NCBI GenBank assembly: GCA_023014365.1
Contig: JAEBUN010000004.1
Span: forward strand, 2,728,001 to 2,792,000
Length of the DNA stretch: 64,000 nucleotides
Source of the DNA: Lepiota brunneoincarnata
Lineage: Eukaryota; Basidiomycota; Agaricomycetes; Agaricales; Agaricaceae
Direction of reading: 5' to 3'
The position numbers and the translations under genes are program-made. How positions within the stretch are numbered: the first letter of the stretch is position 1; every line of letters starts with the position of its first letter. This document shows, piece after piece, positions 1-64,000 of this stretch. A model generated the notes under the pieces. That model was not told the origin of the DNA. It ran no database searches and saw nothing but the letters and a program-made list of their open reading frames with translations.

Positions 1-319
1 TGGGGGGAAGTCCGAGTCGTTTGCGAAGTTGCTGGCCCGCAGCCCATATAACCACGACAAAGAATACTCCCGCTTTCCCACCTCCAACACCGGCATCAAA
101 GACATGTCTCGTATCTGGGTTGAGACTGTCCTGTTCTAGATGAGATGGGAGGCTACGGAGTTCATCTTTGGAGATGAAAGTGATATGATACGGCATGTGC
201 GTGCCAGTCTGAGGGTCTTGAACGTGAGGATAGGCCTGGAGTGCTTTGTGGGCCATCTCATCAACAAGAGGTCCGACTAGGGCCCAGATGCCGCGTGTTT
301 TTTGCAGGGATACTGCCAT
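1..319 (-). CDS. 5' part of a gene with an H-x-T motif; runs off the left edge
   Basis: Reading leftwards from an ATG at 319-317, 106 codons stay open to the window edge. A pyrimidine-rich tract ending in CAG lies just upstream (about 332), so an upstream exon is possible. The product begins MAVSLQKTRGIWALVGPLVD. It contains PYHITFISKDEL (residues 43-54), where H-x-T resembles the first half of the paired H-x-T/S motifs of 2H phosphoesterases. A hydrophobic stretch, AGVFFVVVIWAAG (about 83-95), follows. In fungi such a motif occurs in the 'Swiss army knife' RNA-repair-like proteins, but the second motif would lie outside the window. The gene is divergent from the RCC1-like gene, with a shared upstream region of about 155 bases. 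I am fairly sure it is coding; the function is only a suggestion. Confidence 0.55.
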   Translation of the reverse strand, partial: MAVSLQKTRGIWALVGPLVDEMAHKALQAYPHVQDPQTGTHMPYHITFISKDELRSLPSHLEQDSLNPDTRHVFDAGVGGGKAGVFFVVVIWAAGQQLRKRLGLPP

Positions 320-475
320 AAAGGATTCTGAAAGGGCGACAAAAGGTGAGCTTGAGCAATCATCATCTTGACGTCGCAATATATGATCCCTTGTGTGGTG
401 GTGAGTCAGCCTGACGACATGACAACTGGTGAACCGGCGCTGTGGCTGTGTCGCGATATCATCCGTTTCACAAGA

Positions 476-1889
476 ATGCTCACCCTGCTCTCAGCGGGCT
501 CTAATGCCCAAGGACAGCTCGGAAACGGGACCGTCGACGACTCTCATACCTTTGGGGCTTGCTCATTCACTGGAGCACCCCCCGGGGCCCTCCCGGACAA
601 TTGCGTCCGCGTTGTAAATGTCGCCACCGGTTCAAACCACACACTCGCACTCCTCGAACTAACATCGGCTGATGGCGAAAGGTCGACAGAGGTATGGGGC
701 TGTGGCGATGGGAGAAAGGGCCAGCTAGGACCGGAATACCAACGGCGCTGCACGGATCAAGAATCCACAGCTGTATTCCAGTATCTGGCTCTTCAAGAGG
801 AATTTGCAAGGCTTGGGCTTTCGGGATACGTGGTCACCGCCATTGGCGCGACATGGGAGACGTCTTATTTGGTGCTGTCATGCCCAGACAAGCACGGGAT
901 TGTCCTATCATTCGGTTCTAATGAGTTTGGCGACCTTGGTATTGGAGTGGATCCTGGTGACAAGTTGAATGGGAAGAGCACTGGGATCTGTATCGTTGAA
1001 TTCTCCCATATCATCATAGATGGGAAATCACTTAACGCCGCCCGCAAACTTGACATCGAAAGAATACGAACAGGGCAAAGACATGTCATTTTGGCCGTTG
1101 AAAAGCTGTCTGGGCCGACAAGGAACCCATTCAAATATTCGTCGGATGGGGCGCTTCTAGACATGGTCAGCTAGGCGGATCTCAAACTCCCCCCTCCAGA
1201 TTACCTCGGGATAGATCCACCAAAACTAAAACGTCCAGCGCCACGGCGCAACCTACCCACATTTCTCGACCTGTGCTCATTATGTCTATCACGGCCCGAT
1301 CCAACTTCAGTTTTTGAGCACTCCTTGGGGATCTACCATAGCGTTTTCCTTCATACATCAGGTCGCATGTCTCATTTAGGGTCCAACCGAAAAAATCAGA
1401 CAAACGGACTAGACCGGTCTTCAGAATGTTCGCGACTACTAAATGTACTTGGAACTGGGACCTACATTCTCACTAACGACAATCCTCCTCGCATCTTGTC
1501 AGTAGGAAGCAACTCTCATGGCCAATTGGGTAGAAAGGAGGATGCTCCGGACCCTTGACGTCGAGGGAATACCCATCACAGACGGCACTACAAGGATAAG
1601 TGCCCTTGTCTGTGGAAGTGAACATTCTCTGGTCTCCTTGTCAAGTGACGGGCGGGAGGACGAGGTCTGGGGGTGGGGGTGGAATGAGCACGGGAATTTG
1701 GGTATTGGCCATACCACCGATTCGCCCATCCCGGTGAAGGTTTGGCCGCCAGTACAAGACCCGAAGGCTATCCAGGTTCATCCCATCCGCGGTACATGGG
1801 CTGGCAACGGTTCCAGTTGGATATGCTGTGGCACCCGTCATATCAGAGAACATGACCCCGGTTATTCACTGATCGCACTTCCTCCTTGA
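476..1889 (+). CDS. RCC1-repeat protein (ATS1-like), with frame breaks
   Basis: RCC1-type beta-propeller repeats, each with a G-x-N/G-x-x-G-x-LG core, run through the region: SAGSNAQGQLGNG at the start, then VWGCGDGRKGQLG, LSFGSNEFGDLGIG, WGASRHGQLGG, LSVGSNSHGQLG and VWGWGWNEHGNLGIG. I chose ATG 476 because the first repeat begins at once, as in the yeast alpha-tubulin suppressor Ats1. The repeats do not share one frame. Frame 2 runs to a TAG at 1172-1174, the WGASRHGQLG repeat is in frame 1 around 1150-1185, frame 2 resumes, and the last repeat is in frame 3 from about 1550. Single-base indels, from assembly error or decay, explain this better than introns, because no good GT-AG pairs sit at the breaks. 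RCC1 proteins range from Ran exchange factors to regulatory scaffolds; which this is cannot be told. Confidence 0.72.
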
Positions 1890-2104
1890 GAAGGCTGTTC
1901 ATCGGACTTTTTGCCATGCCACACACATCTCGAGACGCTTGGAAACCCCCCTTTGCTACAAATAAGACACAGCTGATTTCTGATGGGCGCATACCGAACA
2001 CCAATGACATTATTTAATTACCAGGTCTACGGAGCGGGTGATAAAGACCTTTTTCATCCACCCTTCCATTTGACTGCTGAGGGTCACGACATCTGATATG
2101 TATC

Positions 2105-3637
2105 TCATTCACGTAGCCACTGTACTACCCTCGCAATTGATTCCTCTGATAGCGGGTTTAGTTTCGCATGAACAGCATGTCGAAACGCTGACGGTGACAG
2201 ATACTCATCATTCTTAACAGCTTTTTCATCCTTCAACATACCATCCGGGCCCAATTTCTGGATGGTCCTAGCCAGCGAATTGGTCAGAGGCCGCTTCTCC
2301 GAATCTCTATCCCAGCATTGCTCCATTAGACCCCAAACCTCCTCCGTTAGTCCCCATTCTGTCCAGGCTTTATGTGCGGACGGGGGTCGCGCTGGTCGCT
2401 TGCCGCCAATCATCACCTCTTTGATCACCCTAACTTGCTGCGAAATTTCACAGAACGGGACCTGACCCGTGAGGATCTGATGCCAGACCATATTTCAGCA
2501 TATGCGCGGTCTTTCTCGTCAGATTGCCCACCTCGTACATAACACACCCAAAGGAATATATATCTCCTTCCGCAGTTGGCTTCATCTCGGATTCCAACAT
2601 CTCGGGAGCTTGCCAGCGAAGTGTGCCTCCAACAGCATCGGTGCTGCGCAATGATGTCCAGTTAGGCGCTCCCTCGTAGACCATCGTTGCTAGGCCGAAA
2701 TCCGCAAGACATGCCCTTGCGGTTTTCGTTACCAGTATGTTTGGCTGGAATGTATATCAGTACTACATGCTCGGAGAACGTTTGACCGTGGTAGGAATAC
2801 GGACGCCTTTTATATCGCCAGTGGATAAATCCTTCGCTGTGCAAGTATGCGATTCCTTGGATCACGTCTGATATCTAGGTAGCGACTGATCACGAAAATC
2901 GAACTGCGGGTGATCGTCTCAGCTCACCAAAAGTAGCCTGTTGGCCTTCAGGGTGTGCTTTCTAGGTATATGTTCACGTTCCCATTCGCTAACCAGGGTG
3001 ATACAAGACTCAGTCGATTATACCTGTCCCGAAGACGGTAGATGCCGTAGAATGGGAGAATATTTGGATGATTGATCTGACTCCATATCACGCCTTCTTT
3101 CAAAAACGCCTGTGCAGAGGTTGAGAAACAGTACACCAGTATCGACCATCGAACGTACCTTTGTAACCTTGTCCATGTTAGACTTCCGCCGTAACTTGAC
3201 AATTTTGATACATAGGGGTTGTTTGTGGAAGTACCCGTTGTATATTTCGCCAAAATTGCCATCGGGTTCGTCAGAAGGGGCCAAATCATCCATTTCAAGA
3301 CCATGCAAAGAAAAGCACGAAGGCGGAAGTGATGATTCGATAGAGAGCTTGATCAATGTTCTCTTGAGCTTCAGCCTTGATTTTGGTATGATATCCGGGA
3401 CGTCTAGGAGCTGCGAACCACCTTGGAAATGGGAGTTTCATTCTAAAAGTGTGAGAGATACCTTACGGCCTGCAATGTATCCAGGACAAGCTGCGCCTTT
3501 TCTCCTCTATACTTGAGCAAGCGACGGTTCTTCTCTCGACTGGACAGTACCTCAATGAAGAGCTGAATGACCTCTGTGACTGTAAGCTTCTGTAGTTTTG
3601 TCGTGGCTGGGGATGGGTTGTGTGCGAATGAGAGCAT
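2105..3637 (-). CDS. TKL-like protein kinase, multi-exon
   Basis: ATG 3637-3635 opens exon 1, which ends at 3467 before gtaagg; exon 2 starts at 3410. The kinase domain follows in order: glycine loop GNFGEIYNG, VAIK-like lysine in LCIKIVKL, alpha-C glutamate in AFLKEGVIW, hinge LVSPWLANGN, catalytic loop (HGDIKG), PNILV, ADFGLA, the APE-like WQAPEML, DIYSFG, and a C-terminal WDRDSEKRP. An intron separates GDIKG from PNILV and another separates CVMYE from ILTGQVPF. At about 2820 one extra base throws HGDIKG out of frame (it reads HWRYKRR), so the gene is disabled as assembled unless this is a sequence error. Such kinases, with a short helical N-terminus (RREKNRRLLKYRGEKAQ-like) before the kinase domain, are expanded in Agaricomycetes. 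The gene is convergent with the RCC1-like gene and lies 16 bases downstream of the PAH gene. Confidence 0.82.
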
Positions 3638-3653
3638 CGCGTCTGATTCTCTC

Positions 3654-4637
3654 TTAATTCGGAGCCTCTAAGTATGCTTCCACGTCGAGCCGGGGTTTCA
3701 TGATCGATGAAAAGAAATGAAGTACCTTCGAATAACGAGTTGGGACAGTTAGGAGGAATGAATCTTGAGCACCTGCTTCAGGGTCAACCACTGAACCTTG
3801 CTCCAAGTTCGCTGAACGTCGCCTCTTCAAAGATGATTTCGTAGATGTCGAGAGATTTAGAGGCTTTGGTGTGGGTCCTGGATGGCCGAAGAAACCAAAG
3901 TCAGTAGCAGGCGGCCTGCAGACGATTCGTATTGGCACGGTGTCAATGGAAGTTCTCATTGTGACGAGGAACGATCCGGCTTCATCCTGGCCCTCCAACT
4001 CTAGACAATAATCTGGGGGAAGGACGGAAACAGATTGAAGTATGAGTTCCGGCGAGATCCGTACGTTCTCAGAAATTCTGAGTATGAATTTTGGGGGATC
4101 AGTTCTACAAGACCAGCAGGCACTGAGCTTGAAGTCATTGGTAGGAACGCGATAGGACTGACATTCCGTCCTTGAGATCTTTGACTATCTTCAGGAAATC
4201 CAAGAACATCTCTGGCTGGCGGAGGCGTCCCTTGATCTTCCGCAAATAGTCACTAGCTCCAACCCGGCTCTTGTCGATGATTTCATGGAGGAGAGTCGAC
4301 TCATCGACAGGAGCGGAGTTGGACCGAAGCTCTTGCGTATGGCTACTCGAGGCGCATAATAAGGAGCTGGACCTCCGTATAGGCATATAGGAAACGGATA
4401 TGTCGGCTTTGGAGGGATGGAGGTGGGTTTTAAGAAGAGCGCAGAGGTCCCACGACCATATGTGGCATAGCCCTGGCGTGTTCTGGTGGCGTGTGCTCCA
4501 TGCCGTGCTGCACCTGGTCGCAATAGCTGACTTCTTCGATTGATCGGAGTTCCATAATCATGAGCATTCCTGAAACGAGATCTATGCCGCGCATATTCGT
4601 CATTAAGGGGGGGCAATTCAAAAATTCTTCGATTCAT
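3654..4637 (-). CDS. Sin3-like PAH-domain protein
   Basis: A paired amphipathic helix (PAH) domain is split by an intron of about 57 bases. The first half reads HEIIDKSRVGASDYLRKIKG then RLRQPEMFLDFLKIVKDLKDG; after the intron (gtcagt...ttgtag) comes ISENVRISPELILQSVSVLP followed by PDYCLELEG. That is the two-helix-pair pattern by which Sin3 binds repressor peptides. A basic Ser/Pro-rich tail (SSLKRRRSAN) follows and the stop is at 3656-3654. The N-terminus is uncertain. An upstream Tyr/Pro-rich stretch (YGGPAPYYAPR) from ATG 4637 is in a different frame from the PAH exon, so either a single-base break lies near 4290-4360 or translation starts at ATG 4386 (MPIRRSSSLL). It is a small PAH protein, not full-length Sin3. 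A second PAH gene lies at 63253-63708. Confidence 0.75.
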
Positions 4638-4755
4638 TCGAACTGCTGATTATCAGAGCCATGATCCAATATCTTTGCTGGTACCATTTATGAGTAAATA
4701 CCAGAAGAACATTAACAAGAGTCCAATGCCCGTGTTTCGAGAGAGGGTGATCGCA

Positions 4756-5467
4756 TCAGTCCGTCTCTTTGAGGTCATGATCTTCGTGGATCTGTCGGAT
4801 TGTTGTATTCTTCAAAGAGGCGAGCTGAATTCGGTCAGCGTCCGCAAGCAACCGAATTCGTGTGGCTGATCATACCCGGCCGATAAGTATCTAGCGAGGC
4901 TCAGCATTTTCTTGTAGGGAAATGGATGGGTAGACGTACCTGCGTGGCGTCTTTCGCCTCGTTATAGCGATGGAGAAGTCGAATATGTGCTTTCACGATG
5001 GCTTCTGCGTTCTCGTGTTCACTGGTTGAGTATATGCGCTTAGTATGGATAGGAGGGCGTTCATGGAGGTCGTGGGCACCCTAGAGCCTGCTGAAGAGTG
5101 TTGATTTCTTCTTCCAGCGCGGCGATGCGAGCTCGGGTTTTCTCGGAAATAGCATAAGTCCCTGAGCGATGGTGAAGTTGTGAGGTTTACCTCTGTCGAT
5201 GTTGAGGCATACATTTGGTCGGCTGAGGGTTCTGGCGTAATGCGAGTACTGATGGAGGTATTTGGCAGGATCTTCCTTTCTATTTGTGTATTTATGTACT
5301 CCTTCGTGTTCTCGTTGGTCCAATGTACTTCCGAACTCTCTTTTGGGAATCAACTTGATACAAGGCACGAACATCACAGCAGAAAACTCGTCCATGCGCC
5401 CCATCGCACACGGAAATCGCTGCATCCTCCCCAGCGACATCGCGGGCCACTCCATCCACCGCGCCAT
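4756..5467 (-). CDS. swi5: Swi5/Sae3-like DNA repair and recombination protein
   Basis: I assembled four exons by GT-AG junctions: 5467-5191, 5161-5080, 5021-4940 and 4824-4756. They join in phase into 169 residues from ATG 5467 to TGA 4758-4756. The middle is a coiled coil (TRARIAALEEEINTLQQ). The C-terminal third carries the Swi5 signature: a helix IVKAHIRLLHRYNEAKDATQ, then an L-x-S-L-x-x-x-T-I-R-Q-I-H-E-D segment matching the family's T-V-R-E-x-Y-E-x-[FL] end. Swi5 with Sfr1 stabilises Rad51/Dmc1 filaments in homologous recombination, acting in the nucleus. The first exon (about 92 codons) has no domain I recognise, and its start is only the first in-frame ATG. Introns are 29, 58 and 115 bases. 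Family identity rests on the C-terminal motif; a profile search would settle it. Confidence 0.72.
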
Positions 5468-5776
5468 TGTATGTTAATCAACTCTGGAGTAACTCTGGAG
5501 TTCCTATCACATCCAAGTGCAATGGTGCATGCTATAATTCAAAACTTGGCTGGTGCTGAAGACACCAACACGTATCCTCAGCACATACCAAGGTGACAAC
5601 ACAAGTGTTGTGGGCATCATAAGTATTCGTGGGAGGGCGACAGAGGTGACACTGGGGCATACTCGCAAGAAAACCTGTAGAACAGCTCGCTGGGCGGTAG
5701 GTTATGCAGGCTCAGTGTATCTGTTCACATGGACTAATTATGACAATATGATGCGGTTTAACGAAATATGTGGTGA
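5468..5776. other. Spacer between the Swi5-like gene and the NLR-like stop
   Basis: This stretch lies upstream of the Swi5-like gene and downstream of the NLR-like gene. It has a short direct repeat (AACTCTGGAGT twice near 5478-5500). I see no coding or RNA gene; it presumably holds the Swi5 promoter. Confidence 0.4.
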
Positions 5777-8401
5777 TCATGGGAGCCACACATCGGAGGT
5801 ATCGAGTAAGATAACACGTCCATCAGGACACGTAATAATAACCAAAGTTCCTGAAGCATTAGCTCGTATGCTGTCTGGATAAATATCACGATCAGGGAAC
5901 CAACATAAAGGTGTGCGGTCAACAAAATGACCATCTTGAAATTCGATGACTACTAAGTACTTCACGCACGATGAATTTCTTTGGAAAAGGAGTAGGTGGT
6001 TCGAGTCACGGAAAAATGACAGGCCCAAAGTGAAACCTCGCCGGTACACACCTAGGGCATCTCCCGTCCTAGCATCCCAAAAATGTACAGCATTGAACGC
6101 GAATGAAGCGAGCTTTATGCTGTCCGGGGAGAAGGCTAGATCACTCTGCCGGGTCGGGCATCCCTTGAGAGTGGCGATATGGCCACCAGAATGTCCGTCC
6201 CATAGTCGTATAACCCCGTCGAGCGATGCTGTGGCGAGTCTTGTCCCATCTGGGGAGAAGGTGACATGTTTCACCCGGTGCGAATGGCCAGTGAGAGTGA
6301 TGATATGGCTGCAGCAATGGCCGTCCCACAGTCGTACAGTCTTGTCGGATGATGCGGTAGCAAGCCTTGTGCCATCTGGAGAGAAAGTGACATCGTGCAC
6401 CCAGTTCGAATGGCCCTTGAGTGTAGTGATATGGCCGCCAGAATTGCTGTCCCAGAGCCGTACATCGAGCGATGCTGTGGCAAGTCTTGTGCCATCTGGG
6501 GAGAAGGTAGCATGACTCACCCCCTGCGGGTGGCCCTTGAGAGTGACGATATGGTTTCCCGAATGGCCATCCCACAGACGTACTGTCCTATCGGACGATG
6601 CTGTGGCCAGTCTCGTGCCGTCTGGGGAGAAGGTGACATGATTCACCCGGCCCGAATGTCCCTCGAGAGTAGTGATGTGGTTACCAGAGCTACTATCCCA
6701 CAGTTGCACAATCCCGTCGGAAGATGCCATGCCAATCTTAGTGCTATCCGGGGAGATACCGACCCTCACGACCTCAGAATGGTACAGGACCGTAACCATA
6801 CGTCGTCTCCGAACAGCATCAGGACCAGAAACAACATTCACAGACATCCCAGGGAAACCTAGTGCGACGGAAAGCCCCGGACGGGGTGTAGTATGAATGG
6901 AGAGGGCTTCTGTACACACCGCAAACGCCTCATCAATATCATGGGGGTCGCCTATCTGGTGGAATCGAGATAGCAAACACACCCCAAGGAGGCTCAGTGA
7001 AACATAGCGCTCGTGATGACGCTCAGGACAGAGGGAAAGTGCTTCTCGATGCACTGAGATTGCCTCGCCAAGATCCTCTACCTTACCCGCTTTCTGAAAC
7101 CGAGACCGTAAAGAAATTCCGAGATTAGTTAGTGACGTGCAGCGCTCGGGGTGAGGTGCGGGGTGAAGGGTCAGCACTTCACGACGCAGTGTGACTATCT
7201 CATCGAGGTCATTATTAAAGGAACCCGTTTGGCGGAAATGGGATTCAAAGAGGCTCAACAGTTCGCGGTGAGGTGCGGGATTAAGAGCGAGGGCCGCTTG
7301 ACGCGACCCGGTTGCCCCATAAAGATCTGCCATCCTACCCACTTGTTGATAACGGGCCCAAAGATACAACGAAAGGAGGTTCAACAGATTACAGCGCTTG
7401 GAGTCAGACGTGTTCTTCAGGCGGAGCATTTTTCCAACCCGTCGTAACCAGTGCTCCTGAACATAGAGTCGAGAGCGACGGCAAGGGGCATGCAATGAGG
7501 CGGGGTTGGGCACAGGGAGATGTGGAAGCCATTGGCGATACAATGTAATTGCCTCCTCGAGATCAAGCAGGCCATCCGAGTTATCGGCTATCACAGAGCG
7601 GGCGTACAATACATCTGCAAGTCTGAGTGATGATTCAACTCGGCTTCCACCAATGCCCCCCTTGTCCTCCTGGCTAGAAACAGAGTCCGATGACTCCTCA
7701 ACAAGATGTCGAAAGATGTTGATGGCATGGCTCAGCAGCCCGACATCGTTCCCCGATCTTCCCAAGTCATTGTAGAATTCTCCAAGGACCACCCGTCTCG
7801 CTTTGGATTGCGGCTGGAGCCTGGCCGCCAGCTCTAAACATCCTCGCTGAACCTGCGAAACGATGTGTCCCCGTCGATCAACCCCATCGAGGAGGGTGCT
7901 GACATGGTGTACGAGCCGCTCTTTGTCGTCGATAGTCGCGCATCGACTCCAGTCCCAATTGATAGGTGATAACCCAAGTTGAAAACATAGTGCCCTAACT
8001 CATTTGCACACCACATCGCCTGGGAGATCAACAAGAATGCGGACGGGTTTTGCTGGCAGTTATTCGTATTCTAGTGTCTGTTCAGTAGGGTGGAGTAGCC
8101 AATATGTCACGGCATACAGCTCCAAACTACCAGTGGACAAAGTGGTAACACCTTGTTCGTCATTAGGCATGGTCATCCTGAGAAGAACCTGGACACATCT
8201 TTCGGCCGCTCGCAGGTGCGGATCATCTAAACAAAGCTGGAAGTCGTGGGATGAGATGCTGATTTTGCCCTTGACCAGAAAGTCGGCAAATGAGGAATGG
8301 AATCGTGAAGAAACGGGATCGATAATTGCTTCTTGAAAGGTCCCTCGGATTTGAAGCGAGCGCAACCCGGTATGGATAGAGCGCACCTGGTCTTCTGCCT
8401 C

Positions 8402-8622
8402 ACCACTGAAACGGGAAAAGTCCGTGTTGGTGAGACGCAGTGTCGGCGAGACACAGTGACTTCGGTCACTTCCGTTTTCGGACTAAACAAAAGCAGAGTC
8501 GCTCTGCACACACACCGGCACACACTTATTTCATATTCTGTGTGCCGGTGTTCCGTTTTTTACAACTATACAGTTCTTGTCCTCAATGTATAAAAAAGAA
8601 TTAGCTTACCAACACACCTCAG
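8402..8622 (-). other. Long intron of the NLR-like gene with a chain of hairpins
   Basis: On the minus strand the reading frame leaves at an exon ending in ...TCGCGAACCGCTGAG (about 8622) and resumes after cccgtttcag at about 8402. The intron is some 220 bases, against about 50 for other introns here. Its 8440-8551 part is made of five perfect inverted repeats (listed under findings). The size and structure suggest a foldback-type insertion inside an ordinary intron. Confidence 0.5.
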
Positions 8623-9163
8623 CGGTTCGCGAAACGAGCGTGACGCTGAGTACGTCTACCAATAGTCCGAGACACAAAGCGGCTCCTGGAGAATGAGCAT
8701 GAAAGAAGTGATAACCGTGAACAAGAGAGCCGCTTCGCGCATTGTTTTGTGGTATTGATCACAAACATTTCCTATCAGAGTTGTGACAACACCGGTATAT
8801 AGCTTCCCAAGCTGGGTGCCGCGAGCTACTGTCTTCTCGGAACCAAGTAACTCACTTGCGGGGGGAATATTGGGGGATTCTCTCAAGTGGATGCTCGATG
8901 CGAAAATGAGAAGTCCTTGCGCTCTTTTGGAAAGGACTTTGGTTATGAGCGACGGTTTTTCTTCTCCCCAGCCAGCCTTGAGAAAGCGATGAAGGAGGTA
9001 TTTTTCCACAGAATGATCTGCAACTGGCATAAGCTCCCGTTTCTCGACTAAAAGCTTCGACGGGTCGCAATGGATTGACTCGCTAAATCGACTCGAGAGA
9101 ATAAGTTTGACACGGTGGGTGGGGATCGATATTGAGATAGCATTCAAGAAGTATGCAATGTGT

Positions 9164-9725
9164 TGAAGAGTGATTAACCCTTCTAAACACGAAATAAACG
9201 CGAGCACGATCGAGTCCAACAATCGTTAGGCTTCAAGACCAACCAGGAGTGCCCACGGAGTCAAAGCGATGCAAGAACAAGGTGAAACGAATGGTGATCT
9301 CGAGAAAATGAGGCAGACAAATATTTTTAGAAGAGTTCAAGTTCGAGAGTTAATGAGAGCGATTTTAGACGAGCTAGAGTGCAAAGGATGGACAGTAAAT
9401 TGACTGATCTTTAACTACAGGTTGTACAGGCCTTAAATACGAAATTTTATGGATTTTTGATGAATATTTCGGAGCAGGAAGAAGATAAAAGAAGCAATCT
9501 CAAAAGCAAAAGTAAAGTACAGTAAGACAACCTAAAACAAACACGAAACAGGGGTTAAATATATAGAGAATACAAGTACATTACCATGACAGTGTGCAAG
9601 ATGTAGAGAGGGATAAGAGAAGGAAATAGATTCATGGTACAACGAGACGAGACAGGAATGAAGAATTAAACATAAATTTCAAAACTAGAAGGTTGAAAAG
9701 AGGGGGGAATGGAGACAATAGATAC
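9164..9725. mobile_element. 562-bp insertion in the NACHT exon, 5-bp duplication TGTGT
   Basis: The paralogous NACHT fragment at 53 kb reads straight from GCAATGTGT into CTCCAGTTG. Here the two halves are separated by 562 bases flanked by TGTGT at 9159-9163 and 9726-9730. The insert is A-rich on the plus strand, has no long open frame and no clear terminal inverted repeats (it starts TGAAGAGTGA and ends AATAGATAC). Its family is unknown. Confidence 0.55.
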
Positions 9726-10427
9726 TGTGTCTCCAGTTGTCGATCGCGTCAAGCACAAAGATGACTGGGAATGAGAGAGACAAAGCTCCGATGGGCTCAA
9801 TTATGTAGCTTTCCCAACATCGAGTAGGAGATTCATAGGCAGAGGAACATTCACGAGTGGCATGAGCCACGGCAGGGACGCACTTGGGATGAAGATGGGC
9901 AAGCTCACGGGCGAGCATCTTGATAGTCGTAATTGTGTCATCTGAGCTTCCTGGACGGAAAGAAATGAAAGCAGCGAGGTGCCCAATCCCTTTTAATGAC
10001 TGCATCAATTTGTGCATCAAGATGGTCTTCCCAATTCCAGCCATTCCATAAACCAGAAACATGGACTGATTTGAATGCTCGACCCAATCCCCTAACGCCC
10101 TGAGCATGTCCGTTTGGCTGTTTGGGAAATATTCCTCTTGTGGAGTGCTGTCGAATGTGAGCTGAGGAAGGGTGTTGACGGCAACCTTATCTGCTCGAGG
10201 ATTCACATAGATGCCTAATGTGTGCATCGTGATATACCTCCTTACCTAGTTTGTCGTTCACGATCCGACCCAACTCGTTCAAGTCAAGATGCTGAAGGAG
10301 AGACGTAGTGACCTTGCAGAAGCCGGGTTCAACCTCAAAGTCACAGTTTGACACATTTCGGCACACACACCCGAAACTTGCTTATTGCATTGTCCAGCGT
10401 CGTCCGTAGTCTTGAGATGATTTCTTT

Positions 10428-10818
10428 TGTCGAGCTCGCAAACGCGTGCCGAGTTCCGGTCTCCGTTTAGCTGGCGTCCTTTTCCCGCCCTTTCGTGTTT
10501 GTTCCATATCCCGCGCTCCGTTTCTCTTGCACGGTCTCTACCGTTTTTATATCTTTTATGCTATGCCCTTACCGTCCTCCTCTGCCCGTACACTATTGCT
10601 ACTGTGCTTATTGTCTACGTACAAGCGCGTGTATCGTAGTGTTAGATAAATAGTCTCTTGCTTGTAGTCGCACTTCAGCTCTTGCGTCGAGACTGAAGTG
10701 AGTATTCTATCAATACCTTTAATTACTGTACTGACTACTTTGTAGTATACCTTACTACGTTCTACAGGTAAACTCTAGCTCTCGCGTCGAGACTGAATAT
10801 ACCTTACTATGTTCTACA
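10428..10818 (+). repeat. Copia-1 5' LTR
   Basis: 391 bases, TG...CA. It differs from the 3' LTR at 12 sites by eye, 11 of them CpG/TpG or CpG/CpA differences. Near its 3' end a stretch of about 58 bases (from CTTACTACGTTCTACA) is tandemly repeated. The next bases, GGTTATGGGCCC, are the likely primer-binding region. Confidence 0.9.
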
Positions 10819-10881
10819 GGTTATGGGCCCTGTGCCAACGTGCTATTAACCAGATAACTGAATACATTGATCTATTGTGCA

Positions 10882-11750
10882 ATGTCTACTGTAAACGATA
10901 TGCTCCCTACGTCAGTACCAAAGCTGGATGTGTCTGGGGGAAACTGGGCAATCTTTGTGCTACGTTTCCAGACAGTAATCCAAGGAAAGGGATTGTGGGG
11001 CCATTTCGATGGTAGTTTGCCGTGTCCTGAACTCCCAACCTCAACCAGTGGGTCACAACCCACAGCCACTCTTTCCACTGCTCCCACAGCTCCTGCTACC
11101 ACCACCCCTGTTATGACTGCTCCCACAGCTCCTACTACAACCACACCTGCTGCTCCTATTGCCACTACTGAAATGGTCGAGACTTGGGAAAGGAACGAAA
11201 ATATCGCTTGCTCCTTGCTTGCCCAACGTCTCCCAGATTCCATGCTAATGGTCACTGCTGGTCATCATACTGTCAAGCTGATGTGGGACTCTATAAAGCG
11301 AGAATACACTTACAAGAGTGCCTTCTCGCAAGCTCGGCTCCATCGTGAATTTATGACCATGTGATGCCCTGACAGGGGTGATGTTCGTCTATTCCTAAAC
11401 GAGATACATTCCTGAAAGGCCGAGCTGGGTGCTGTTGGTGTCACCATCAGTGACAACAACTATAGGAGTGCAATCCTCCAGTCCCTACCCCATTGGTTAT
11501 CATCCTACGCCTCAAATCAATTATCTGCTGCCCAACTTCATAGTTCTCTCCAACATACCATTGAGCCCAAAATCCTGATCATATTGATTAGCGATGAATG
11601 GGAGCGAGCACGCCCTGAATGATCAAGGGCTGGAAATGCTAAACCGGAACACGACGATGCCCTGGTTACTGAAGGAAGCAAAGGTAGCAATGGAGGTGGG
11701 AAGCTGAAAGGGAAGGGAAAGAAAAAGGGTCCGTGCTGGAACTGCAGTGG
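10882..11750 (+). pseudogene. gag: Copia-1 gag, 5' part up to the zinc knuckle
   Basis: ATG 10882 opens a Gag-like frame (PKLDVSGGNW, then a Thr/Pro-rich linker, then MVETWERNENIACSLLAQRL and a DSIKREYTYKSAF region). It has in-frame TGA codons at 11362, 11413 and 11620; at these positions the Copia-2 copy has arginine codons (RCPDRGD, SRKAEL, RPERSRAG), so each is consistent with CGA to TGA. It ends in a Lys-rich tract and the first half of a CCHC knuckle (CWNC), where the hAT element is inserted. The 8-base target TGCAGTGG precedes the hAT element at 11743-11750. Confidence 0.85.
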
Positions 11751-11955
11751 TAGGGGTGCCAAAGTTCAGTTCAGTTCAGTTCAGCACCCTCTCAGCCTGA
11801 ACCTGAACCTGAACCTATTCAGATTTACTGAACCTGAACCCGAACCTGAACTGAACCCCCCAAACTTGGTTCAGGAGGTTCAGTTCAGGGTTCGAACAGG
11901 TTCGAACTTGAACCTTTTGGTACTATGTCATAAAAATGTTTATATTGGCAATCAA

Positions 11956-14900
11956 CTAATCAAAGTTCCATTCCTTGAGCTCCCATTCCTTTGCTTCTAC
12001 TCCCCCATCTAAAAGTCCAGTTTTATACCCATCTTTTGTAATTTGTAAAGCTGTAAAGGTGGGACCTTCAAGTGAATTGCGGGGAAGGGTATCAGTATGT
12101 TTGCTACTAGAGAAAGCCCGTTCAGATGACACTGAAGAGCCAGGAATGGCTAGATAGTCTCTAGCCATAGTACCCAAGGTTGGATACTTTGTATGGTTGA
12201 TCTAGGTAAGAAATCAGAAAAATATTTAATGCCAAAAAATAGATATAACTCACTCCCCACCATGCTATAATATCTTCCACTGGCTCAATACCAGCACCTA
12301 AATACTCATCCAACTCATGAAACATATCATGAGTAAATGAGGATGCCTGGGATAATTGTTGTTGCATTGCTCGAGCTCGTGCAGAAGTTCCCACTTCTGA
12401 AAAAATATTTGATGAGTGTTGGAACTGTGGCTTGGGTTCCTTATAATATGCCTTAAACTGAACCAAGCCATTAGAAAAGTCAAGATAAATCAACAAATAT
12501 TACACACCACTTCTCGGAATTGATCTTTTGCTTTTTGACAATCAGCTGGAGCCCACTTTTCTTCAAAATGCTCCATTTTGCAGCTTGGATCAAGCACTAG
12601 TATAATTATTAGCAGAAGGTCAAGAATAGGAATAAAATCATACCAAGAGAAATAAAATAAGCATCAGTATCAGCAATTGTTGTATGCCATTTTTTGAGCT
12701 TATCTATCCCTGCTTGAATACCATCCTTAACCTGTGCAAACCTTGGATGAAATATCAAATGCTCCCATTTTTCAATCACATATTCAAGCTCAGGAAGAGC
12801 ATGAGTGATGGATGAACGAGTAGCAGATGAAAATGATGACTGAACACTGGCAGGAACCTAATAGAAATGAGAAAACTTTGTATGAGTAAAATAAATATTA
12901 CTTACTGCCAAAGTATCTCACATGAGCTCAAGAAGCTTCCACTCCTCCTCAACCAAGTAATAATCCAAATACATCTTGCCTTTTAACTTAGGAACAGATC
13001 CGGAGTCATCTGCATTTTTGATAAATTTACGAACTCCCTGTTCCAGGATTCAGAATACACTCAATTTAAATATTAAAAAAAACATACCTTCTTCAATAGG
13101 AGTAATTGTTCAAGGAGATTATACATTGAACTCCAGCGAGTACAAACCCATTTGACAAGCTCAAGTTCAGGTACTGATTCCTCAGCACAGCAAATAGAAA
13201 AGTACTTCTTTGCCTGAGGTGATAAGCGGACCTTAAAAGATATATAATTTATAAGTTAATATTTGGTATTGCTTTGGGAAAGAGAAATACCTGAGTAATA
13301 AATGCTAAGACCTTTCCAAGAACATCTCCTGCATCAAATGAAACAGCATTATCTACATCTTCATCATCCTCAACTTCACCCAATTGATCCCAGTCAATTT
13401 CATCCTCATCAGATGAGACTGCTTTAGCTGTAAAACGAGTAGGGCAGATAGCTTCAATAAAAGCCTTAGCACCAAGATGAATAGTATGCTCAATGCATCT
13501 TCAATTTAAAACATATCAGAATAAAATATAAACCAAATCAAAAATCACTCACCTAATACGCTGCTTACGAGCAATCCACCTGTTTGAAGGTGTGTCAAGT
13601 GTACGTTGAAGCACCTTGAGAGCTTTGTCATTTGCTGAAGCATTATCAGTAGTAATCCAACCAATCTATAAATCATCAATTAGTTGAAGTCATTTAAAAA
13701 TCATAAATCAATACTTTGGATTGAATTTTGTACTCATTGAAAACACCAAGAACAACTGCTGCCAAATTCTCACCACCATGGTTGCCTTCAATCTCAGGAA
13801 AACCTATAAGGTATGACTTCAGCCTCCAGATATGTGGTTGATCAGGAGGAGAAGCAATGTATTGAACAGTAATGGCAAGAAAAGGTTTCATATCTTCTGT
13901 AGTCCACCCATCAAATGTGGAAGATATTTGTCCTGGTTGATTCTGAGATATAGTCAGTACCAATACTAGAAGATATGTCAAAAAAATATACCTGAAGGAC
14001 TTTTGAAAGACGGTGGACCACAATCTTTGCTTTGTGTTTCACCTCTTCTGACATCTTGGTACGGTGAGGAATATCACTTTCCCTTGTTGATGGTCGCTGA
14101 TAAATAAGAAGCTTGCGGAATGATGGCTGATCTACAGCTGTGAAAGGCTGGAGAAATAATTAGCTCCAAATCATCAAGAATGAATGTGGAACCTTACCTG
14201 ATCATCCTCAACTAGCCAATGAGTTAAATGCTCAATAAGCCCTTCCTTTGTCCACTTCACAGTTGGCACTATGAATGTATCAAGTGTTTTCTGGGCAGTC
14301 ACACTCTCCTTGTCAGTTGGTTTAAATACACCAGACCTCTCAGCTTCAGCAAGTGTGACAGGATGAGGCACAAAATCCAACTCCTGGGCTTGCATCATAT
14401 AAAATTCACCATGTGTCTTCCAATTCCTGATAAACCAATGAAAAAAGAGTATAGATTTTAGAAACAACTTTACATACCGCCCAATATGTTTACGACGAGT
14501 TGTTACACTCCCAGTCATCCAAATACTCTTATCAGGATCACACCCTTCTTGTTTTGCAAGATGACTACAGGATCCACATATGTTAGAAGTGAAGTAATAC
14601 AAGAACAAGTTTACTTACCAGCAGATCTCACACCACCACCCCTTTATCTGAACACCATCTTTTAAATGTTCTTCCATCCGCCAGCATGCCCGAATGTCTT
14701 TGGTTTGCTCATTGCAGCCACGATGAGCATGTTTTCGCTGGAAAAAAAAAAATTAGTATGCCAATAAGCTATTAAACATATTAAATATAACTTACCAGTG
14801 GGATAGTATCTATTTCTTTATCATCTTCCTGAGTAAGTTCCTCTGTCTTTCCATCCTCATCATTTACTCCTTCTTCCTCTTCATCACTGACAACAACAGC

Positions 14901-16029
14901 TGGCTTCTTTCAAACTCTCCCTGACTCTGTGGCTGAGTGCTTTCGTTTTGTTTGTCCTATAAATAGCAGTTAGAACAAGCAAGAACTCTGCAGCCCAAAC
15001 CTCACCTTCAACAGAATGTACACATATAGTAGTAGTTTCCTCTATTTGTTCATCTTGATGTTCAATGTGGAGCCATACAAGTCAAAGAGGCCATAGTATT
15101 GATTATGAGTCAACATAGAGCCATAGTATCAATTTGTGAGTCAACATGGAGCCAGAGTATCAATTTACGAGTCAACAAGAGCCAGGGTATCAATTTATGA
15201 GTCAATGTGGAGCCAGGGTATCAATTTACAAGTCAACGAGGGCCAGGGTATCAATTTACAAGTCAACGAGGGCCAGGGTATCAATTTACAAGTCAATGTG
15301 GAGCCAAGGTATCAATTTATGAGTCAATGAGGGCCAGGTATCAATTTACGAGTCAACGTGGAGCCAGGGCATCAATTCATGAGTCAACGAGGGCCAGGAT
15401 ATCAATTTACAAGTCAATGTGGAGCCAGGGTATCATTTTACAAGTTGAGGAGGCCATCATATTGATTTTCGAGTGAACGTGGAGCCGTAATATTGATTTT
15501 CGAGTGAATATGGAGTTATATGGGTGGTGGGTAATTAATGGAGGTATTTTGTCAGCATGGGAAATAGGATAGAGGTAGGTATGCTTACCTTCATTATCAG
15601 TAATGTTTGAAGCCTGTGAAGTGGCTGCCTGATCTTCTTCAGGAGGACCAGCTGCCTCCACTGACTCTTTCAGGGGTGTGTTGTCTTGCTTCGAGGCTGT
15701 AAGACATATCAGATATTGATTAAAACATGGAGGACAGGGGCCAGACCTTTTTGAGGTGGAAAAAAAGCGGTGAGAGTGACCAGACCTGGGTCTGGATCCC
15801 CTCGAGCCTTCCATGTTGGTTTGGAGGTGCGTTGACTGGGGAGACGTTGACTAGTGACATGCTGTGCCGGCTGTTTACCCTTGAGTCCTTGAGATTCATG
15901 GGTCGGCTCGAGGGTGTCACTTGCAGGAGGGAGGGGCGTTGTTTCAGCACTCGGTGAGTAATTCCAATCGATCTCGGAGGCCTCCTTGAGCGAACCGTCC
16001 AGATTTAGCACACAGTTGTCTTCAGACAT
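11956..16029 (-). CDS. hAT transposase, multi-exon
   Basis: The likely start is ATG 16029 (MSEDNCVLNLDGSLKEASEI). A Ser/Pro-rich N-terminus follows, then a BED-like Cys/His region near 14520-14690 (ICGSCSHLAKQEGCDPDKSI and downstream residues), the FKPTDKESVTAQKTL and DGWTTEDMKPFLAI segments of the catalytic part (13694-14608), and the C-terminal dimerisation region YLAIPGSSVSSERAFSSSKH (11956-12177), the best-conserved hAT motif. The stop is at 11958-11956. Exons are separated by AT-rich introns of about 50-60 bases. I did not resolve every junction, so an internal break cannot be excluded. The transposase cuts and pastes the element using the terminal repeats. Confidence 0.75.
15060..15510. 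repeat. Minisatellite, about 14 units of ~31 bp
   Basis: Units of the form GAGCCAGGGTATCAATTTAC plus AAGTCAACG are arrayed head to tail with small differences (29-32 bases each). The array lies inside the hAT element in an intron of the transposase; the frames open through it are repeat artefacts. Confidence 0.9.
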
Positions 16030-16356
16030 GATAAGCACAGGACACGTGGGATTTGGCAGTGTTGATAGCGTGGGGGAAAGAGCAAGTGAAAAATCAACGA
16101 AGTTGGAACTTTGTTGATGTTTGGCAAGCACTGCCACTGCCACTGCAGCCCTCACCACTGATGGCCCTCAACTCATGCGTTCGAACACGTTTGAACACGT
16201 TCAGACGTGTTCAGGTAGGCTGGCCACAAGGCCAAACCTTGAACCGAGTCGACAGGCCTATGCCTGAACCTGAACCCGAACTGGACTGAACCTTTGGGTT
16301 CAGTTCAGGGGGTTCAGGTTCAAACCGAAGTTCTGAACCGAACTTCGGCACCCCTA

Positions 16357-17305
16357 TGCGGTGGTGAACACTGGAAGCGAGAATGTCCCAACCCAAAAAA
16401 GCCTATCAGCGAAAGGAGGGATGGGGAGAAAGGAGGAAACTCACCTAACAAGAAGGGTGGAAGTGCTAATGCCGTGACGGCGGACAGCGATGATGAGGAT
16501 TGCTCCCTCATGGTTGAGGAGTGGTTGGACTCCGAAATGGATGCAAGCTGGTCAGAAGTCGAAATGAATCTTACCGGGTCATGGAGTGAAGGGGAGTCAA
16601 TGAGCGAGTTTGATGACCTTGACATCGACGACTTCAGTGTAGCTATTGACGAAGTTGTAAGTGCCACTGAACCAAGCCCAACCCAAGTCAAAGTTTTCGA
16701 CTCAGGTGCTACGAATCACATCTCCCCATACCAAGATATTTTTGCGACCTTCCAACCCATCCCACCTCGACCTCTACGTGCTGCAAACAAGAAGGCCTTC
16801 AATGCCATTGGAAAGGGTGAAGTAGTACTAGAGTTGCCGAACGGAGCTACCTCATCACAACTCCACCTCAGCGAAGTCCTGTATTCACCTGAGGCAGGCT
16901 ACACTCTTGTGTCGATTGGCCGACTTGATGACACTGGCTTCTCAACCACCTTTGCCAATGGCAAGTGCATCATTCGTGATACAGGTGGTGCCCGGATTGC
17001 CGAGATCCCGAGAACCGGACGAGGCCTGTATAAATTGATCAAAGAGACAGAAGAGGTAAATGTGGTGAGCGAACCACTCAGCTTGGACATATTGCATCGT
17101 CGCCTAGGCCACATTTCAGCTGGTGCTGCTCGAAAGCTTATTCGCGATGGCCTGGTGACTGGCCTAAAGCTAGAAGATGGAACGGACACAGACATTTTCT
17201 GTGAGTCATGTGCCTATGGCAAAACAACTCGGCTGCCGATTTCAAAGGTCCGGGAGGGTGAGAGAGCATCATTGCTCGGTCAGGAGATCCATTCCAATGT
17301 CTGGG
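16357..17305 (+). pseudogene. Copia-1 gag 3' part, protease and integrase zinc region
   Basis: It starts with the second half of the CCHC knuckle (GGEHWKRECP), continues through an acidic linker to the aspartic protease (VFDSGATNHISP), and then the pre-integrase region (LDILHRRLGHISAGAARKLI, CESCAYGKTTRLP). The frame is open from the hAT end to the chromovirus LTR at 17306, where it is cut in the conserved HSNVWG motif. The same protein resumes at 39344. Confidence 0.87.
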
Positions 17306-17767
17306 TGTAAGGGAACAATCCACAAACACCCCTAAGCCTCCCAGCACACTGTACATCCCCCCTTTCAAACGTTTACACCCCAAACATAACCAGAATGCAC
17401 CAGAGGTCCCCTCACTGCCCAGTTAAACCCCTCCCTTCACCCTCTACACCCTCCTTAACCCTCACCTGCTTCCTCCCATTTCCTGTAGACTTCAGACTGT
17501 TATCTTCACTCCCCACACTCATTTTAATCACACCTGGCCTTGTGCAACACCCAGACACCACCGTCAAGCCTTGTTCAATTTATATTGATTATATAAGTCA
17601 AGTATATACATAGTTTTCGCCTGCAGGGGTTCCCTCATCCTATTCTCTTAGGATTTCCCTGCAGGTATGGACTCCCTACTTAGCTCACAGATTAATAATA
17701 CTTAGGATTTCCCTGCAGTGACGTTTCGGCTCCCTGAGTTGTCTGAACCCTCCAGGTTGCCCTAACA
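17306..17767 (+). repeat. Chromovirus 5' LTR
   Basis: 462 bases, TG...CA, with PstI-like CCTGCAGG blocks. The leader starts GAAGAATAGGATCC immediately after the LTR. Confidence 0.92.
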
Positions 17768-17901
17768 GAAGAATAGGATCCCCCTAACGAGACCAGTCCG
17801 GTGTCCATAGGCCCTACCCTGTCCATAACGTGTTTTTCGACTCAGTAGCAGCCTAACACTCAGCACTCTTCTCTCCCCTCGTCCAACCTCGTCTCTCACT
17901 C

Positions 17902-19052
17902 ATGTCACAGCAAAATGCACCGGAGAACGGGCCCTCAGACCCTCTGGCTATGATTGCCCAACTCCAGCAGGATGTGGCATCGGTGATGACTAAGCAGGCC
18001 GACTCCGAGCTGGCCCTCACGGAAGTGATCCAGTCGATTCAAACCACCCTTCAAGAACTCTCCCAATGTCCAAAAACCCCAAATGCTCCTGACGCGACTC
18101 CACCCGTCCCCGACACGTCCCCTCCCTCTACCCAACGCACTCGCTCCTCAAAAGTCAAACCAGCGACTCCACCAGACTTCTCGGGTGACCGAACACGTGG
18201 GAGGGCCTTCTTGAACTCCTGTAACACTTACCTACGACTCTGCCCGACTCATTTCGCCTTGGACCAGCAGAGGATACTCTGGGCTATGTCGTTCATGAAA
18301 GAGGGGCGTGCTGCTAAGTGGACGGATCAGATATTTCGGTGGGAAGATAGGAACCAAGGAGCAGAGAGGTTCCTAGATTGGGAGGACTTTCAAGGTGAAT
18401 TCCGTAAGCACTTCTTCCCCGTGGACTCCGAGGCAGCTGCTGTCAATCGGCTGGAAGGTACAGAGTACTTCCAACGAAACAGGAACGTCGAAGACTACCT
18501 GGACGAGTTCCTAGAGCTTATCTCGGACTCCGGGTACAAAGATGACAAGACCATTGTTGTCAAGTTCCGTCGAGGCCTCCGCCCGGCCATACAGACCGCA
18601 GTAGCCACGATGATGGCCAACCGACCCTCGGACAATGCTCCGGAGGCTTGGTACAAGGCAGCGCAGCTCATAGATCAGAACCGAGCTGCCAACGATGCCT
18701 TCCAAGCCTTGGGGCGGACACAAATACCCTCGGCAAAGCCCTCCGCCAACCCCTATCGCCTCACATCTGCCCCTGTTGCCCCCCTTGCCACGTCAACTTT
18801 GACCCCCTTTCCATCAGCCCGCTCCTTTGCCCACGTCACCCCCACTCCGACCAAACCCGTCCCAATGGATATTGATGCGACCAGAAAGGCCACGACGACG
18901 CCCGTAGTCTGCTACAGATGCCACCAGCCGGGCCACGTCAAATCCGAATGCCCTAGGCGCTTCGACGTTCGCTTCTTAGACTTGGAGGAGAGGGAAGCCC
19001 TGATTCAGCAATTATTAGCCAAGAAAGACATCGTGGAAGCTCAAGGGTCATC
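17902..19052 (+). pseudogene. gag: Chromovirus gag, interrupted near its 3' end
   Basis: ATG 17902 opens a Gag with the retrotransposon-gag region (FLNSCNTYLRLCPTHFALDQ, TEYFQRNRNVEDYLDEFLEL, FRRGLRPAIQTA) and a CCHC knuckle CYRCHQPGHVKSEC. The frame is intact up to the KH-element insertion at 19053. With that element and one TCATC copy removed, Gag continues EHRESEDETDFVSGGW and stops at the TGA at 21066-21068, overlapping the start of pol. As assembled it ends shortly inside the inserted LTR. Confidence 0.88.
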
Positions 19053-19391
19053 TGTTAGGGGAAGTAAGGCACCGGAACCAAGTTGATATTCAGGTGGCGA
19101 TTACAATCGCCACCCACGCTATATATATACATAGTGGTCTGCGCACAGACCGGGTAACCAGACACTACGATAGCTACCAGTAATAACGTACGCAAACAAT
19201 AAACAAGCAACTAATAATAGAAGTCGCCCGCAGATCGGGCTCGGGGATGGGGGTGGCTGAAGGCCGAGACCGGGCTCGGGCATCGGGCATCGGCTAAGAA
19301 GGCCGAGCCCGGACGTCCAACCACAGGTCCCTAGAAGTACCTTGCGTAAGGGGGGGCGCAATGCAAAGCACACGACGCCAGTCCCCTTACA
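19053..19391 (-). repeat. KH element LTR (3' in element orientation)
   Basis: 339 bases, TGTTAGGG...CTTACA on the plus strand; matched by 20671-21009. Confidence 0.9.
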
Positions 19392-19439
19392 CCAGCCCCC
19401 TCTTAAGAGTCGACGACCCGGCGACTTGGTTCCTTTGTC

Positions 19440-20591
19440 CTAAAAAGCGCGAGCCCAACGGCCATCCGCTAGCTGAATGACAGACCCATCCACCACAAGG
19501 GAACGGGCCATATCAAGACGGTCAGCAGGGGCAGTAGGCATAACCCCCCGGCCCCAGGTCGAGAGGACACTGTTGACCTCCATCGGGGTCAAGGCCGGGG
19601 TAGGGGTGGCGCTTCCCATTCGGACTGATGGGACTCCGGGAGTAGACGTGCCGGAGGGGGTAGAGATGGGCATAGGGGAGCCGCGCGACGGTTGCCGAGA
19701 AACCACGGGCGAACGGGTAGGGGTAGGAGTAGATGCGGCCGTACGCATAGTTGTCGACGGGACGCCGGCCGGGGTAGCGATGTGAGGGGGAGTGGGTGCG
19801 ACTGAAGAGGCCTGCGAGGAGGACCGCACACCCAGATGCGCCCAGTCTGGGACTGGGGTGGCAGAGCCGGGGGCAACGGGGTCCGTACGGGCCGGAGCAG
19901 GAGCCTGGGCTGCTCCAGGAGCAGACGGTCCGGGGGCCGCCAAGGCGGGGCCGGAAACCGCTGTGGTCTTCTCCTTCTTTGTCTTGGGAAGATGGACACG
20001 CTTGCGCGCAATCCGCTTACCTAATACCACAAGGGCATCACCGAGTTGCTGCTCGGTCCCCCTAATAGAGACATGGCGCTTGTCGGCACCATCCGTAGCC
20101 ACTGAATAGACACGGAGGTGAGCGCCGCTAATGTCTGCGACCTGTTTAAGGCCGCGGCCGCCGCGACCAATCACGTGACCACTCAAGCCGTCGGCGATGA
20201 CGAGAGTGGTCTGATAGCGATCGGCCTGGTCTTCCTGCGGGTAGTAGGCCGAGAGTGGGAGGGCGGTAGATGTGCCTTTTACCGAGGGGTGAGTGGGGCC
20301 CGGGCGGTTAGGAGTGCGTGGGGCGCCGGCAGAAACCTGCGAGCGACCCTTTCGGGTAGTGGCCGTTTGAATGACGGCTGGAGAAGGACCGGCGGCAGCC
20401 ATCGAGGGACGTTCCTCGAGGGTGCGCAGGCGGGACGAGAGCGAACCGATCGAGCGGTTAAGCTCGCCGATCCGGGCCAATAAGGCCTGAGTGTCCTCAC
20501 CTGAACACGAGGGTCCTGCCGAGGCAGGGGCTGTGGTCGGTAGTGTGGGCGCAGTCGCTTTCTGCTTGCCTGAGGACTTTCGGCGAGGCAT
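19440..20591 (-). CDS. KH-domain protein carried by a non-autonomous LTR element
   Basis: A single intact frame of 383 codons from ATG 20591 (MPRRKSSGKQKATAP) to the stop at 19442-19440. Residues 33-62 look like a coiled coil (ALLARIGELNRSIGSLSSRL). Residues about 126-195 form a type I KH-like domain: LVIADGLSGHVIGRGGRGLK has the VIGxxGxxI core with GXXG = GRGG at 142-145, followed by beta strands ending HVSIRG. The C-terminal half is Pro/Ala/Ser/Thr-rich and ends with a conserved-looking VVDGSVIQLADGRWARAF. KH domains bind single-stranded RNA or DNA, so the protein could package or tether the element's RNA. It is not a recognisable Gag. The frame is uninterrupted although neighbouring elements have stops. 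Confidence 0.82.
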   Translation of the reverse strand: MPRRKSSGKQKATAPTLPTTAPASAGPSCSGEDTQALLARIGELNRSIGSLSSRLRTLEERPSMAAAGPSPAVIQTATTRKGRSQVSAGAPRTPNRPGPTHPSVKGTSTALPLSAYYPQEDQADRYQTTLVIADGLSGHVIGRGGRGLKQVADISGAHLRVYSVATDGADKRHVSIRGTEQQLGDALVVLGKRIARKRVHLPKTKKEKTTAVSGPALAAPGPSAPGAAQAPAPARTDPVAPGSATPVPDWAHLGVRSSSQASSVAPTPPHIATPAGVPSTTMRTAASTPTPTRSPVVSRQPSRGSPMPISTPSGTSTPGVPSVRMGSATPTPALTPMEVNSVLSTWGRGVMPTAPADRLDMARSLVVDGSVIQLADGRWARAF

Positions 20592-20670
20592 ACTGGCGAT
20601 AGGGCTGGGGACAGGGTAGATGGGGTGCAGAGAGCTAGGGTGGCAAGTCCGCGTAGAGACCTGAATATTC

Positions 20671-21009
20671 TGTTAGGGGAAGTAAGGCACTGGAACCAAG
20701 TTGATATTCAGGTGGCGATTACAATCGCCACCCACGCTATATATATACATAGTGGTCTGCGCACAGACCGGGTAACCAGACACTACGATAGCTACCAGTA
20801 ATAACGTACACAAACAATAAACAAGCAACTAATAATAGAAGTCGCCCGCAGATCAGGCTCGGGGATGGGGGTGGCTGAAGGCCGAGACCGGGCTCGGGCA
20901 TCGGGCATCGGCTAAGAAGGCCGAGCCCGGATGTCCAACCACAGGTCCCTAGAAGTACCTTGCGTAAGGGGGGGCGCAATGCAAAGCACACGACGCCAGT
21001 CCCCTTACA
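20671..21009 (-). repeat. KH element LTR (5' in element orientation)
   Basis: 339 bases; four CpG-type transitions separate it from 19053-19391. Confidence 0.9.
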
Positions 21010-21059
21010 TCATCGGAACATCGAGAAAGTGAAGACGAGACGGATTTTGTCTCAGGCGG

Positions 21060-23234
21060 TTGGTGAATAGTGTGCCCCGGTCACCCACAGGGAGTAGGTA
21101 CAGTGTATTACCCATAGACCTAATAAACGACACTGTCCCTACCCGAAACCCGATCCCTGTACAAGACACACCCCCTTTAAGCTCTTCCTTGCCTAAACGA
21201 CTGAGACGGCCGAAATGGGAGCGGCGTTTGCCCCCGGTGTTCAAGATATCTTCAGCAGAGTCTCCGCGGTTGCTTCATCTGACAGTGGAGCTAGAAACAA
21301 CAGACACAGCGGAACGGAAGGTCACTCAGGCCCTCCTGGACAGCGGGGCGACAAGCTGCTTCGTCGACCACGATTTCGTACAGAGAAATCGTCTCAACAC
21401 GCGCCCCCTTTCCCAGCCCATCCCCGTCTTCAACGTTGATGGCACCGAGAACGAAGCGGGTTTAATTACGGAGGTCTTAGACATAGTTCTCCGTTACAAA
21501 TCTCACTCAGAGCGCACCACCTTGGTGGTCACATCGCTTGGAAAGCAAGACTTACTACTCGGCTTCTCATGGTTGAAGGAGCATAACCCCGAAGTAGACT
21601 GGCAGACAGGTGAAGTCAGGATGACCCGATGCCCAGATAGGTGTTGCACACTGTGTAAGGAACAGCTGAGAACTGAACAAAAGCTCTGGAAGGCTGAGAT
21701 TAAAGCAATCTCGATGTGCTCGGAAGGCCCTTATCCACTCTCGGATGACAACTGGGAGGAGATTCAAGAGATCCCAGGTCTTCAACCAAAATCCGAACGA
21801 GGGACCGGAGACGGCGAATGTATCTGGGCCACCGTTCTCTGTCCGGAACCCCAGTTCATCCAAGCGACCAGCACTACCTCCCAAAGACTCGCGGAGGCCT
21901 TCCACCGCAATTCGCAACCTCCTCGGGCATCCCCTGAAATCTCCGGCCTACTGGATCCCATTCCCGAGTATCTCCGTGACTTCGCCTCCGTGTTCGAGAA
22001 AGAGTCCTTCGACTCTCTCCCGGAACAAAGGGCTTGGGACCATGCTATCGAGCTCATACCGGGAGCGACGCCTACAGGCTGCAAGGTATACCCTCTGGCC
22101 CCCTCTGAACAGTCAGAACTCGACTCCTTCATTCAGGAGAACTTAACTACTGGGAGAATCCGTGCTTCGAAGTCCCCCATGGCCTCTCTGGTGTTTTTTA
22201 TTAAAAAGAAGGATGGCTCGCTCAGATTGGTTCAAGATTACTGAGCTCTTAACGCAATCACGGTGAAAAATAAATACCCACTCCCACTCATCTTGGAGCT
22301 TGTAAATCAACTCCGAGGGGCCAAGTATTTCACCAAACTCGATATTCGCTGGGGTTTCAATAACGTACGGATTAAACCTGGAGACGAATGGAAAGCAGCC
22401 TTCCGCACCAACCGGGGCCTCTTTGAGCCTCTAGTGATGTTCTTCGGACTTACCAACAGCCCCACTACTTTCCAGACGATGATGAATGATATCTTTAGGG
22501 ACCTCATCGCAGAAGGGGTCGTTGTAGTATATCTCGACAACATCCTTATCTTCACAAGGACCGTAGAAGAACATAGAAGAGTTACCCGTCGTGTTCTAGA
22601 GATACTTCGCTGCCACCGGCTCTACCTCCAACCGGAGAAGTGCGAGTTCGAGAAGACCAGGGTGGAGTACTTAGGGCTAGTCATTTCGGAAAATAAGGTG
22701 GAGATGGACCCGGTAAAGGTCGCCGGAGTACAGGAGTGGCCGACGCCTACAGACAAGCGAGAGGTCCAGGCGTTCCTGGGCTTCGTGAACTTCTATAGGT
22801 GTTTTATCCAAGATTTTTCACACTACGCCCGCCCTCTGTTTGATCTCACTAAATCGGACACTCCTTGGCGATGGGGAAAGCCAGAACATAGCGCTTTCAC
22901 CACCCTTAAGGAGCTAATCACGTCCGCGCCCGTTCTCGCCTTGCTGGACACCTCCTTGCCTTTCCGGCTCGAAGCGGACAGTTCGGATTTCGCCACTGGA
23001 GCGGTACTCTCTCAGCAGTCGGAGGAAGGTAAATGGCACCCGGTGGCATTCTATTCTAAATCCCTGGACCAGGCACAACGAAACTACAAGATTCACGACA
23101 AGGAAATGCTGGCGATCATCCGAGCACTCGAGGAATGGCGGCACTTCTTAGAAGGCGCCCCCTACATCGTGGAAATCTGGTCAGACCACCGAAACCTAGA
23201 GTATTTCATGACAGCTAAAAAACTTAATCGCCGC
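21060..23234 (+). pseudogene. pol: Chromovirus pol, first part: protease, RT, RNase H start
   Basis: The frame starts near 21060, overlapping the end of gag. It contains the aspartic protease (ALLDSGATSCFVD), then RT from about 22090. An in-frame TGA at 22242-22244 stands where the family has QDYR, a CGA to TGA change. RT continues TKLDIRWGFNNVRIK, FGLTNSPTTFQ and the catalytic motif, which reads YLDNIL instead of YLDDIL (GAC to AAC at a CpG), so a metal-binding aspartate is lost. RNase H follows (EADSSDFATGAVLSQ, HDKEMLAIIRALEEWRHFLE, SDHRNLEYF) until the 13.9-kb insertion at 23235. The remainder resumes at 37119. Confidence 0.88.
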
Positions 23235-24519
23235 TGAAAAGGTAGAAACGTTCGTATGTTTTAATATGGATAGTGGGCTTGTTTTCACTAAGCTTAGCCG
23301 AAATTCGATAAGCTTAAGCTAATACAAGTGGAATGAGATAGATAAGGAACAGTTTCATCTTTTAGGGTGTTCTGGGGGTGCGTTCTGACAGCGAAATTCA
23401 AGAGAGTAGTGTTTTAGAGGTTAACGAACAGCCGTTGAAGTTATCTTAGCCGTACGGTGCAACAATGAAAGGACAATCCCTGTCAATTCAAAGCGCGGGG
23501 TCTCTAGTCTCTGGTCTCTGGTCTCTGTCTCTGTCTCTGTCTCTAGCACTCTGGAACTCTAAACTCTGAACTCTGGTCTCTGTCTCTGTCTCTGGGTTGG
23601 TCGACGACCGAAGAATTCACACTTAACGACGCACACTAAATAGCCCTCTGAAACCATTCTTGATCACGGCTTGCAGACTTGCGTGTGGAAGCGGGGGTGA
23701 GACCTCTTGCTTCTCCACGAACAAGTGCGACCGTATTTATATTGTTTAGATACATACGAGAGATAGTAAATATGAAATAGAAAACAATAAGCTTAATTGT
23801 TACAGGCACTGTAGAACATTTTGGAAGGTTCGGCAGCATTTCTACCTTGCCCTGGGTTATGGGTTTTTCTTTGATTAACGAATGGCAATCCAGCCAGACA
23901 TGTTTCGTGCTCGTCTGCATTATTCTGCGTCCACGCGAGCGCGTTAAGACTCCGGATCAATTATGATCGGAATGTATAGCGGATGGACAGTCCCTTGATC
24001 CGTTGTAATTAATCTCAGTTAAGCAATAGGCCGAGGTGCCGGGACCCACAAAGCACTCGTTAATTAGGAGTCTTTGATATTTCTAGGGTTTTGGGCATCG
24101 GGTGTCGCCTCCCGAACGTTGAACGTTCCGTTCCGTGGTCCGGTCATCATTATTGGGCTCGCTTTCGACGTAATACTCCTGCGACAGCCGCTAGGTACAT
24201 TCTTTATATTCAAACGCATCCGGGTTCATCAGAAAACTGCTCGTAAGGTCCCTTGATGCGACCGGAGTATACTCGATAGACTATGTAGAGTCCTGAATCC
24301 CTCTGGAAAGCGTTCCGACAGTTTGGTTCACTAAGCTTAGTGATAATGAACTGGTTTGAACACTTCCAAGGCTCAAATATCCTCAATTCGGTCGAACTGG
24401 CTACTACGGGACATAGTACCAATCCTCTATAGAGTTCTTTAATGATATAGCCAATGATTCTATGTAGAGAATCGTTCCGGAGTACGGAATTCATGTATAG
24501 ACGTGAAATCGGCGTATCA
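23235..24519 (-). repeat. 13.9-kb element LTR (3' in element orientation)
   Basis: 1285 bases. Contains four TAAGCTTA palindromes (23289, 23309, 23788, 24332) and a GTCTCT-rich microsatellite at about 23501-23596. No protein is supported within it. Confidence 0.92.
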
Positions 24520-24844
24520 TCTCCCCCTAACCAATTGCTGACTGTCCTCAGTCATTATCTCCTTCAAATTCGCAGTATCTGAGTCTCTCTGACGCGCTCT
24601 ATGGTCTAGAACGTTCACCAGCTTCGAGGGTAGCGCACTTTCGCTAAGCTTATTCCAAATGATGTCAGGTCACCGAGTTTAAATGTATAGATCAACTTCT
24701 TGTTGCTATAGCTTAAATTTTTATCTCTTTATTGGGTCTTTTAAATGTCCCAAGGTCTCGTTTCCTCTCTTTCGTTCTCCCTCTCACTCTTTATTCGTTT
24801 TATCCTGCTCGCAGATCACTCCTTAACGCCCACTTCTATCAACA

Positions 24845-26883
24845 ATGGACAGAAACACACGCAGCAGCAAACATGCCCGATACGAAGTAGACACGGACTC
24901 CTCCTCTGGTGAGTAGAGTTCGTGTTACAATCATCTTTGTTTTTCCTCACACTGTCCTCAGACTACGCTGGGCCTAGCACTGCCCCTCCGGCCTCTCAGG
25001 ACACGCCCTCTTCGTCGATTGCGCAACGTAAGTCTCTTTTCTCTCGCTCTCGTTGTTTTCCTCATGCTTTCTTTGTCCTTAGGTCTCACTATTCGCCTCC
25101 CGGCGCGTCGCAACCTCCTTCCTCAATGGGAACCACCAGCACCACGTGTTAGGAGAGCTAGAGGAGGGCGAGTGGGACGAGGAGCTCGCGGAAATCGCCA
25201 GGGAGGTGTAGATAGGACCCCTCCCCCACCGTACTCGCCGCCCCACAAACCAACCCCTCGGCCGGCCACTCCCCTGTCCACTCCTGTGCCGCGACGCGTC
25301 ATCTCGATCGCGTCACTGTGCAATCCAACTGACGAGAGTTCTGCCGGATTGTCCGCAGAACTTTCGTTAGGTATCCCTGTCGGCGGGCCCTCTGGTGGAT
25401 TATCCACAGAGGCTCCGTCCAGTTCAATGTTGCTGCCCCCTCTCGCCGTCTCTCTGCGCACCCTGGACGGTGAAGGCTCGCTGGTGCTCCCTCCCCTGGG
25501 TATTGCGTCAGGTTCAGAGGTGCCGGGCCCTTCAACAAACCGCCCCTCCTCTCCTGTAGCCTCTTCGGCTACTTCTACGCGTAAGCTTAAGCCTTTTTCT
25601 GCTTATTTCTCCGCTCCTGCTAATAGTGTGCCTCATAGCTCGTATCCCTGCCGCTCTCAAAGGCAAGCAACGTGCACAGTCATCTGCGCCGCCCCCGTCG
25701 CCTCTGTTCCTGGCGAGTTCAAATTCGCCATCGCATTCTCCGGTCCCAGAGGTCTCCCAAGAAGACCTCTTCAAAATTTTTAACTGGTCCTCTACCCTGG
25801 TCGAGCGGAACGCATTGGCCTCTCCCAGGTGTCCTACGCCCTCGCTTCCTCACTTGGCTTCTGCTTCAGTCGAGTCTCTCCCAAGTCCCGCGGAGGCTTC
25901 GCCTTCTCCAGATTTGGAGCTCCTCTTGGAGCCTTCGCCTGTTCCCCAGGAGCCAGCGTTCGTTTTTCAAGACTCATTCTTAGCTTCTCCAACCCCCGTC
26001 CCCTCTCGTTTGCCGAGCCCGGTGGTCCCAGACACATCCCAGTCCTTGCCTCCCCAAGCCGGACCTTCAGGGTCGCGTCGCACGCGCGTAACCCTACCGA
26101 AGAAAAGCTCTAACACGCGCCCAAAGAAATAAACTCCCCGGGCGCGCATCCGACGTTCTGAAGCCGAAATAATCCGGGATCATGGATACCGGCACCCAGT
26201 CCCGCTCTTTTGTGAGGACTTTTCTAGGCTGCTGGCAGCTAGCCAGCTTTCGGTACGTTCTCCAAGTTTTTCTCGTGTTTCCTTATTAACTGTTTTGCCC
26301 CTTCCCTAGTACGTGCCGCCTCGGTCTCGGTGCACTACTTGCGCCGCTCGTAAGTTGGAGTGCGAGCCTCTGGGCAAGGGTAAGAAGTGTCGCAGCTGCG
26401 ACCTGTACAACTACCCCTGTACCTTCGCAGACCATCCGCGAGTCTCGGCTGGCGTTGCGAACGCCCTGGTCACGTCCTCACTGACCAGTGAATACTGTAA
26501 GTTTCTCTGTTCACTGTTTTTCCCATTTATTCACTTTTTATTTCCCAGATCTTGCTGCCTTCGCACGTGTTGCGTCCTCCAGCTTGGTCAGTCTGGAGGC
26601 CAATCGTGTTGCCTACGAGGCATCGGCCTTCCACCACCGCCGTGTAATCTACCAGTTCGTCCAGGAGATGCAAGCTACCAGGATGGCCTTGGATGGTAAC
26701 GACGTGGCGTTCGTGGAGATGGGTATGGCCGAGTCCCTCGAAGACGTCCAGGCGTTCTTCGAGTTTGCTGACAACTTTCCGGGGGTCCCGACATACGAAG
26801 AATTCGAGGAGCTCAAATCGCTCCTCTTCCTCGCTTTCCCAATGACTCAGGATCCGGAGTCTGTCTTGGAGGACTTGAACTAG
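24845..26883 (+). pseudogene. Accessory gene 1: Pro/Ser-rich protein with a Zn2Cys6-type cluster
   Basis: ATG 24845 (MDRNTRSSKHARYEVDTDSS) leads through introns 24909-24961, one starting gtaagtctc (about 25027-25081) and one starting gtaagcttaag at 25581 into one frame. A Pro/Ser/Thr-rich N-terminal half of about 380 residues ends at a TAA at 26130-26132. Straight after it the same frame continues (RRSEAEIIRDHGYRHPVPLF) and, across an intron (about 26250-26309), reaches RCTTCAARKLECEPLGKGKK and CRSCDLYNYPCTF. The cysteine spacing CX2CX6CX8CX2CX6C is exactly that of the fungal binuclear zinc cluster. A last exon (FARVASSSLVSLEANRVAYE) ends at TAG 26881. I think one gene with a single stop, but two genes are possible. 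It runs opposite to gag-pol of its element. Confidence 0.68.
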
Positions 26884-27504
26884 TGCCTGCTTCCCTTTCC
26901 TCTCTTGAATGTAATATATCCTCTTGTCCTGTATATAGTTACATTTCGCTTAACGATTCTTGTCTCTTGGTATCTTTCTGAGTTAAGCTTAAGGCCCTTC
27001 TGGAATATCCCAAGCTAAGCTAAGGCTTCCAGCCGCTTATACGCTCATCAGATATTTCTCTGATACTTCTGCTATGTTTATTGACATCTCAGCGCGCCAC
27101 AATTCGCCATGTGTAGTGAACCGGTCATCCGTTCCGGCTTCATTTACAAGCCCGAACCCGAACCAGCCTGTACACGGGGTTTGACGCGCCATTTGCGCCA
27201 CTTGGGGCCCGTCTCCCCCTAGCCAAATTGAAATCGGTGCCCTCACTGTTCCATCCGAATCCCTGTGCACACTGATAACCGCGAGACCCTGGCGACCTGT
27301 TACCCAATAAGGCAACTGTGGTTCAGCTAGTCTGTCGAAGGCTGGCTACTCAAGATTACAGGTTTCCTAGGCCTCTCAGGTCATAAGCTTAGGGTGGAGG
27401 GTGCTCTTTATCCACTCGTCATGATTCATCATCACTGCCGACAGCCTTTTCTTATAAAAGCGAGGGAGCGACGTCTCATTCTAGCAGACACTCTTCGTAA
27501 GAAA
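26884..27504. promoter_or_regulatory. Spacer between the two accessory genes
   Basis: It holds TAAGCTTA at 26994 and 27384, near-copies (CTAAGCTAAGG near 27014) and a TATA-like CTTATAAAAG about 50 bases before ATG 27505, so it probably carries the promoter of accessory gene 2. A minus-strand open frame (27037-27315) is not supported by any motif. Confidence 0.45.
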
Positions 27505-28852
27505 ATGGCTTCTTCAATCCCCAACCTTCAAGTCGAGCTCGACGATCTCATCAGCAACACCAAAGGTCGTCTTCAGCGCCTGCAAAACGGTCAAGTTGCT
27601 CGTCCCCTCGTCGAGAAGGCTCTCCTCGCATTCGACGCCCCTGGGGTATGTCTATTCTTTTCATGCTTCTCTCGCTGTTCCTCAATCATTTCTAGTCTGC
27701 TTATATTGAAGCGTTATCGGAGGATAATGAAGCTATCAAGCTTCATGTCAACCAAGACTACGTCTTCCGTATTCGCAAGCTCTACGAAATTTACCAAAAC
27801 AACTACCATTCGTCTTATGAGATGCCCGCGATCTATAAGGCGCTCTCTGAATGCTGTAGCCGCATTAATCGCGTCCGCTCTGAAGAATCCCACAAAACCC
27901 GTACCGAAGAGGCTCAGAACCCGTCGTCCACAACTGGCTCTACTTCCTCCAACGTTGCCGAAGGCTCTGCTGTCCCCAAACGCGTAAGCTTAGTGTTCTT
28001 TTGGCTTCAAATCGTCTTCTCATGCATAAGCTTAGCCTCGCAAGGGTCGCAAGGCCCCTACCTCTGCTGCTGTTGTGGTAGACACCGATACCGAGCCTGC
28101 GGAGAGTATGAATAGTGCCTCCAACTCCCGAGCAACTGGTGCTGACACGGTAATCTAGCTGCTTCTCAACCTATTACATTGGCTGAGATCATCGCTCGCC
28201 TTCAGGACATGATGGTCGACGAGGAGGTCTCTCAAGCTATCGTCGAAGAGGTTCGTGTAGTTCCGCCTTATCGCAAGCGTCGTTTGTCTACCTCCGACGT
28301 GGTGCGCCAGCTCCACTCCCCCCAACCACTGATTCTGACTTCCTCTCTCTCTAGGAGACTGTCAAAAAGTCCTCATCGTCTAAAGGCTCTGTCCATCTTC
28401 TTCCCTATTGTCAAGTTCCCAATATGAACACTAAACACTGCTGTTATGTCTGGGCTGAACAGGTTCTAGCCAAAGCCAGCGCCAATACTGCCAAACGCGC
28501 CCGTACTGAGTCTGCTTCTGATGAGCGCACCTTCGCAGGCTTATCCGGTGGGCAATTTCTCACTTCTGTTCGTTAAGCTTAGCGGTTCTGACACTTTTCC
28601 CGGGCAGCTCGTTTGCTCCAGGAACTCCAAAACCTCCTGTCTCACTCTCACGACGAGTACGAGTCTGAATCTCACAGTGACGATGCTCGGTCTGTCAAAT
28701 GCGACCTCAATTTGCTCAGCCGGGACTTCATCGAGGCTATTCCCTCGCTCGAAGCTAACTTAAAGAGGTTCCAATTCCTCATTCAAGAGCGCATCCATCT
28801 CAAAAGTCTTTTGCGCAACCTCTCCGACTTGGACAAGCCCCTCCCCACTTAA
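27505..28852 (+). CDS. Accessory gene 2: multi-exon protein of unknown function
   Basis: ATG 27505 (MASSIPNLQVELDDLISNTK) follows a TATA-like box. Exons joined by GT-AG introns include SAYIEALSEDNEAIKLHVNQ, a Lys-rich PRKGRKAPTSAAVVVDTDTE segment, LAEIIARLQDMMVDEEVSQA, an ETVKKSSSSKG segment and a last exon ARLLQELQNLLSHSHDEYES ending at TAA 28850-28852. The product is about 370-400 residues, charged and helical, with likely coiled coils at both ends and a basic middle. I recognise no domain. One intron (27984-28035) both begins GTAAGCTTAG and ends ATAAGCTTAG, so the element's palindrome sits at both splice sites. All exons are open, so selection may have kept it. It is antisense to gag-pol. 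Confidence 0.62.
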
Positions 28853-28930
28853 GCTTAACGCTTTTACAGTCCCTAGGATAGTTTTCCGTCGATAAGTAGA
28901 TAGTTCTGTCCACAATATCAGGTTTTTTTT

Positions 28931-30165
28931 CTATCCTTCCAACTCTTCCGGCTCCCATCTGTCACTAGGCTCATCCTCAGTAGTCTCCTCCAGGGTCTTC
29001 AGTCCCTCTGGCGACAGATCTATCAACTCTTGTAATTCCGGCAGCAACGGTATATGTTTCCTGGCTAAGTAGGGAATTACTCTGAACGCCGCCACTTTAT
29101 TCTGCCATACCGAACCGTCCAACTCTGCCAGGATATAAGATCCTCCCTTTGATCTAGATATGACCACCATGGGTCCTAGATACCTGGGTTTCATCTTCCT
29201 GTCTGCTGAGCTCTCTATAGCCGTATTTCTCACTAATACTAAATCTCCCGCGCCGAAGCGATAGTCTTTTATCTTATGCGCTGCTTGCCGTTCCATTTCC
29301 CAAGCCTTGCTAAGCTTAGTGTCTGAAACACGCTGACGCATCTCCTCAACATGCCGAACATGTTTTGCCAAAGCCTGAGCTCAATATCCTATCAACTCGG
29401 CCGTCGTCAAGTACTTATTCGGTAGCTGCACCAGCCAAGTGGCCTCTTTGACATCCAAAGGTAGCGTCGGGTGCGCTCCGGTTACCAAAAAGTATGGGGA
29501 ACACCCCATTCCTTTTCTAATAGTGATCCGATCTGCCCACATAACGTGCGGTAGGTGCCAATACCACTTTTTGACGTCTCCATCTGTAGCTTTGTACAAC
29601 ATTTGTCGCACATCCCAGTGGGGTCGCTCAATAATCCCATTCGCTTTGGAATTGTAAGGAGATATTGTTACTCCCTTTATCCCATATTTTTCTTCCAGCC
29701 ATCGAACAGCTTTCTTAAATGGAGAACCGTTGTCCGTGACAATCTTCACTATACAGCCCCATCGGCAAATGATATCTTCGAATAACCACTGCGCGATCGA
29801 ACTGGCGTTCTCTTTTCTCAACGCTTTTGCCTCCATCCAAGATGACAGTCCACACCTTCCATGCACAATATAACTACACCCATTAGAACTTGGCGTCATA
29901 TGTAGTGTGTCCACATGTAGCACTTGGAATATCGACGGCGTGGGCGTTACTATTGGCGGCGTCTCGATGATCACCTTTTGCCGTTGCTGGCATAGATGGC
30001 ACGATTGCACATACCAAGCTACGTCTCCTTCAACTTCCGGCCACCAGAACCTCTGCGTTATAAGCTTAGTGGTTGCGTATATTCCTCTGTGTCCTAGGAA
30101 GTCGTGGCTGGCTCGCAACATATACATACGTTGCTCCTTATCCACTACTAGCTGATGCTGACCGC
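28931..30165 (-). pseudogene. Integrase of the 13.9-kb element
   Basis: The zinc-binding part (SHDFLGHRGIYATTK, CHLCQQRQ) is followed by the DDE core: D in HVDTLHMTPS, D in VTDNGSPFKKAVRWLE, E in SKANGIIERPHW. The C-terminal part ([31 protein letters not shown]) resembles the GPF-Y/SH3-like end of Gypsy integrases. A TGA at 29383-29381 (IGY-stop-AQAL) fits CGA to TGA. At the upstream junction near 30165 one base separates this frame from that of RNase H. It ends at 28931, 79 bases from the convergent accessory gene 2. Confidence 0.83.
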
Positions 30166-32690
30166 TAGGACTCAGTCCTATACAGCCTCCCCTCTTTATC
30201 CAAGAAGAAATGCTCTACCATATGCTTAAGCTTACGCAGATCTGGCTCATCCAAGCCTTCAGCTGCGCTACTGCCCCCTGTTTTCAGGTATTCCCTGACT
30301 TTGGGTATCCTTTCATCTTGTATTCGCGCTGTATCTGTCCTGCGCGACTCATCATATGTTTCCTCTATCTCGGCCGACTTTTCCTCTTCGAAATCTGGCA
30401 CTAGCCTGACATCCGTCATTAAGCTTAGTACTTGTCGATGGTTTTCTGGACAGGCTGGGTCTTCTATAACCCTAAGCTTAGCCTGTTGTTCATCCAAGTA
30501 CTCTTCCCGGGCTTGATCCAGCTCATACTCAAAATCATACACATCACGCGCCAGACCCTGGTTGAAGCCAGAGCGACTGTCGATCTCATTGCAGAAGGCT
30601 TCCAAGGATAAAGGATCTGCGGCCCCTGGATCTTCTTTGATCAGTTCGAACTCCTCTCCTTCATCCTCGGATCCATCGTCGAAGCGACGGGCTGTCTCAT
30701 CACCGGGATAGTAGCGTCGCCTGGACAGTCCGTCCGGTCCAAAGTTCTTCCCTTCTTTGTGTACTAGCGTGAAGTGGAACGACCTAATGAAGTCCACCCA
30801 GCGGTTTACTGTGGCGTTCGGGAGCTTCCCTGGGTTGTTTAACATCCCAAAGAGAAACTTCGCATCCGTCTCCACCACTAAGTTTCTTGATCCCCACAGT
30901 AAATATTTCTCTTGTTCCAGCACCATTCTTAAGCCGCATAGCTCTCGCTTGGGCTGAGAGTATCTCTGCTGTCTTTCATCCAATAATATTGACCCAAACT
31001 TCACATAATGTATAAGCTTAGCGTCTTCTCCATCTCTCTGATATATGTAGTATCCCACCGCCCTCCATGAGGTATCCACGGCTACTACTATGGGTTGTTT
31101 ACTTGGAAATTCGGGGTTCCTGGTCGGGAAACAGCGCTGAATCGCATCTTTCAGCTCCTGCTGCGCTTTCCGTTCGTTTTCTCCCCACTCAAACTCTTGC
31201 CCTTTTTTAAGCTTTTCGTACAGAGGTGCCGCTATGGCTATGAACTTTGGGATATGATTCCTGCAGCGCGTAGCTGTTCCTAGAAAACCCCTTAGCTCGG
31301 AGACATTCTCGCAATCCCCCCATCTTAATATCTTCCCAATGGTGTCTGTAGCAGGCAACCGTCCTTTATATGAGCATTCAAAACCCACCACGGTGATTTC
31401 ATCAGCGCAGATAGTCGTCTTGGGCCCAGAGAAGGTCCCTCCTACGTATTTCATCCTCTGTAGAATCCTATTGACGGTCTGCATGTGTTCCCATACAAAT
31501 CTTCGGATCCCTGGGTTCTCTTTCAACGTCTCTTCCGTGCCATCTGGCAACTCATATCTAGTTTTCGGCCCTCTGATAGGTACATCATCTATGTACGGCA
31601 TCGTGTATTCTGGTATCTCACTGGCTAGGATCGCTGTTACATCCTCATGGAATATAGGCACTGAGTTGGTCCATCCCATGGGTAATGTCACTAAGCGTAG
31701 CGCTCCAAAAGGCGTCTGGAACGTTGTTAAGTCCCGAGACGACTCAGCTAACAGTCGCTCGTCATAGCCAACATATAGATCCAGAATGCCTCCGCAAGCT
31801 CTGCCTGCGAAGTGCATCGCCAAATCTTCCGTTGCTGGCGGCAGTCCTGAATGCGCTATCGTCACTCTGTTCAGCGGCTCCAAGCTGTGTACCAGTCTCA
31901 AACTTTTCCCATCTTTCTTCACCACACAGAACCATCGGGATCTATAGGATGAGTTCGACGGCTCGTATACACCAGCACTAATCTTTCTCTTTATAATGGC
32001 ACAGACTTCATCATAGATCGCTGGTGGAATCGGAATGGGCTTCTCCACCCACGGAGTATGTTCTACCGTCGGTATCTCGATCGGCGGGAAGAAGTCTTCC
32101 CTAAAACATCCCCTCTCCTCATCTGTCCATGCGAATGCCCTTTCCTGAAGCATCATGACTTGGTGCATCAGCTTTCTTTCTTCTGGCCACAAGAAATCCC
32201 CTGCATGGGCTTCATCCAGCTTAAGCTTGCGCTCCTCCGTATATCTGCCTGTCGGGACAAACTCTGGAGGATGCATGCTAAGCTTAGGCATTTCTGCCAG
32301 CGGATCCCCTTTTATTTCTCGTTTTATCCTGAATTTCTCCGGTAAATCACCTAACACTGGCCTCACTTTTAAAGCGACTGGTTTATATTTCTTCCCAGCC
32401 AGGCATTGTACAATATCTTCGTCATCCCCTTCAGTTTCGAAGACAGTCATTCCCTGACCCTCCGTATCCTGTGCGTTGGCGATGCGCCCTAGGCACGATA
32501 ACGCCGTTGCTCTATCTTCCTGTGGGCAGTCCTCATCGCGTATGACTCGGTCAATGAACATTAGCTGTAGCTCGGCCTCTGAGAAGCTTCCTTTTGCTAA
32601 GCTTAGTGTTTGTGCGACGACAGGGCCCTTCTCATCATCATAGTCTATTATACAAGCCACCTCTCCTTGTCCCTCAGTCAACTCATCGAG
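30165..32690 (-). pseudogene. Reverse transcriptase and RNase H of the 13.9-kb element
   Basis: An 830-codon open stretch. RT motifs include YRSRWFCVVKKDGKSLRLVH, GGILDLYVGYDERLLAESSR, LRLVTLPMGWTNSVPIFHED and the catalytic MPYIDDVPIRGP (YIDD intact). RNase H carries VAVDTSWRAVGYYIY, RELCGLRMVLEQEKYLLWGS, VETDAKFLFGML and GPDGLSRRRY, so all four acidic residues are present. The frame is continuous with protease upstream apart from the TGA at 32860-32858 and a frame change near 32690. It ends at 30165 just before integrase, where a one-base shift is needed. The YIDDVP type is a basidiomycete Gypsy lineage distinct from the host chromovirus (YLDD). Confidence 0.87.
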
Positions 32691-33811
32691 GTTTCTTGAA
32701 AATTTTGACTGTTTTCCCTAAGCTTAGGAGGATTACACTCTCCTCGAGCATAAGTTGGTAACACAGCCCGTTCTCTGGTATTTGGGTCTGTAATAACCAA
32801 GGTTTGCTCGCCACTGGCGCTATTCCTGACTTCGCTAGCCGTCATTACATCAAAGGGTCATCCCAAGAGTACTCGATACGCGGGGTTACGAACGATGTGA
32901 ACTTGCAAATAGATTGTGACTCCCCCGCAGGTAAAGCCTACGTTCTTTGCCAGTCCACAAGTCTTTTCAACCTGCCCATTCGCACTCTGCAAATTTATCG
33001 TAGTATCTGGATCCCAAGAAACTTGACATGCAATCGCTGCTTCCTGACTCATGGAGACAATCTGTGACCCGCTATCTAGCAAGGCCTCTTCCTGCCAAAT
33101 CCCATTTATCAGAGTTGGCACTACTCTCAACGGCTCACATTCTTTCGCAATAAACACTTGCCGTCCCCTGTCTCTTCGAGGAAGTGACTCCAAGTACTGC
33201 ATGATTGGATCCTGCGCTACCCAGGCTTGGGTTGCCGAGCCTTCTCGGAGCACTGTATCATACTTCCGAGTGCCGTCTGCTAGCTCCGTTATCATGACTT
33301 GTACTGGCCCACTATTAATCTCTATATCTTCTGTATCATCGTCCCAGGGCCCTACTCCTGCTATTAAGCTTTGACTCGTGGGTACCCGTTTTCTCATAAT
33401 GCGCTCCCTATAAGTGTTCCTGTATATCGGTGACAATGCCAAGAGTTCTCCATGCGATACTGAGGCTTCTCGCTTCAATACCCTGCTGAGTACTTCCTCC
33501 ACATCGACACTCCTCTCTATAGGGGCCTGGTGCTTATACGCAGGCTCCTTCTTAGATGGTTCCATCCTTCTGACAGGCAACGGTGGCACCTCAACGACCG
33601 GGCGCAGTGGTTTCACATTTCTATATGGTAATTCCCCTGCTGCGGCACACACTGGTTCCTCCGTTGTCTGCCCTATTTCCTCATTTTCTGATTCTTCTGA
33701 TCGCTCGGAATCCGACGCGTCCTCAGGAGTCTGTCCTCTGGCGAAGGCAACCTTCTTCTTCAGAGCCAGCTCCTTCCTCGAACCCTTTAGAAACCCGACT
33801 CCAAGTTCCAA
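32691..33811 (-). pseudogene. Protease region of the 13.9-kb element
   Basis: The frame overlaps the end of gag by 25 bases in the -1 frame. After an acidic linker it reaches an aspartic protease: EALLDSGSQIVSMSQEA, then a flap/strand region ending YRVLLG. A TGA at 32860-32858 follows LLG; the family reads LLGRPFDV, so this is CGA to TGA. The frame continues beyond it (PFDVMTASEVRNSAS) to about 32690. Expression probably depends on ribosomal frameshifting at a GGGTTTC heptamer (33790-33796). Confidence 0.8.
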
Positions 33812-35802
33812 GTCTTCGCGCCACTCCTGGTGTCCAAATACTGGCTTGCCGAGGGCGTACCATCCGTCAGACCACTAAGCTTAGCCTGTATCTGGGCCAA
33901 TTGCTCGGCCAAAGACTGTATCTCGACGTTATCATCCTTTCTTGTCATAAGCTTAACCTTTGGGGTACTCCCAGCGTGGATGGCAGCTGTCTCCAACATT
34001 TCCATGCGCTGCTTCAGACAGCGGATTTCTTCTTCCGCTGGCAACCTTTGGTTTTCTGACCTCGGGAACGCTCTCTGTGCAAACACTGCTGACGTTGGTA
34101 CTTGCGGTAACTCAGGCTCAACCTCCGGCAGTTCTGGTATCTGAATGAAGAGTTGTCCCTTTGTCGCATAGTACTTTGCCACTTTCTCTTTAATAGGCCC
34201 TTCTCCTCGAGGGATACTCGAGCCGTCTCCCATATATATTTTGTTCCCTTCGACTCTAATTCGGCCGGCTTGTTTATCCGCCTCCATGTCCGGGCAGAAT
34301 AACCAACTATGCCCTAATAACCAGCAGTAGAAACACTTGCGATCAGAAAGCGACCCTGCCGGCCCACTTCCGGTATTCCTCTGGGCATGATTATAACCGG
34401 CATGATTATGTCCATCTTTCGCCGAGCTCTCTAAATATGTTTTTAAGGTATGCCCCTGGATATTCATGAGGTCCTTAAGCTCAGCGAGGCCACCTGCCAT
34501 CTGCGAGACTTCATCCTGAAATTTCTGCTTTAAGCTTTGCAGTTCTCGCTTTACCACCAGGTCATAAGTCCCTGTTCCGGACGTCGCAGGTGGATGGCTC
34601 ATCGATGCCGAGTTTACCGGCCTCAAATCCTGATGAAGGGATCGCATAAGTGTTTTGCCAATCGAAATTTCGACAGCTTTATCCACGACAATCCTCCAAT
34701 CATAGGGGTCCTCTTCGCGTAAATCCTTCGCAGTCAGTGCCGACCCATCACTTGCGGTTCTACGCGCCCCGGTGATCGCTAATCTCGCATTGAGCACATC
34801 CTGGAACACCGAGTCCAGTGCGCTCGTAAATAACTCGACTAGCTCTCGGTTCAAGACTACCGCCGGCGACTTTAGACACTTCTCTGCTTCGAGAATGAAT
34901 CGCCTTTTAAAGTCTAAGACTTTATGCTCCTCATTCATCGCAATGCCTCTACTCTCTGCGCAGAGTTCCCTCAAGCGTTGCACTGAGCCCTGCTCGGCTG
35001 CCACAGCCTCGGGATACTCTTTCTTTAATCTCTCTACGAAGCCTGTCCAGCTTCCTGCTAAGAACTCCACAAAACTCATCCACTCTTCACGGATATCCTG
35101 GTCCACATATGACACCGCCCAATTTATTCTTTCTGCCTCGTCCGTCGTCTTCGTTATCGTGAAGAGACGTTCCAGCGTCCAGAGATAATTTCTCAATGTC
35201 TGTGGTTTTGATGCATTCCACCTGGGAGCATTATTGCTAAAGGGAATTGGCATACGCTCGTGTCCCATTTTTCTAGCTGTAGTCGTCGTCGACGGCGTAG
35301 TTTGGTTTGTCTGTACAGTCGGAGTTGACTGTGATATCTGTGGTACCGTGGGGGCACCAAAAGGGTTTGTATGAAACGAGTTTTGGTTTGGTAACGCTAA
35401 GCTTAGCGTAGGAACGGTCTGACCGTCCTGGTTTTCGGTGTGCAGAATATGCGCTATGTTGCGAGCTGAGGCTGGAAGCCTTATAGTAATTCTGGGAGCA
35501 GTAGAGATTGGCGGTACGGCTTTTCTCAATACTGCAACTGCTGAACCACTCGCTGTGTTCGCAGCTAAAGCGCTAACGGGATCTTTTCGCTTTCGAGAGG
35601 TACTAGCGGCGATGAGGCCTTCAGAACCTTCTGGACGATTGGAGTTCCGAGTAGTTCTCTGTTTTGGTGGGTCGACCTTCCTGAGACTGCTCTCGAAGGA
35701 CGTTTTGGGTGACTTTACGGTCTTTGCTTGAACCTTTTTCTGCTTCGCAGGTGAAAGGCGGGCCAGTGTCCAAGTCTTTTGGTGTTTGTCTCGTGAAATT
35801 CA
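33787..35802 (-). CDS. gag: Gag of the 13.9-kb element
   Basis: The frame is open from about 35802 to the TAA at 33789-33787. I see no in-frame ATG until 35268 (MGHERMPIPF), so the real start is either there or upstream via another frame or a splice. The Gag core reads LRNYLWTLERLFTITKTTDE, DQDIREEWMSFVEFLAGSW, and HKVLDFKRRFILEAEKCL. A CCHC knuckle CFYCWLLGHSWLFC lies near 34300-34340, and a coiled coil follows near the end (EEIRCLKQRMEMLETAAIHA). No internal stop. The last codons overlap the slippery GGGTTTC site. Confidence 0.83.
33790..33796 (-). promoter_or_regulatory. Probable -1 ribosomal frameshift heptamer GGGTTTC at the gag stop
   Basis: On the minus strand gag reads TCG GGT TTC TAA. 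The phase G GGT TTC is a canonical X XXY YYZ slippery heptamer immediately before the stop. A -1 slip leads into the protease frame (FLKGSRKELALKKK). Confidence 0.6.
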
Positions 35803-35814
35803 ACTGAAAACCCC

Positions 35815-35831
35815 CCTCGTGGTGGGCTCCA
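35815..35831 (-). promoter_or_regulatory. Primer-binding site of the 13.9-kb element
   Basis: On the minus strand, two bases after the 5' LTR, TGGAGCCCACCACGAGG begins with TGG, complementary to the CCA end of a tRNA. The tRNA is not identified. Confidence 0.55.
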
Positions 35832-35833
35832 GA

Positions 35834-37118
35834 TGAAAAGGTAGAAACGTTTGTATGTTTTAATATGGATAGTGGGCTTGTTTTCACTAAGCTTAGCCGA
35901 AATTCGATAAGCTTAAGCTAATACAAGTGGAATGAGATAGATAAGGAACAGTTTCGTCTTTTAGGGTGTTCTGGGGGTGCGTTCTGACAGCGAAATTCAA
36001 GAGAGTAGTGTTTTAGAGGTTAACGAACAGCCGTTGAAGTTATCTTAGCCGTACGGTGCAACAATGAAAGGACAATCCCTGTCAATTCAAAGCGCGGGGT
36101 CTCTAGTCTCTGGTCTCTGGTCTCTGTCTCTGTCTCTGTCTCTAGCACTCTGGAACTCTAAACTCTGAACTCTGGTCTCTGTCTCTGTCTCTGGGTTGGT
36201 CGACGACCGAAGAATTCACACTTAACGACGCACACTAAATAGCCCTCTGAAACCATTCTTGATCACGGCTTGCAGACTTGCGTGTGGAAGCGGGGGTGAG
36301 ACCTCTTGCTTCTCCACGAACAAGTGCGACCGTATTTATATTGTTTAGATACATACGAGAGATAGTAAATATGAAATAGAAAACAATAAGCTTAATTGTT
36401 ACAGGCACTGTAGAACATTTTGGAAGGTTCGGCAGCATTTCTACCTTGCCCTGGGTTATGGGTTTTTCTTTGATTAACGAATGGCAATCCAGCCAGACAT
36501 GTTTCGTGCTCGTCTGCATTATTCTGCGTCCACGCGAGCGCGTTAAGACTCCGGATCAATTATGATCGGAATGTATAGCGGATGGACAGTCCCTTGATCC
36601 GTTGTAATTAATCTCAGTTAAGCAATAGGCCGAGGTGCCGGGACCCACAAAGCACTCGTTAATTAGGAGTCTTTGATATTTCTAGGGTTTTGGGCATCGG
36701 GTGTCGCCTCCCGAACGTTGAACGTTCCGTTCCGTGGTCCGGTCATCATTATTGGGCTCGCTTTCGACGTAATACTCCTGCGACAGCCGCTAGGTACATT
36801 CTTTATATTCAAACGCATCCGGGTTCATCAGAAAACTGCTCGTAAGGTCCCTTGATGCGACCGGAGTATACTCGATAGACTATGTAGAGTCCTGAATCCC
36901 TCTGGAAAGCGTTCCGACAGTTTGGTTCACTAAGCTTAGTGATAATGAACTGGTTTGAACACTTCCAAGGCTCAAATATCCTCAATTCGGTCGAACTGGC
37001 TACTACGGGACATAATACCAATCCTCTATAGAGTTCTTTAATGATATAGCCAATGATTCCATGTAGAGAATCGTTCCGGAGTACGGAATTCATGTATAGA
37101 CGTGAAATCGGCGTATCA
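35834..37118 (-). repeat. 13.9-kb element LTR (5' in element orientation)
   Basis: 1285 bases, the same length as the other copy, with TAAGCTTA at 35888, 35908, 36387 and 36931. The four differences from the other LTR are all transitions. Confidence 0.92.
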
Positions 37119-38997
37119 CCGCCAAGCTCGCTGGTCACTCGTCTTGGCTCGCTTTGACTTCAAGCTTCACCACCGGCCGGGTAAATCGATGGGGAAAGCC
37201 GACGCGTTGTCCCGCCGTGCAGACCACGGCCCCGGAGATCGTGACAACGAAGATGTCGTCCTCTTGACGAGGGAGAAGCTCGCGATCCGAGCCCTCGAAG
37301 GAATTCAAGCCGCCAGCGAAGAACAAGTCCTTCTATGAGACATCCGAGCAGGGAATCGCTCCGAGACTGCAGAAGAGGCAGTCGTGAATTCGGCCCGCAG
37401 GCTCAAGGAGTCCTCTTCTAGAACCGTACACTCATCCGAGTGGTCTAATGTGGACGGACTGCTATTATTCCGAGGCTGGATCTACGTCCCGAACAGCAAC
37501 GACCTCCGACGCCACATCATGGCCCTCTGCCACGATTCCCCGATCGGTGGGCACGCAGGTTGTTGGAAGACACTCGAATTGGTCTCCCGAAACTACTGGT
37601 GGCCGCAGATGTCTCGCTTCGTAGGTCAGTATGTCTCCACATGCGACTTATGCCTCAGAACGAAGCCCCACCGTCACCTCCCTACCGGAGAACTTCACCC
37701 CTTGCCTATTCCCGAGTCCCGATGGGATACCATCAGCGTTGACTTTATTGTAGAGCTTCCTCCTTCGGCTGGGTATGACGCCGTGATAACCGTAGTCGAT
37801 TCGGCCTCCAAGCGAGCCCATTTCATCCCCACACACACCACGGTGACGGCCGAAGGAGCCGCTCGGCTATTCCTGCACAACGTATGGAAACTACATGGTC
37901 TCCCCAAACAGGTAGTGTCCGACAGAGGCCCCCAGTTCGTCGCAGAGTTCACCAAGGAACTTTACCGGAAGCTAGGAATTAAGGTAGTGAGCACGACGGC
38001 ATGGCACCCCCAAGCAGATGGTCAAACGGAAAGGGTTAATCAAGAATTAGACCAATACCTTCGGATCTTCGTCAACGAGAGGCAGGACGACTGGCTAGAT
38101 CTCCTCCCACTGGCCGAATTTCAACACAATAATCATATCCACGCCTCGACCCAGCACTCCCCCTTCCTTCTCAACACTGGTAGACACCCCCGGATGGGCT
38201 TTGAACCTCACCAATGACCTTCTCGTCTAGAAACGGTCAACGAATTCACTAACCGGATGAAAGCGACGCTGGAGGAAGCCAAAGCTGCCTTGGTACGGTC
38301 TAAAGACGAAATGGCGAGATACTACAACCAACGCCGCACCCCAGCACCTACCTTCAAACCCGGGGACCGAGTTTACTTGGACGCGAGTGATATTCAAACC
38401 ACCCGACTGTCCAAGAAGCTGTCACACCTCAGACTAGGCCCCTATACAGTAGAACGACGGGTCGGCGCCAACGCCTACCGCCTGAAACTTCCCCAGTCCA
38501 TGCGACGCCTCCACCCAGTCTTCAACATCGTAAAACTTCTCCCTGCGCCAGAGGACCCATTCCCAGCCCGACAGCCACCCCCACCACCCGATCCAGTAGT
38601 CATCGACGACGAGAAGGAGTGGGAAGTGGAAGAAATCCTAGACAGCCAATTCGTACGACGAAAACTCAAATTTTTGATCAAATGGAGAGGTTTCGGTCGC
38701 GAACATAACTCCTGGGAAGACTCGGCTGACGTACGTGCACCGGAACTCGTTAAGAAATTCTACGAGCAACACCCCGGAGCCCCACGCTTCATACGAGCTC
38801 TCCAGTTCGGTTCCATCCCATTCCAACCACTCCCAACCATCACGTCGAGTCGCCGCGATCCTGAGGGGGGGGTAGATGTAAGGGGACAATCCACAAACAC
38901 CCCTAAGCCTCCCAGCACACTGTACATCCCCCCTTTCAAACGTTTACACCCCAAACATAACCAGAATGCACCAGAGGTCCCCTCACTGCCCAGTTAA
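37119..38997 (+). pseudogene. pol: Chromovirus pol, second part: RNase H end, integrase, chromodomain
   Basis: After the CCGC duplication the RNase H end resumes ([20 protein letters not shown]). Integrase follows with HDSPIGGHAG and CDLC of the zinc site and the core residues D in ISVDFIVELP, D in VVSDRGPQFV and E in HPQADGQTERVNQELD. A chromodomain closes the protein (EWEVEEILDSQFVRRKLKFL, IKWRGFGREHNSWED), which in chromoviruses directs insertion to marked heterochromatin. TGA at 37336-37338 and 38215-38217 fit CGA to TGA. The frame runs through the polypurine tract and ends at 38997, about 120 bases inside the 3' LTR. Confidence 0.88.
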
Positions 38998-39338
38998 ACC
39001 CCTCCCTTCACCCTCTACACCCTCCTTAACCCTCACCTGCTTCCTCCCATTTCCTGTAGACTTCAGACTGTTATCTTCACTCCCCACACTCATTTTAATC
39101 ACACCTGGCCTTGTGCAACACCCAGACACCACCGTCAAGCCTTGTTCAATTTATATTGATTATATAAGTCAAGTATATACATAGTTTTCGCCTGCAGGGG
39201 TTCCCTCATCCTATTCTCTTAGGATTTCCCTGCAGGTATGGACTCCCTACTTAGCTCACAGATTAATAATACTTAGGATTTCCCTGCAGTGACGTTTCGG
39301 CTCCCTGAGTTGTCTGAACCCTCCAGGTTGCCCTAACA
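38877..39338 (+). repeat. Chromovirus 3' LTR
   Basis: 462 bases, preceded by the polypurine tract TGAGGGGGGGGTAGA. One difference from the 5' LTR by eye (TGTAAGGGG here, TGTAAGGGA there). Confidence 0.92.
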
Positions 39339-39343
39339 CTGGG

Positions 39344-41904
39344 GGCCTGCACGAGTGGAGACAAAGCGAGGAAAGTGTTACTACGTGACCTTTATCGATG
39401 ACTTCTCAAGGTGGACTCACATCGATTTCCTCTCAAACAAGTCCGACATTTTCAATGCCTACCGGAACTTCAACACATGGTGTGAAACACAATTTGGCAC
39501 GCATATTAAGGCCCTACACTCGGACAGAGGTGGGGAATACACCACAGGCGAGTTTCAGTCCTATCTAAAGTCCCGAGGCATGGAAACCAAGCTCACCGTA
39601 CACGACACACCCCAACACAATGGGATTGCCGAATGCCGAAATCGAACGATTGTTGAGCGCACGCGTGCAATACTGCATGCAAGTCGCCTCCCAAAGTTGC
39701 TATGGGCAGAAGTGGTTGCCCATGTAGTTTGGTTGATGAACAGGACTGGTACCCGAGCAGTTGAGGGGAGAACGCCGTTTGAAACAATATATGGCCACAA
39801 ACCAGACTTGCAAGCAGTACGCGAGTGGGGAGAGGAGGTGTGGGTACACCAGGCAGGAGGGGACAAGCTCGGTGGGCGAGCGAAGAAAGGGAGATGGGTT
39901 GGGTATGATGCCGAGAGCAATGGCTCTCACATCTATTTTCCGGACACAAGTGCTATAAAGATCGAGCGTAATTTCCGTTTTATTAACTCAGGTCGTCCCA
40001 GGCTCGAAGGGGAGCACTCACCAGCAAGCAAGCCTAGAAACGACCCATTACACAGCACTAGTGCCCCAAACGAGACACAAGACACCCCCACCCCCTTCCC
40101 TGATCAACAACCAGCCGATTTCACAGCCAATTCCCAAAAAAGCGATGCTGAAAGCGACGTCAGCCCAAAGGAGTTGCCTAGCGAGGCTGATCCACAGGTA
40201 CCAAGACCCCAGCGTGCCCGAAATCCAAGCACCAAAGCTAAAGACATCCTAGAGGGGCGAGCAGTCACTCTGGCAGAAGAACAAGACTGGGCTGATGTTC
40301 ACGTCCTAGCAGCAGACATTGAGGAGACCGAGGGATTGGAACCTGGGAGCCTGCAGGAGGCGAGGAAACGAGCAGACTGGAAGTTGTGGAAGAAGGCCAT
40401 GGAGGAAGAACTTACTATGTTGGGCGATGCCGGAACGTGGGAACTTGTTGATCGGCCAATCGGAGCTAACGTTGTCGGCTCAAAATGGGTCTTCAAAGCA
40501 AAAAAGGATGCCGCTGGAAATGTCATCCGCTACAAGGCCCGCCTCGTCGCCCAAGGTTTTTCACAAGTCCCGGGAGTTGACTATTTTGATACCTTCACGC
40601 CTGTTGCACGCCTTGCGTCCATCCGGGCTGTGCTTGCAATCGCCGCTGCTCGTAACTACAAGATACACCAGATCGATATCAAGGGGGCTTACCTAAATGG
40701 GAAGCTAGGCCCTGATGAGTCGATTTACATGTGACAACCCCCTGGTTTCACATCCCCAACTCACCCCCACCATGTTTGCCACCTCAAGAAGACCCTCTAT
40801 GGACTCAAACAATCCGGGCGGTGATGGTACCAACGTCTATGCAAGATCCTAGTCGACCACTTGGGCTTTACACACTGTGAAGTTGACCAGAGCGTATTCT
40901 TCAAACTTGTGGCACCGGACCTCACCGTAATTTTAGTGCACGTTGACGACTGCACGCTCGTTGCATTGACCATCGCGCTGGTAGACTGGGTAAAGGATGG
41001 GGTTAAGCAGTTTGTTGAGATCACAGATCTAGGAGAAATTCACTGGCTCCTGGGGATTGAGGTGAAGAGAGACAAAGAGCAGGGTAAGCTCTTGCTGTCT
41101 CAACATTCATATATTGCTGCTTCACTCAGACGCTATGGGCTCGAGAACGAGAAGCCAGTCAGTACCCTGATGGACCCTGCCATCCGCTTAACGAGCAAGC
41201 AGTCGCCACAAACGACCGCCGACATCGCTCGCATGGCCAGCAAGCCCTACCAGGAGGCCGTTGGCACTCTGATGTATGCCGCCATGGGAACGTGACTGGA
41301 TATCGCGTACACCGTTCAAGTCCTCTCGAAATTCATGAAGAACCCTGGAGAGGCACACTGGGAAGTGGCCAGGAGAGTGTTCTGGTACCTGAAGGGTACA
41401 CAGGATCTGTGGCTCATTTACGGAGGCTATGGAGAAGGCCTCGAAGGCTTTACGGACGCTGATGGCAACATGGCAGAGGACCGCCGTGCCACGTCTGGCT
41501 ACGCCTTCATTATCAACGGTGGTGCAGTTTCTTGGAGCGCAAAACGTCAAGAAATTGTCACTCTATCTACTACCAAATTGGAATATGTGGGTGCTACACA
41601 TGCTTCGAAGGAGGCCTTATGGCTTCGTTCACTCATTTCTCAGGTTTTCGATACCACTATCCCTTCCACCACCATTTTCTCCGACAACCAATCAGCCATT
41701 GCGCTATCCAAGGACCACCAGTACCATGTGCGAACGAAACACATCAACGTTCACTACCACTTCATTTGTTGGATCATCAAGGAAGGCAAAATCCGGCTCA
41801 TATATTGCCCTACTGAGGACATGGTGGCCGATGTCTTCACCAAAGCCCTCCCCTCGCCGAAAGTCAAACATTTCGCGCGAGAACTCGGACTCGCTACGGT
41901 TTGA
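39344..41904 (+). pseudogene. pol: Copia-1 integrase core, RT and RNase H
   Basis: The frame resumes at GPARVETKRGKCYYVTFIDD, the integrase core with HSDRGGEYTT and the HNGIAECRNR region. An acidic linker leads to RT (MEEELTMLGDAGTWELVDRP, SKWVFKAKKD, IKGAYLNGKL) and its catalytic VHVDDCTLVA, then RNase H (FTDADGNMAEDRRATSGYAF, HINVHYHFICW, ADVFTKALPS). TGA codons at 40732, 40822 and 41293 stand where Copia-2 or the family has other codons (YM-stop-QPPGF, SGR-stop-WY, GT-stop-LDIAY). Apart from these the protein is complete to its stop at 41902-41904, 7 bases before the 3' LTR. Confidence 0.88.
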
Positions 41905-41911
41905 AGGGGAG

Positions 41912-42302
41912 TGTCGAGCTCACAAACGCATGCCGAGTTCCGGTCTCCGTTTAGCTGGCGTCCTTTTCCCGCCCTTTTGTGTTTGTTCCATATCCCATGC
42001 TCCGTTTCTCTTGCACGGTCTCTACCGTTTTTATATCTTTTATGCTATGCCCTTACCATCCTCCTCTGCCTGTACACTATTGCTATTGTGCTTATTGTCT
42101 ATGTACAAGCGCGTGTATCATAGTGTTAGATAAATAGTCTCTTGCTTGTAGTCGCACTTCAGCTCTTGCGTCGAGACTGAAGTGAGTATTCTATCAATAC
42201 CTTTAATTACTGTACTGACTACTTTGTAGTATACCTTACTACGTTCTACAGGTAAACTCTAGCTCTCGCGTCAAGACTGAATATACCTTACTACGTTCTA
42301 CA
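41912..42302 (+). repeat. Copia-1 3' LTR
   Basis: 391 bases, preceded by a GAAGGGGAG polypurine tract. It has lost more CpG sites than the 5' copy. Confidence 0.9.
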
Positions 42303-42511
42303 TTTTTATCTATCCCCTGTTGAAGCATGCACCACAGAGCATTTCTAGAGCTCATCTCGACACATGGCTTAGCAATGTCCTCGAGTGTCCTGCCAGGTAA
42401 ACAGTTGTTATTGCAAGGTAGATGGTCAAGTGTGCCGTCATACTGTTGGAATTCATCCAGTGCTTGCTGGAACTCTTTTGACGTCTCACCCTAATGCTTT
42501 GAGCATATATT
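42303..42511 (-). pseudogene. Middle fragment of the split NLR-like gene, between Copia-1 and Copia-2
   Basis: About 209 bases of host sequence survive between the two Copia elements. Read leftwards they encode GETSKEFQQALDEFQQYDGT and end MLQQGID at the Copia-1 border. Beyond Copia-1 the same frame continues KEIISRLRTTLDNAISKFR (10427 leftwards). At the Copia-2 border the frame rejoins VSLANIC. The paralogue at 54346-54576 has the same residues uninterrupted (LAKICSKHRGETSKEF). A TAG near 42488 replaces the CGG of the paralogue. Confidence 0.75.
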
Positions 42512-42803
42512 TGTAAAGATATGAAATGTATATACTACGTAGCGTGATTAGTACAGTAATTAAGAGAGCGTATAAGGAGACTTACTTCAGCCTCGGTGCG
42601 AGAGCTGAAGTATAACTACACGAATAAGACAGTATTTATATCTACACTGGTCTACAGGTGATTGTCCGAAGGACAATAAACACAATAACATGATAGAACA
42701 ATAATGGCGGCAGGAACATGTGAGGTACAAAAGAACCAAGATGGTAGTAAACATACAAGTAAGATGTACAGCGGGACTTGGGACGCGTTTGCGAACACCG
42801 ACA
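42512..42803 (-). repeat. Copia-2 LTR (3' in element orientation)
   Basis: 292 bases; one 62-base U5 unit fewer than the other LTR. A polypurine tract (minus strand GAAGGGGAG, about 42804-42812) adjoins it. Confidence 0.85.
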
Positions 42804-45754
42804 CTCCCCTTCAAACCATAGCGAGTCTGAGTTCTCGTGCAAAATGTTTGACTTTTGGCAAGGGGAGCGCTTTGGTAAAAACGTCGGCCACCATGTCCTT
42901 AGTAGGACAGTAAATGAGCCGAATCTTGCCTTCTTCAATGATCCAGCAAATAAAATGGTAACGAACATTGATGTGTTTCATTTGCGTGTGATACTGGTGA
43001 TCTTTGGAAAGAGCGATAGCGGATTGGTTGTTGGAATATGTTAAATAAAGTGACAGATCACTTATTAGTTAGTAACAAATTATGATATATAAGTAATTAG
43101 TTGTTATGTACACCCATCCCTTGGGGATGTCAATTAGTGGACACCGAGTTTCACACCTCATGTCCATTTTGACAGGATGGGACCTTAGACTAGCCAAATC
43201 CTATTATGTGAAGGGGAGTTACATACGAAGAACCTTTACACTTGACCAAATCAGTGGGCTTATCAAATCACACTATTATTAACAACGTGTGAATACATCA
43301 GTGATTGTTGATCAACTCGAGCTAGTGACTAGTGATCAGTGTGTCACTGATACTATTGACTCTACTCAGTTCAACAGAATAGATGGTGGTGGAGGGAACG
43401 GCAGTGTTGAGAACCTGTGAAATAAGTAAATGAAGCCATAGGGCTTCCTTTGATGCATGAGTGGCTCTGACGTACTCGGATTCCGTTGTAGATAGTGTGA
43501 CGATCTCCTGTCGCTTTGCACTCCAAGAAACTGCGCTGCCGTTGATGATGAATACGTAGCTGGACGTGGCATGGCGGTCCTCTGCCATGTTGCTGTCGGT
43601 GTCCATAAAACCCTCAAGGCCCTCGCCATCACCTCCATATGTCAACCAGAGGTCCTGGGTGCCTTTTAGATACCAAAAAACTCGATGAGCTGCTTCCCAA
43701 TGTGCCTCTCTATGATTCTTGGTGAATTTTGAAAGGACTTGAATGGTGTAAGCGATATCTGGTCGCATTCCCAGGGCTGCATACATAAGCGTGCTGATGG
43801 CCTCCTGATATGGCTTGCTGGCCATGTGGGCAATGTTGGCAGTCATTTGAGGCGATTGCTTGCTTGTTAGTTGGATGGCAGGGTCCATGGGTGTACTGAG
43901 CAGTTTCTCATTCTCGAGCCCATAACGTCTGAGTGAGGCATCGATGTATGACCGTTGAGACAGGAAGAGCTTACCCTGCTCTCTGTCCCTTTTTACCTTG
44001 ATTCCTAGGAGCCAATGGATTTCTCCTAGATCTGTAATCTTGACGAACTCCTTTACACCACCTTTTACCCAGTTGATTAGCATGATGGTAGAGGCAACAA
44101 GCGTGCAATCATCGACATGCACGAGAATTATGATGAGATTTGGTGCCGCAATCTTAAAAAAAACGCTTTGGTTGACTTCACAGTGTGTAAAGCCCAGGTT
44201 GTTGACCAGAATCTCGCAAAGGCGTTAATACCATCGCCGGCCGGATTGTTTGAGTCCATAAAGGGTCTTCTTGAGGTGGCAGACGCATTGAGGGTGAGTG
44301 GAGGATATGAAACCAGGGGGTTGTTGCATATGGATCATCTTGCCAGGGCCTAGTTTTCTGTTTAGGTATGCACCCTTGATGTTGATCTGATGGATCTCAT
44401 AATTTCGCGTGGCAGCGATTGCTAGAACAGTCTGGATGGACGCAAGGTGTGCAATGGGTGCAAAAGTGTCGAAGTAGTCAACTCCTGGCACCTGTGAAAA
44501 TCCTTGAGCAACAAGTCGAGCCTTGTAGCGGATGACATTTCCGGCAGCATCCTTCTTGGCCTTAAAAACCCATTTTGAGCCGATGACATTAGCTCCGATT
44601 GGCTGATCAATGAGTTCCCATGTTCCGGCATCGCCCAACATGGTAAGTTCTTCCTCCATGGCCTTCTTCCACAACTCCCAGTCTGCTCATTTCCTTGCCT
44701 CCTGCAGGCTCCCAGGTTCCAAGCCCTCAGTCTCCTCAATATCTGCTGCTAAAACATGCACATCAGCCCAGTCTAGCTCTTCAGCAAGAGTAATTGCTCT
44801 TCCTTCTAGGATGTCTTTTGCCTTTGTGCTTGGACTTCTGGCACGTTGAGGCCATTGTGTGTGCAGCTTCTCCTTGTTGAATGTTTCCCCTGCACTGGCA
44901 TTGTCTGTGGCTGTGTTTTCGCAAGGATTGGCTGGGGGGTTGGCTGGCTGCTGGTTGGGAGGGGTGGGGGAGAGTGCTGGTGGCTCAATTGCGGTGCTTG
45001 TGCTGTGTGGAGGGTCGTTTCGTGGCTCGCTTGCTGGTAACTGCTCCCCTTCAAGCCCAGGATGACCTAAATTAATAAAACGAAAATTTCGCTCAATTTT
45101 TATAGCACCGGTGTCCGAAAAATAGATGCGGGAGCCATTGCTCTCTGCATCATAACCGACCCATCATCCTTTCTTCGCTCGCCCACCGAGCTTGTCTCCA
45201 CCTGTCTGGTGTACCCACACCTCCTCTCCCCACTCACATACTGCATGTAGGTCTGGCTTGTGACCGTATACCACCTCAAACAGCGTTCTCCCTTTGACTG
45301 CTTGGGTTCCAGTCCTGTTCATCAACCAGACCACATGGGCAACAGCTTCTGCCCATAACAACTTCGGAAGCCGACTTGCATGTAGTAGTGCATGTGTGCG
45401 CTCAACAATCATGCGATTTCAGTGCTCGGCAACTCCATTGTGCTGAGGGGTGTTGTGTACGGTAAGTTTAGTCTCTGTACCTTGGGATTTCAAGTAAGAC
45501 TGAAAGTTGCTTGTGGTGTATTCCCCTCCCCTGTCTGAGTGCAGGGCCTTGATACGGGTGCTGAACTGTGTTTCGCACCATGCATCATAGTTCTGGTAGG
45601 CCTCAAAGACATCAGATTTGTTGGATAAGAAGTTAATGTGAGTCCACCTTGAGAAATCGTCAATAAAGGTCACATAATAATGTTTGCCCCTTTTCGTCTC
45701 TACTCTCACTGGTCCCCAGACGTCGGAGTGGGTTTCCTCACCAAACGCTGAAGC
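42804..45754 (-). pseudogene. pol: Copia-2 integrase, RT and RNase H
   Basis: From right to left: FGEETHSDVWGPVRVETKRG and the integrase core (HSDRGGEYTT), linker, RT (TMLGDAGTWELIDQPIGANV, VHVDDCTLVA) and RNase H ending near 42815. Stops relative to Copia-1 include TGA at 45421-45419 (EH-stop-NR; Copia-1 has CRNR), 45166-45164 (KKG-stop-W; KKGRW) and 44689-44687 (ARK-stop-AD; ARKRAD), all fitting CGA to TGA, and one TAA at 44227-44225 (CAA in Copia-1). A 348-bp insertion splits RNase H at 43029-43376. Confidence 0.85.
43029..43376. mobile_element. 348-bp LTR-like insertion in Copia-2 RNase H
   Basis: The segment starts TGTTGGAATATG and ends GTTCAACA; TGTTGGAATAT is a common Copia LTR start. 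Compared with the intact reading frame of Copia-1 (TIFSDNQSAIALS), a few target bases are missing and I find no duplication, so it may be a solo LTR with a small deletion. Confidence 0.5.
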
Positions 45755-45855
45755 TGTTATCAAAAGCCACATCAGAAGGACGGTTACTTTTAGTTCACAT
45801 TCCCATGTCACTATGAAACTATCAGTAGTGTACATCAGAAGGACTATTCTTAGTA

Positions 45856-47462
45856 CAGTGACCCACAAAACCGTTCCAATGTTTTGTACTTTTGACTTAA
45901 AGTAGTAATAGCTCAGTAAATAAAATAGCTAAATTTGTGAATATATTTATAAACATAGCCAAATATGTCATATCTGACCCTGCAAAGTCGCGTTATGTAA
46001 TACTTCTAAATGAGGCAATTATGAATTTTGTAATCATTTTAAGTCATTGGAACGGTTTTGTCAATAGTAATTTTTAATACTAATCCAAGCAATCACATGA
46101 CTCCGTTGATTGTGAATCAACAAGATCATGTGACCACGTGTCTTTGACATATAAATAGATGTGCTGACAGCCATGTCCCATCATTCTCAACCCCCCTACC
46201 TACCATGAAGCCATTATCTTCTACTCTAAAGCAAACCATCCTCTCTTTGCTAAATTCTCATCATTCCTATACTAAAATTGAGGCAATTACTGGTGTTGGG
46301 CACAGTACCATATCCAGGCTAGCCTCTAAAAATTGTTCCAGCCTTACTAAATCACTTGGAGGACATCCTTCAAAACTCTCTACCACTAATATTCAGCATG
46401 CTATCCATCTTATCTCTGCTGGCAAGGCTGAAACTGCTGTAGATATAGCCAAATCTCTTGCTCCCATCATTGGGACATCAGTCTCTTCACAGACTGTAGC
46501 AAGGCATCTCAAACAGGCAGGAATGAAGGCTGTAGTCAAGCAAAAAAAGCCTTTACTCTCTGACAAGCATAGGAGGGCTAGGCTGGATTTTGCTCTGACA
46601 CACCAGCATTGGACTATGGAGGACTGGAAGCTGGTTGTATGGTCTGATGAGACCAAAATTAATCGTTTGGGGTCAGATGGGAGGAAGTGGGGATGGAAAA
46701 AGAAGGGAGAGGGGCTTAGTGAAAGATTGGTCAAGGGAACTCTGAAGTATGGAGGAGGATCAGTGATGGTTTGGGGCTGTATGCTGTGGGATGGCCCAGG
46801 CTATGCAGTGAGGATTGATGGAAGGATGGATGCAGAGTTGTTTGTGCAAATTTTGGAGGAAGATTTGAAGAAGAGTCTCCGGTGGTACAAGCTTAAACCC
46901 CAAGATATTATCTTTCAGCAAGATAATGACCCCAAACACAAGAGTACACTGGCCAAAGAATGGTTTCAAAAAAAATCATTTTAGGCTCCTAACCTGGCCA
47001 GCACAGTCACCTGACCTCAATCCCATTGAACACTTATGGGAATATGTGAAGAGAAAGTTGGGAGAGTATGAATCTCCTCCCAAGGGTATGGAGGAGTTGT
47101 GACAGAGGGTAGAAAAGGAGTGGGATGCTATTCCAGCTTCTGAGTGTCAGAAGTTAATTGAAAGTATGCCTAGAAGAGTAGCAGCTGTACTCAAAGCCAG
47201 AGGGGGCTACTCTAAGTACTAGAAATAATAGGATAGCCTAGTATAATATGTCATTGACAAAACCGTTCCAATGACTTAAAATGATTACAAAATTCATAAT
47301 TGCCTAATTTGGAAGTATTACATGACGCAACTTTGCAGAGTCAGATATGACATATTTGGCTATGTTTACAAATATATTCACAAATATGGCTATTTTATTT
47401 ACTGAGCTATTACTACTTTAAGTCAAAAGTACAAAACATTGGAACAGTTTTGTGGGTCACTG
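45856..47462 (+). mobile_element. Tc1/mariner DNA transposon with 208-bp terminal repeats
   Basis: 1607 bp starting CAGTGACCCACAAAACC and ending CACTG, flanked by TA (45854-45855 and 47463-47464). The 208-bp terminal inverted repeats (45856-46063 and 47255-47462) match closely. Each repeat has an ACAAAACCGTTCCAATG motif at its outer end and an inverted copy at its inner end. One transposase gene lies between. Confidence 0.9.
46205..47221 (+). pseudogene. Tc1/mariner transposase, frameshifted
   Basis: ATG 46205 begins MKPLSSTLKQTILSLLNSHH, an N-terminal helix-turn-helix pair (YTKIEAITGVGHSTISRLAS and TSVSSQTVARHLKQAG). The catalytic triad is D in VVWSDETKINRLGSDGRKW, D in [12 protein letters not shown] and E in [18 protein letters not shown], which looks like DD34E. 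A run of eight A at about 46967-46974 has one base too many, so the first frame stops at 46984 while the rest continues in another frame. A TGA at 47101 adds a second lesion. The stop after GGYSKY is at 47219-47221. Confidence 0.85.
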
Positions 47463-47622
47463 TATACGCTTCATGTTTTCTTATCTCTGACTCATAGTTA
47501 CCTCGGTCCGAACTATTATAGTAGGAGTACAGCCACACTTAGGAGTATATAAGGATACAGTACAAAACCTTGTATCCTTATCTTAGTGTTATACAGTTCT
47601 TGCCTCCTATATCTCTTCGCCC

Positions 47623-48312
47623 CTAAACCGGCTGGACTATAGTGCTCCGTCGTCTCCAAGTCACGTCTAGTAGGACAAGACCAAGTCTGTATAGACATCT
47701 TGCCACGAACGCCGTGCTACTCAAGAGCAAACCCCTAACCTGGGTAACAGAAGCCCACTTGCCCTCCCAAACTTTCAAAATTGGCAGCCAAGTTGCTTTG
47801 CCGTAGGCACATGACTCACAGAAGAAGTCAGTATCTGCTCCATCCTCCAGCTTCAGGCCAGCTACTAGACCATCGCAGACAAGCTTTTGAGCTGCTCCAG
47901 CACCAATATGGCCTAGACAATGGTGTAGCAAATCCAAGCTAAGTGGCTCGCTTACCACATTGGCTTCTTCTGCTTCCTTTACTAGTTTGTATAGGCCTCG
48001 TCCTGTCCTTGGGATCTCGGCAATACGGGCACCACCAGTATCTCGGATAATGCACTTGCCATTCGCAAAGGTTGTCGAGAAGCCAGCATCATCAAGTCGG
48101 CCAATCAACACGAGGGTGTATCCTGCTTCGGATGAGTAAAGGACCTCACCCAGGTGAAGCTGTGATGAGGTAGCACCGTTCAGCAGCTCAATCACCACTT
48201 CTCCCTTTCCAATGGCATCAAACGCCTTCTTGTTCGCTGCACGTAAGGGTCGAGGGGGGATAGATTTAAAGGTTGCAAAGTTGTTGCGGTAAGGAGAGAT
48301 GTGATTTGTCAC
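47623..48312 (-). pseudogene. Copia-2 protease end and pre-integrase region
   Basis: Continues from gag after a TGA at 48336-48334: TNHISPYRNNFATFKS, LLHHCLGHIGAGAAQ and CESCAYGKATWLP. It is cut at the solo LTR (47749); residues coded below that point belong to the LTR, not the protein. Confidence 0.82.
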
Positions 48313-49563
48313 ACCAGAGTCAAAAACTTCAACTCAGGTTTGGTTTGCCTCAGTGACGTTAGCGATTTCATCAGTAGCTATGTCGAAATTGCCAGTTTCT
48401 AGGTCATCAAGCTTGCTCACTGACTCCCCTTCACTCCATGACTTGGTAAGGGAGTAATCAGATTCAATTTCCACCCAGCTTGTGTTTGTTTCAGAGTCCG
48501 ATAACTTGTCAACCATGAGGGAGTAGTCCTCATCATTGCTATCCGCTGTAACAATATTCATGTTCCCACCCTTCTTGTTGGGTGTGCCTCCTCTCTCTCC
48601 TTCCTTCCTTTTACCAATAGGTTTCTTCGGATTAGGACAGTCCCGCTTCCAGTGCTCACCACCACAATTCCAACATGGACCCTTCTTTTTCCCTTTTCCT
48701 TTTGGCTTTCCACCTCCATTACTCTTGCTTCCCTCTGTTACCAAAGCATTGTCATGTTCAGTTTTGGCATTTCCGGCCCTAGATCGCTCAGGGCGAGCTC
48801 GGTCCCATTCGTCACTGATCAGTATGATCAAGATGTCAGGTTCGATAGTGTGTTGGAGGGAACTGTGTAATTGGGCCGCAGATAGTTGGTTTGCAGCATA
48901 CGATGCTAACCAACAAGGTAGGGATTGCAGTATTGCACTCCTATAATCATCATCACTAATAATCACACCAACAGCACTCAGCTCGGCCTTTCGAGAACGG
49001 AGCTTGTTCAGGAACAAACAAATATCACCCCTATCTGGGCATCGCATCGTCATAAACTCACGACGTAGCCTAGATTGCAAGAAGGCACTCTTGTAAGTAT
49101 ATTCTTGCTTTATGGTGTCCCACATTGTTTTGACCCTGTCGAGGCCAGCTGTGACCATCAACATGGAATCTGGGAGACGTTGGACAAGCAAGGAGTGAGC
49201 GATATTCTCGTTCCTTTTCCAAGTCTCTACCATTTCCACAGTGACAACAGGGGCAGTTAAAGCTATCATAGCAGGGGTGGTAGGAATAGCAGGAGTGGTC
49301 ATAGTAGCAGGAGCTGTGGTCTGGGGGGTGGTTGCTGTAGTAGCAGGAGCAATAGCTTGGGGAATAGTAGAAGGAATGACAGTGGGTTGAGTTGCACCGG
49401 TAGGGGGTGAGAGCACAGGACATGGTGTACTACCATCGAAATGACCCCAGAGTCCTTTGCCTTGTATTACAGTCTGGAAGCATAGCAAGAATACCGCCCA
49501 GTTTCCACCAGACACGTCCAACTTTGGCACCGACGCAGGGAGTACATCATTCATGGTAGACAT
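48313..49563 (-). pseudogene. gag: Copia-2 gag and start of protease
   Basis: ATG 49563 (MSTMNDVLPASVPKLDVSGG). A Thr/Pro-rich linker, MVETWKRNENIAHSLLVQRL, MRCPDRGDICLFLNKLRSRK and an intact CCHC knuckle CWNCGGEHWKRDCP follow. It is the better-preserved relative of the Copia-1 gag and shows which Copia-1 stops were arginine codons. A TGA at 48336-48334 separates it from VFDSGVTNHI of the protease. Confidence 0.86.
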
Positions 49564-49611
49564 CACTGTAGATTTTTTGTTTGGTAGCACAATGGGTTGG
49601 GGCCCATAACC

Positions 49612-49965
49612 TGTAAAGATATGAAACGTATATATTCAGCCTCAGCACAAGAGCTGAAGCTCAATGAAGTACCTGTAAAGATATGAAACATATATACTAC
49701 GTAGCGTGATTAGTACAGTAATTAAGAGAGCGTATAAGGAGACTTACTTTAGCCTCGGCATGAGAGCTGAAGTATAACTACACGAATAAGACAGTATTTA
49801 TATCTACACTGGTCTACAGGTGATTGTCCGAAGGACAATAAACACAATAACATGATAGAACAATAACGGCAGCAGGAACATGTGAGGTACAAAAGAACCA
49901 AGATGGTAGTAAACATACAAGTAAGATGTACAGTGGGACTTGGGATGCGTTTGCAAACACCAACA
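49612..49965 (-). repeat. Copia-2 LTR (5' in element orientation)
   Basis: 354 bases, including the extra unit 49612-49673. GGTTATGGGCCCC (minus strand) next to it is the likely primer-binding region, shared with Copia-1. Confidence 0.85.
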
Positions 49966-50916
49966 ATATTTGCAAGGGATACAACGAATTGGCATGCTGC
50001 TTCTGCGAGTTGAGTCAGATCCTCCATGTTTATGTATGTTTGCTGAGATGCAGGATGTAGTCACATGAATGCTCGAAGTAGATGTATTGCCCACCTCAAT
50101 AGCTTTTGCCAAAGCATCGACAGCACCAACTACGGCCTTGACCTGACTAACGGGGACAAGCTCGCTTGCCCCCTTGAGAATACTGAGGGTGCTGCTTGTG
50201 GTTCCCAGTACTTTGGAAATGAATTTGTGCCGCTGGGCTGATTCCTTCTTGCCCCCTTCCAGGTACGCCTTTGAGTTCTGTTCTTTACAATTAAAATTTC
50301 AGATGTGCAACAGTGGTGGGTGACACTAACTGCTATGTTTGTGATTGACTGGGTCAAATTTGCTGCTATGGGATCTAACTTTTGGTAGTCTCTCTTTGAC
50401 AGAATTGTCGTTGCCTCTCTCATTGTTCTTCGCAAAGGAATTTGCATCAGTAGTCTTAATCAATGAGGATGAGGATATTTGATGATTGCCTACTTGTAGA
50501 ATTGCATGGTCATTTCTGTAGCTTCTGAATGTTCTGCCTCCCCCAAGCATAGTTCATAGAGGAGAAGAGTAGACTGGGCCACAAACGACAGGAACCACCT
50601 GACCTAACCAGTACCAGTCAATAGGTATTCGAGATTAAGCACCTCATGAGGTACCCACCTCCAAGCTCTTTGTATAATCAGAATGCAGAGTGACAACGAG
50701 GAGAACGACATTCCTTAGATCTTGATTATCGTGGAGAACATAGGCCATCTGCAATCGTGCTAGATCTTTCATGACATCTTTGCTCCTGACAAAAGGCTCT
50801 CCTGTATCACATGGATCCTGAAGCTGAGATAACTCATCATTCTTGAGGCGCAGGAGGCCTTTTAATACCTTTTTAACTGTTTCCCGTTTCGAAGGATGTG
50901 GCTCGTGTCCAGACAT
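49966..50916 (-). pseudogene. 5' moiety of the split NLR-like gene
   Basis: ATG 50916 begins MSGHEPHPSKRETVKKVLKG, then KDVMKDLARLQMAYVLHDNQ. After introns come RWFLSFVAQSTLLLYELCLG, REATTILSKRDYQKLDPIAA, SKAYLEGGKKESAQRHKFIS, ILKGASELVPVSQVKAVVGA and MEDLTQLAEAACQFVVSLAN at the Copia-2 border. The helical segments and an amphipathic stretch before the NACHT domain resemble the N-terminal adaptor bundles of basidiomycete NLR-like proteins (inference). I see one stop (before RWFL, near 50600), which an intron may remove. The paralogue at 54344-55460 shares this order. Confidence 0.7.
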
Positions 50917-51295
50917 AGTGTGATGCAACCTGGGTGGCCAACAGTCCTCAAGCACAATACGGTTAACTAGTTGAAGCAAGTTGTAGAACTGCCTTGGGGA
51001 ATGCTGTAGCATGAGATTCTGATGTTCTCATGATTTGATGGACCAGTGCTTCTCGAGGTGCCGGATTTGATACATCATGGTTTGATACCTCTATTACCAA
51101 GACAGTAAAAGGTGCTCATGGGTGATAGCAGAGGCATACGGATTGAAAGCCTGACCTCCCCACACCAGCAAAATCACACATATCCTTTCGACGCCTACAA
51201 AAGGGGAAATAAGTGGAGAAGGGTCCAAAGGGTTGACCCTTTCTCAACTTAGGCCCCCTAACTTTTGCAAGCGGACTAAAAGGGTAAGACAGTGT
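50917..51295. other. Upstream region of the split NLR-like gene
   Basis: Similarity to the second copy continues to about 51115 (compare 55660), so the promoter was duplicated too. Nothing coding is seen. Confidence 0.4.
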
Positions 51296-51449
51296 CGGGA
51301 GCTTGCCAGCGAAGTGTGCCTCCAACAGCATCGGTGCTGCGCAATGATGTCCAGTTAGGTGCTCCCTCGTAGACCATCGTTGCTAGGCCGAAATCCGCAA
51401 GACATGCCCTTGCGGTTTTCGTTACCAGTATGTTTGGCTGGAATGTATT
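51296..51449 (-). pseudogene. 154-bp copy of part of the TKL-like kinase gene
   Basis: The stretch is nearly identical to about 2605-2758 of the kinase gene, with one C to T difference at a CpG. It covers NILVTKTARACLADFGLATM to GTLRWQAP and includes the intron acceptor upstream of that exon, so it was copied from DNA, not from spliced RNA. It has no start or complete domain. Confidence 0.85.
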
Positions 51450-52654
51450 AACATGAACAAACAAAGGGGCGAGTGTGGTTGGCGAAACAACCACTGGGCT
51501 TCGAAAACCGGGGAAGAGTTGAGAGAGAGAGATTTAGAGGATGAGAACGGGGGGGGATTTCTGGGTCCTATATTGACTGGAGAACAAGTCTCTGGGGTGT
51601 TCTACTTATATACAAACATTTGTCCTAAGTTATAATCTTTTCCTACGCTCGAAAGCAATAAGAAAATTAGGGGAAAAATAGGTCTAAGCTACTTGCGAGA
51701 TGGAGAAGGTGAAACAGGGGATGAGATGTGAAATTTTCATAGCTACGTGAGGAGAGGATTAGGAAAGATGAAAGATAAGTATTAAAGTAGTGGTCTGCGA
51801 GGGATAAAGAGGCCTAAAAGAAGGGAGAAATTTTACTCTACAGTGACGCTTGGGGAAAGGAATGGAAATGGGGAGAAAATATTTGAATGAAAGGGACAGA
51901 GGTGGAATGGGGATGCTGTCGAAACGGTGCTGCCTGCCATGATGTGCGCACTCCGAGACCTTTGATCCGAGGTTTTGATCCGAGTTTTCAGGTTCGGGTG
52001 TGTTTCGGGTTCGGGTTCCGAGTCCTACGAGAGGTGGCATAGGGCGGCCATTACAGGTGTAACCACTTGCCCACCCCTACACCCCATCCCGACAATGACA
52101 AGGGTGACCACTGATCTCGGCCACTTTGTAACAGCCAAGGTCGACATGGGTAGCAGCACGACCTTCTTCTGCTCCTCCTTTGAACTGGTCTAGGGCTTCT
52201 GGCGCGCATGCGATCTACTTCTGACACCACTCCGTGTGCTGAAAGCCTATAATCCGTCACAACACCTCTGACCCCGTGCTCCACCGTAACCCCCTACTCT
52301 GCACATTACCCATTGCGCCAGTGCCGTCCCTGCAAGAAACAATGTTCAGGAAACCTGACCCAAGGCACAGACACCGCACCAGCAAGCTCATTCGTACACC
52401 CTGCCGCTAATGATGAGAAGTGTGAGGATCAGACACTCACTAGCAATGGAATTGCAAGTTTGTGCCCTCCCTAGTCCCGACTCCTTTCATTCATATGGCT
52501 TCCGTGTGCATCGAGATCTGCGCCCACATACGCTGCCTACACACAATATCCATCAAAACATCCGACTTCCGCACCCTGCACCCACAACATCTGCATATTA
52601 GCTCCACAACAACCCCAATATGACGGCAATTCCATCACCCACAGGGACCGACAT
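51450..52654. other. Region without a recognised gene
   Basis: It contains G-rich and purine-rich tracts and, near 51960-52080, GGTTCGGGTTCCGAG repeats ending in CTTGCCCACCCCTAC, which resembles a hAT-type terminus without a partner. A short Cys-rich frame near 52320-52370 is too small to call. Confidence 0.35.
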
Positions 52655-53608
52655 GTCACATGTAAGAATGAGCATGAAAGAAGTGACAACCGTGAACAGG
52701 AAAGTAGCTTCGCGCATGGTTTTGTGGTATCGGACATACAGCTTCCCAAGTTTGGTGCTGCGAGCTACTGTCATCTCGGAAGCAAGTAACTCACCCGTAG
52801 GGGAGCATTAGGGGATCCTTTCAAGTAGATGCTCAATGCAAAAATGAAAACTCCTTCCGCTCTTTTGGAAAGGACTTTGGTTATGAGTGACGGTTTTCTT
52901 CTCCCTAGCCAGCCTTGAGAAAGCGACAAAGGAGGTATTTTTCCGCAGAATTATCTGCGACTGGTATGAGCTCCCATTTCTCGACTAGAAGCTTCAGCAG
53001 GTCGTGATGGATCGACTCACTGAATCGACTCGAGAGAATGAGTTCGACATGGTGGGTGGGATCAATATTGGGATAGCATCCAAGAAGTATGCAATGTGTC
53101 TCCAGTTGTTGATCGCGTCAAGCACAAAGATGACTGGGAATGAGAGAGGCAAAGCACCAATGGGCTCAATTATGTAACTTTCCCAACATCGAGTAGGAGA
53201 TTCATAGGCAGAGGAACATTCCCGAGTGGCATGAGCCACGGCAGGGACGCACTTGGGATGAAGATGGGCAAGCTCACGGGCAGGCATCTTGATAGTCGTA
53301 GTTCTGTCATCTGAGCTTCCTGGACGGAAAGAGATGAAAGCAGCGAGGTGCCCAATCTCTTTTAATGACTGCATCAATTTGTGCATCAAGATGGCCTTCC
53401 CAATCCCAGCCATGCCATAAATCAGAAACATGGACTGATTTGAATGCTCGACCCAATCCCCTAATGTCCTGAGCATGTCCGTTTGGCTGTCTGGGAAATA
53501 TTCCTCTTGTGGAGTACTATCGAATGTGAGCTGAGGAAGGGTGTTGACGGCAGCTTCATCTGTTCGAGGATTCACATCAATGTCCAATATGTGCATCATG
53601 ATATACCT
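52655..53608 (-). pseudogene. Second, decayed NACHT-domain copy
   Basis: Closely similar to 8690-10240 but without the 562-bp insertion and with a deletion of about 37 bases near 52736. Its Walker A reads GMAGIGKAILM instead of GKT, removing the residue that contacts Mg-ATP. The upstream linker exon is replaced at 53609 by unrelated sequence. It shows what the NACHT exon of the first copy looked like before its insertion. Confidence 0.82.
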
Positions 53609-53808
53609 GGGCCGGGCAGCGGACGAGCAGTGCAAGTGCTGCTTAAAGCCGTTAAAGAGTTGCGGGAATGGAATCATTTGTACCTTGAGTGCCTACACTA
53701 TGGTGCATGGTGTATAGAACTACACCATTGTCCTGCCCACAATATTATCCATAGCTCCTTATTGGATGCTTTTTACCACTGTGATACAATATACAACCTT
53801 CTATTGTG

Positions 53809-54077
53809 CTATCTTCTGTGGGTTGATCGCACTCTCTTGTCCACTATGCGGAACATCTCGTCCGTTGGAGCACGAGACGCGGGAATTGTATCAATCAGAG
53901 AGCATCGTCTATTTCTCCTGGCACACTGGATGCAAGTCCCTCCTTGTGCTTCCCTACGTCGTCTGCATTTTAATATCGCGGCTGGAAAGAAGTCTCGGGT
54001 CTCAGCAGAAGCTTCGGTAGTTGGTAGTGCAGCATGTAAAGCTTACACTTCCGGCACTCAATACAAGGGGGATACAT
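53809..54077 (-). CDS. Possible small Zn2Cys6-type protein fragment
   Basis: Within a segment of about 735 bases (53609-54343) that replaces part of the second NLR-like copy. Reading leftwards from ATG 54077, MYPPCIECRK joins across a candidate intron (gtaagc...ttccag) to ILKCRRRREAQGGTCIQCAR then RNRRCSLI and a stop at 53811-53809, about 60 residues. The cysteines are CX2C, then C, then CX2CX6C, close to a Zn2Cys6 cluster but with seven instead of six residues in the first loop. It could be a truncated regulator or chance. Confidence 0.35.
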
Positions 54078-54343
54078 CGTCACCTCCAAGCGCTGTTGTA
54101 CTGATAATTAGCGCAAAGCTGAGGTGAATATAATACTGTCATACCACGAAAGTATGTGACATTCAAGTCATGCGCGACAAGAGTGGTCCCAAACGTCTAT
54201 TCAGATTAGAGAGAATACGCATATGGAGTAAGAGAAGATGATAGTATCAGAAGAAGAAAGAAAGATGATTGTTTACATCGCGGTTCGTTATTTATCTAGG
54301 GGTTAGTACACGTGATCACGATCGCTGTAAGTTCAATGCTTAC

Positions 54344-55460
54344 ACACAGAGCATTTCTAGAGCTCATCTCGACACATGACTTAGCAATGTCCTCGAGTGT
54401 CCCGCCAGGTAAACAGTGATTATTGGGAGGTAGATAGCCAAGTGTATGGTGGGTTGGAATTCATCCAGTGCTTGCTGGAACTCTTTTGACGTCTCGCCCC
54501 GATGTTTCGAGCATATTTTTGCTAACGATACAACAAATTGGCATGTCGTTTCTGCGGGTTGGTACAGATCCTCCATGCTGAAGTATGTTTACTAAGCTGA
54601 AAGGTGTAGTCACGCGAACGCTATCGAGGCAGACATAGCGCGTACCCCAATAGTTTTCATCAAAGCGTCAACAGCACCAACTACGGCCCTAACCTAGCCG
54701 ACAGGGACGAGCTCGCTTGCTCCCTTGAGAATATCGAGGGTGCTGTTCGTGGTTCCCGATATTTCGGAAATCAATTCGTGCTGCCTAATCGATTCTTTCT
54801 TGCCCCATTCAAGATAGACCTTCGAATCCTGCCCATTACAATCAGAGGTTGTAGATGGAGAGCGACCGTGTGCGATACTGACCGTTATATCCATGATTGA
54901 TCGGTTTAGGACCTGGGTCCGTCGTCATAGGATTCAATTTTTGGTAGTCTCTCTTCAACAAAATCGCATTTGCTTCTCGCATCGTTCTATGCAAAGGAAT
55001 TCGTGTTGGTGATCCTGATCGATAGAAATCTCTTTGATGATTACCCACTCATAGAAATCCGTGATCAATCTTGCGGTTTGCCGATACCCCGCCCCACTCG
55101 AACGCACCCCACAGAGGAGAAGAGCAGACTGGGTTGCAAATGGCAGGAATTTCCTGACCTGACGAATACCAATCAATGCGCACATGTGATCAAGTATTTC
55201 ATAGGATACGCGCTTCCGAGGACTTCGTATGGTCAGCATGCAGAGTGATAACGAGGAGAATGAGGTTCTTCAGATTTTGATTATCTTGAAGAACGTAGGC
55301 CATTCGTAATCGTGCTATATCCTTCATGACATCTGTGCTCCTGACGAAAGGCTCTCCTGTATCGCGTGGATCTTCAAGCTGAGGAGGCTCGCTTTTCTCA
55401 AAACTGAAGAATTTTTTTAACCATCTTGCGTTTCGAGGGTCGTTGCGTGCGTCCAGACAT
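54344..55460 (-). pseudogene. Second copy of the NLR-like N-terminal moiety
   Basis: Homologous to 42303-42511 plus 49966-50916. Recognisable pieces, from 5' to 3' on the minus strand: MSGRTQRPSKRKMVKKIL (ATG near 55458), RTMREANAILLKRDYQKLNP, SKVYLEWGKKESIRQHELIS, ILKGASELVPV, MEDLYQPAETTCQFVVSLAK and GETSKEFQQALDEFQ. Frames are broken in several places (for instance a stop soon after the start), so it is decayed. It lacks both Copia insertions and therefore serves as the pre-insertion reference. Confidence 0.75.
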
Positions 55461-57134
55461 AGTGCAGTATGATTTGGGAGTGGTTCTACAGCGAGGTGTG
55501 GGCGAGGTTAGAGTAGGCTGTAGAGCAGCCCTGGAATGTTGCAGCCATGAGGTTCGGATGTTCCCATCCTTCGATGGACCAGCACTACTTGGTGCACGGG
55601 ATCTGATACTTAGGGGTAATTCTGGCGCCTCTATTACCAAGACAGTTAAATAGGCTCATAGGTGCTGCAAATAATAATGGGGTCCCAGATACGGACATCG
55701 AGGAAGTAAGTCCCCGATCGGAATGCGACGGTCTCGAGATGAATTGTATCGAAATGAGTTGAGCATTTATTCGATGGACTCTGTCATATTCAAGCACAAC
55801 TATATCGCTGCCCAAAATCCAGGTTCGTAGGATAAATCTTTTGTTGCTACGGCGAACTGATGGCAATTACATTAGAATTGCTGAACGTTGCTAGAATCTG
55901 GTATACTCCTTCTCTAAAGTCGGCAAGGCTCGGAGGAGTGGCGGAGCATTGGAGACGGTGGATACGCGGGGAATGAGGCAGAGAGGTTGATATTCTTAAG
56001 CAGACCAGAGAGAGCTGGCGCCGATCCTAATGATAATTAAGTACCTCAGTGATCCAAATGAACCGAGAATACATACCTGTCCCACTAGCCCTGCGTGTCC
56101 ACGATCTCTGCTGCCTCAACAGCTCAGTCGTACGCGACTACCATAATGGTCGCTAGCCTCGTTATTGAATCAAACGCCCAGGCCCGTGGTCGCGGGGGTG
56201 ATAATCACTCCGGAGGAGTAATGATATAGCTCGCGGTAAAATCACGCCCGAGCGGGGGGCTGGGATGGTGTTGGTTCAGTGTTGACTGGCTATAGGTGGG
56301 TACGTGAATGCCCACCAGACAATCAGCAACGCTTTTTTTCTTTTCGAAATGAAGACGGCGACTACTTACGAGGTGAGTAGAGAAGGCCTGACCTCTCCAA
56401 ACAAACAGCCCCAAGTCGCCCCCTCTCACTCCTGTTTTCCCCACAACGTGGCTTGAGCTACTATGAGCAGTGCGCTTTGTGTTCCAGAAAACACCATGAG
56501 GTGCCAAGTCTTCGTGGATCTGTGTTTGTGTGCGCCCCGATGCAACTTGAGCGTTGGAACTGGATCATCCCTTTAAACAACGCCCTAGTCAATACCGCGA
56601 CTCGCGGTCTACAACCTCCCTTCACTTGCATCAATCAACAAAGAAGACGAGAAGAAGTAAGTGTACCCATGTCAGTTTACGCCAAGCTCGTGCCTATTGT
56701 AACGTAAGTGCTGCTGTTTGGTAAGAACGTCTGCGATGGGCACAACACGCCGGCGATGACTGCGCGTTGGCTGTGCTTTTGAACCTTCATCCTCACGCTC
56801 AACGAATCGGGGCCCGGCGCGTAAGCAACACACGTTGACAACAATCCGGAATTTATCCCAGACATTCCGAAAAAGGAAAAGATATGCCAAGAACTGCTGT
56901 TTATAGCGCTGAAACCGCAGGCCGCCTGAGGGCCGAACGAAAAACATCACAACCTGCGCACAAATGCGGAGATCTATTTCTGCCTTCCATCTTCTCATGC
57001 ATCCGTGCCTCATTGACATCCTTCCTTGTCTCCGTTCATCTTCCCTATACCGCCAGTGCTTATTATGCACCTCTTCTGACGTATCCAACCCCATAATCAC
57101 CTTTCTGTCGCACTCTAGACGAGGTCATTAGCCT
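55461..57134. other. Intergenic region before the ABC transporter
   Basis: Similarity to the first NLR-like copy ends near 55660. Beyond that I see no supported gene; a minus-strand open frame at 56672-57100 has no recognisable motif. The last few hundred bases presumably hold the transporter promoter. Confidence 0.4.
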
Positions 57135-60100
57135 ATGGCGGGCCTATTTTGGATCCAGCTACGAGCCCTAATTTGGAAGAATTGGATTGTTCTCTCAAAA
57201 CACCCGTTTGTGAGTCGAGGTCGTCGCTGTCGTCTGTCTTGTCTCATGATGTTGTTCAGGTCAATCTCTTGCGCTGTTTTGTGTTGCCCGTGGCATACGG
57301 AGCCTTTCTCGCGACTGCTCAAATATTCTTTAACAAACCTAACAATGTATGGATTCCATCGTTTCAGCTATCACTCCCTCTTATTCTCGCCAGTATGGAC
57401 TGGGACAACCTGCCCCTATCTACAACCTCACTGATCAATTCGATGGGTCAGAGACGTTAATTTGGGCGGATGGGACAAATGGGACCAGTAACCCATCTCC
57501 TCAAGCTATCATTTCGCGCATAACAGCAGGGTTCACTGAGAGGCAGCGGACGGCTGTGCGCCAAGTCGATTCCGTATCCGACATACCCTCTGCTTGTCCT
57601 CAAAACTTCAACCTTCGCTCGACGTGTTTCGCTGCTGTTGCCTTTGACGACATACCTGCACCCAATGAAGCCCGTTCCATCAATTATACGATCAGGGCGG
57701 ACGGAGGGCTGTTATTCATCGACGTAGAGAAACATACTAGTGACTATGAGCTGCGACTTTTCCCGTTACAATGGGCGATCGACAAGGTATGTCATGTTCC
57801 TGGTCTTGCGCTCCCAGTTCACTCATCTTTGATTTGTAGGCTATTATTGAGCTACAAACTGGTGTATCGCCACAGACTCCCTTGGAATGGCCGTATACGA
57901 AAGAGACAAACGAGGAACAGGCTACCGCTACTCGATTGAGTATGTCCCGGAGAAGTAGAAGCGCCCAGTATCCTGATGGTATTTCTAGGCTACGTTCGTG
58001 GACTTCGAGAACTGCTGGTCCTATCTTTGTGAGTTTGATCCTCTCAACCAATCATTCAATTCTCACGAACCATAGATTCGTCTGCTACATCGGTATCGCC
58101 TATCAACTTCCTGGAGCCGTAGCAGGAGAACGGGCAGGACTTTTGACGTCTCACATGAAAGCTATGGGTTTACTGGATTCTGCCCGAATATTGTGCGTCG
58201 TATTCCCATCTTAAACTTCCTCCCATCTTGAACCCTCCTTAGTTCCTGGCATATTAGCATCTCTCTGCCTTATCTCCCCGCATGGGTGATCATTGCCCTC
58301 ATATGGCGTTTTCGCATATTCGCGAAAACCAGCGTTTTATTGATATTGGTAGTACATCTCCTTCTGCCACTCTCGTTGGCATCCTGGTCTTTCTTCGTCG
58401 CCGCTCCGTTTGGAAAATCTCCCCAGTTGGCCGCTGTTGTCTCAACATTCCTGGCTATCTTGTTCGCTGTGTTGGCCCTGGTTTTCGCAAGGGCCGGGGA
58501 TGTCGCTTCGTTTATTTTCACCCTGATATTCCCGCCTGGCTTTTATATCTTCGCAGTCAGAACTCTCGCTGGTTGGGAGAACAACCTGCTCCCTACTAAC
58601 GCTCTGAAAGGGGATCCAGATAATGGACTGAGGCTGTTACCACTTCTGATCGCTGCTTTGGTAAGCTCCCCCCGTGCATTCAGATGGCCAACAAGCTCAA
58701 AGTGATTCAGATTAATGTGTTCATCTGGCCTTACCTGGCAGTTCTCCTGGAGCGCAAGATATATGATGTACCCGCTCCCACTTCAAAGTCCCGGTGGCAG
58801 TTCTGGAAGAAAGGCCAAAACCAAACTTTGGAGCCCATAAGCGACAATCTCGCTATTTCTGTCCGCCACTTGAACAAGACTTTCAAGACCTCTATGTTCG
58901 GTGCTAAGAATCCAGTCACTGCCATAGGTGATCTCAGCCTCGATATTCCGAAGACTGGGATATTCGTCCTTCTGGGTTCGAACGGGTGAGCGAGGGATGA
59001 TTCCCCACGGTGTATAACTCACTTTTTTTTTTTCGCAGAGCTGGAAAGTCGACAGCCCTTTCGATCATTGGCGCACTTCTTAGCCGGACCAGTGGAAGTA
59101 TCACTTTTTCCGGTGGTGTTTCTCGTCCTCCTCGTGGCACATTGGGCATCGTTCCTCAAAAGAATGTACTGTTCCCGGAGCTAACATGTCTTCAAACGCT
59201 TCGCGTATGGCGGGCAGTCAAATGGTCCGATCGGACGGACAGGAATGAGGATCTGGAGGGGCTATTGAAAGATTGCGACCTTGGAGAAAAAATAAATGCG
59301 AATGCCGCTACTCTGAGCGGTGGTCAAAAGCGGAAGTTGCAACTGGCGATAGGATTACTTGGTGACTCGAGCAGTACGTGGCTTGTAATGTTTTTTTTTG
59401 GAGAACTACTCGGCTTATGAGATTATTTTAGTTGTCCTCGTAGATGAATGCACTTCGGGAGTCGACCCCCTAAGTCGTCGTGCTTTGTGGCGAACGTTGA
59501 CATCGTTTAGGGAGGATAGGTCTATAGTGTTCACCACTCATGTAAGTGGACGCTGTTTCACTTGATCTGGATTTCTCTAACATTCGTATAGTTCCTTGAT
59601 GAGGCAGATCTTCTGGCGGATCATATTACAATCCTCGCTGCCCCTGGAAAGACAGTCGCGTCTGGTTCACCCGTTGCTCTCAAGCGGAACCTCGGTGAAG
59701 GGTATACCATCCAGGTCACTTTCAACTCCTCCGTCAGTGGTCCTGGTGCTGATTTAACTCCGCGGGAGCAATTATTTAATCGTGTGCGGAGTATCGCTCC
59801 CCACACCCATGTATCAATGCCCTCCCCCCACCAAATATCCTATGCCCTCAAGTCAAAGGATGATGCCATAGTTGAACAGGTCCTGCGGTTGCTCGATTCG
59901 CAAAAGGAGGTCCAGGGGATCACTTCATACGATATCCTGGGCACAACAATCGAGGATATATTCTTGGATTTGATGAATAAAAACGAACCCACTCAGTCAA
60001 AAGATGCTGAGAGGCATTCCAGAGATACGTTTTCTGCAACGTCACCCCCGGAACTCAAGGAATCCGAGTCCACTATGAAGCTTGCGACGGGAAGACGCGT

Positions 60101-62870
60101 ATCAGCGTTCAGGCAGGCATTCACCATCTTCCACAAACGTGCCCTCATCGCGCGAAGAAGCTGGCTTACACCAGTCCTTACCGTTCTCATCGCCATCGCT
60201 GGATCATGCATACCCCTAGTCTTTATGTCCGACAGACCAGTATCATGTGGCCGGCGTTTCAGAAATTCCACCACTGTCCCCCTCTACCTTCCCGACTCAC
60301 TTATCGTTCCATTCACTTTCGGCTTCTCCTCGAGGACGCTTGACTCGCCGCCTGGGATTATCAGGAGCCTAGGTCCCAGCGTCGGCGGTTTTTTCCGCAT
60401 TCAAGATGAACCCAGTATTACTGCCTTCACCGACAACATCAACCAGAATTATAGAAACTTGTCGGTTGGAGGTGTTGCATTCGACTTTGATCGCGGTGAA
60501 ACGCTCGTCGCTTGGGAGGGTACACCTCCAGGGTTGATGGGGCTTTCAATGCTCAACATGGCGAGCAATATTCTCTATAATCGGGCACTGAACCAGACTC
60601 GAAGTGGCTCGACCGCGGGAGCCACGGGGGCGACGATTATCAGGGCGAATTATTCATTGTTCCCGCCGATTTCCGCTGGGACGTTGGTTTCCCTGAAGTG
60701 GCTTGCATTCTTTGGAGCTGTCATGGTAAGGACTTTCATGTGATATCCTCCATGACTTGAGCTTAACGCGTTTGACCAGGCGGTATATCCCGCGTTCTTT
60801 GCGCTATACGTATCCAGAGAACGGAGATCATCTGTACAGGCTATGCAATTGTCCAATGGACTTGCGAACCCATTTGGGTTGTGGCTTGGGCATCTCATGT
60901 TTGATACCATCTTCACTGTGATCCTGACAACCGTCATCATAATCGTATTTGCGACAGCATCAAACCAATTCCATGGCCTTGGCGAATTGGTATTGCATTC
61001 TCTTATTTTCGTAATGCTTTGAGCTCATCGAAAATGCCTTGTAGTGGTTTGTCATGGTTCTTTATGGAATCACGGGTGCTCTGTTTTCATACTGCGTGTC
61101 ACTCATTGTGGCATCACCGCTCGCAGCCTTCGCCGTTGTCGCTGGATATCAAGTCATCGTCTTTGTTGTGGGTATCGTTTCTGTCCGTCGCGACCTATAT
61201 GTTCTAAAGTCTCTCTCTCAGTTGTACCTCGCCGGATACCTCTTGGTCCTAACGTATGCCAAGTCGTCGGATGCGGCATCTTTGTTGACAATTATTCATT
61301 TCACCATCTCCATCGTAGCGCCCGTTTGCAGCGTGGTACGTGTTACTTATCGTACTATGCGATTCATTACGCTGAACCAGCAAGTAGGTGAGAGCAGCCC
61401 TCGTTTCTGTGAATCTTTTCTCTCTGCTTTGTAACGGTAATGAACCTGTGACAACGAAATCGCTCGGGTCGTTGCTGCGCTATGGTGGACCAATTCTGTA
61501 TTTCTTCGTTTATACCTTCGTACTCCTGGCCATTCTCGTTTGGGTCGACTCCGGATCGATGTTGCCTCGAAGGGTTCGTAAACGCAGGCCTGTGAAGGTT
61601 TCGGATGAAAAAGGGGATAGTGCACAGAAGAATGATGTTGCTGCAGAAGCCGAAGCGGCTTTGAACTCGACCGATCTGCTTCGCGTTCTTGGTGTCTCTA
61701 GAGCTTATCATGGGAAGAAGGTTGTGGATGATGTTAGCCTTGGCGTGTCGCGGGATATGGTGTTCGCCCTACTCGGGCCCAATGGCGCTGGAAAGACTAC
61801 TGCTTTCAACATGATTCGTAAGTACCCCGTGTGAGTTGCTGAGGTTTACTTCTGATCTCGAGTTTCCACAGGCGGCGACGTGTTCCCTGATTCAGGAGAT
61901 ATCTTCATCGATGGTATTTCTGTTATCCGTAAACCGCGCACTGCCAGACTCGCTCTTGGCGTTTGCCCACAGTTTACTGCCATTGACTCGCAGTTGACTG
62001 TCAGAGAGCACCTTTACATCTATGGACGTCTAAAGGGTTTGAAGGAAGGGAGCCGAGCTGGATGAGAATATCAGTGTTGTTTTGAAAGGCGCGGCGTTGG
62101 GTCTCTATGCAGATCGCCTCGCGAGCAAGCTGTCGGGTGGTAACCAGAGGAAGTTGGCGCTGGCAATTGCTCTCATTGGTATGTGTATCAATTCGACCTG
62201 TCTTCTGAACTAAGATTGAGTTTGCGCGTCAAGGTAATCCCTCCGTTATCTTGATTGATGAATTCTCGACGGGTATCGATGCCAAGATGAAGCGTGAAAT
62301 GTGGAAGACGCTTCGAAATGTGGCACATGGAAAGGCGGTGGTTATCACCACACGTGCGTGTTCTTCTTTCCTGTTTCAAGTTAGCCAGATTTATTGTGTC
62401 CTTCAGATTCAATGGAAGAAGCCTCCGCTTTGGCCACTAGAGTCGGCATATTGGCTAAACGTGTTCTAGGTGCGTTGATCATTCTGGCTTTCAACATTAT
62501 ACACTTACACTGACATGAACTGCCAGCCGTCGGGACAGCAGAGTCTTTGTCTGCTCGTTACGGAACTTATGAAGTTCATTTTACCTGCCGTACACGTGAG
62601 GAAGTTGTCAAGGCCCGAGAACTCATGACGAGCATCCCTGGATCCAAGATGGCGGATGATGTCGCTACACGATTTGAAGTGCCTATTGAGTCTGCGGAGG
62701 GAATGTCCCTTGCTGAGCTCTTCCACACTTTATCCAGCAGCGGCGTCTTCGCGGAGTATACCGTAGAGAAGGCATCGCTGGAGAGTGTATTTTTGAAGGT
62801 TATTAGGGAGAACGACGTCGCCGAAGAAGATAGTAGGCGCTCTAAACGGGCTTTGTGGAAATGTTGGTAG
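57135..62870 (+). CDS. ABCA-type full ABC transporter, multi-exon
   Basis: ATG 57135 ([20 protein letters not shown]) starts an ABCA-like N-terminus and a first membrane helix; a large extracytoplasmic loop and further helices run to about 58720. NBD1: Walker A LLGSNGAGKST (split by an intron), signature [16 protein letters not shown], Walker [13 protein letters not shown] and [16 protein letters not shown]2 starts near 60110 and runs to about 61550. NBD2: Walker [21 protein letters not shown], signature [17 protein letters not shown], Walker [14 protein letters not shown]. The conserved C-terminal regulatory part follows ([14 protein letters not shown] to the stop 62868-62870). ABCA proteins move lipids across membranes. 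One extra base near 62045-62055 (KEGSRAG instead of an E-L-D-E frame) is the only break found and may be a sequence error. Introns are about 50-60 bases. Confidence 0.88.
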
Positions 62871-63252
62871 ATCAGATCAGACATTATGTTTTAACGCTTT
62901 AGATCGGCATTCAACCCTTACTTGTCCTTATCTGTGTGACTGTAAATCAAATACCCTTTACATTTTATCAAACCTAGCGCTGATCTGCAAGAAACGCGCC
63001 CACGATCGTTGTCCATGGACACGGTGTGACGCGTGCACATGATGAGGACAGTGGATCCGTGACTCTTATGACAAACCCTCGCCTTGTTCTTTGCCCGCCA
63101 TTGCCGCTGAGCTTGCTGAGCTTCAGTTTTTCACGTTCCACTCGCCATCAACGAACTAGCCAAAAAAACACAGCCATGAGCGCTAAAGTAGTTTCCCAAT
63201 CCGTACCGAGCGCCTCGAAAGAACTCTAAACCCTGCTCCGACCCATACGCTG
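62871..63252. other. Spacer between the ABC transporter and the PAH gene
   Basis: Holds the transporter 3' end and the PAH promoter; no gene seen. Confidence 0.4.
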
Positions 63253-63708
63253 ATGGCGATGAGCTCTGTCCACCCTCCTCCATCTCATACTGAGTCGACG
63301 AAGATTTTGGAGGCCTACGAGTACCTGAAAGTAGTGAGAGCACAGTTCCTGAGTAACCGAGAGGGTTACGAGTCGTTCCTGGAAGTTATGAGGCGGTTCA
63401 AAGAACAATCGTGAGTGGCTATTGCTATTGCCCCTTTGGTCATTGCATGGCCCTAACTCTCTTGTGAATGCTGATGCGTTTGTATCACTTACTGCAGCTT
63501 GGAACGTATGGAAGTGATTGAGCGAGTGGCGGAACTGTTTGCTGGTCATCACCAATTGCTCAGTGGCTTCAATCAATTCCTTCCAAAAGGCTACCGCCTC
63601 GAACCTTCTGATGACCCCCTGAAGTCGGGCGATGTGATTATTGTTACCCCGGAGGGCCGGCTGCTACACCGAAGTCATCGGCAAACGAATTCCGTCATGG
63701 AGTCGTGA
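63253..63708 (+). CDS. Small single-PAH-domain protein (Sin3-like)
   Basis: Two exons: ATG 63253 (MAMSSVHPPPSHTESTKILE) to about 63410, an intron starting gtgagt and ending ctgcag (about 63411-63498), then LERMEVIERVAELFAGHHQL to TGA 63706-63708; about 120 residues. The PAH domain is complete: EAYEYLKVVRAQFLSNREGY, ESFLEVMRRFKEQS, VAELFAGHHQLLSGFNQFLP and KGYRLE. A short tail (VIIVTPEGRLLHRS) follows. In Sin3 such domains bind repressor peptides; a lone PAH could compete for them, which is inference. It is unbroken and probably functional. Confidence 0.85.
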
Positions 63709-64000
63709 AGGCATTGAGCGCTCAAGTTTGTGATGCTAGTTACAAGATGCTAAGACGATGGAAGAAACCCGTATGTTGCGGAGCGGGGATGGGTTGTTTT
63801 GAAGCCTATAAGCCGGTGGAAGTAATGGGTCTACAGCAAGTTGGACGGTCACCGGGGCCTATATATGTATGATGCTTAATCTGTTTAATGGGTTACCTCA
63901 GATCCCAGGCCTGCGCTTTGTGATTACTTTGATGCCTTAATATTGATGCACCTTACTGACACTTTATGACAGTCTGTCATCCAGGGCCTGAGTTCCCGGT
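63709..64000. other. 3' flank of the PAH gene
   Basis: No gene seen up to the window end. Confidence 0.4.

Follow-up and report, generated by a model that had tools for sequence, protein, structure and literature searches.

A palindrome dispersed through a Ty3/Gypsy-type retrotransposon of Lepiota brunneoincarnata and kept across its diverged lineages: a candidate self tag

The gypsy element of Drosophila insulates itself through a single cluster of sites for Su(Hw), a host protein. In bacteria, DNA uptake sequences and Chi sites are short exact words spread across coding and noncoding DNA, and they are not known to be palindromic. VANDALs are Mutator-like DNA transposons. As described in part of the text of two reports on Arabidopsis (PMC5735166, PMC10398659), a short motif is strongly enriched in one VANDAL family and rare in others; the own protein of VANDAL21 binds a nine-base motif, and methylation is lost across the whole element. 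According to the same partial text, the motif forms tandem arrays in the same orientation, mainly in noncoding DNA (PMC5735166, PMC10398659). Fungal DNA transposons with TET/JBP genes may counter cytosine methylation, as stated in part of a further report (PMC12730594).

Here we analyzed a stretch of 64 kb of Lepiota brunneoincarnata DNA (the window), in which an LTR retrotransposon carries many copies of the eight-letter palindrome TAAGCTTA. Like gypsy, this element appears to be of the Ty3/Gypsy type and has multiple candidate sites for one protein, but its sites occur throughout the element rather than in one block. The motif resembles uptake sequences and Chi sites as a short exact word dispersed as a possible self tag, whereas those words mark bacterial genomes and the present one is palindromic and belongs to a mobile element. 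Unlike the VANDALs, the carrier is an LTR retrotransposon rather than a Mutator-like DNA transposon, and its proteins look unrelated to theirs. The parts of the VANDAL reports used here (PMC5735166, PMC10398659) show a likeness in the enrichment of a motif in its own family and in the extra genes that the transposon carries, but in Lepiota the tandem arrays are replaced by dispersed single palindromes, about half of them in coding DNA. The TET/JBP transposons are also fungal mobile elements with a gene possibly directed against cytosine methylation, but they are DNA transposons that use an enzyme, and the part of the report used notes no dispersed motif (PMC12730594). A literature search with partial coverage, by titles and abstract openings, gave no account of TAAGCTTA in a retrotransposon.

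The element that carries the motif is an LTR retrotransposon, apparently of the Ty3/Gypsy type, and lies on the minus strand (Table 1). Its LTRs are near-identical with TG...CA ends, and the polypurine tract AGGGGGAGA adjoins the 3' LTR. PF13975, PF17917 and PF17921 follow in series on the minus strand, all above cut-off, with RVT_1 and the integrase core unmatched. Two spliced genes, which we call A and B, run opposite to gag-pol.

Table 1. Features of the element and positions of TAAGCTTA in the window
Feature	Positions	Strand	Basis and remarks
Whole LTR retrotransposon (gag-pol)	23235..37118	-	LTR pair, polypurine tract, CCGC on both flanks; Pfam domains
3' LTR (element's own orientation), 4 sites	23235..24519	-	1285 bp, 4 differences from other LTR
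Gene A, six predicted exons	24845..26883	+	24845-24908, 24962-25027, 25083-25580, 25639-26252, 26310-26496, 26549-26883
Gene B, six predicted exons	27505..28852	+	27505-27645, 27696-27983, 28036-28114, 28159-28301, 28355-28547, 28608-28852
Integrase C-terminal ORF, SH3-like	28931..29380	-	PF24626 17.1 bits, below cut-off 30
Integrase ORF	29381..30214	-	PF17921 63.8 bits
Reverse transcriptase/RNase H ORF	30165..32717	-	PF17917 46.5 bits; RVT_1 itself unmatched
Protease ORF	32858..33874	-	PF13975 32.9 bits, cut-off 28.2
Gag-like ORF	33787..35799	-	ORF; no Pfam match
5' LTR, 4 sites	35834..37118	-	LTR pair
TAAGCTTA, LTR	23289..23296		Exact count
TAAGCTTA, LTR	23309..23316		Exact count
TAAGCTTA, LTR	23788..23795		Exact count
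TAAGCTTA, LTR	24332..24339		Exact count
TAAGCTTA, upstream of gene A	24645..24652		Count, gene model
TAAGCTTA, within 5' splice site, gene A intron 3	25582..25589		Count, gene model
TAAGCTTA, gene A/gene B spacer	26984..26991		Count, lineage comparison; kept in only 2/8 lineages
TAAGCTTA, upstream of gene B	27384..27391		Count, lineage comparison; kept in 8/8 lineages
TAAGCTTA, within 5' splice site, gene B intron 2	27985..27992		Count, gene model
TAAGCTTA, within 3' splice site, gene B intron 2	28027..28034		Count, gene model
TAAGCTTA, gene B intron 5	28574..28581		Count, gene model
TAAGCTTA, starts with gene B stop codon	28850..28857		Count, gene model
TAAGCTTA, coding	29311..29318		Count, frame analysis
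TAAGCTTA, coding	30061..30068		Count, frame analysis
TAAGCTTA, coding	30227..30234		Count, frame analysis
TAAGCTTA, coding	30420..30427		Count, frame analysis
TAAGCTTA, coding	30473..30480		Count, frame analysis
TAAGCTTA, coding	31013..31020		Count, frame analysis
TAAGCTTA, coding	32279..32286		Count, frame analysis; in L043 and L045 replaced by site 57 bp off
TAAGCTTA, coding	32598..32605		Count, frame analysis
TAAGCTTA, between protease and RT ORFs	32719..32726		Count, ORFs
TAAGCTTA, coding	33876..33883		Count, frame analysis
TAAGCTTA, coding	33948..33955		Count, frame analysis
TAAGCTTA, coding	35398..35405		Count, frame and flank analysis; 16 bp palindrome with flanks
TAAGCTTA, second LTR	35888..35895		Exact count
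TAAGCTTA, second LTR	35908..35915		Exact count
TAAGCTTA, second LTR	36387..36394		Exact count
TAAGCTTA, second LTR	36931..36938		Exact count

An exact count gave 28 copies of TAAGCTTA in the window, every one inside the element; the recount thus bore out the original prediction that the rest of the window holds none, and agreed with its list of starts except for one, given as 26994, which is truly 26984. These copies represent 24 independent sites and four duplicated by the second LTR, and they lie in LTRs, introns, spacers and coding DNA. About 0.2 copies had been expected per element, and the dinucleotide expectation was indeed 0.21. TAAGCTTA was 132-fold enriched, the highest value among the 8-mers with at least six occurrences in the element. 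All other 8-mers enriched more than 18-fold overlap TAAGCTTA or the letters beside it; of those unrelated to it, the strongest were GTCTCT-type runs, at about 8-17-fold. The log-likelihood score of TAAGCTTA was 91.5 (element without the second LTR, 24 sites). No 8-mer scored above 11.6 in 100 dinucleotide shuffles, where TAAGCTTA itself occurred no more than twice. That is, no unrelated 8-mer was comparably enriched, and the shuffles rule out chance or composition as the source of 24 exact copies in 12.6 kb. Near-misses were few: the 24 one-mismatch variants together gave nine copies, where 4.5 were expected, compared with 24 exact sites. Even spacing of the sites was rejected, the gaps being about as irregular as random (coefficient of variation 0.82).

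When the window was scanned in 12 kb stretches, its one other strong 8-mer was TAAATTGA, which stems largely from a minisatellite of about 30 bp at 15160-15402. A tandem or simple repeat was rejected as the origin of TAAGCTTA; it was that other 8-mer which was the minisatellite one.

The 55.6 Mb genome contains 5370 copies of TAAGCTTA versus 842 of its reversed control, and 2011 of CTAAGCTTAG versus 39. Among the first 100 genome places listed, most copies of TAAGCTTA were clustered, and two had no listed neighbour within 10 kb (the last of the 100 could not be judged for neighbours). Twelve other loci with an integrase, 38,013 bases in all and mostly of what looks like a single family, lacked the motif, and four sites per LTR were present in all 30 family LTRs sampled. 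The motif is thus concentrated rather than spread, as judged from the first 100 places and these 12 loci, and its confinement to one retrotransposon holds within the window, while genome-wide it belongs to many copies of one family. Since not all 5370 places were listed, it is possible that a minority fall outside the family.

These counts bear on the idea that a host DNA-binding protein (a transcription factor, an insulator or an architectural protein) reads the motif and that the element gathered sites for its own transcription or insulation. We regard this idea as the chief competitor of a reader encoded by the element, though as less likely than not. The element is young and abundant, as would suit a host reader, and the conservation and symmetry described below fit such a reader equally well, but the sites span coding DNA and the whole length instead of one regulatory block, and the host appears to make little use of the motif because of its absence from the 12 loci and its clustering among the first 100 listed places.

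Eleven of the 24 sites lie in gag-pol ORFs, dispersed and single. They occupy two frames, and never the one in which the TAA of the motif is read as a stop. Protein coding was rejected as the cause, as had been predicted, since the sites occur in two gag-pol frames and also in introns, spacers and LTRs. Leu after Lys was encoded by CTT in 10 of 13 cases, eight of these being the motif itself, compared with 7/156 for Leu elsewhere in four gag-pol ORFs; the protease ORF was excluded because of its overlap with gag. At fourfold sites, 51/52 were unchanged in the motif versus 346/391 T-ending ones outside (three lineages summed). The direction is the same as that of the conservation below, but the effect is weak in each lineage (p = 0.07, 0.21 and 0.48 against T-ending sites; 0.08, 0.03 and 0.05 against all), and these values make the synonymous-site test suggestive only.

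At three places in genes A and B the motif forms a splice site. Together with a spread over coding and noncoding DNA that resembles genome-wide tags, this might point to another step of the life cycle, in which the motif would be a cDNA tag (nuclear import, integration, packaging) or an RNA signal for splicing or dimerisation. Such a role seems improbable to us. Splicing cannot account for the copies that lie in LTRs, in spacers or in coding DNA of the minus strand, one RNA strand would need no two-fold symmetry, and a symmetric, strand-blind, exact site better suits a protein on duplex DNA.

The diverged lineages of the family are 68-94% identical, and the eight letters are kept while the flanks drift. 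In seven diverged lineages, with the second LTR dropped, motif positions were 0.92-1.00 identical, compared with 0.76-0.85 for the three adjoining positions at either end. We then compared the 23 sites covered by at least three of nine lineages, with the second LTR folded onto the first, with control 8-mers taken at every eighth position away from motifs (site 35398, with coverage in fewer than three lineages, is absent). Sixteen of the 23 sites were unchanged in every covering lineage, versus 231/1353 controls (Fisher p 5.6e-8) and 224/801 CpG-free controls (p 5.5e-5). When 32719, which lies between ORFs, was counted among the coding sites and 28850, at the gene B stop codon, among the noncoding ones, 8/12 noncoding sites were kept versus 38/209 CpG-free controls, and 8/11 coding sites versus 186/592. 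In single lineages the p value ranged from 0.0065 to 0.79. The poorly kept sites were 26984 (2/8 lineages), 32279 (1/3) and 32598 (2/3). Local turnover was also seen: a site at 32222 replaces 32279 in L043 and L045, and L034 gained an extra site. Two further loci, L044 and L046, sampled to extend two old copies, contained little or no family sequence.

In seven lineages, 71-85% of CpGs had become TpG or CpA versus 16-28% for GpC, and the decay was weaker in two lineages (0.18 vs 0.11; 0.55 vs 0.18). This decay speaks for mutation pressure on old copies rather than for a countering effect of the motif. It is very improbable, in our view, that the motif has no function and is explained by common descent of the copies, by a palindrome that is itself mobile or by a composition class with slow mutation. 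All copies are related, the lineages are not mutually independent, and CpG-free 8-mers do decay more slowly in the family. When this slow decay was controlled for, however, the effect became smaller but persisted, in that CpG-free controls from the same regions were retained less often in both coding and noncoding DNA. Moreover, the observed losses and gains are small changes at homologous sites and not unit insertions, and 24 exact copies in 12.6 kb are beyond chance.

From the enrichment, the conservation across lineages beyond controls, the few near-misses and the local turnover, we therefore conclude that TAAGCTTA is almost certainly a selected DNA-level signal. The shuffles, the frames and the retention across diverged lineages support the original reading that neither chance nor coding explains it.

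The flanks also show a symmetric preference, which was spotted and tested on the same data: on the 3' side, R, not A and S occurred at 37/48, 46/48 and 37/48 (p about 1e-4 each). At 35398 the palindrome reaches 16 bp with its flanks. CpG enrichment adjoining the motif was not significant (0.71 vs 0.55 per site, p 0.17). The pattern suggests that TAAGCTTA is quite probably a protein-binding site, in the simplest form an array for a symmetric DNA-binding protein.

We consider the chance about even that the element itself encodes the reader of the motif. Exon 5 of gene A contains C-x2-C-x6-C-x9-C-x2-C-x6-C in both the window copy and L039. The Zn2Cys6 spacing is C-x2-C-x6-C-x(5-12)-C-x2-C-x(6-8)-C, and the six cysteines fit it. 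Against PF00172, gene A scored 11.3 bits, below the cut-off of 21, and we therefore label its predicted product Zn2Cys6-like only; neither gene has a significant Pfam domain. Zn2Cys6 proteins mostly read CGG half-sites, and TAAGCTTA has none. The dN/dS of gene A was 0.16 against L039 and 0.07 in the C-terminal part, and that of gene B was 0.17; such ratios show purifying selection on both predicted genes. Exon 4 of gene A in the window copy has one in-frame stop, absent in 15/16 copies matching its surrounding pattern. Gene B and the C-terminal part of gene A had no protein homologues at E 0.001 in a database that may not cover fungal proteins, and the cysteine cluster matched no PDB sequence at E up to 10. 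Single-sequence structure models were poor (pLDDT 57 for one exon of gene A and 63 for one of gene B).

The best overall explanation, to which we give a probability of roughly 0.4, is that a reader encoded by the element, likeliest gene A and perhaps with gene B, shields the element from silencing. TAAGCTTA would be the core of a site recognized by a sequence-specific DNA-binding protein of two-fold symmetry, probably a homodimer, and selection would maintain about 24 of these sites from one end of the element to the other. The reader, of which the Zn2Cys6-like gene A product is the likeliest candidate, perhaps with that of gene B, would bind every copy of its family but hardly any other DNA. 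Once bound, it would protect the family copies from host silencing, or reverse silencing; this anti-silencing effect is suggested tentatively, by analogy with the VANC proteins of the Arabidopsis VANDAL transposons, whose sites have a different layout. We speculate, with less than even confidence, that the palindrome is a self tag written through coding and noncoding DNA and read by an element protein of opposite orientation, and that the tag is kept as far as amino acids and splice sites allow.

It is an open question by what means a retrotransposon can evade silencing without also activating the remainder of the genome. If the above explanation is true, one answer would be a self tag paired with a dedicated reader, in a form testable with one protein and one DNA word. 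It would represent an independent invention of sequence-specific anti-silencing by an LTR element outside plants or, alternatively, a new type of self-recognition among retroelements, and in either event an unusual binding site under selection within the coding sequence of a mobile element. Were the reader a host protein, the element would still point to a DNA-binding activity that is symmetric and has a precisely defined site.

The palindrome TAAGCTTA, eight letters long, was found 28 times over the full 64-kb window, and every copy lay within one element, an LTR retrotransposon in minus-strand orientation. This count and confinement agree with the original prediction, and the start positions it listed were correct except for 26994, where the site truly begins at 26984. 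Four of the copies are due to LTR repetition, meaning that the independent sites number 24. The expected number is about 0.2, and the claimed enrichment also held against 100 dinucleotide shuffles of the element: TAAGCTTA scored 91.5, whereas the top 8-mer of any kind in the shuffles reached at most 11.6. The palindrome was absent from the outer Ty3 retrotransposon, inside which the element is nested, and from 38,013 bases of 12 other integrase-bearing loci, apparently mostly of one family.

The genome (55.6 Mb, 95 contigs) contained 5370 matches to TAAGCTTA versus 842 to its reversed control, and 2011 matches to the longer form CTAAGCTTAG versus 39. Among the genome matches listed (100 of 5370), 2 were more than 10 kb from any other listed match, and for the final one this cannot be judged. 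A first look gave 699 LTR candidates; 40 of them were scored and showed 99-100% identity to the element's LTRs in the window. All 30 family LTRs fetched carried four sites each.

The LTRs of the element are 1285 bp long, with TG...CA ends and 4 differences between the pair. CCGC flanks the element on both sides, and a polypurine tract precedes its 3' LTR. Protease, RNase H and integrase zinc-binding domains stand in Ty3 order, and Pfam gave no match for the reverse transcriptase or the integrase core. The placement of the sites is listed in the table together with the neighbouring features.

Features of the window and placement of the TAAGCTTA sites
Feature	Position	Strand	Details
WD40-repeat ORF	5777-7999	minus	740 aa
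Minisatellite	15160-15402		~30-bp units containing TAAATTGA
Outer Ty3 LTRs	17306-17767 and 38877-39338		462 bp, 99.8% identical
Outer Ty3 gag	17857-19086
Outer Ty3 KH ORF	19440-20672	minus	PF00013, 31.5 bits; reverse-orientation accessory ORF between gag and pol
Element	23235-37118	minus
Genes A and B	24845-26883; 27505-28852	plus	between pol and 3' LTR, opposite to gag-pol; modelled, six exons each, introns 44-60 bp
Sites in LTR			4
Site upstream of gene A			1
Site in gene A intron 3			1, at 5' splice site
Sites in A-B spacer			2
Sites in gene B intron 2	27984-28035		1 per splice site (5' and 3')
Site in gene B intron 5			1
Site beginning with gene B stop codon			1
Sites inside gag-pol ORFs			11
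Site between two gag-pol ORFs			1

Three of the gag-pol sites lie in one frame and eight in another, with none in the stop-bearing frame. In a comparison made without the protease ORF, CTT was used for Leu after Lys in 10 of 13 cases (8 being the motif itself) versus 7 of 156 other Leu codons. Gene B intron 2 starts with GTAAGCTTAG and ends with TAAGCTTAG, both splice sites being formed by the palindrome.

With the second LTR left out, all 24 one-mismatch variants together occurred 9 times in the element (4.5 expected), compared with 24 exact sites. This exactness, the two-fold symmetry, and the lack of dependence on strand or coding context make a dimeric protein on duplex DNA the candidate reader. 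A symmetric flank preference, SVY-TAAGCTTA-RBS, was seen in 37, 46 and 37 of 48 half-sites (p ~1e-4 per position against random places), but it was noticed in the same data as tested, and conservation between lineages does not extend to the flanks; we therefore regard it as secondary.

The question raised with the original prediction, whether the motif is kept between family copies, was answered affirmatively by diverged lineages of the same genome (~68-94% identical over the compared parts). Counting sites covered by at least three of nine lineages, 16 of 23 were unchanged in every covering lineage, versus 231 of 1353 control 8-mers (Fisher p 5.6e-8) and 224 of 801 CpG-free controls (p 5.5e-5), these p-values being guides only, since they take sites as units while the lineages are related and the old-copy fragments incomplete. 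The unchanged sites comprised 8 of 12 noncoding and 8 of 11 coding ones, and the per-lineage p ranged from 0.0065 to 0.79. Across seven lineages, the eight motif positions were 0.92-1.00 identical, compared with 0.76-0.85 for the three positions on either side.

Seven sites were not universally kept (25582, 26984, 28027, 28574, 30473, 32279 and 32598). The least kept, 26984, persisted in 2 of 8 lineages, and others read TAAGCTAA, TAAGCTTG or AAAGCTTG. Two lineages (L043 and L045) have lost 32279 and possess a site at 32222, 57 bp distant. Both positions are occupied in L031, and 32279 alone in the window copy. L034 has gained an extra site in gene A intron 4.

Among 11 copies compared, some incomplete or decayed, the gene A frame was fully open in three (L037, L039, L040) and that of gene B in six (the window copy, L037, L039, L040, L041, L042). 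The gene A product (584 residues in L039) has six cysteines with Zn2Cys6 spacing and a Pfam score under the cut-off. For the 362-residue gene B product, Pfam recognised no domain and a homologue search found none. Gene A of the window copy has one in-frame stop, absent from 15 of 16 copies matching its surrounding pattern. The dN/dS values of the window copy against L039, L040 and L037 were 0.16, 0.16 and 0.20 for gene A and 0.07, 0.08 and 0.11 for its C-terminal part; those for gene B were 0.17 against L039, 0.16 against L040 and 0.28 against the decayed L042. Judged by its sequence, gene A is zinc-cluster-like and evolves under purifying selection.

Comparison of the window copy with L039 (region 24845-28852) gave a dS of 0.58 for gene A and 0.21 for gene B, and pol was 94.5% identical. 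Because gene A differs far more than gene B or pol, this comparison suggests that lineages exchanged segments. The spacer upstream of gene B (27200-27500), which contains the TATA-like TTATAAAAG, shows strikingly higher conservation across lineages than gene A does, and is probably a promoter.

Of the CpGs in the window copy, 71-85% read TpG or CpA in seven lineages, versus 16-28% change for GpC; the two closest lineages gave 18% versus 11% and 55% versus 18%. From this excess, the family was probably methylated in the past. The simplest full account would be that the element copies stay active through a self tag and a reader that they encode themselves, the putative reader being the gene A protein, which would bind the selected symmetric site. 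A host protein as reader of TAAGCTTA is a serious rival to it. For the self-encoded reader, binding of TAAGCTTA by the gene A protein is an inference, as is an anti-silencing effect.

This putative scheme is comparable to that of VANC21, whose nine-base binding motif is enriched in the transposon family that it comes from and which brings about methylation loss across its whole element (PMC5735166; PMC10398659). Identity with VANDAL was rejected: the transposon class is wrong, tandem arrays are absent, and sites occur in coding DNA. The titles and opening abstract lines of the literature surveyed described no comparable motif in a retrotransposon. The motif is best regarded as a variation on something known, with a fair chance of being more than that; the element may work like a VANDAL.
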